The position numbers were made by a program, and so were the translations under genes. The notes under the pieces are model-generated. The model worked only from the letters and a program-made list of their open reading frames with translations. It was not told where the DNA came from and ran no database searches. DNA of 22,450 bases, taken from the IMG/VR virus record IMGVR_UViG_3300035661_000348, positions 1 through 22,450 of that record; one strand, written 5' to 3'. Below are positions 1 through 22,450 of the stretch, one piece after another (within the stretch, counting starts at the first letter, position 1; each line of letters starts with the position of its first letter). Source of the DNA: a virus.

Positions 1-925
1 GAGCTTCCGTTCCTTTAAATGTAGACATTTCTTTAGCTAGAATAATGTCCTTAGTGAAGAATTGAGTTAATGCTTGCTTTACACCTGTTAAATGAGAACC
101 ACCATCTTCAACTGAAATCAAGTTAGCAAATGTTCGGATTAATGCATTGGTTGAATCAAAAGTAGGTTTAACAAAGATACAGCCTTGAGTACCACTTTCT
201 TCTTTTAAGTCAATACGAAGAAAGCTTCCTTTAGTTTGAGAGAAACTATCAATAGAGCCTTTGAAGACAAATTTCTCTTCTTTTCCATCAGAAGTTATTT
301 GAATTAGAGTAAACGTTACAGAATCAAGTAAATTAGACAAATCTGAAAGTCTTGATTTAATGTAATCAAACTTGATCATTCCATTTGCATCAGTTCTGTT
401 ATACGTATCTCCTAAAGATATGTAAGGCTTATCAATGATGAATGATATTGACGTTCCTGTGTCTTTCTTAGTTAACTTAGGAGTAGAAGAAACTGTTTCA
501 GATGTTTTCTTTCCTTTAGAGAATTGGAATGTGTGAGTAGAACCGTTTTGTTTAACTTTCACTTCCATGAAAATAGACAAAGCATTTACAACTGAAAGAC
601 CTACTCCGTTTAAGCCTCCTGAGAACTTATATTGCTCTTTATCAAACTTACCAGAGCCATGTAAAACGGTAGCAGCAATCTCAATATTGCTCATTTTCTC
701 TTCTGTGTTATATGAAGAAGGAATACCTCTACCATTGTCCGAAATTGTCATCTGACTGGTTCTACTGTCATGGATCACAGTAATTTCAGTAGCGTAATCG
801 TTAATAGCTTCGTCAACTGAATTGTCAAGTACTTCAAGTGTTAGTTGAGCGCCATCCATGCAATACATAGAAGGTCTTTCACGAACCGCATCTAAACCTT
901 TTAGAACTTTAAGGTTATTAGACAT
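1..925 (-). CDS. GyrB/ParE-type DNA topoisomerase II ATPase subunit, partial (C-terminal part beyond left edge)
   Basis: The frame opens at an ATG at 925 and stays open to the window edge (308 codons seen). The protein begins MSNNLKVLKGLDAVRERPSMY, the usual GyrB opening. The GHKL ATPase motifs are present: EVLDNSVDEA near residues 31-40 (general-base Glu31 and Mg-binding Asn35), ISDNGRGIP at 61-69 (ATP-adenine Asp63), and the ATP-lid stretch SGGLNGVGLSVVNALS at 102-117. A transducer-like segment, EDGGSHLTGVKQALTQFF, comes before the edge. GyrB proteins hydrolyse ATP to drive strand passage by a type II topoisomerase; large phages use such enzymes during replication. The common His of GGLHGVG is Asn here. 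A GGAG lies 9 bases before the start, with a TATATTT-type promoter further upstream. The toprim domain and any gyrA partner lie outside, so gyrase and topoisomerase IV/T4 gp39-type cannot be told apart. Confidence 0.93.
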   Translation of the reverse strand, partial: MSNNLKVLKGLDAVRERPSMYCMDGAQLTLEVLDNSVDEAINDYATEITVIHDSRTSQMTISDNGRGIPSSYNTEEKMSNIEIAATVLHGSGKFDKEQYKFSGGLNGVGLSVVNALSIFMEVKVKQNGSTHTFQFSKGKKTSETVSSTPKLTKKDTGTSISFIIDKPYISLGDTYNRTDANGMIKFDYIKSRLSDLSNLLDSVTFTLIQITSDGKEEKFVFKGSIDSFSQTKGSFLRIDLKEESGTQGCIFVKPTFDSTNALIRTFANLISVEDGGSHLTGVKQALTQFFTKDIILAKEMSTFKGTEA

Positions 926-967
926 ATGTGTCATCTCCATTGTAAAGTGTTAGTAATGAAAGCATAG

Positions 968-983
968 AATAAATATATGTTTG
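968..983 (-). promoter_or_regulatory. Phage-type TATATTA promoter P1, upstream of gyrB-like gene
   Basis: On the minus strand this reads CAAACATATATTTATT, 43 bases before the gyrB start. It is one of eight similar elements in the window, all pointing at a gene. The seventh core base is T rather than A, so it is a slightly weaker match. Confidence 0.55.
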
Positions 984-1010
984 TTTCAAACATTAACTCT
1001 TTGTGAAAAA

Positions 1011-1038
1011 AGAAAAGAATGATGACTCATTCTTTTCT
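1011..1038 (-). terminator. Rho-independent terminator of the Rha-like gene
   Basis: AGAAAAGAATGA (1011-1022) pairs perfectly with 1027-1038 around a 4-base loop. On the minus strand a run of six T follows the stem directly. It sits 15 bases after the Rha-like stop codon. Confidence 0.85.
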
Positions 1039-1052
1039 GTAAGACTTAGTTA

Positions 1053-1508
1053 TCAGTCTTGTTCAAACTCGTCTTCAATAAGTACTTTGTTAGCTTCCCT
1101 TTCTGCTTCAAGTTGAATTTCTGCCTCTAGAGCTTTTTGAATCCACTCAATTCTAGACAAGGGCTTTTGAGATTCCTTAGCTTTTCGCTCATGCTCTAGC
1201 CATGCTTGATTGATGATATGTCTGTGCTCAATAGAGTAACCCGTGATTAAGTCTAGAACTGCATCGCGGGAAAGAAAGAAGTATTTATTACTTTTCTCAC
1301 TTTTGTCTTTGTAAGTCGTTGATTTCATAAGATCGTCCGGTTTTTCGGGTGAGTGATTTTCGTACTTTTTGTCGTAGAAGTCCTTAAGGACTTCACAGTC
1401 AACTAGAACATGGTCGTGTCGTTTACTACAAAGTTCAGCGATTTGAAGTGAACTCATATAGTCATTGCCTTCAATAGCAACAATAAACGAAACTGATGAT
1501 TCAAACAT
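1053..1508 (-). CDS. Rha-family phage regulatory protein
   Basis: The 151-residue protein carries the hallmark Rha pattern: SSLQIAELCSKRHDHVLVD at residues 19-37 (compare the family's S..IAE.TGK.H.hVlrdI) and YFFLSRDAVLDLITGYS at 76-92 (compare Y.L.rd....l.tGY). A charged, coiled-coil-like helix at 119-145 ends the protein. Rha proteins (Phage_pRha family) are DNA-binding regulators or antirepressor-like factors of phages; the target here is unknown. The start is supported by GAGGA 7-8 bases upstream. The gene is a single unit with its own promoter at 1575-1591 and its own terminator. Family assignment is by motif recognition; a regulatory role is inferred from the family. Confidence 0.8.
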   Translation of the reverse strand: MFESSVSFIVAIEGNDYMSSLQIAELCSKRHDHVLVDCEVLKDFYDKKYENHSPEKPDDLMKSTTYKDKSEKSNKYFFLSRDAVLDLITGYSIEHRHIINQAWLEHERKAKESQKPLSRIEWIQKALEAEIQLEAEREANKVLIEDEFEQD

Positions 1509-1543
1509 GATACATTCCTCGTGTAAAAATTAATGAAGCGGTT

Positions 1544-1573
1544 CATGCCTTAGAAGATATCTCCTAAGGCATG
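1544..1573 (-). repeat. Leader hairpin between promoter P2 and the Rha-like gene
   Basis: CATGCCTTAG (1544-1553) pairs with CTAAGGCATG (1564-1573), with the palindrome GATATC in the loop. It would form at the very 5' end of the Rha-like transcript, just after promoter P2. It could stabilise the RNA or be an operator; no U-tract follows, so termination is less likely. Confidence 0.5.
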
Positions 1574-1574
1574 G

Positions 1575-1591
1575 AATTAATATATGCTTAA
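1575..1591 (-). promoter_or_regulatory. Phage-type TATATTA promoter P2, upstream of the Rha-like gene
   Basis: On the minus strand it reads TTAAGCATATATTAATT, 67 bases before the Rha-like start. Its core is part of a 10-base inverted repeat (AATATATGCT at 1579-1588, AGCATATATT at 1596-1605). A second copy of the core therefore points the other way, and the repeat sits just after the preceding gene's stop. Confidence 0.6.
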
Positions 1592-1610
1592 AACTAGCAT
1601 ATATTCTTTA

Positions 1611-1928
1611 TCAATCTAGTACTTCAATCAATTCTCCTTCTGCAAATGCCATAAGAATTTGAAGGGAAATGTCTTCAATAGTCATTTCTTCATCACTCCA
1701 GTCATAATCACCTGTAAACACACTTGAAATAAAGACGTTCTCTCGTTTAAAGAACTTTACGCCAATGTCGGTGTTTCCAATTACATTTCCTGCTAGCAAT
1801 TGGTTCAGTACTAGTTGTTCTGATTCAGGATTACTTGTTACAGAGTCAACTGCTTCTTTAGGAGTGAGACCATATGTGTCTAATGAAAAATCTTCAGACG
1901 CGTTTAAAGCTAAATTTACGATTTTCAT
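1611..1928 (-). CDS. Hypothetical acidic protein, 105 residues
   Basis: I do not recognise this protein. It begins MKIVNLALNASEDFSL and is rich in Asp and Glu, especially in the last third (WSDEEMTIEDISLQ). No membrane segment or catalytic motif is visible. Its start codon overlaps the stop of the upstream membrane-protein gene by four bases (ATGA), which indicates translational coupling in a two-gene unit read from promoter P3. AAAGGA lies eight bases before the ATG. The inverted repeat at 1579-1605 follows directly and may end the transcript. Confidence 0.75.
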   Translation of the reverse strand: MKIVNLALNASEDFSLDTYGLTPKEAVDSVTSNPESEQLVLNQLLAGNVIGNTDIGVKFFKRENVFISSVFTGDYDWSDEEMTIEDISLQILMAFAEGELIEVLD

Positions 1929-2311
1929 GATTTAATTCCTTTAGGGGTTATTACAAAGTTACTTTCGTCTAATTGAAACCATCTCCAAGCTCCAATTAGA
2001 CTGATTGATAAATTCGGGTCAACTTCTCTTATTGAGTAATAATGATTCTCCTCTAATAGTTTACAGACACTTTTAATAGCTCTCTCTTTGAACAGATCGC
2101 AGTCAATATTTTCTAATCCTGCTTTCATTGCACTTGTAAAGCAAAACATCTTATCGCTATAATGGCAATTAAGTACTAGAATGATTTGTTTCCTTAGCTT
2201 CTTCTTTTTAAAGAACTCTTGAAGCTGAGGATAGACTAAAAGATATCCTGTTAAGTGAACTGACAAGATTAAAAGTAAGCCTGTGACGACAACGAGATTT
2301 AATAGTTCCAT
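1925..2311 (-). CDS. Small membrane-anchored protein, 128 residues
   Basis: I chose the ATG at 2311, which has AGGAG 11 bases upstream; a GTG ten codons earlier is in frame, but the AGGAG would then lie inside the gene. The protein opens with one strong hydrophobic stretch (residues about 3-27, LLNLVVVTGLLLILSVHL). A basic patch, FFKKKKLRKQ, follows, which by the positive-inside rule suggests the rest is cytoplasmic. The soluble part holds four Cys and ends FVITPKGIKS, which loosely recalls the end of winged-helix domains but is not enough to assign one. It is the first gene of a pair, overlapping the next gene by ATGA. Function unknown. Confidence 0.72.
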   Translation of the reverse strand: MELLNLVVVTGLLLILSVHLTGYLLVYPQLQEFFKKKKLRKQIILVLNCHYSDKMFCFTSAMKAGLENIDCDLFKERAIKSVCKLLEENHYYSIREVDPNLSISLIGAWRWFQLDESNFVITPKGIKS

Positions 2312-2343
2312 TGATTTGTAAACTCCTATAGTAGATAACACGT

Positions 2344-2359
2344 AATTAATATATGCTTG
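2344..2359 (-). promoter_or_regulatory. Phage-type TATATTA promoter P3, upstream of the membrane-protein pair
   Basis: On the minus strand it reads CAAGCATATATTAATT, 33 bases before the start at 2311. It directly follows the U-tract of the preceding terminator, so one unit ends exactly where the next begins. Confidence 0.65.
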
Positions 2360-2360
2360 A

Positions 2361-2387
2361 AAAAAAGGAGAACTTGCGCCCTCCTTC
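2361..2387 (-). terminator. Rho-independent terminator of the 66-codon gene
   Basis: On the minus strand AAGGAG pairs with CTCCTT across a 10-base loop, and a run of seven or more T follows. It lies just after the stop of the 66-codon gene. A second short hairpin (GTGTTAGG with CCTAACAC) overlaps that stop codon. Confidence 0.75.
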
Positions 2388-2393
2388 TTCGTG

Positions 2394-2594
2394 TTAGGCT
2401 TTAACCCCTAACACTGTAGAAGACACAAACTCTGCTAGAGCAGAGTTTGCATCATCCAAGTCACTGACTGGGTATCGCGTTTCGATCGCTACACCTTTGC
2501 GGAAATCCTCCAAATTTTTCGAGGCTGCGCGAACAGCTTCTACTAGATCCAGAAGGGTTGCCGATTTTTCGCCGGAGAAAAGGATTTCTACCAT
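2394..2594 (-). CDS. Hypothetical protein, 66 residues
   Basis: This short gene has the strongest ribosome-binding site of the region, GGAGGTG six bases or so before its ATG, a promoter-like element at 2658-2672 and a good terminator, so it is very probably real and well expressed. The product (MVEILFSGEKSATLLDLVEA...) is predicted mainly helical and acidic, with no Cys, membrane segment or known motif. Its coding stretch looks richer in G and C than its neighbours (many GCG, CGC and TCC codons), which may mean recent gain. I do not recognise it. Confidence 0.7.
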   Translation of the reverse strand: MVEILFSGEKSATLLDLVEAVRAASKNLEDFRKGVAIETRYPVSDLDDANSALAEFVSSTVLGVKA

Positions 2595-2657
2595 GATACA
2601 CCTCCATAAAGTAAAAGAAGTCTTACACCTCGAAAGGGATGCTTCTATGTATCACCT

Positions 2658-2672
2658 AAATAATGTATGTTT
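2658..2672 (-). promoter_or_regulatory. Variant phage-type promoter P4, upstream of the 66-codon gene
   Basis: On the minus strand it reads AAACATACATTATTT, 64 bases before the start. It differs from the other copies by C for T inside the core (TACATTA), so it is the least certain of the set. Confidence 0.45.
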
Positions 2673-2689
2673 ATTTCTAACGAATCCGT

Positions 2690-2723
2690 AAAAAAAGTTA
2701 AGAGCTGTTTAGGCTCTTAACTT
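2690..2723 (-). terminator. Rho-independent terminator of the three-gene operon 4836-2739
   Basis: AAGTTAAGAGC (2695-2705) pairs with GCTCTTAACTT (2713-2723) around a 7-base loop, and a run of T follows on the minus strand. A smaller hairpin (2732-2750) overlaps the stop codon of the last gene. Confidence 0.85.
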
Positions 2724-2738
2724 TATAGTTTAAAGAGC

Positions 2739-3074
2739 TTATAGCTCTTTGTATTCAGGACGACGTTTAACTTTAAGATCAATACGGAATGTACTTTTAT
2801 TGCGAGAGACAGTGTAAACGTTTCTTACTTGGTTAGGACGGTCAAGATAAAAGTCACAAACAGATTTATCTTCTTTACAACTTGACAATGCAACTTTGTC
2901 TAAAGGTAAATTGATGAATCCTTCATTGACTAAGTAGTTTTGCATTTCAACACTTACTCCTTGCTGAGTAAAATCGCTTAAGCAAGGAAGAACTCCTACT
3001 TGAGCTGGTTCAGCGTGTAAGACCATTGAAAATGCAATTAACGCAGTGCAAATAAGGGGATGTGTATATTTCAT
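2739..3074 (-). CDS. Secreted small protein with Sec signal peptide
   Basis: I chose the ATG at 3074 (MKYTHPLICTALIAFS...), which has GGAG nine bases upstream, rather than an ATG five codons earlier that precedes that site. The first 20 or so residues form a typical signal peptide: a Lys, a hydrophobic core LICTALIAFSMVL, and a probable cleavage after HAEPA-like small residues. The mature part of about 90 residues has three Cys in CLSDF, SSCKED and VCDFY, so a disulfide is possible, and a basic C-terminus (FRIDLKVKRRPEYKEL). It would act outside the cytoplasm, perhaps in envelope modification or exclusion; this is inference. It is the last gene of an operon, 35 bases after the nucleotidyltransferase. 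Confidence 0.72.
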   Translation of the reverse strand: MKYTHPLICTALIAFSMVLHAEPAQVGVLPCLSDFTQQGVSVEMQNYLVNEGFINLPLDKVALSSCKEDKSVCDFYLDRPNQVRNVYTVSRNKSTFRIDLKVKRRPEYKEL

Positions 3075-3109
3075 AACGTAATACTCCATAACGGGTTAAA
3101 GATAATCTA

Positions 3110-3877
3110 CTAAAGAGATGCTTTAGTTACTGCAGCAAAGTATCGTTTAGTAGCTTCATGAAACAATCCTCGTCTTAAAAGGATTTGGTTTGTTTCGTCT
3201 ATAGTGCAATTAAGCTCTGAGAGAAGCTTATTTGTTCGGTTTGTTAGACGTAACGATTTAAACGGAAAGAACGTACTTGCTTTGATGACAATTTTACGTG
3301 CTAATAGATCGCAATAGTCAGAATATCGCATAGCTGTTTTACACTCATGAATGTCACTAATTGATGAAGCATTCATGTTAAGTGTAATGTCCCAATTTTG
3401 AACTAGATCAGTAATTTCTGGAATCAGATTTCCTTTGTACGATATTAAGATAATGTCAATAGAATGATTACCAATTGTAAACTTAAAGTTGAAGAAGTTG
3501 GTTGAGTCCTTAAATTTAGTAAAGATCTCAAAATGTTTAGTTATTACATTTACAGAGTTGAAAGATGTTTCATTGTTTTTTAGTTGATGAATGTATGATT
3601 GAAATTGTTTAAAGAACTGTTCAAACGTAAGAGATGTAAAGATGAAGAAATCTAAATCTTTAGACTTCTTTGTTTTAGCTTCAGACAGACTATTAAGAAT
3701 AGCATCTCTTAAGCTTCCACCTGACAAAAACATTTTATAAGAAGCTGAATCAAATGCTTTTTGCAGGTGTGATTCAAACGAAAAGATTTCCTGAGGGATT
3801 ACTGGATAGAACTCTTTATCAAGTTGTAAAGTAACCATTTCAACTTTGTCAGCGTTAAGCCATTTAGTAGTTTTCAT
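3110..3877 (-). CDS. Nucleotidyltransferase of the poly(A) polymerase / CCA-adding enzyme fold
   Basis: The start at 3877 is set by AAAGGAG five bases upstream; an ATG six codons earlier overlaps the preceding gene and has no such site. The 255-residue product shows the class-II pol-beta layout: FLSGGSLRD at residues 50-58 (the GGxxRD nucleotide-binding turn), KDLDFFIF at 73-80 with the metal pair Asp74 and Asp76, a third acidic residue in HSIDIILIS (Asp141), and NWDITLNMNA at 161-170, matching the RRDFTINAL motif of tRNA nucleotidyltransferases. Such enzymes add nucleotides to RNA 3' ends or to other acceptors. It is short for a full CCA enzyme, and the substrate is unknown. It is the middle gene of a three-gene operon. 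Confidence 0.75.
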   Translation of the reverse strand: MKTTKWLNADKVEMVTLQLDKEFYPVIPQEIFSFESHLQKAFDSASYKMFLSGGSLRDAILNSLSEAKTKKSKDLDFFIFTSLTFEQFFKQFQSYIHQLKNNETSFNSVNVITKHFEIFTKFKDSTNFFNFKFTIGNHSIDIILISYKGNLIPEITDLVQNWDITLNMNASSISDIHECKTAMRYSDYCDLLARKIVIKASTFFPFKSLRLTNRTNKLLSELNCTIDETNQILLRRGLFHEATKRYFAAVTKASL

Positions 3878-3891
3878 AGTTTCTCCTTTCA

Positions 3892-4836
3892 TCAATGGAT
3901 CATAGCAGGTTGAATTTTAGCATTAATAGGAAGTAAACCAAATGTCATGCTCTTAGAGCAAACATAGATGTACTTCTCACTTTTATCCCAGACCATGATG
4001 GTTTCTTTGAATGCATCATTGTTAAAGTCAGATAATGTAGAACTATCAATAAGTGTAAACTCATCAGACGGATTAGTTGAATTAAAGATTTGCTTCTTAG
4101 AAACAATAAGTGTAGTGTTAGAGTTCTCTTTCATTAGAAAACCTCCATTGATTTTGAGTTCTTTAGATTCAGGATTTGGAATGAAAGATACTAATACAGT
4201 TTCTTCAGAGATAGTAATATTTGAACGTTTAGCTCTTAAGTTTGCTATTTTAGAGATGAATAGATAAGCACTTTCTACTCTAAGAGGTTGATGGGGTCTA
4301 ACCAAGTTAACAGTTTGTTCTTTTTCATCCTGAAAGTAAGGTTCTTTGAAAGAGACTTCATTTAAGACTTCTTCAAATGAAAGAGTGGAATCAATCGTAG
4401 TTAGAGTTAAACTGAAGCTATGAATAAAGTCTTCAATGTCTTCCCTATCTTTAATTCCAATGTTTCCAAAGAACGAGTCTAAGACTATGAAGAACTTAGA
4501 CTTTTCAGCTGAAAGGTTTTCTACTTTAAAGACTTGATCCAACTTGTAGTTGCTTAGTATTTCATAGATACTGGAGTCTGATAGAATGATATCTGTTGAA
4601 GAATCAAATTGCATAGACTCCGTAGGAACTTCAAGCATAGAAAATAGACTTGATGTTCTAAACCGAGTATCAGTTTGACTGATGATTTCGAATTTAAAGT
4701 AAACATAGTCTAGACTAGAATGTTTATCTAGTTCTTCTTGAGTAACTTCATAGTTTAGCATCAATGCTAAGCTTTTAGTTTCTTCAAGATAAGAGTAAGC
4801 TGGACTGGATAACTTTAAGTTGATGATGTTTTCCAT
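3892..4836 (-). CDS. Hypothetical protein, 314 residues, first gene of the nucleotidyltransferase operon
   Basis: I do not recognise this protein. It starts MENIINLKLSSPAYSYLEET, with GAGGA about ten bases upstream and promoter P5 at 4868-4884. No membrane segment, zinc-binding cluster or nucleotide-binding motif is visible. The composition is rich in Ser, Phe, Glu and Asp, with alternating strands and helices suggested throughout and many SSS/DSS stretches. The gene ends 14 bases before the nucleotidyltransferase start, so the two are probably co-translated; a joint role, such as partner or substrate-binding subunit, is possible but not shown. Confidence 0.78.
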   Translation of the reverse strand: MENIINLKLSSPAYSYLEETKSLALMLNYEVTQEELDKHSSLDYVYFKFEIISQTDTRFRTSSLFSMLEVPTESMQFDSSTDIILSDSSIYEILSNYKLDQVFKVENLSAEKSKFFIVLDSFFGNIGIKDREDIEDFIHSFSLTLTTIDSTLSFEEVLNEVSFKEPYFQDEKEQTVNLVRPHQPLRVESAYLFISKIANLRAKRSNITISEETVLVSFIPNPESKELKINGGFLMKENSNTTLIVSKKQIFNSTNPSDEFTLIDSSTLSDFNNDAFKETIMVWDKSEKYIYVCSKSMTFGLLPINAKIQPAMIH

Positions 4837-4867
4837 AGTTCTTTATTCCTCAGGGTTAAGAGACATT

Positions 4868-4884
4868 ATATTAATATATACTCT
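4868..4884 (-). promoter_or_regulatory. Phage-type TATATTA promoter P5, upstream of the three-gene operon
   Basis: On the minus strand it reads AGAGTATATATTAATAT, 32 bases before the start at 4836. The TATATTAAT core is perfect but the upstream CAAAC part is not conserved. Confidence 0.6.
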
Positions 4885-5030
4885 AAAAGTTTATCAATTG
4901 TTAAGTCAAACACTTTAAGTTAGTTTAAGGACATTTACTCTTAAACACAACTATGGTTGGTGATTTAGGATTGCTGAAAAGCATTCATTGAGTTGCTCCA
5001 TTTAGGTTGATTGAAAAGGGTTAATTTTTA

Positions 5031-5060
5031 AGTCTAGGTTCGTAAGAGCCTAGACTCTTT
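5031..5060 (+). terminator. Hairpin with U-tract in the non-coding region
   Basis: AGTCTAGG (5031-5038) pairs with CCTAGACT (5049-5056) around a 10-base loop, and CTTTTT follows on the plus strand. There is no plus-strand gene before it, so it may end an unannotated small RNA or shield promoter P5 from readthrough. Confidence 0.45.
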
Positions 5061-5101
5061 TTATGTGAAGTTTTAGAGATTTGAAGTTTACTATGTCTGA
5101 A

Positions 5102-5169
5102 TTCATAAAAATGTTAAGTGAAAAATTCGATTTTTGAAAACTCAATTTCCGAACTAACATTTTTATGAA
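5102..5169. repeat. 15-base inverted repeat enclosing a second hairpin
   Basis: TTCATAAAAATGTTA (5102-5116) is the exact reverse complement of 5155-5169. Between the arms lies a second short stem, AAAAAT-TCG-ATTTTT (near 5121-5135). Both lie outside any gene. Confidence 0.7.
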
Positions 5170-5188
5170 GTTACTAGTTGAATGAAAA

Positions 5189-5221
5189 ATAGAAAGAGTT
5201 ATTAGATTAAACTCTTTCTAT
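5189..5221 (-). terminator. Terminator of the membrane protein gene at 5229-5774
   Basis: ATAGAAAGAGTT (5189-5200) pairs with AACTCTTTCTAT (5210-5221) around a 9-base loop. On the minus strand it is followed by ATTTTTC. It begins eight bases after the stop codon. Confidence 0.75.
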
Positions 5222-5228
5222 TATCTAT

Positions 5229-5774
5229 CTATGAATTAGTGTTATCTAATATTGACTTTAAAGAATTCATATAACCTTTGTCTATGTTAAGATTATATTG
5301 AATAGTTCCATTTGAATAAGAAGTTGAAATTCTATCTAATTTAAGAATGTCTGAATTATTAAACTTGAATAAAGCTATAGGTTCTGATCCAAAATTGATT
5401 TCATTAGCAACTAACATTCTATTAAGTTCTAATTCAAACTGAGTATAACCTTCCATAGTTTCAAAAGAGAACTTAGAATTATAATCCTTATGATTACTTA
5501 AACAAGCTATCATGATAGTCTTTAGATTATTGAAACTAAATATTTCTGAACCACAAGAGATACAGAAGATTGGACTAAATTCTCTATCATAAAACATGAA
5601 TACATAAGAATCTTTAAGCTTTCCATCGTTGATTAAATCAAAGTACTTTGCTATAGAGAATATTGCAATCTCAGTAGTTTTAAGTTCTTCAACTTTAGGT
5701 TTACTAATTAGAATAAAGGTCATTACTAAATGAAAGAATACAGGAAACAAGATAATAAGCATTACATAAAACAT
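5229..5774 (-). CDS. Membrane-anchored hypothetical protein, 181 residues
   Basis: The first 24 residues (MFYVMLIILFPVFFHLVMTFILI) form one uncut hydrophobic helix with no signal-peptidase site, so the protein is probably anchored by its N-terminus. A soluble part of about 155 residues follows, with one CxxC pair (FCISCG) and an otherwise unrecognised sequence. AGGAG lies nine bases before the ATG. It is a single gene with its own promoter (P6) and terminator. It resembles the 128-residue protein at 1925-2311 only in plan (anchor plus small soluble domain), not in sequence. Function unknown; interference with host membrane processes is a guess. Confidence 0.75.
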   Translation of the reverse strand: MFYVMLIILFPVFFHLVMTFILISKPKVEELKTTEIAIFSIAKYFDLINDGKLKDSYVFMFYDREFSPIFCISCGSEIFSFNNLKTIMIACLSNHKDYNSKFSFETMEGYTQFELELNRMLVANEINFGSEPIALFKFNNSDILKLDRISTSYSNGTIQYNLNIDKGYMNSLKSILDNTNS

Positions 5775-5827
5775 AATTATAGACTCCTAACAAATTGATA
5801 AATGATGATTGATGCTTGCTATAAGCA

Positions 5828-5847
5828 TTAAACTAATATATATTTGA
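5828..5847 (-). promoter_or_regulatory. Phage-type TATATTA promoter P6 (minus half of a mirror pair)
   Basis: On the minus strand it reads TCAAATATATATTAGTTTAA, 54 bases before the start at 5774. It matches P7 on the other strand at nearly every position over 23 bases, so the two are back-to-back divergent promoters. Confidence 0.65.
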
Positions 5848-5856
5848 TAAATTCTT

Positions 5857-5875
5857 CAAACATATATTAGTTTAA
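5857..5875 (+). promoter_or_regulatory. Phage-type TATATTA promoter P7 (plus half of a mirror pair)
   Basis: It reads CAAACATATATTAGTTTAA, 29 bases before the RNAP beta-like gene. With P8 it defines the consensus best. Confidence 0.7.
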
Positions 5876-5903
5876 TGTCTTAGAACCTACAATAGGAAAT
5901 GCT

Positions 5904-7346
5904 ATGTTAAAAACAAACTTGATGTACTCAATGCTTTCTGAGCAAGAAATAGATAGACCTATTTCCCTTCTCCCTAATCCAGATGTTTACAATTCTAAAA
6001 TCATGGAATTCATCCATAAGGCTTGTCAAACTCTAGAATACTTAAATCTAAAGCTAGAAAGTCAAGGTAAGAAACTAGTTGAAGTTGTTTCAATTAAGCA
6101 AGCTCCGTTTTCGTTTACTGCTACTACTTCAGAAATTGAAGACTCTCTAGTTAGAGAAGTTGTAATTACGTTTAAGTTCTATGATGAAGCTGATCAAGAA
6201 TTGACTGCAACTGTTCCATTAACGTTAAACATTCCATTCGCTAATCAACAAGGTATGTTAAAGTTAAATGGTGTTGTCTATGCTCCTGTGTATCAGCTTT
6301 TAGATAAAGCCATGTTTAAGATCAAAGAAGATCGAATTCTTCTTAAGAATCTTCTAATGCCTTTAGAAATGAAGAAGATAATAGTTAAACAAACTGCAGC
6401 TAAGCTAGATCCTTACTATCCAATTAGGATGAACTTCTTATCATCTAAATTCAACCCATTCATTTTCAGTCCAATCGAATTTCCAGCTTATTGTGAGTTC
6501 TTTGGTGTTAATTTGCTTACCGATCTAAGCTATTCTGATAATTATGCAACTGTTCAAAACAAAGAAGACTATCATGCGTATGCTATTACTAAGAAGAGAG
6601 TGATGCTCTTAAAGAAATCTCCACTAGCTAACCGAAACATTCTAGATACGTTAGCTGATTTTATCTTAACTTACAAGCTTTACAAGCGGGATATGTTTGA
6701 AGTTGGTTTGATGGAAGAACTTAAACAAGCTTCGTTTAAGAAGCGCTATAGAAGTACTCTTGTATCATTGCAGAGAACGTTAGACCCTATTACTTATAAC
6801 TCTCTTAACAACATTCATCCTGACGATAAACAAACTGTCAATCATTTACTTCGTTACATCATTTACTTCTTTGATCATTTACTACTAAATGACCCTGTTG
6901 ATCTCAAGTATAAACGTATAAGACTTGAAGAGTATTCTATCTTACCCTTAATCAACAAATTCAGTGAAATCTCTTATCGTTTATTGAATACCAACCAACC
7001 AATAAAGCTAGAAAAGCTAAAAACTATCTTTTCTGCAATTCCTAAAAACTTCATCCAATCTAAGATGATATCTGAAGGAATTGTTAGAGCTGTAGACTGT
7101 TCATCTGGTTTAAGTGTGTTTAACTTCATTCGCTTTACTCATGGAATGAGTTCTATGCTTTCTAAAAAGTATCGTAACCAACATGAATCGTTTCTTGGAA
7201 ATATTGCGCTTATGGAAGCTTCTGCATCTGATCCCGGCGCTTCTGGTAACTTTGTTCCCTATATGGAAGATTTAGTTGATTCATATTTCTTCTCTACTGA
7301 GATCGATTATCAAATTCCTGAAAGCTTCCCTAAAACCCTTAACTAA
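5904..7346 (+). CDS. Probable N-terminal half of a phage multisubunit RNA polymerase beta subunit
   Basis: The 480-residue protein has two landmarks of bacterial RpoB in the right order. Residues 106-135 (LTLNIPFANQQGMLKLNGVVYAPVYQLLDK) match the beta pattern P-L-M...G-T-F-I-N-G...R-V-I-V-Q-L. Near the end, FIRFTHGMSSMLSKKYRN followed by ASASDPGASGNFVPY (about 439-453) matches the fork region R-R-I-S-A-L-G...R-D-V-H...Y-G-R-I-C-P. The chain stops shortly after this point, where phiKZ-type phages also split beta between genes. If correct, it forms the protrusion/lobe/fork part of a phage RNA polymerase and needs a separate C-terminal beta gene outside this window. AGGA precedes the ATG by six bases. 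The identification rests on motif order only. Confidence 0.55.
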   Translation: MLKTNLMYSMLSEQEIDRPISLLPNPDVYNSKIMEFIHKACQTLEYLNLKLESQGKKLVEVVSIKQAPFSFTATTSEIEDSLVREVVITFKFYDEADQELTATVPLTLNIPFANQQGMLKLNGVVYAPVYQLLDKAMFKIKEDRILLKNLLMPLEMKKIIVKQTAAKLDPYYPIRMNFLSSKFNPFIFSPIEFPAYCEFFGVNLLTDLSYSDNYATVQNKEDYHAYAITKKRVMLLKKSPLANRNILDTLADFILTYKLYKRDMFEVGLMEELKQASFKKRYRSTLVSLQRTLDPITYNSLNNIHPDDKQTVNHLLRYIIYFFDHLLLNDPVDLKYKRIRLEEYSILPLINKFSEISYRLLNTNQPIKLEKLKTIFSAIPKNFIQSKMISEGIVRAVDCSSGLSVFNFIRFTHGMSSMLSKKYRNQHESFLGNIALMEASASDPGASGNFVPYMEDLVDSYFFSTEIDYQIPESFPKTLN

Positions 7347-7357
7347 ACAACCTAACA

Positions 7358-7383
7358 AACTATGACAGAAATCTGTCATAGTT
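7358..7383 (+). terminator. Hairpin after the RNAP beta-like gene
   Basis: AACTATGACAG (7358-7368) pairs perfectly with CTGTCATAGTT (7373-7383) around AAAT. No strong U-tract follows, so it may be a weak terminator or RNA-processing site between this gene and the next, which begins 27 bases later. Confidence 0.6.
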
Positions 7384-7410
7384 CTATTAACCCCACTAAG
7401 AGTAACTTTT

Positions 7411-8586
7411 ATGAAAACCACAAGTGTCAAATTTGTAAATCTGAAAACTTTGCAAACAGCAGTAGATAAGTTTAATGAGCTAAACAAAAACATACCTGCT
7501 TTCATCAAATACGTTCAAGATGAAGTATACCATGTAGACAAACCTCTTAGCTGCTTTCTCCCAGTTGAGCATTACTTAGCACTCAAATCAAATGGCTTAC
7601 TAGAGTCTTTGACTTTAGAACCGTCATATCTGCTTCGTGATGAAAACACAGTGTTTTATCATCTTCAAGAAGTACCGTCATTTGACAATTCAACAAAGCT
7701 TGCCAACCTGTTTCACATTTACTACCTACCAATACAATCTGACGAGAAGATTTATAGCAAGAGTTCTAACCTTGAAATAGAGTATTCTAGTATTGCTAAG
7801 ACGGACTGTTACAACGGGTTAATTACTAACTTGCATTCTCTTGAAATTGTAAACAATCAAAAGCTTAATACTAAAGAGAAGGTAGTAATTACTATCCTGA
7901 ATCTATTTAATGGTAGTCAATTCTCTCCATATGGTAACTCTTTCTTCTCTTTTGTCTGTAAGATTAACACAGCTGATTTAGTCTTACCTGATTCAATTTT
8001 CATTGAAGTGAGAACTCCTTTTAGTTCAATTTTAGTAGAAATTGAAGAATCTGAAATAGAAGTCTCTCAGAATGGAATAGCTACAGTACGTGGTTGCGTT
8101 TCGTTTGACAATGGGATGGAACTTCTCTATGATCAAAATCCAACTAAATTCTCTGTTGAAAACGCATTAAACTACTCAAATCCATTAGACTATCTATTCG
8201 AAACTGAACAAGAAGCTTTGACTGGACGCTCTCTTGAAACAGCTTTAGTTAGGTTCAACCACAATGAAGAAGTGGTTAAAAACTTTGAGCTTGCATTAAT
8301 TCAAGTCTATGAAGAAATCAAAGGCTATGCGGAAAATGTAGTACCTAACTCTTATAGAATTATGGAACCGTTTTGTACTGTAAAGACACCTAGTGACGAG
8401 ATTAATGCTTTGTTAGCAGCTATGCCGTTATTCAGTGACTTTAAAGGTTTAGATTTAAGTAAAGAAGTATCAACTAAATACGGTAAACATTCTTTGATTA
8501 GTTTAGCAACTGAGATTATTATAAACGAACTGTCCGATTCATATTCGTCTGTCTTAAGTGAAGCAGGATTGACTCCTTCTAAGTAA
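7411..8586 (+). CDS. Hypothetical protein, 391 residues
   Basis: I do not recognise this protein. It begins MKTTSVKFVNLKTLQTAVDKFNELN. There are no membrane segments or clear catalytic motifs; the middle (about 120-260) looks strand-rich (SFVCKINTADLVLPDSIFIEVRTPFSSILVEIEESEIEVSQNG) and the ends look helical. It lies between the RNAP beta-like gene and the HU-like gene and has no promoter element of the TATATTA type, so it may be read through from the beta-like gene. A long hairpin follows. A virion or transcription-associated role is possible from position only. The start is the first ATG after the preceding hairpin; the ribosome-binding site (AAGAGTAA) is weak. Confidence 0.8.
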   Translation: MKTTSVKFVNLKTLQTAVDKFNELNKNIPAFIKYVQDEVYHVDKPLSCFLPVEHYLALKSNGLLESLTLEPSYLLRDENTVFYHLQEVPSFDNSTKLANLFHIYYLPIQSDEKIYSKSSNLEIEYSSIAKTDCYNGLITNLHSLEIVNNQKLNTKEKVVITILNLFNGSQFSPYGNSFFSFVCKINTADLVLPDSIFIEVRTPFSSILVEIEESEIEVSQNGIATVRGCVSFDNGMELLYDQNPTKFSVENALNYSNPLDYLFETEQEALTGRSLETALVRFNHNEEVVKNFELALIQVYEEIKGYAENVVPNSYRIMEPFCTVKTPSDEINALLAAMPLFSDFKGLDLSKEVSTKYGKHSLISLATEIIINELSDSYSSVLSEAGLTPSK

Positions 8587-8610
8587 AATAAATCTCGTTT
8601 AAACTGAAGC

Positions 8611-8648
8611 TGGAACAACAGAAGTTGAAAAGACTTTCTGTTGTTCCA
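8611..8648 (+). terminator. Strong hairpin terminator after the 391-residue protein
   Basis: TGGAACAACAGAA (8611-8623) pairs exactly with TTCTGTTGTTCCA (8636-8648), with a few more pairs inside the loop. TTTGTTTATTTTT follows within 20 bases. It isolates the HU/capsid block from what comes before. Confidence 0.75.
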
Positions 8649-8760
8649 ACCCAAGTTTGTTTATTTTTCAGCTATGGTTTGACGAAAAGTGCAAAAAGTG
8701 CAGTTTTCGCAATAACAATTTCATGAAGAAAAGGTAGTTGCTGAAAACTCATCTTCACCC

Positions 8761-8774
8761 TACTTTTATCAAAC
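8761..8774 (+). promoter_or_regulatory. Candidate late promoter word before the HU-like gene
   Basis: CCTACTTTTATCAAAC (from 8759) shares CTACTTTTAnCA with stretches 25-35 bases before the capsid and sheath genes. It is 33-46 bases before the ATG. Supported only by resemblance among three or four sites. Confidence 0.3.
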
Positions 8775-8806
8775 CTGAAAACTTAAATTGAAAGGATCTG
8801 TCACCT

Positions 8807-9265
8807 ATGGCACTCAAACCTAAAGTAACAAAAGCACAACAAGACAAAGCAGCTCAAGAAAAAGCGTTGAAAGCTCAAGAGAAAGCATTGAAAGCTCAAG
8901 AGCGTGCTGCAAAAGCTGCTGAAGCGGAAGAAGACCAAGATAACACATTTAGCGATACGTTCTATTACGAAATGAACAAGCTTGGTAGTTATACACGTCA
9001 AGATGCTACAAACGCATTGAAAGCTCTTCAAAGCGCAACTCTAGAGCATTTAGTTCAAAAAGGTCGTTGTTTAGTTAACAACGTAGGGCGTTTTGCTCTT
9101 TCTCCCCGTGATGAACGTGAAGGTGTTAATCCTCGTACTCGTGAACGTGTTCGGATTCCTGCAAGCATGGGTGTTAGCTTCCGTCCTGCAAAAGCAATGA
9201 AAGTTGCTCTAGTCGATGTTAAAGTTCCCGTTCTTGAAACATCTGAAGAAACAGTAGCAGAATAA
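8807..9265 (+). CDS. HU/IHF-like DNA-binding protein with Lys/Ala-rich N-terminal extension
   Basis: Residues about 50-137 match the HU/IHF fold: a helical pair ending ATLEHLVQKGRCLVNNVGRFALSPRDEREGVNPRTRERVRIPASMGVSFRPAKAMKVAL, with the GRF turn (94-96), the arm Arg and Asn-Pro (GVNPRTRE, 106-113; the Pro intercalates into DNA in this family) and the FRPAKAMK end of the fold. HU proteins bend and compact DNA. Residues 1-45 are a charged Ala/Lys/Glu helix of repeated AQEKALK units, absent from bacterial HU and probably a coiled coil or DNA-binding tail. AAAGGA lies about nine bases before the ATG. Heavy use of CGT codons and a position two genes before the capsid gene suggest strong, late expression, perhaps as a packaged nucleoid protein; that last point is inference. 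Confidence 0.85.
   Translation: MALKPKVTKAQQDKAAQEKALKAQEKALKAQERAAKAAEAEEDQDNTFSDTFYYEMNKLGSYTRQDATNALKALQSATLEHLVQKGRCLVNNVGRFALSPRDEREGVNPRTRERVRIPASMGVSFRPAKAMKVALVDVKVPVLETSEETVAE
8852..8914 (+). repeat. Three tandem 21-base units inside the HU-like gene
   Basis: Three units starting GCTCAAGA at 8852, 8873 and 8894 encode repeated AQEKALK heptads; a degenerate earlier unit may precede them. Unit number could vary between relatives by slippage. Confidence 0.75.
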
Positions 9266-9278
9266 ACTTTACTGTTCC

Positions 9279-9309
9279 CCTCCCTTAGCCCTACAAAGGC
9301 TAAGGGAGG
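9279..9309 (+). terminator. Hairpin after the HU-like gene
   Basis: CCTCCCTTAGCC (9279-9290) pairs with GGCTAAGGGAGG (9298-9309) around a 7-base loop. The stem is GC-rich for this genome. Only a short TCTTG follows, so termination may be partial. Confidence 0.7.
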
Positions 9310-9354
9310 TCTTGATCAATCCTTTGAATCAAGCTTAAAAGAGAGACTTACATT

Positions 9355-9924
9355 ATGTTTTCGATACTTTTAGAAAAACCCACAGCCGCACCTCCTACTG
9401 AAGGAAAACCTAAAGGAAAAGCAGATGATGCACCTCCTGACGATGCAGCAGCACCCCCTGATGATGCACCTCCTGATGATGCTGATGCACCTCCGAAAGA
9501 TGCATCATCTACTGACGATGCAGCAGCACCGATAGCCGACCCACTAAATCCAGAACCAACTGATTCGACTCCAGCTTATTCAGTTGATAGTCTTGAAGGA
9601 AAACTAAAACCTTTAGCAATCTTTAAGAAGGGAAAACGTATAAGTGGTTCTCTGTTAACGTTAGAAGAACTATTCAGTTATCACTTGTCAGCTACTTCTA
9701 CAATTCCTTTTACTGCTCCTGATCAAGAAACATTGAAAGTAATTCAAGACGATATCATTGACAAGAAAGAAAAAGTTGAAATCATTTTAACTCAGATTGA
9801 TATAGATGCTAACAATCAAGACGTTATAGACACAATATTGGATAAGATAGATGACCATATTTTAGCTCTCACAGACGGTCTAAGAAAGGTTGTTTCTAAG
9901 TATAAAATAAAGAAGCCGTCGTAA
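9355..9924 (+). CDS. Pro/Asp/Ala repeat protein next to the capsid gene, possible prohead core component
   Basis: The 189-residue protein starts MFSILLEKPTAAPPTEG. Residues 24-60 are a disordered acidic stretch of DDAPPDDAAAPPDDAPPDD repeats. From about 75 on there is an ordered domain, KLKPLAIFKKGKRISGSLLTLEELFSYHL, then a charged helix ending KVVSKYKIKKPS. I do not recognise the domain. Its place directly before the major capsid gene, its small size and its acidic, partly disordered nature resemble T4-type prohead core proteins, but this is an argument from context. AAGAGAGA lies about nine bases before the ATG. The portal protein in this window also ends in a Gly/Asp/Pro-rich tail. Confidence 0.72.
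   Translation: MFSILLEKPTAAPPTEGKPKGKADDAPPDDAAAPPDDAPPDDADAPPKDASSTDDAAAPIADPLNPEPTDSTPAYSVDSLEGKLKPLAIFKKGKRISGSLLTLEELFSYHLSATSTIPFTAPDQETLKVIQDDIIDKKEKVEIILTQIDIDANNQDVIDTILDKIDDHILALTDGLRKVVSKYKIKKPS
9424..9534 (+). repeat. Imperfect tandem repeats coding for APPDD units
   Basis: The stretch repeats GATGCACCTCCTGA-like units of 12-15 bases with small changes, giving Ala-Pro-Pro-Asp-Asp in the protein. It is a low-complexity linker likely to vary in length. Confidence 0.75.
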
Positions 9925-9951
9925 ACAAAAATTTTGAAATTGAAATCAAAA

Positions 9952-9986
9952 CAAGATCTCTAGTTACAAATGAATAGAGAGTCTTG
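9952..9986 (+). other. Imperfect hairpin before the capsid gene
   Basis: CAAGATCTCTA (9952-9962) pairs with TAGAGAGTCTTG (9975-9986) with one bulged base around a 12-base loop. It lies between the repeat-protein gene and the capsid gene; it could be a weak terminator or an RNA processing site. Confidence 0.4.
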
Positions 9987-9990
9987 CAAT

Positions 9991-10005
9991 CCTACCTTTT
10001 AACAT
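9991..10005 (+). promoter_or_regulatory. Candidate late promoter word before the major capsid gene
   Basis: CCTACCTTTTAACAT starts 34 bases before the capsid ATG. It resembles CTAACTACTTTTAACAC before the sheath gene. No TATATTA-type element is present here. Confidence 0.35.
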
Positions 10006-10024
10006 TTCATGGAAAATTTATATC

Positions 10025-11590
10025 ATGGGAATCCTCAGAAAACCTACTAAAGACAGCTTTACTGCTGCGTTAGAACGCACTAATGAACGTTTTCACTCTC
10101 GCGGTGTTAACTTGTTTGGTAACGGTCACGAAGATGTGTTGAATGAATCTGCTTATTTTGCCGAATACACTCACGATTTGCTTGAAGGTTTGAGTGAAGA
10201 CGATGCTGAAACACTAGGCATTGTTATGCAGAACTCACGTTTGCAACTCTTGACTGAAAGTTTGTCCGGTACTACACCTATTTCAAGCTTAAGTCTTCCT
10301 ATGCTGCGTAAAGCATACCCACGAATGGTCATTCCAAACACCATTCCTACGCAAGCTGCCGAGACTCCTAAGTTTACAACACCTTACATTCGTCCATACA
10401 TTATGGCAAAAGATGGCACTAAACGGTTCTTACCTGAATTGTTTTATGCACAAGATGAAGAATATGCTGGTCGTCCTAAACTGTTTAATGACTTCTTCCC
10501 AGTTGGTGCAACTAAGAATCTGATGACTACAGTAGGTATTACTACTGCTAATGGCGATTCAGTTGACGTTGACGTAATGGTTCAAGCAGTTAAAATGAAA
10601 GTCAAAAATTCTGCTGGTGCTGCTGAAGAAACTGTTACAGTTGACAAAGTCAATATAAAAATGGACTCTCGCACTAACTTGATTTCAGGTGTTGTTTCTG
10701 GTAAACATAGCACTGGTTATGTTACTAAAGATACAGTCTTTGTAGTAATTGATCGTATTACTGGTGATGCTACTCCTACTAGCCTACAAGGTTTAGTTAC
10801 TGAAGTTAAAGTTGAAGCATACGTATCAAGTGAATACAATAACTCCAACGAACAAGTTGGTTATGACATCACTACAAAAGAAACAAACATTCCTACTGGT
10901 GGTCACATTTCTGCTCCTATGAGTTCTGAATACCTGACAGACCAACTGAAAATGTTCAACGTAGACGGTATTGCTAAAGTAGTAGACATCATGTCAACTG
11001 TTTTGGGTACTCGTGTTGATACAGAAGGTTTGACTTTCTTGGATTCAACTAAAGTAGCTGGTCAGTGGGAACGTCAATTTGATATGTATCCACCTAACAC
11101 GTTTGCTGGTGTTCCATCTGATTGGCGTAGAGAGATTCGCCCTGTAATTGATAACATTGCTCAAGAGATGATCAATGCAATGCAAGTCGGTTCTTACGGT
11201 TACTTTGTTTTAGTTGGTAATCCAATTGATACAATGATCCTTCCTGACGTTGACTGGGTATTTGACCATACTGCTTCTGAACAAGCAGGTGTTCGTGTAG
11301 ATTACTCTGTGGGCGAAGCTCGTGGCGTTTATCGTTACGTCATCGTTTCTTCTGAACGTATTCTTCCGGGCAAACTCCGTATAGTATGGATTCCTATGGA
11401 AGAAGATGCTAAGACTTATATGTTCTATCCATATAGCTTTACAATGAGTAAAGGCGAAGGTAACTTGAACGTTCGTACACCAAATGTACCAGCAATCGTT
11501 GCTCATCGTCGGTATGTATTTGAGAACTTCATGGAAAGTGCTATCGGTGAAATTCGCATCATTCACAACAATGGTACGTTCCAGTACTAA
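10025..11590 (+). CDS. Major capsid protein, T4 gp23-like (HK97 fold)
   Basis: The 521-residue protein matches the T4 gp23 type: after a helical N-terminal region comes SLPMLRKAYPRMVIPNTIPTQAAETPKF (90-117), equivalent to the gp23 stretch MvRRaiPnLiafdicgvQPm..PtG, and the length equals that of gp23 (about 521). Residues 1-78 probably are a scaffold-like segment removed by a prohead protease; LTE at 76-78 followed by Ser fits the T4-type (I/L)xE cleavage rule. It forms the hexamers of the head shell. The C-terminal part (MNAMQVGSYGYFVLVGNPIDTMIL..., IRIIHNNGTFQY) fits the family. Arg is coded almost only by CGT and Gly mostly by GGT, a strong-expression bias not seen in the terminase gene. 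The transcript ends at a strong hairpin at 11614. Confidence 0.88.
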   Translation: MGILRKPTKDSFTAALERTNERFHSRGVNLFGNGHEDVLNESAYFAEYTHDLLEGLSEDDAETLGIVMQNSRLQLLTESLSGTTPISSLSLPMLRKAYPRMVIPNTIPTQAAETPKFTTPYIRPYIMAKDGTKRFLPELFYAQDEEYAGRPKLFNDFFPVGATKNLMTTVGITTANGDSVDVDVMVQAVKMKVKNSAGAAEETVTVDKVNIKMDSRTNLISGVVSGKHSTGYVTKDTVFVVIDRITGDATPTSLQGLVTEVKVEAYVSSEYNNSNEQVGYDITTKETNIPTGGHISAPMSSEYLTDQLKMFNVDGIAKVVDIMSTVLGTRVDTEGLTFLDSTKVAGQWERQFDMYPPNTFAGVPSDWRREIRPVIDNIAQEMINAMQVGSYGYFVLVGNPIDTMILPDVDWVFDHTASEQAGVRVDYSVGEARGVYRYVIVSSERILPGKLRIVWIPMEEDAKTYMFYPYSFTMSKGEGNLNVRTPNVPAIVAHRRYVFENFMESAIGEIRIIHNNGTFQY

Positions 11591-11613
11591 TTAGTCAATA
11601 CGGCTAAGTTGTA

Positions 11614-11640
11614 GTCCTATACCCTTTAAGGGTATAGGAC
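11614..11640 (+). terminator. Terminator hairpin after the major capsid gene
   Basis: GTCCTATACCCTT (11614-11626) and its exact reverse complement (11628-11640) are separated by one base. No U-tract follows. The same CCTATACC word forms the stem of the hairpin at 21239-21270. Confidence 0.75.
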
Positions 11641-11656
11641 ATAACAACGAAAGTTT

Positions 11657-11673
11657 CAAACATATATTAGTTC
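11657..11673 (+). promoter_or_regulatory. Phage-type TATATTA promoter P8
   Basis: CAAACATATATTAGTTC lies 53 bases before the start of the next gene and right after the capsid terminator. It matches P7 over 16 bases. Confidence 0.7.
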
Positions 11674-11697
11674 TTTGAAGGAGACCCCTTCAGAACT
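11669..11697 (+). other. Leader hairpin just after promoter P8
   Basis: AGTTCTTTGAAGG pairs with CCTTCAGAACT with two unpaired bases, around GAGACC. Like the hairpin after P2 it would form at the 5' end of the transcript. Confidence 0.45.
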
Positions 11698-11725
11698 AAG
11701 TCTACATAAAATGGAGTTTTAAACT

Positions 11726-12253
11726 ATGCAACAAACATTATTCAACTTAACTGAAGCAAAAGCATTTGTGGAAATTGAAGATGTTAAAGTAATGCTAAGA
11801 TCGCCTTTGAACTTTAGAATGGTAATCTCTTTAAAGAAGAGTCCTCTGTTTCAAAGCTTCTTTCAAACGTTAAATGCTACAAAGTTATTCTTTGAGTTCG
11901 TTAAAGTTTCTTTCAAAGATGAACCTTTAACGCTTTATCTGAACAAAATCTATTCTAGTGACAACTTAATGGAACGTTTTACTCTATGGAGCAACCCTCA
12001 AGTCCCTAACGAGAAAAGTGATGGTACGTTTGATTTAGTTGATCCTAGTGCTTTCTGTGAGAAAGGTCGCTTTAAAGGAAGCGACGGATACTTAGCAAAT
12101 GTTAAGAAACGAACAGTTGTAGACTGTTCTCGTTTTAATCCTACAATCAGCTATAAAAACAGAGCGGCTAAAGACTTTATCCCGGTGTATGACGCAGACA
12201 AACTTGTCTTGATTGATGACGTAGCTAAGTTCAGAGAGTACGAAGAAGACTAA
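11726..12253 (+). CDS. Hypothetical protein, 175 residues
   Basis: I do not recognise this protein. It begins MQQTLFNLTEAKAFVEIEDVKVML and holds a central part rich in Phe, Lys and Leu (LKKSPLFQSFFQTLNATKLFFEFVKVSF) and a polar C-terminus ending FREYEED. Two Cys lie at about 110 and 131. There are no membrane segments or known motifs. It is a single gene with its own TATATTA promoter, unlike the capsid gene before it, so it may be expressed at a different time. A GGAG lies about ten bases before the ATG. A hairpin at 12281 follows. Confidence 0.78.
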   Translation: MQQTLFNLTEAKAFVEIEDVKVMLRSPLNFRMVISLKKSPLFQSFFQTLNATKLFFEFVKVSFKDEPLTLYLNKIYSSDNLMERFTLWSNPQVPNEKSDGTFDLVDPSAFCEKGRFKGSDGYLANVKKRTVVDCSRFNPTISYKNRAAKDFIPVYDADKLVLIDDVAKFREYEED

Positions 12254-12280
12254 AATTTAGTCTCCCTTCGCGCTACCCCT

Positions 12281-12306
12281 TCCTATCACACTTTAGTGTG
12301 ATAGGA
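12281..12306 (+). terminator. Terminator hairpin of the 175-residue protein gene
   Basis: TCCTATCACAC (12281-12291) pairs exactly with GTGTGATAGGA (12296-12306) around TTTA. It begins 28 bases after the stop. Confidence 0.75.
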
Positions 12307-12321
12307 TTCCTGTAAGGGTTT

Positions 12322-12343
12322 ACAAAACGCGTTTTGTTTTTTT
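12322..12343 (+). terminator. Palindrome with T-run, possible second terminator
   Basis: ACAAAACGCGTTTTGT (12322-12337) is a perfect palindrome followed by six T on the plus strand. With a tight loop it could act as a backup terminator. Confidence 0.5.
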
Positions 12344-12570
12344 AGGTTTGTTCTTTGATTAGCTTTTTCCATCGATTGTTTTTAAGAGACAGTAGTTATT
12401 AAAGACACATGGTCTCTTAGTCTCAAATTCAATCTTGTTTTGTAGTTACCTTGTACCATTTCGATTTTGCTCGCACTACCGATTCATTCCCCACGGGAAT
12501 TCCGACTCTTTACTTTGGTTAGGTAAGATGGACTTTCTGGTCATTGAAATGTTAGAGTTTGCAATAGATA

Positions 12571-12598
12571 TTACGTTAAGGTTTTACCCTTAACGTAA
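12571..12598 (-). terminator. Terminator hairpin of the paralogue pair
   Basis: TTACGTTAAGG (12571-12581) pairs exactly with CCTTAACGTAA (12588-12598) around a 6-base loop, with flanking TTTGCAA and TTGCAAA extending the symmetry. It lies ten bases after the minus-strand stop codon. Confidence 0.75.
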
Positions 12599-12607
12599 CT
12601 TGCAAAT

Positions 12608-13333
12608 CTAATCTTCTTCAAGATCTGTATTTTCAGACAAATCTATTTCAGTGTCACTCCATGCAAGAAGTCTACGACTAAGAGTGAAATTGTTAAGCTC
12701 GCTTGCGCTTGCTTTAACTTTATCACTGAATAAGATACTGACTGCTTGAATGTGTTGACTAGTTAAACCTATGTTGTAGGTTTCCATGAAAGCTTTAACG
12801 TTTCCAAAAATATGTTGTGGCAAAATAACTACTTTACCACTGTGAGCTAATTGGTGGGAAGTCTTAGAAAGCGGAACTAAACCAACCATCTTTTGAAAAT
12901 GAATCTTAGTTACTTCCTCTGCTACTGAGATAGGGTTCAGAGGCTCTTTTAACATTGTTCGCTTACGTATTACAATGTCAACTATGTCAAACAAAGTAAA
13001 CGGATAATGATGTAACTCAATAGTCACGTTTTCAGTGTTTAATCCTTTCAATAAGATACATGAGTTTAAGTCTAGTTCAGTCTTTAAGAACTTGAATAAG
13101 CTCTTCAATTCAACACTTGATCTTACAATCCGTTCAATGTTTTTTACAAATCCTCGATAAGCTTTATCATCGCCACTTTCAATAAACTCATCAATCCAGT
13201 AAGAACTCTCAAACGCATTTGTCTCTTCAACAAACTCATCCAATGACACTGCTTGCTTAATTTCAAACGTAGCAGCTTTTTGAAGACCGTTCAGATCTTT
13301 CTTTTCAGTATTTTTGAAATCAGGTATTTTCAT
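12608..13333 (-). CDS. HHYPF-motif protein, paralogue 1
   Basis: The 241-residue protein is clearly related to its upstream neighbour. Shared blocks are VERIVRSS-type (68-73), IELHHYPFTLFDIV (106-118), SVAEEVTKIHF (136-146), VPLSKTSHQLAHSGKVVI (153-170) and IFGNVKAFMETY (175-186). The conserved His residues (HH, IHF, SHQLAHSG) resemble a metal or catalytic site, perhaps of a His-Me/HNH-like nuclease, but the typical HNH Asn and Cys pairs are not evident, so I give no function. The start codon overlaps the neighbour's stop (ATGA), so the two are coupled. Terminator at 12571-12598. Confidence 0.8.
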   Translation of the reverse strand: MKIPDFKNTEKKDLNGLQKAATFEIKQAVSLDEFVEETNAFESSYWIDEFIESGDDKAYRGFVKNIERIVRSSVELKSLFKFLKTELDLNSCILLKGLNTENVTIELHHYPFTLFDIVDIVIRKRTMLKEPLNPISVAEEVTKIHFQKMVGLVPLSKTSHQLAHSGKVVILPQHIFGNVKAFMETYNIGLTSQHIQAVSILFSDKVKASASELNNFTLSRRLLAWSDTEIDLSENTDLEED

Positions 13334-14079
13334 CTTACATGCTTCTCTGTAGTTTGAGGATCTTTAGCTACAATTAACGACAACTTGTCTAAGAAAGTTT
13401 TGTTGATTTGAGCGTTGTTTTTATCTTTAAACTCTGTAGGAAGGTTACTGTCATACGACAATACGTCTGTATTGTTTGTAAAGTCTATTCCATTTTTAGT
13501 CATTTCAACTAACTTCATTAGAGATTCAAAGTCATCTTCTGTTATGAAGCTTTTATAGTATTCTACAAAAGCAAAGTAGTCACCAAATACTTGGTACAGA
13601 GGGATAAAGACATTTCCGTTATGTGCTGCTTCATGTACAGTTTCAGATAACGGAACTACGCCTATAAGACCTTCAAAATGAATCTTCATTACTTCGTTAG
13701 CAACACTAAATGTAGTAATTGAAGGAACTCTACTAAACATTTCATCCATCACAATCTGAACAATGGAGTACAAACTGAACGGGTAATGATGAATTTCAAT
13801 GTCAGCATCTTCATCACTAACATTACCAAAGAACGAACAGTTTTGCATTCCTAGTTTTCGTAATGTTCCATTCCATAGTTTGTACTCCATTGAACTACGA
13901 ACTATGCGTTCAACGGTCTTGATAAACTTTATGTTCTCTTTAGGGTCAATAAACAAAGTATTTCCAAAAGAAGTTATGTAATATCCATTTCCTACAGCGC
14001 TTACAGTATTGTCTTCTTTCGATTCTTCAAATTCAATATGATCTAAACCTGATTGGTTTATGTTGTTGTCTTGTTCCAT
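13330..14079 (-). CDS. HHYPF-motif protein, paralogue 2
   Basis: The 249-residue protein is the first gene of the pair. Blocks in order are KTVERIVRSSMEYK (54-67), DIEIHHYPFSLYSIVQIV (93-110), SVANEVMKIHFEGLIGVVPLSETVHEAAHNGNVFIPL (125-161) and VFGDYFAFVEYYKS (164-177). The N-terminal 40 residues (acidic, then GNGYYITSFGNTLFID) differ from paralogue 1. The order HH, IHF, HEAAH suggests a zinc or nuclease-like centre; the function is unknown. GAGAG lies seven bases before the ATG. The intergenic region to the divergent terminase gene has no TATATTA element. The pair arose by tandem duplication and has since diverged strongly outside the blocks. Confidence 0.8.
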   Translation of the reverse strand: MEQDNNINQSGLDHIEFEESKEDNTVSAVGNGYYITSFGNTLFIDPKENIKFIKTVERIVRSSMEYKLWNGTLRKLGMQNCSFFGNVSDEDADIEIHHYPFSLYSIVQIVMDEMFSRVPSITTFSVANEVMKIHFEGLIGVVPLSETVHEAAHNGNVFIPLYQVFGDYFAFVEYYKSFITEDDFESLMKLVEMTKNGIDFTNNTDVLSYDSNLPTEFKDKNNAQINKTFLDKLSLIVAKDPQTTEKHVR

Positions 14080-14218
14080 TTAAATTCTCTCTATTAAGAT
14101 AGTAAATTAAGGATCACTTAAGTGTTTGCACATGAGTTTTAAAAACCTTGTTAGGTGCTTAAGTTTCAAATGAGTAAAGGTAAAACAATTCTTCGAATAG
14201 TAAAAGCAGGTGATCAGT

Positions 14219-16228
14219 ATGAGCGAAGATAGTCTAAAACTTAACTACATTATTGATTATACCACTACTAATGACAGTTTTATCAGAGTCTACCAGCGTC
14301 TAAAAGAGCAGGGTGTCAAAAACAACAAGTTCTTTCTTAGATTGTTTGACAGAGATTTACAAAACATAGACCCCTTTGATCCTTCTCTTTCAGTAGAGAT
14401 GAAAACTAGAATTCGTAATGAATGTATAATTAACCCTTGGTACTTCTTTAGAGAAGTAGTAAGACATATTCCTGTACCCGGAGGTACTGCTAGGTTTGAA
14501 CTTCATTTAGGAAACTTAGCTTTCTTGTTTCTAACTCTTCAGAACATTAACACTATAACAGTCTTACCTCGTCAACATTATAAAACTGTTACAACTGTAA
14601 TCTTGTTTAACTATATACTAGAATTCTCTACAGTAAACTCTAAAGTAATCTTTTCGAACAAGTCAGGTGCAGATGCGTGTTTAAACTTAGAACGTTTTAA
14701 TGAGAATCGAAGAGCACTTCCTCAGTATCTTGTTAGAGACTCTAAAGAAGATCTAAACAATAAGACTTATCGTCATATGAAGATAACGAATAACAAGATT
14801 GACGCTATGGCTCCCGGCAATGATGAAACTGGAGCTGATAGAAAAGGTCGAGGCATGACAGTTCCATTTGGATGGTGGGATGAGTTTTCATTCATCAAGT
14901 ATATAGCAGCATTTTATGAAAGTGCAACAATGGCACTTTCAGAAGCTTCACGGGCTGCTAAACGCAACAATAAACCTTTTGCTAAGATTATCACAACTAC
15001 GCCTAACATGCTAGATATTCCAGAAGGCGCTTATTGCAAGATGATGATAAACGATTCAGCTAAGTTTATCAGTGCTATTTATGACATGTCTGAAAAAGAA
15101 CTAGAACTATACGTTAAGTACAATTCTAAGAACGACTTTATCTATATTGAGTTCTCTTACATTCAATTAGGAAAAGACGAAGAATGGCTTAACACTCAAA
15201 AAAGAGCATTGAACAACAACCTTCTCAAGATTAAACGCGAAATCTTTCTTACATGGCCTCTATCTAACGAACGCTCAGTCTTTGAAGAAGAAGTTCTAGA
15301 AGAAATTAATCGAATCTGCAAATATCCAATTAAGACAATACAAGTTCCTAACACTTTCTTCTATTTTGATATGTATGAATACTTTGACCCTACTAAGAAC
15401 TATATTATAGGAATGGATATTGCTACAGGTCTCAAGAAAGACTTTTCTACAATGGTAGTTATTGATCCTGTCACACTTAACGTTATTGCAACTTTTGGAA
15501 ACAACAACATTAAGATTCCTTCTCTAGTAGAATTAGTTGAGCTTGTTTGTGAGCTAATTTTCCCTAATGCTTATCTTGCAATTGAACGGTCTTCAGTTAC
15601 TTTAGGATTCATTGACACACTTTTAAAGAATCCTAAGATGAAGCCTAAGATCCTTTACACATATTCATCTGATGACACTAAAGAAGCTGAAAAAGTCCAT
15701 AAAGACAGAAAACGTGTATCTAGTTCTTTAAAGAACAGTAAGACTAAAACAAAAGTGTATGGTGTACCTATTACAACCAGCACACGTTCACAAATGGTAG
15801 AAATGCTTTTGTCTACTGCTGAACACAACAAACCATACCTTGCATATGAGTGTATACTCAATGATTTGAAAGGTCTTGAAGTGAATCGTGATGGAAAGAT
15901 TGAACATAGTCCTAATACGCATGATGACTACTTGTTTGGATGGCTGTATGCAGTTTACGCTTTGAGAAACTTTCCATCTATTGCTAAGCTTTTCACAAAT
16001 ACAGGTTCAATTGCTAATCGCATTCATTCTATTAACACAATGAGTAGAACAACAACGCAGTCAAATAGCGCAGAAGACTTTCTTAAGAGTCGTCCTGATT
16101 TAATCATTAACCCAGACCAGAAACCTATACATGAAGTTAAACCAGCTGTTGAAAACATAAACAGTTCTAATAGAAATCGCCCTAGTAGATCTGTTATCAA
16201 ATCCATTCTAGACTTTAACCGAGATTAA
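14219..16228 (+). CDS. terL: Terminase large subunit (packaging ATPase and nuclease)
   Basis: The 669-residue protein is a T4 gp17-type large terminase, the motor that pumps DNA into proheads and cuts it. I chose the ATG at 14219, with AGGTGA five bases upstream, over a GTG three codons earlier. ATPase motifs are LPRQHYKT at 116-123 (Walker A position), PFGWWDEF at 216-223 (Walker B Asp221 and catalytic Glu222) and TTTPN at 259-263 (coupling motif III). The RNase H-like nuclease shows IIGMDIATG (Asp400), AIERSS (Glu456) and HDD at 568-570, the three acidic metal sites. The Gly before Lys in Walker A is Tyr here, which is unusual. Codon use is AT-rich, with AGA common. The divergent paralogue pair lies upstream; three unknown genes follow closely. 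Confidence 0.93.
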   Translation: MSEDSLKLNYIIDYTTTNDSFIRVYQRLKEQGVKNNKFFLRLFDRDLQNIDPFDPSLSVEMKTRIRNECIINPWYFFREVVRHIPVPGGTARFELHLGNLAFLFLTLQNINTITVLPRQHYKTVTTVILFNYILEFSTVNSKVIFSNKSGADACLNLERFNENRRALPQYLVRDSKEDLNNKTYRHMKITNNKIDAMAPGNDETGADRKGRGMTVPFGWWDEFSFIKYIAAFYESATMALSEASRAAKRNNKPFAKIITTTPNMLDIPEGAYCKMMINDSAKFISAIYDMSEKELELYVKYNSKNDFIYIEFSYIQLGKDEEWLNTQKRALNNNLLKIKREIFLTWPLSNERSVFEEEVLEEINRICKYPIKTIQVPNTFFYFDMYEYFDPTKNYIIGMDIATGLKKDFSTMVVIDPVTLNVIATFGNNNIKIPSLVELVELVCELIFPNAYLAIERSSVTLGFIDTLLKNPKMKPKILYTYSSDDTKEAEKVHKDRKRVSSSLKNSKTKTKVYGVPITTSTRSQMVEMLLSTAEHNKPYLAYECILNDLKGLEVNRDGKIEHSPNTHDDYLFGWLYAVYALRNFPSIAKLFTNTGSIANRIHSINTMSRTTTQSNSAEDFLKSRPDLIINPDQKPIHEVKPAVENINSSNRNRPSRSVIKSILDFNRD

Positions 16229-16233
16229 CGCAA

Positions 16234-17001
16234 ATGCCTTCTATCTTAACTACCGACAACGTGTTTGAAGAGTTTCCAGATGAACGATCTTTATTGAGCA
16301 TCATTGATTCAGATGGTCTCGCAGTAGAAATCTTCGAACAAATTAGTTCTTCCGCTAAAGCAGCTTACCCTGAAAACATTTTGAACATGGTGGAAGAGCG
16401 TCTTTATTTTGCAATGGCTAAAGAACTTAATACAGCTACAATAGCTCAGTTTCAAGACGAGTATCGTTCTTTTTTGTATTCTCTAGCAGAAAAGATCTTT
16501 GTTTCAAGATATCAGATCTTTACTGATCTAGACGAATATCAAGTAGAACTTCTACCTATGACATTCTTAAACCTTACTAAGAATGCTTACTACACTTTGA
16601 TCTTAAACCGATTTAATTTAGTGCTTAATTACAGCAAAGATTTCTTCACAAGAAATTCAAGGAAAATTAAAACATATATTAATAAACTAGAGGATGCAGT
16701 AAGTGATGAAGCATTCTCTCTTAGGAAAAACGACGGTGTTTCTAAGACAACAGCTCAAATTATCTCAAACATAGATGAACTGATTAAGATATTCATTTTT
16801 GAAGCAGACACACCTATTCCAAATGAGTTCTTCTTCATGGACTTTGATGATAATTCACCATTCGTTATAGGCTTCTATAATGAAGTTGAGCTATACTTGT
16901 CTGACGACTTTGCCAAACAGATTGTAAAAGAAGTTCTTGACAACTCTTCACTTTACAATGAATTCGTTAACAAACTTATTGAACATATCAAAAAGGATTG
17001 A
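16234..17001 (+). CDS. Hypothetical protein in the neck/tail-completion position, 255 residues
   Basis: The gene starts five bases after the terminase stop, so it is co-transcribed. The product begins MPSILTTDNVFEEFPDERSLL and looks almost wholly helical, with long Phe/Tyr-rich helices. The C-terminal part has EADTPIPNEFFFMDFDDNSPFVIGFYNEVELYL. A similar PIP...F.GFN pattern ends the next protein, so the two may share a fold. In T4 the genes around gp17 and gp18 make neck and tail-completion proteins (gp13-gp15), so a head-tail connector role is plausible by position only. A promoter-like word lies inside the gene at 16669-16687. Confidence 0.78.
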   Translation: MPSILTTDNVFEEFPDERSLLSIIDSDGLAVEIFEQISSSAKAAYPENILNMVEERLYFAMAKELNTATIAQFQDEYRSFLYSLAEKIFVSRYQIFTDLDEYQVELLPMTFLNLTKNAYYTLILNRFNLVLNYSKDFFTRNSRKIKTYINKLEDAVSDEAFSLRKNDGVSKTTAQIISNIDELIKIFIFEADTPIPNEFFFMDFDDNSPFVIGFYNEVELYLSDDFAKQIVKEVLDNSSLYNEFVNKLIEHIKKD

Positions 17002-17005
17002 AATT

Positions 17006-17659
17006 ATGCAACCTCTAAATGACCAACAAACTATTCTCGATAACATTGCTACTGCTGGAACTGCTTCAATTGAAGCTTTTGTAGTTCGTCTCAATGAGAT
17101 GTACACTCTGTCTAAAAGAAATGAAGAGAATCCTGAGTTTGACCATTCTACGTATAACGCAGAAATTACATTAAACGAACGCTACTTCGAAATGGTGAAA
17201 GGTGTAGTTGATTACGTTAACTGGACTTATCCATTCTTCTTGTCTATTCCTTCTGCTTCATATTCTAAGAAAGTTGATCCAAAGGCAATGAAGACTAAGA
17301 TTCGGAATCGGTTAGCTTCTAGTTCTTACACGAAGAAAGACAAAGACAAAATTAAAGAGTTTGTCAATGTTTACATTGATCGTGTAAGCAATCTTATCAA
17401 AGAAGCAGTGAAGACAGAACTCACTGAAAAAGAGAATACTTTCATTGAAAGCATATTCTTAACACGCTTAGCTAAAATGAAGCTTGATAAAGACTTCTGG
17501 AGAAGAACTGAAGTCATTGAAGAGTTTACTAGCGTGCTTCATGATTTCTACTTTTTGAAACAACCTATTCCTGAATCAATGAATGTTGAATTCTATGGTT
17601 TTAATGTACTGAAGAACATTAGTTCCATTCTTGAATGCTTTATTAAAACTCTCAAGTAA
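17006..17659 (+). CDS. Hypothetical protein in the neck/tail-completion position, 217 residues
   Basis: The start is the ATG at 17006 with AAAGGAT eight bases upstream; the open frame extends 23 codons further back into the preceding gene, but without a ribosome-binding site. The product begins MQPLNDQQTILDNIATAGTASIEAF, is helical, and has a Lys-rich middle (SYTKKDKDKIKEFVNVYIDRVSNL). It ends IPESMNVEFYGFNVLKNISSILECFIKTLK. No known motif is recognised. It lies four bases after the previous stop and before the terminator at 17696. Connector or tail-terminator function is inferred from position. Confidence 0.76.
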   Translation: MQPLNDQQTILDNIATAGTASIEAFVVRLNEMYTLSKRNEENPEFDHSTYNAEITLNERYFEMVKGVVDYVNWTYPFFLSIPSASYSKKVDPKAMKTKIRNRLASSSYTKKDKDKIKEFVNVYIDRVSNLIKEAVKTELTEKENTFIESIFLTRLAKMKLDKDFWRRTEVIEEFTSVLHDFYFLKQPIPESMNVEFYGFNVLKNISSILECFIKTLK

Positions 17660-17695
17660 AAGAATGTAAACTTCTCTAGACGTTTAACATTACTT

Positions 17696-17731
17696 AGCCT
17701 AACACTTCAATAGTGTTAGGCTACTTTATTT
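17696..17731 (+). terminator. Rho-independent terminator after the terminase operon
   Basis: AGCCTAACACT (17696-17706) pairs exactly with AGTGTTAGGCT (17712-17722) around TCAAT, followed by ACTTTATTTTT. It is the best plus-strand terminator in the window and ends the terL transcript. Confidence 0.88.
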
Positions 17732-17757
17732 TTCAAACTCAGAAAGGAGAACTTTCT

Positions 17758-18492
17758 ATGTCCCTGCCAATTGAAAAGTTTTTAACGTTCACTGAAAACT
17801 CAATTGCTGTAAAAGCACATACAATGCGGTTATACATTCCTGAAGAATTCTTCATTGATGGAATTGCAGAGGTTTTTAGTAACGAAATTGATACATTTAC
17901 TGCAATCATAGTTTCTTTCAAAAACAAAGAAGACAGTGACGAAGAATTCTTCTTTTTTGACTATGGTGTATCTCTTAGGTTCAACTTCAAAGAAGAAACA
18001 ATAATCGTTAATCCGTTTAAAGAGTTAGACTATGCAAAATTTCATGTCTTTGAGCTTTATGAAGGAAACAAGCTAATAAATTCTCTTACTAAAGTTCAAT
18101 CACTAAAAGATGCACAAGCTTTTATTGACTTGTTAAACGGAGGAAAACTTCCTATTGATGTTCCGTACTCTATCATTCCTGAAAAGATCAAAACTAACTT
18201 CAATTTAAATGGAATGAAGCTTCCTGTTTCGTCGTTTATCATTGAAATGCTTGTGAGTGAAGTCAACCGTAATCCAAAAGATCTTCATCAGCCATTTAGA
18301 ATTATTGCAGGACGTACAGGAGCAGATAGTGGCTACTTTCCGCTACGATTAAAGTCTTTACCTAGAGTGAGTTCAGTTTTTGCTGCTTTGAGTTTTGAAG
18401 ACATGAATGCATCTATTAAAGCTTCTGTAGTTATGACTAGAAACAATACAAAACAGAAACAGCATCCTTTAGAAAGTGTCATAAAGAATTGA
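17758..18492 (+). CDS. Hypothetical protein before the sheath gene, 244 residues
   Basis: The start is the ATG at 17758, with AAAGGAG seven bases upstream; the open frame goes back 15 codons into the terminator and is not real there. The product begins MSLPIEKFLTFTENSIAVKAHTMRLYIPEEFF and mixes strands and helices. Conserved-looking blocks are VPYSIIPEKIKTNFNLNGMKLPVSSFIIEMLVSEVNRNPKDLHQPFRI (146-192) and RVSSVFAALSFEDMNASI. I do not recognise the family. Being next to the sheath, a tail-terminator or head-tail joining role is possible by position. It has its own transcription unit after the terL terminator and ends 73 bases before the sheath. Confidence 0.77.
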   Translation: MSLPIEKFLTFTENSIAVKAHTMRLYIPEEFFIDGIAEVFSNEIDTFTAIIVSFKNKEDSDEEFFFFDYGVSLRFNFKEETIIVNPFKELDYAKFHVFELYEGNKLINSLTKVQSLKDAQAFIDLLNGGKLPIDVPYSIIPEKIKTNFNLNGMKLPVSSFIIEMLVSEVNRNPKDLHQPFRIIAGRTGADSGYFPLRLKSLPRVSSVFAALSFEDMNASIKASVVMTRNNTKQKQHPLESVIKN

Positions 18493-18530
18493 TGCCACAG
18501 AAACACATTTTTGAAATTCTCTTATATTTT

Positions 18531-18548
18531 CTAACTACTTTTAACACT
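18531..18548 (+). promoter_or_regulatory. Candidate late promoter word before the sheath gene
   Basis: CTAACTACTTTTAACACT begins 35 bases before the sheath ATG and resembles the words before the capsid and HU-like genes. Confidence 0.35.
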
Positions 18549-18565
18549 TATAAAGGGTACATGCT

Positions 18566-20383
18566 ATGTCTCTTGATTATGCACATCCTCACATCAGTGT
18601 CTCCATTGAACAAGAACCCTTAATTGTGGTTACTGGTCAGGGTGGTACGATGTTGTTTAGTGCCTTTACGGCAAATAAAGGTCTCGATAATACATTGCAG
18701 TTCTTCACTTCTCCTGAAGAGTTTATAAAAGAATATGGCGATGACTTTTCTATTTCAAAGAATCGTCAACAGCCTTACAATATTATGCAATGGTTGAAGA
18801 ACGGTACAGTAGGCGCTATCCGTGTTTGTCCTACGGGTTCTGCTGTTAAAGACAAAAATGCTGCTTATGGCGGTGTCACACTATCCTTAGGCATCAAAAA
18901 AGTCTTTGATACAGTTGACACTGCTAAAATGAAAGGTATTCAAATCAAACCATTTTATCGTTATATTGAAGACATGCCTTCTGTCGGTGCTATTGAAGCA
19001 GCGACTAAGATCGGTGTTGACGATGTTGACGGTTTTAAGGTTTATGACTTGATCACTGTCTATGCTAAAGGTCGCGGTAATTATGGCAATAACTTTGCTT
19101 TTGCAGTTACTCCACAATATGCTTATGAGAAGACTTACAGCTTTCCGACTTATACATGCCAGATTCTTCAATACACTAATGATAACGTTCTTGAACTGCG
19201 TAATCCATATACTGTTGCCTTTGAAGAATCAGCACGTACATTAAGCCGCGAATCAATGTTCATCAAAGATTTGCTTGAAGTCTATGAATCTGAAGTTAAA
19301 GTCTTTGCTAGCAGTGAAGTCTACACACAGATGGAAATCTTCATCGGTGATAACTTTGACTTTGGTAAGTTTAACTTCTTAGACCCATTTAAAACTACGT
19401 GGAACGCTCCTGCATCTCCATTTGAGACTGCTGGCATGACTATTTCACATGTTGCTGCTAATGCAGTAAACGGTGAAATTGCAGTTGGTGGGATTGTACG
19501 TTTCAAAGGCGGTCGTGACGGTGACTTGTCTGAAGACTCTGTAAATAACATGCTGATTGATGCTTACAGTGGTGCTCTTGATAAACGTGTAACGTCAACT
19601 AAGACTTTTCCTTTAGACGTTATCTTAGACGGCAATGAACCTCTACCAGTAAAAAATGCAATGGCAGCTCTTGCACGAGACGTTCGTCAAGATTGCATGG
19701 CATTTGTTGATACAGGGTTTACTGCAAACTCTACTCAAGCAGCAGCTTTCAAAACTAATAACTTGAGCATGAGTTCAGAAAACGTTGCAATCTTTTCTCA
19801 AGATGCATTAGTTTCTGACTTGTTTGACAGTTCACGGAAAGTTCGTGTTACAGCACCTTTCTTTTTAGCTAGTAAAATTCCTTTCAATGATAAGAAGTAC
19901 TCCATTGGTCGAAACTTTGTAGGTTTAGCTCGTGGTGTAGTTTCCGGTGTAAACTCTAATGACTTTAGCTGGTTTCCTGCTTCTGAAGCTGAAAAAGAAA
20001 CTCTCTACTTGGCTCGTGTAAACTACATTGACAACGAAGATGTACTTTACTTTGACTCTCAAAACACTTCTCGTTTAGACTCCGGTGCTTTGAGTAACAT
20101 TTCTGTAGCACGTTCTTTGTTCCGCATGGCGCGTTCTGCTAAATCTGTTGCTAAGTACACTAAATGGGAATATTTCTTAGAGAGCACTTATAGCACTCTT
20201 CGAGATAACATCAGCAGCGCCTTGAACCCTTATCAGTTAGATAAGACTCTTGAAAACATCAACGTTGTAGTTACTGCTTCTCGCTATGATAAGCGTGAAA
20301 AACTACTTCGTGTTAAGATCATTGTCAAATTCACTGATATCATCGAACGTGTAGCAATTACGTTCAGTGTTCAACAAAACTAA
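18566..20383 (+). CDS. Contractile tail sheath protein
   Basis: The 605-residue protein has the usual sheath opening: SLDYAHPHISVSIEQEPLIVVTGQGGTMLFSAFTANKG (2-39), then LQFFTSPEEFIKEYG and MQWLKNGTVGAIRVC, matching the phage tail sheath family (T4 gp18 is about 659 residues). The C-terminal half has GNFDGxxx-poor variable loops and ends with the conserved handshake domain FLESTYSTLRDNISSALNPYQLDKTLEN...VVVTASRYDKREKLLRVKIIVKFTDIIERVAITFSVQQ. It wraps the tail tube and contracts on infection. AAAGGG lies about eight bases before the ATG. Arg is coded largely by CGT, as in the capsid gene, in line with high late expression. The tube gene follows after 20 bases. Confidence 0.92.
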   Translation: MSLDYAHPHISVSIEQEPLIVVTGQGGTMLFSAFTANKGLDNTLQFFTSPEEFIKEYGDDFSISKNRQQPYNIMQWLKNGTVGAIRVCPTGSAVKDKNAAYGGVTLSLGIKKVFDTVDTAKMKGIQIKPFYRYIEDMPSVGAIEAATKIGVDDVDGFKVYDLITVYAKGRGNYGNNFAFAVTPQYAYEKTYSFPTYTCQILQYTNDNVLELRNPYTVAFEESARTLSRESMFIKDLLEVYESEVKVFASSEVYTQMEIFIGDNFDFGKFNFLDPFKTTWNAPASPFETAGMTISHVAANAVNGEIAVGGIVRFKGGRDGDLSEDSVNNMLIDAYSGALDKRVTSTKTFPLDVILDGNEPLPVKNAMAALARDVRQDCMAFVDTGFTANSTQAAAFKTNNLSMSSENVAIFSQDALVSDLFDSSRKVRVTAPFFLASKIPFNDKKYSIGRNFVGLARGVVSGVNSNDFSWFPASEAEKETLYLARVNYIDNEDVLYFDSQNTSRLDSGALSNISVARSLFRMARSAKSVAKYTKWEYFLESTYSTLRDNISSALNPYQLDKTLENINVVVTASRYDKREKLLRVKIIVKFTDIIERVAITFSVQQN

Positions 20384-20403
20384 TCTAACAAGGTGATAAC
20401 ATC

Positions 20404-21219
20404 ATGGATTTTACGAACCTTCGTAATAACTATTCAGACTTGGAAGTACTGAACACTCAAGATGGTGTCAATCAACATTTCTACAACGGAATGTTTTTGA
20501 ATGATGCTACTGTAAATAAGTCAGTTCTTGACCCGTATGTTTCTGGTTATGCTTTCCTTTTCTGGATTAAACTTCCAGTTTGGGTTACTGACAAGTTTCG
20601 GTTTTTTCAATTCTTGTCTAGTCGGAACTTTAAAGAGTTCAACGGCTCTAGTGACATGTCATTAGAAATGGTAAACTGGGGTCTTGGTTTCTCTGGAAAT
20701 GAGAATGAGACTGCTGGTGCAATCAAAATGGACAATGGTTTCACTTTGACGTTTCAAGAATTCTCCGGTTCTCCATTGTCTTCTACGTATGACTATTGGG
20801 TTTCTGGTATTCGTGATCCTCATACGAATATCGCCGTCTATCCACGTCGTGACAACAAACCTTATGCTGCTAAGAACCACACTGGTTCATTGCTGTATGT
20901 AGTTACTCGTCCTGACGCAGACGGTGGTGATGCTGAAACACTTCAAAATGGCTCTTACATTGAACAGGCAATCTACTATACAAACGTAATGCCTAAAAAG
21001 ATCAACAAAGAGTATTTGAACTTTTCTAGTGGTACTGTTGAAGGTAAAACTCTTACTCAGGAGTTTACTGGTACTCGGCACTACGGTAAGAATGTAATTG
21101 AATACGCAAAAGGCTACATGGCGCAGAATAACTGGTTGGTTCAAAACCTAACTGGTACAAGCTCATTTGGTAATAGCGACGGTTACTATCCTACTCAAGA
21201 AAAGTTCGTCACTGGTTAA
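20404..21219 (+). CDS. Tail tube protein, T4 gp19-like
   Basis: The 271-residue protein follows the sheath, as gp19 follows gp18 in T4. Recognisable tube features are YVSGYAFLFWIKLPVW near the start, the KNHTGSLLYVVTRPD stretch, IYYTNVMPKKINKEYLNFSSG, and the conserved LTQEFTGTRHYGKNVIEYAKGYM near the end, where T4 gp19-type tubes carry EIEFTGT. It is longer than T4 gp19 (163 residues), so it has extra loops or an insertion in the middle. It polymerises as the inner tail tube. AAGGTGA lies about seven bases before the ATG. It shares a transcript with the sheath and ends at the shared hairpin at 21239. Confidence 0.85.
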   Translation: MDFTNLRNNYSDLEVLNTQDGVNQHFYNGMFLNDATVNKSVLDPYVSGYAFLFWIKLPVWVTDKFRFFQFLSSRNFKEFNGSSDMSLEMVNWGLGFSGNENETAGAIKMDNGFTLTFQEFSGSPLSSTYDYWVSGIRDPHTNIAVYPRRDNKPYAAKNHTGSLLYVVTRPDADGGDAETLQNGSYIEQAIYYTNVMPKKINKEYLNFSSGTVEGKTLTQEFTGTRHYGKNVIEYAKGYMAQNNWLVQNLTGTSSFGNSDGYYPTQEKFVTG

Positions 21220-21238
21220 TCCCGACCTTGGCTTGGAA

Positions 21239-21270
21239 TTCCCCTATACCCGTAAAAAGGTATAGGGGAA
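21239..21270. terminator. Shared terminator between the convergent tube and portal genes
   Basis: TTCCCCTATACC (21239-21250) pairs exactly with GGTATAGGGGAA (21259-21270). ATCTTTG follows on the plus strand; the minus side reads AATTCC, so it is stronger for the plus strand. It lies 20 bases after the tube stop and 8 bases after the portal stop (on the minus strand). Confidence 0.75.
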
Positions 21271-21277
21271 ATCTTTG

Positions 21278-22450
21278 TCAAAAAGAAGGGGGAGTCATAT
21301 CATCATCGCCTCCTGCAGGGTCTGAGTCGCTTCCTCCTGCAGTAGGGTCTGAGCCACCTCCGATGTTAAGAGCAGCTGTTGTCGTGTCAGGTTCGTTTGC
21401 TTGTAATTTGAGCTTATCTTCTTTCATTTCAATAAGAGCATCTTTCAACAGTTCGTCCATCAACAACCAATCTACATGAGGCAATGTTTGACGCATTATC
21501 TTCATCTTGAATTTTTGTTTGATAGCATCTTTCTCTTGATCATCTTTGATAAAACTTAGATCAACATTCTCTACCACGGAATCAGCATAATTCTTTGCAT
21601 CTCCCATAATTGCAAGAGTGTTAGTCATGTTTAACGTAGTAGGAGGAGCAAATGCTGCTTTTAAGAAGAATGTATCTGTTTTGTTTTCAGGAAAATGACG
21701 ATGATAGAGACCTGTGTAAAGGCTCAAATACGCATCTGAATAGTCTAATTGCCGTCTCACAATATGCTTAATGAAGTTACCATTCACCATACTTAAACTT
21801 TTAGCAAACTCAATTTCTTCCTGTACTCCAATATACGCGTTAGGAACACCAGTTCCAGCTAACATTGATTTCAGCAAATACTCTAAGAAGTCATCGTTTA
21901 CATTAGCATCCATGCCTGCAAGAATGTCAAACTCAATAGGTTTCTGACCGTTTATAACAGGTATAACCATATCGCTAAACGCACTAATTGTCCTTAACGT
22001 GCTGTTAAGATCTCCTAGTTGGCTTACTGAAAAGTTCTTCTGTTTGATATCTTTGATAGTCTGCATTACTGCACCTTCAATATCATTATCAATAGCAGAC
22101 TCTACGTAAAAGATTCGTTGATCAATTCCTTTAGAGATTTTACGCATAATAGTAGAGAGCAACGTAGCTAAATAAAGTTTTGCCATTAAGACTGAAGAAG
22201 CATAACAACTTCTTCCATAAAGCTCCCCACCTGATTTTAAGTGCATAACTGTATCAGCTGCAAAGAATGATATGTTTACCTTTCTTAAGCCAAAGCGTTC
22301 ATCTTGAATTAAATGATAGATTGCTACTCTTAAATTAGTGTCATCAACTAAGTTCTTTGCACTTAAATGATCCATGATCAAAGACTTCATCCTGTCAATG
22401 ACTAAAGTCTGTTTCTTGCTATTGTTTTTGTTACCAGAAGAATAGACTAA
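21278..22450 (-). CDS. Portal protein, T4 gp20-like, partial (N-terminal part beyond right edge)
   Basis: The frame stays open from the stop at 21278 to the right edge; an internal Met at 22390 is not the start, because 20 more codons upstream have no stop. The visible 390 residues match the C-terminal part of T4-type portals: RIFYVESAIDNDIEGAVMQTIKDIKQK (compare gp20 RVFYIDVGNLPK...), FDILAGMDANVNDDFLEYLLKSMLAGTGVPNAYIGVQEE, RRQLDYSDAYLSLYTGLYH, and a helical stem. A Gly/Asp/Ser-rich tail (GGGSDPTAGGSDSDPAGGDDDM) ends the chain. It forms the dodecameric ring at the vertex through which DNA passes. It is encoded opposite to the terL-sheath-tube block, unlike T4. Confidence 0.82.
   Translation of the reverse strand, partial: LVYSSGNKNNSKKQTLVIDRMKSLIMDHLSAKNLVDDTNLRVAIYHLIQDERFGLRKVNISFFAADTVMHLKSGGELYGRSCYASSVLMAKLYLATLLSTIMRKISKGIDQRIFYVESAIDNDIEGAVMQTIKDIKQKNFSVSQLGDLNSTLRTISAFSDMVIPVINGQKPIEFDILAGMDANVNDDFLEYLLKSMLAGTGVPNAYIGVQEEIEFAKSLSMVNGNFIKHIVRRQLDYSDAYLSLYTGLYHRHFPENKTDTFFLKAAFAPPTTLNMTNTLAIMGDAKNYADSVVENVDLSFIKDDQEKDAIKQKFKMKIMRQTLPHVDWLLMDELLKDALIEMKEDKLKLQANEPDTTTAALNIGGGSDPTAGGSDSDPAGGDDDMTPPSF

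Follow-up and report, generated by a model that had tools for sequence, protein, structure and literature searches.

Eight A/T-rich elements in a fragment of viral DNA are very probably early promoters of the type found in the AR9/phiR1-37 clade of jumbo phages, read by a virion multisubunit RNA polymerase (vRNAP) from a G seven bases downstream of each element. This kind of promoter is already known from AR9 and phiR1-37, and what is new is a slightly altered set in a deeply diverged relative. The fragment, here called the window, is the 22,450-base viral record IMGVR_UViG_3300035661_000348, of which 10.7% is intergenic.

The fragment and its phage

Genes recognised in the window encode a terminase, a major capsid protein, a tail sheath, a T4-like portal and an HU-like protein, and also a GyrB-like topoisomerase fragment and the N-terminal part of the non-virion RNA polymerase beta subunit (nvRNAP beta-N). 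Judged by the sequences of its terminase, capsid and nvRNAP, the source phage is a divergent jumbo phage of the AR9/PBS1/phiR1-37 clade. The best relatives are the jumbo phages AR9, PBS1, Goe21, BpSp and phiR1-37, S6-like staphylococcal phages and Listeria LPJP1, and the gene order nvRNAP beta-N, capsid, terminase, sheath is identical in the window and in AR9, where the beta-N relative is RefSeq gp104 (gp105 in the papers). A tree of capsid sequences gives the window a long branch whose placement is weak, and its capsid is no more than 37% identical to any relative. Single-sequence searches with capsid and polymerase found no close relatives, and no vRNAP gene was recognised within the 22,450-base fragment.

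Some further features of the gene content were observed. The tail sheath (18566-20383) is short with 605 aa, resembling that of phiR1-37 (1773 bases), while the sheath genes of AR9 and BpSp span about 2960 bases. The adjacent minus-strand genes 12608-13333 and 13330-14079 belong to one uncharacterised family (phrog_12252, E 1e-52 and 3e-56) and are probably a tandem duplication; homology of the latter to AR9 gp119 found no support on comparison. For gene 3892-4836, no match was present in the phage collection. A Rha/antirepressor-like gene (1053-1508; Pfam Phage_pRha, E 1e-7) lies under a predicted early promoter in this jumbo phage.

Eight intergenic elements with a G at a fixed distance

The original prediction listed eight TATATTA elements, each pointing at a start codon. 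All eight exist on the strands given (six minus, two plus), with two coordinates to be shifted: the site placed at 5828 occupies 5831-5846, and the one placed at 4868 occupies 4869-4884. They share the consensus AA(A/G)(C/T)ATATATTA(A/G), all are fully intergenic and every one is aimed at the nearest gene start, the predicted start base lying 27-62 nt ahead of the codon. The leaders contain ribosome-binding-site-like sequence ahead of the start codon.

A scan for CAAACATATATTAGTT with up to three mismatches gave 8 matches in the window versus 0.72 expected, and 0 shuffles reached 8. Seven of these matches are sites listed before, and the eighth, at 16669-16684 (+), is a decoy inside a gene. 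The site near 4868 is more diverged (GAGTATATATTAA) and was located via TATATTA at 4872-4878 on the minus strand. In an unbiased enumeration of upstream sequence in the window, ATATATTA was the top word. The bare heptamer TATATTA barely exceeds chance (9 versus 5.0 expected in the window); the signal is carried by the longer element together with the downstream G and not by the heptamer. This enrichment was determined within the 22,450-base fragment, which covers part of the phage genome. An exact 16-mer scan of IMG/VR returned single matches on 31 scattered contigs and was treated as uninformative.

For AR9, the early consensus AAATATATATTAT-(6N)-G(+1) has been mapped by dRNA-seq and primer extension, and these promoters were assigned to the vRNAP since they are active without protein synthesis (PMC5312081). 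In the window, the 13-mer is followed by a G exactly seven bases on in 8/8 elements (background G 0.16-0.17, P ~1e-6), a position that had not been used to locate the sites. At the decoy within a gene (16670), this base is A. The same G was seen in every one of the six annotated AR9 early promoters that were examined and in most of those annotated in phiR1-37. We infer that transcription starts at this G, early in infection, and that the vRNAP is the enzyme reading these sites.

All eight elements deviate from the AR9 consensus by 1-3 mismatches over 14 specified positions. With up to three mismatches allowed, the published consensus finds 12 places in the window versus 6.1 expected, a count which alone is not decisive; eight of the places are the elements, and the other four lie in or overlap genes or are not directed at a gene close by. 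A matrix built solely from 35 AR9 sites assigns its four highest scores in the window to elements of this set, and its 13 highest include all eight. Its best window match is the 5826 element, and the 963 and 4864 elements score below some intragenic decoys. In AR9, one near-consensus site was found to be inactive (PMC5312081), which indicates that single changes can matter.

Table 1. Predicted promoters and associated features of the window (TSS, predicted transcription start)
Feature	Position	Strand	Remarks
Predicted early promoter AAACATATATTTA-TTCTAT-G	963-982	-	TSS 963, 38 nt before likely ATG 925 of type II topoisomerase large-subunit (GyrB-like) gene
Intrinsic-terminator-like hairpin	1011-1038	-	between gene 1053-1508 and promoter 963-982
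Predicted early promoter AAGCATATATTAA-TTCCAT-G	1570-1589	-	TSS 1570, 62 nt before Rha/antirepressor-like gene 1053-1508
Predicted early promoter AAGCATATATTAA-TTACGT-G	2339-2358	-	TSS 2339, 28 nt before ATG 2311
Predicted early promoter AAACATACATTAT-TTAGGT-G	2653-2672	-	TSS 2653, 59 nt before gene 2394-2594
Predicted early promoter GAGTATATATTAA-TATAAT-G	4864-4883	-	TSS 4864, 28 nt before gene 3892-4836
Predicted early promoter AAATATATATTAG-TTTAAT-G	5826-5845	-	TSS 5826, 52 nt before gene 5229-5774; one arm of divergent pair
Inverted repeat, 22 nt, 8-nt gap	5826-5877		arms span exactly from predicted TSS to predicted TSS, spacer included
Predicted early promoter AAACATATATTAG-TTTAAT-G	5858-5877	+	TSS 5877, 27 nt before nvRNAP beta-N gene; other arm of divergent pair
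nvRNAP beta-subunit N-terminal part	5904-7346	+	PHROG 2943, E 7.7e-23; AR9, 29% identity, E 3e-34
Candidate late promoter AACA-ATTTCA-T-G	8714-8725	+	82 nt before HU-like gene 8807-9265; weaker evidence than early set
Candidate late promoter AACA-N7-G	10001-10012	+	13 nt before major capsid gene; tentative
Major capsid protein	10025-11590	+	best matches AR9/phiR1-37 clade, 35-37% identity at most
Predicted early promoter AAACATATATTAG-TTCTTT-G	11658-11677	+	TSS 11677, 49 nt before gene 11726-12253, between major capsid and terminase genes
Candidate late promoter AACA-CTTAAG-T-G	14115-14126	-	36 nt before gene 13330-14079; tentative
Candidate late promoter AACA-N7-G	14184-14195	+	15 nt before terminase gene; tentative
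Terminase large subunit	14210-16228	+	42% identity to Bacillus phage Goe21 (best match)
Candidate late promoter AACA-CATTTT-T-G	18502-18513	+	53 nt before tail sheath gene; tentative

The start positions bear on the genes behind them. Gene 1925-2341 is listed with a GTG start at 2341, upstream of the predicted transcription start at 2339; since this start base falls inside the listed reading frame, translation probably begins at ATG 2311. Genes 3892-4836, 3110-3895 and 2739-3089 form a probable operon. The leaders at 1547-1570 (-) and 11677-11691 (+) appear by eye to fold into a hairpin from the first base onwards (GCCTTAG...CTAAGGC and GAAGG...CCTTC), perhaps for protection of the 5' end.

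The divergent pair at 5826-5877 predicts two starts 51 bases apart which fire outwards, and its inverted repeat points to a recent copying event or gene conversion. Since even the spacer is identical in both arms, as if copied, the elements could also be regarded as a dispersed repeat, or as sites for a phage regulator or replication protein, rather than as promoters. We consider this very unlikely, because the spacers vary at the other sites and the G is nevertheless kept in 8/8, all elements are aimed at genes at a leader-like distance, and their counterparts in AR9 and phiR1-37 have been confirmed as promoters by RNA sequencing (PMC5312081, PMC4848604). A second inverted arrangement lies in the long non-coding stretch 4837-5228, where AACATTTTTATG occurs twice facing outwards, at 5104-5115 (-) and 5156-5167 (+); it may represent paired late promoters or a hairpin.

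Comparison with known promoters and a changed base at -7

The original prediction described the elements as resembling phiKZ early promoters and as lacking a -35 box. The latter holds, as no conserved -35 column was found among the eight sites. Regarding the former, the elements are best explained as being of a phiKZ-related kind when checked against a mapped consensus, but the closer match is to the AR9/phiR1-37 branch with its 13-mer, six-base spacer and G(+1), and not to phiKZ proper (TATATTAC). The early promoters of phiKZ (TATATTAC), OBP, 201phi2-1, EL and N1M2 have in common with the window a TATATTA core, are phage-specific and precede early genes; these phages are, however, more distant and their promoters have another flanking consensus (PMC7058600). 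As to the reader of the elements, a phage-encoded polymerase or a sigma-like factor had been proposed. Here, the predicted reader is a multisubunit virion RNA polymerase, and nothing points to a sigma-like factor.

Like the early vRNAP promoters of AR9 and PBS1, the elements of the window consist of an A/T-rich 13-mer, a 6-base spacer and a start G, have no -35 box and lie upstream of early genes. The conserved A-dU-rich promoters of the Yersinia phage phiR1-37 share the core, the spacing and the G. The likeness includes the genes served: nvRNAP beta-N is an early gene in AR9 and is directly preceded by such an element in the window, phiR1-37 has an annotated promoter right before its beta-N homologue and another after the major capsid gene, and BpSp has a matching element 109 nt ahead of its own beta-N gene. 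Gene 11726-12253 was considered as a homologue of phiR1-37 g136, both following the capsid gene with a promoter ahead, and no similarity was found. In whole-record counts, ARNATATATTADN6G occurs 11-33 times in the named relatives versus 0-4 times for the reversed control. A/T-rich clade members have many early elements and four members of 48-65% G+C hardly any; in these four, searching de novo for an early motif in its place yielded only T-runs, ribosome-binding-site-like words or composition words.

Within this common layout, the window differs from AR9 at several positions. At -16, T is found in 33/35 AR9 sites and C in 6/8 window sites, and the window elements have T at -6 and at -1 in 8/8. 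A further difference concerns -7, where 35/35 close-consensus AR9 sites (122/129 of loosely matched ones) carry T and 7/8 window sites carry A or G; with T in only 1/8 elements, P is ~1e-7 to 2e-7. The T is also kept in phiR1-37 (107/112 loosely matched sites). The sites of both reference sets were selected for resembling a consensus that has T at -7, which brings some bias to T, although the contrast is large. This T is the last base of the published AR9 element, and we regard the change as a phage-varying base preference, a difference of lineage, and do not take it as family-defining.

The same position bears on the possibility that the elements are promoters of the extended -10 type for the host sigma-70 polymerase. 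An A/T-rich hexamer is indeed centred near -10. However, a -35 box is not conserved, and with +1 at the G, positions -12 to -7 read TATTAG, TATTAA, TATTTA or CATTAT; a host -10 box is disfavoured since T at -7 is missing in 7/8 sites. Furthermore, sigma-70-like sites show no excess in the window (56 versus 64 in shuffles), and this explanation appears highly improbable.

The late motif and a proposed transcription cascade

A trace of the AR9 late motif AACA-(6N)-T(A/G) can be seen in the window. Intergenic AACA-N7-G occurs 17 times versus 4.9 expected, the strongest excess among 15 spacings, and 2/17 of these sites are early elements. As many patterns were tried on 2.4 kb, this is moderate evidence and subsidiary to the early set. 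Among the relatives, the spacing peak at six is seen in nearly all that were examined, the four clade members of 48-65% G+C included. Upstream of phiR1-37 genes (NC_016163.1), the spacing of six was counted 62 times versus a mean of 18.9 at other spacings, and G follows the start A in 41/54. By sequence, the resulting consensus AACA-N6-TAG is probably a late promoter of phiR1-37, a phage for which none is reported in PMC5312081 and PMC4848604. The clade-wide signal suggests a wider conservation of late promoter recognition than the cited studies report.

The overlap between both motifs raises the question whether the eight elements are themselves late promoters of the non-virion polymerase. 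AACA is present in four of the eight, the stretch 970-981 reads AACA-TATATT-T-A, a perfect match to the AR9 late motif, and two further elements read AACA-N7-G. On the contrary, the other four have no AACA, the long ATATATTA core together with the early-spaced +1 G is exclusive to the early class, and structural genes have AACA sites of their own without this core. A late class for the eight elements is thus most improbable. A double purpose in this lineage, by which the virion polymerase would start from the G and the nvRNAP would later start about seven bases upstream, is unlikely as well, if somewhat less so. C at -16 combined with a purine at -7 creates the signature AACA-N7-R in 3/8 sites, including the one before nvRNAP beta-N. 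Nevertheless, the -7 purine is also found in sites lacking AACA, and C at -16 also follows AG. Since each change occurs without the AACA signature, the two are not coupled, which argues against the double purpose.

With the elements read as early promoters, the following cascade can be proposed. A virion-packaged multisubunit RNA polymerase would enter the cell with the DNA, recognise the A/T-rich 13-mer (about -19 to -7) with no -35 box involved, and start at the G seven bases downstream of it. This would switch on an early block comprising the topoisomerase subunit, the Rha-like regulator, uncharacterised genes and nvRNAP beta-N. Transcription of the structural genes may then pass to the non-virion polymerase, which would use separate promoters of the AACA type.

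The eight elements yield exact predictions of start sites, namely 963, 1570, 2339, 2653, 4864, 5826, 5877 and 11677. By 2017, no vRNAP of the AR9-type group had yet been purified (PMC5312081). Here, the changed base at -7 represents a natural variant for studying DNA recognition by virion polymerases, and the promoter layout of AR9 and phiR1-37 would extend to a deeply diverged jumbo phage.
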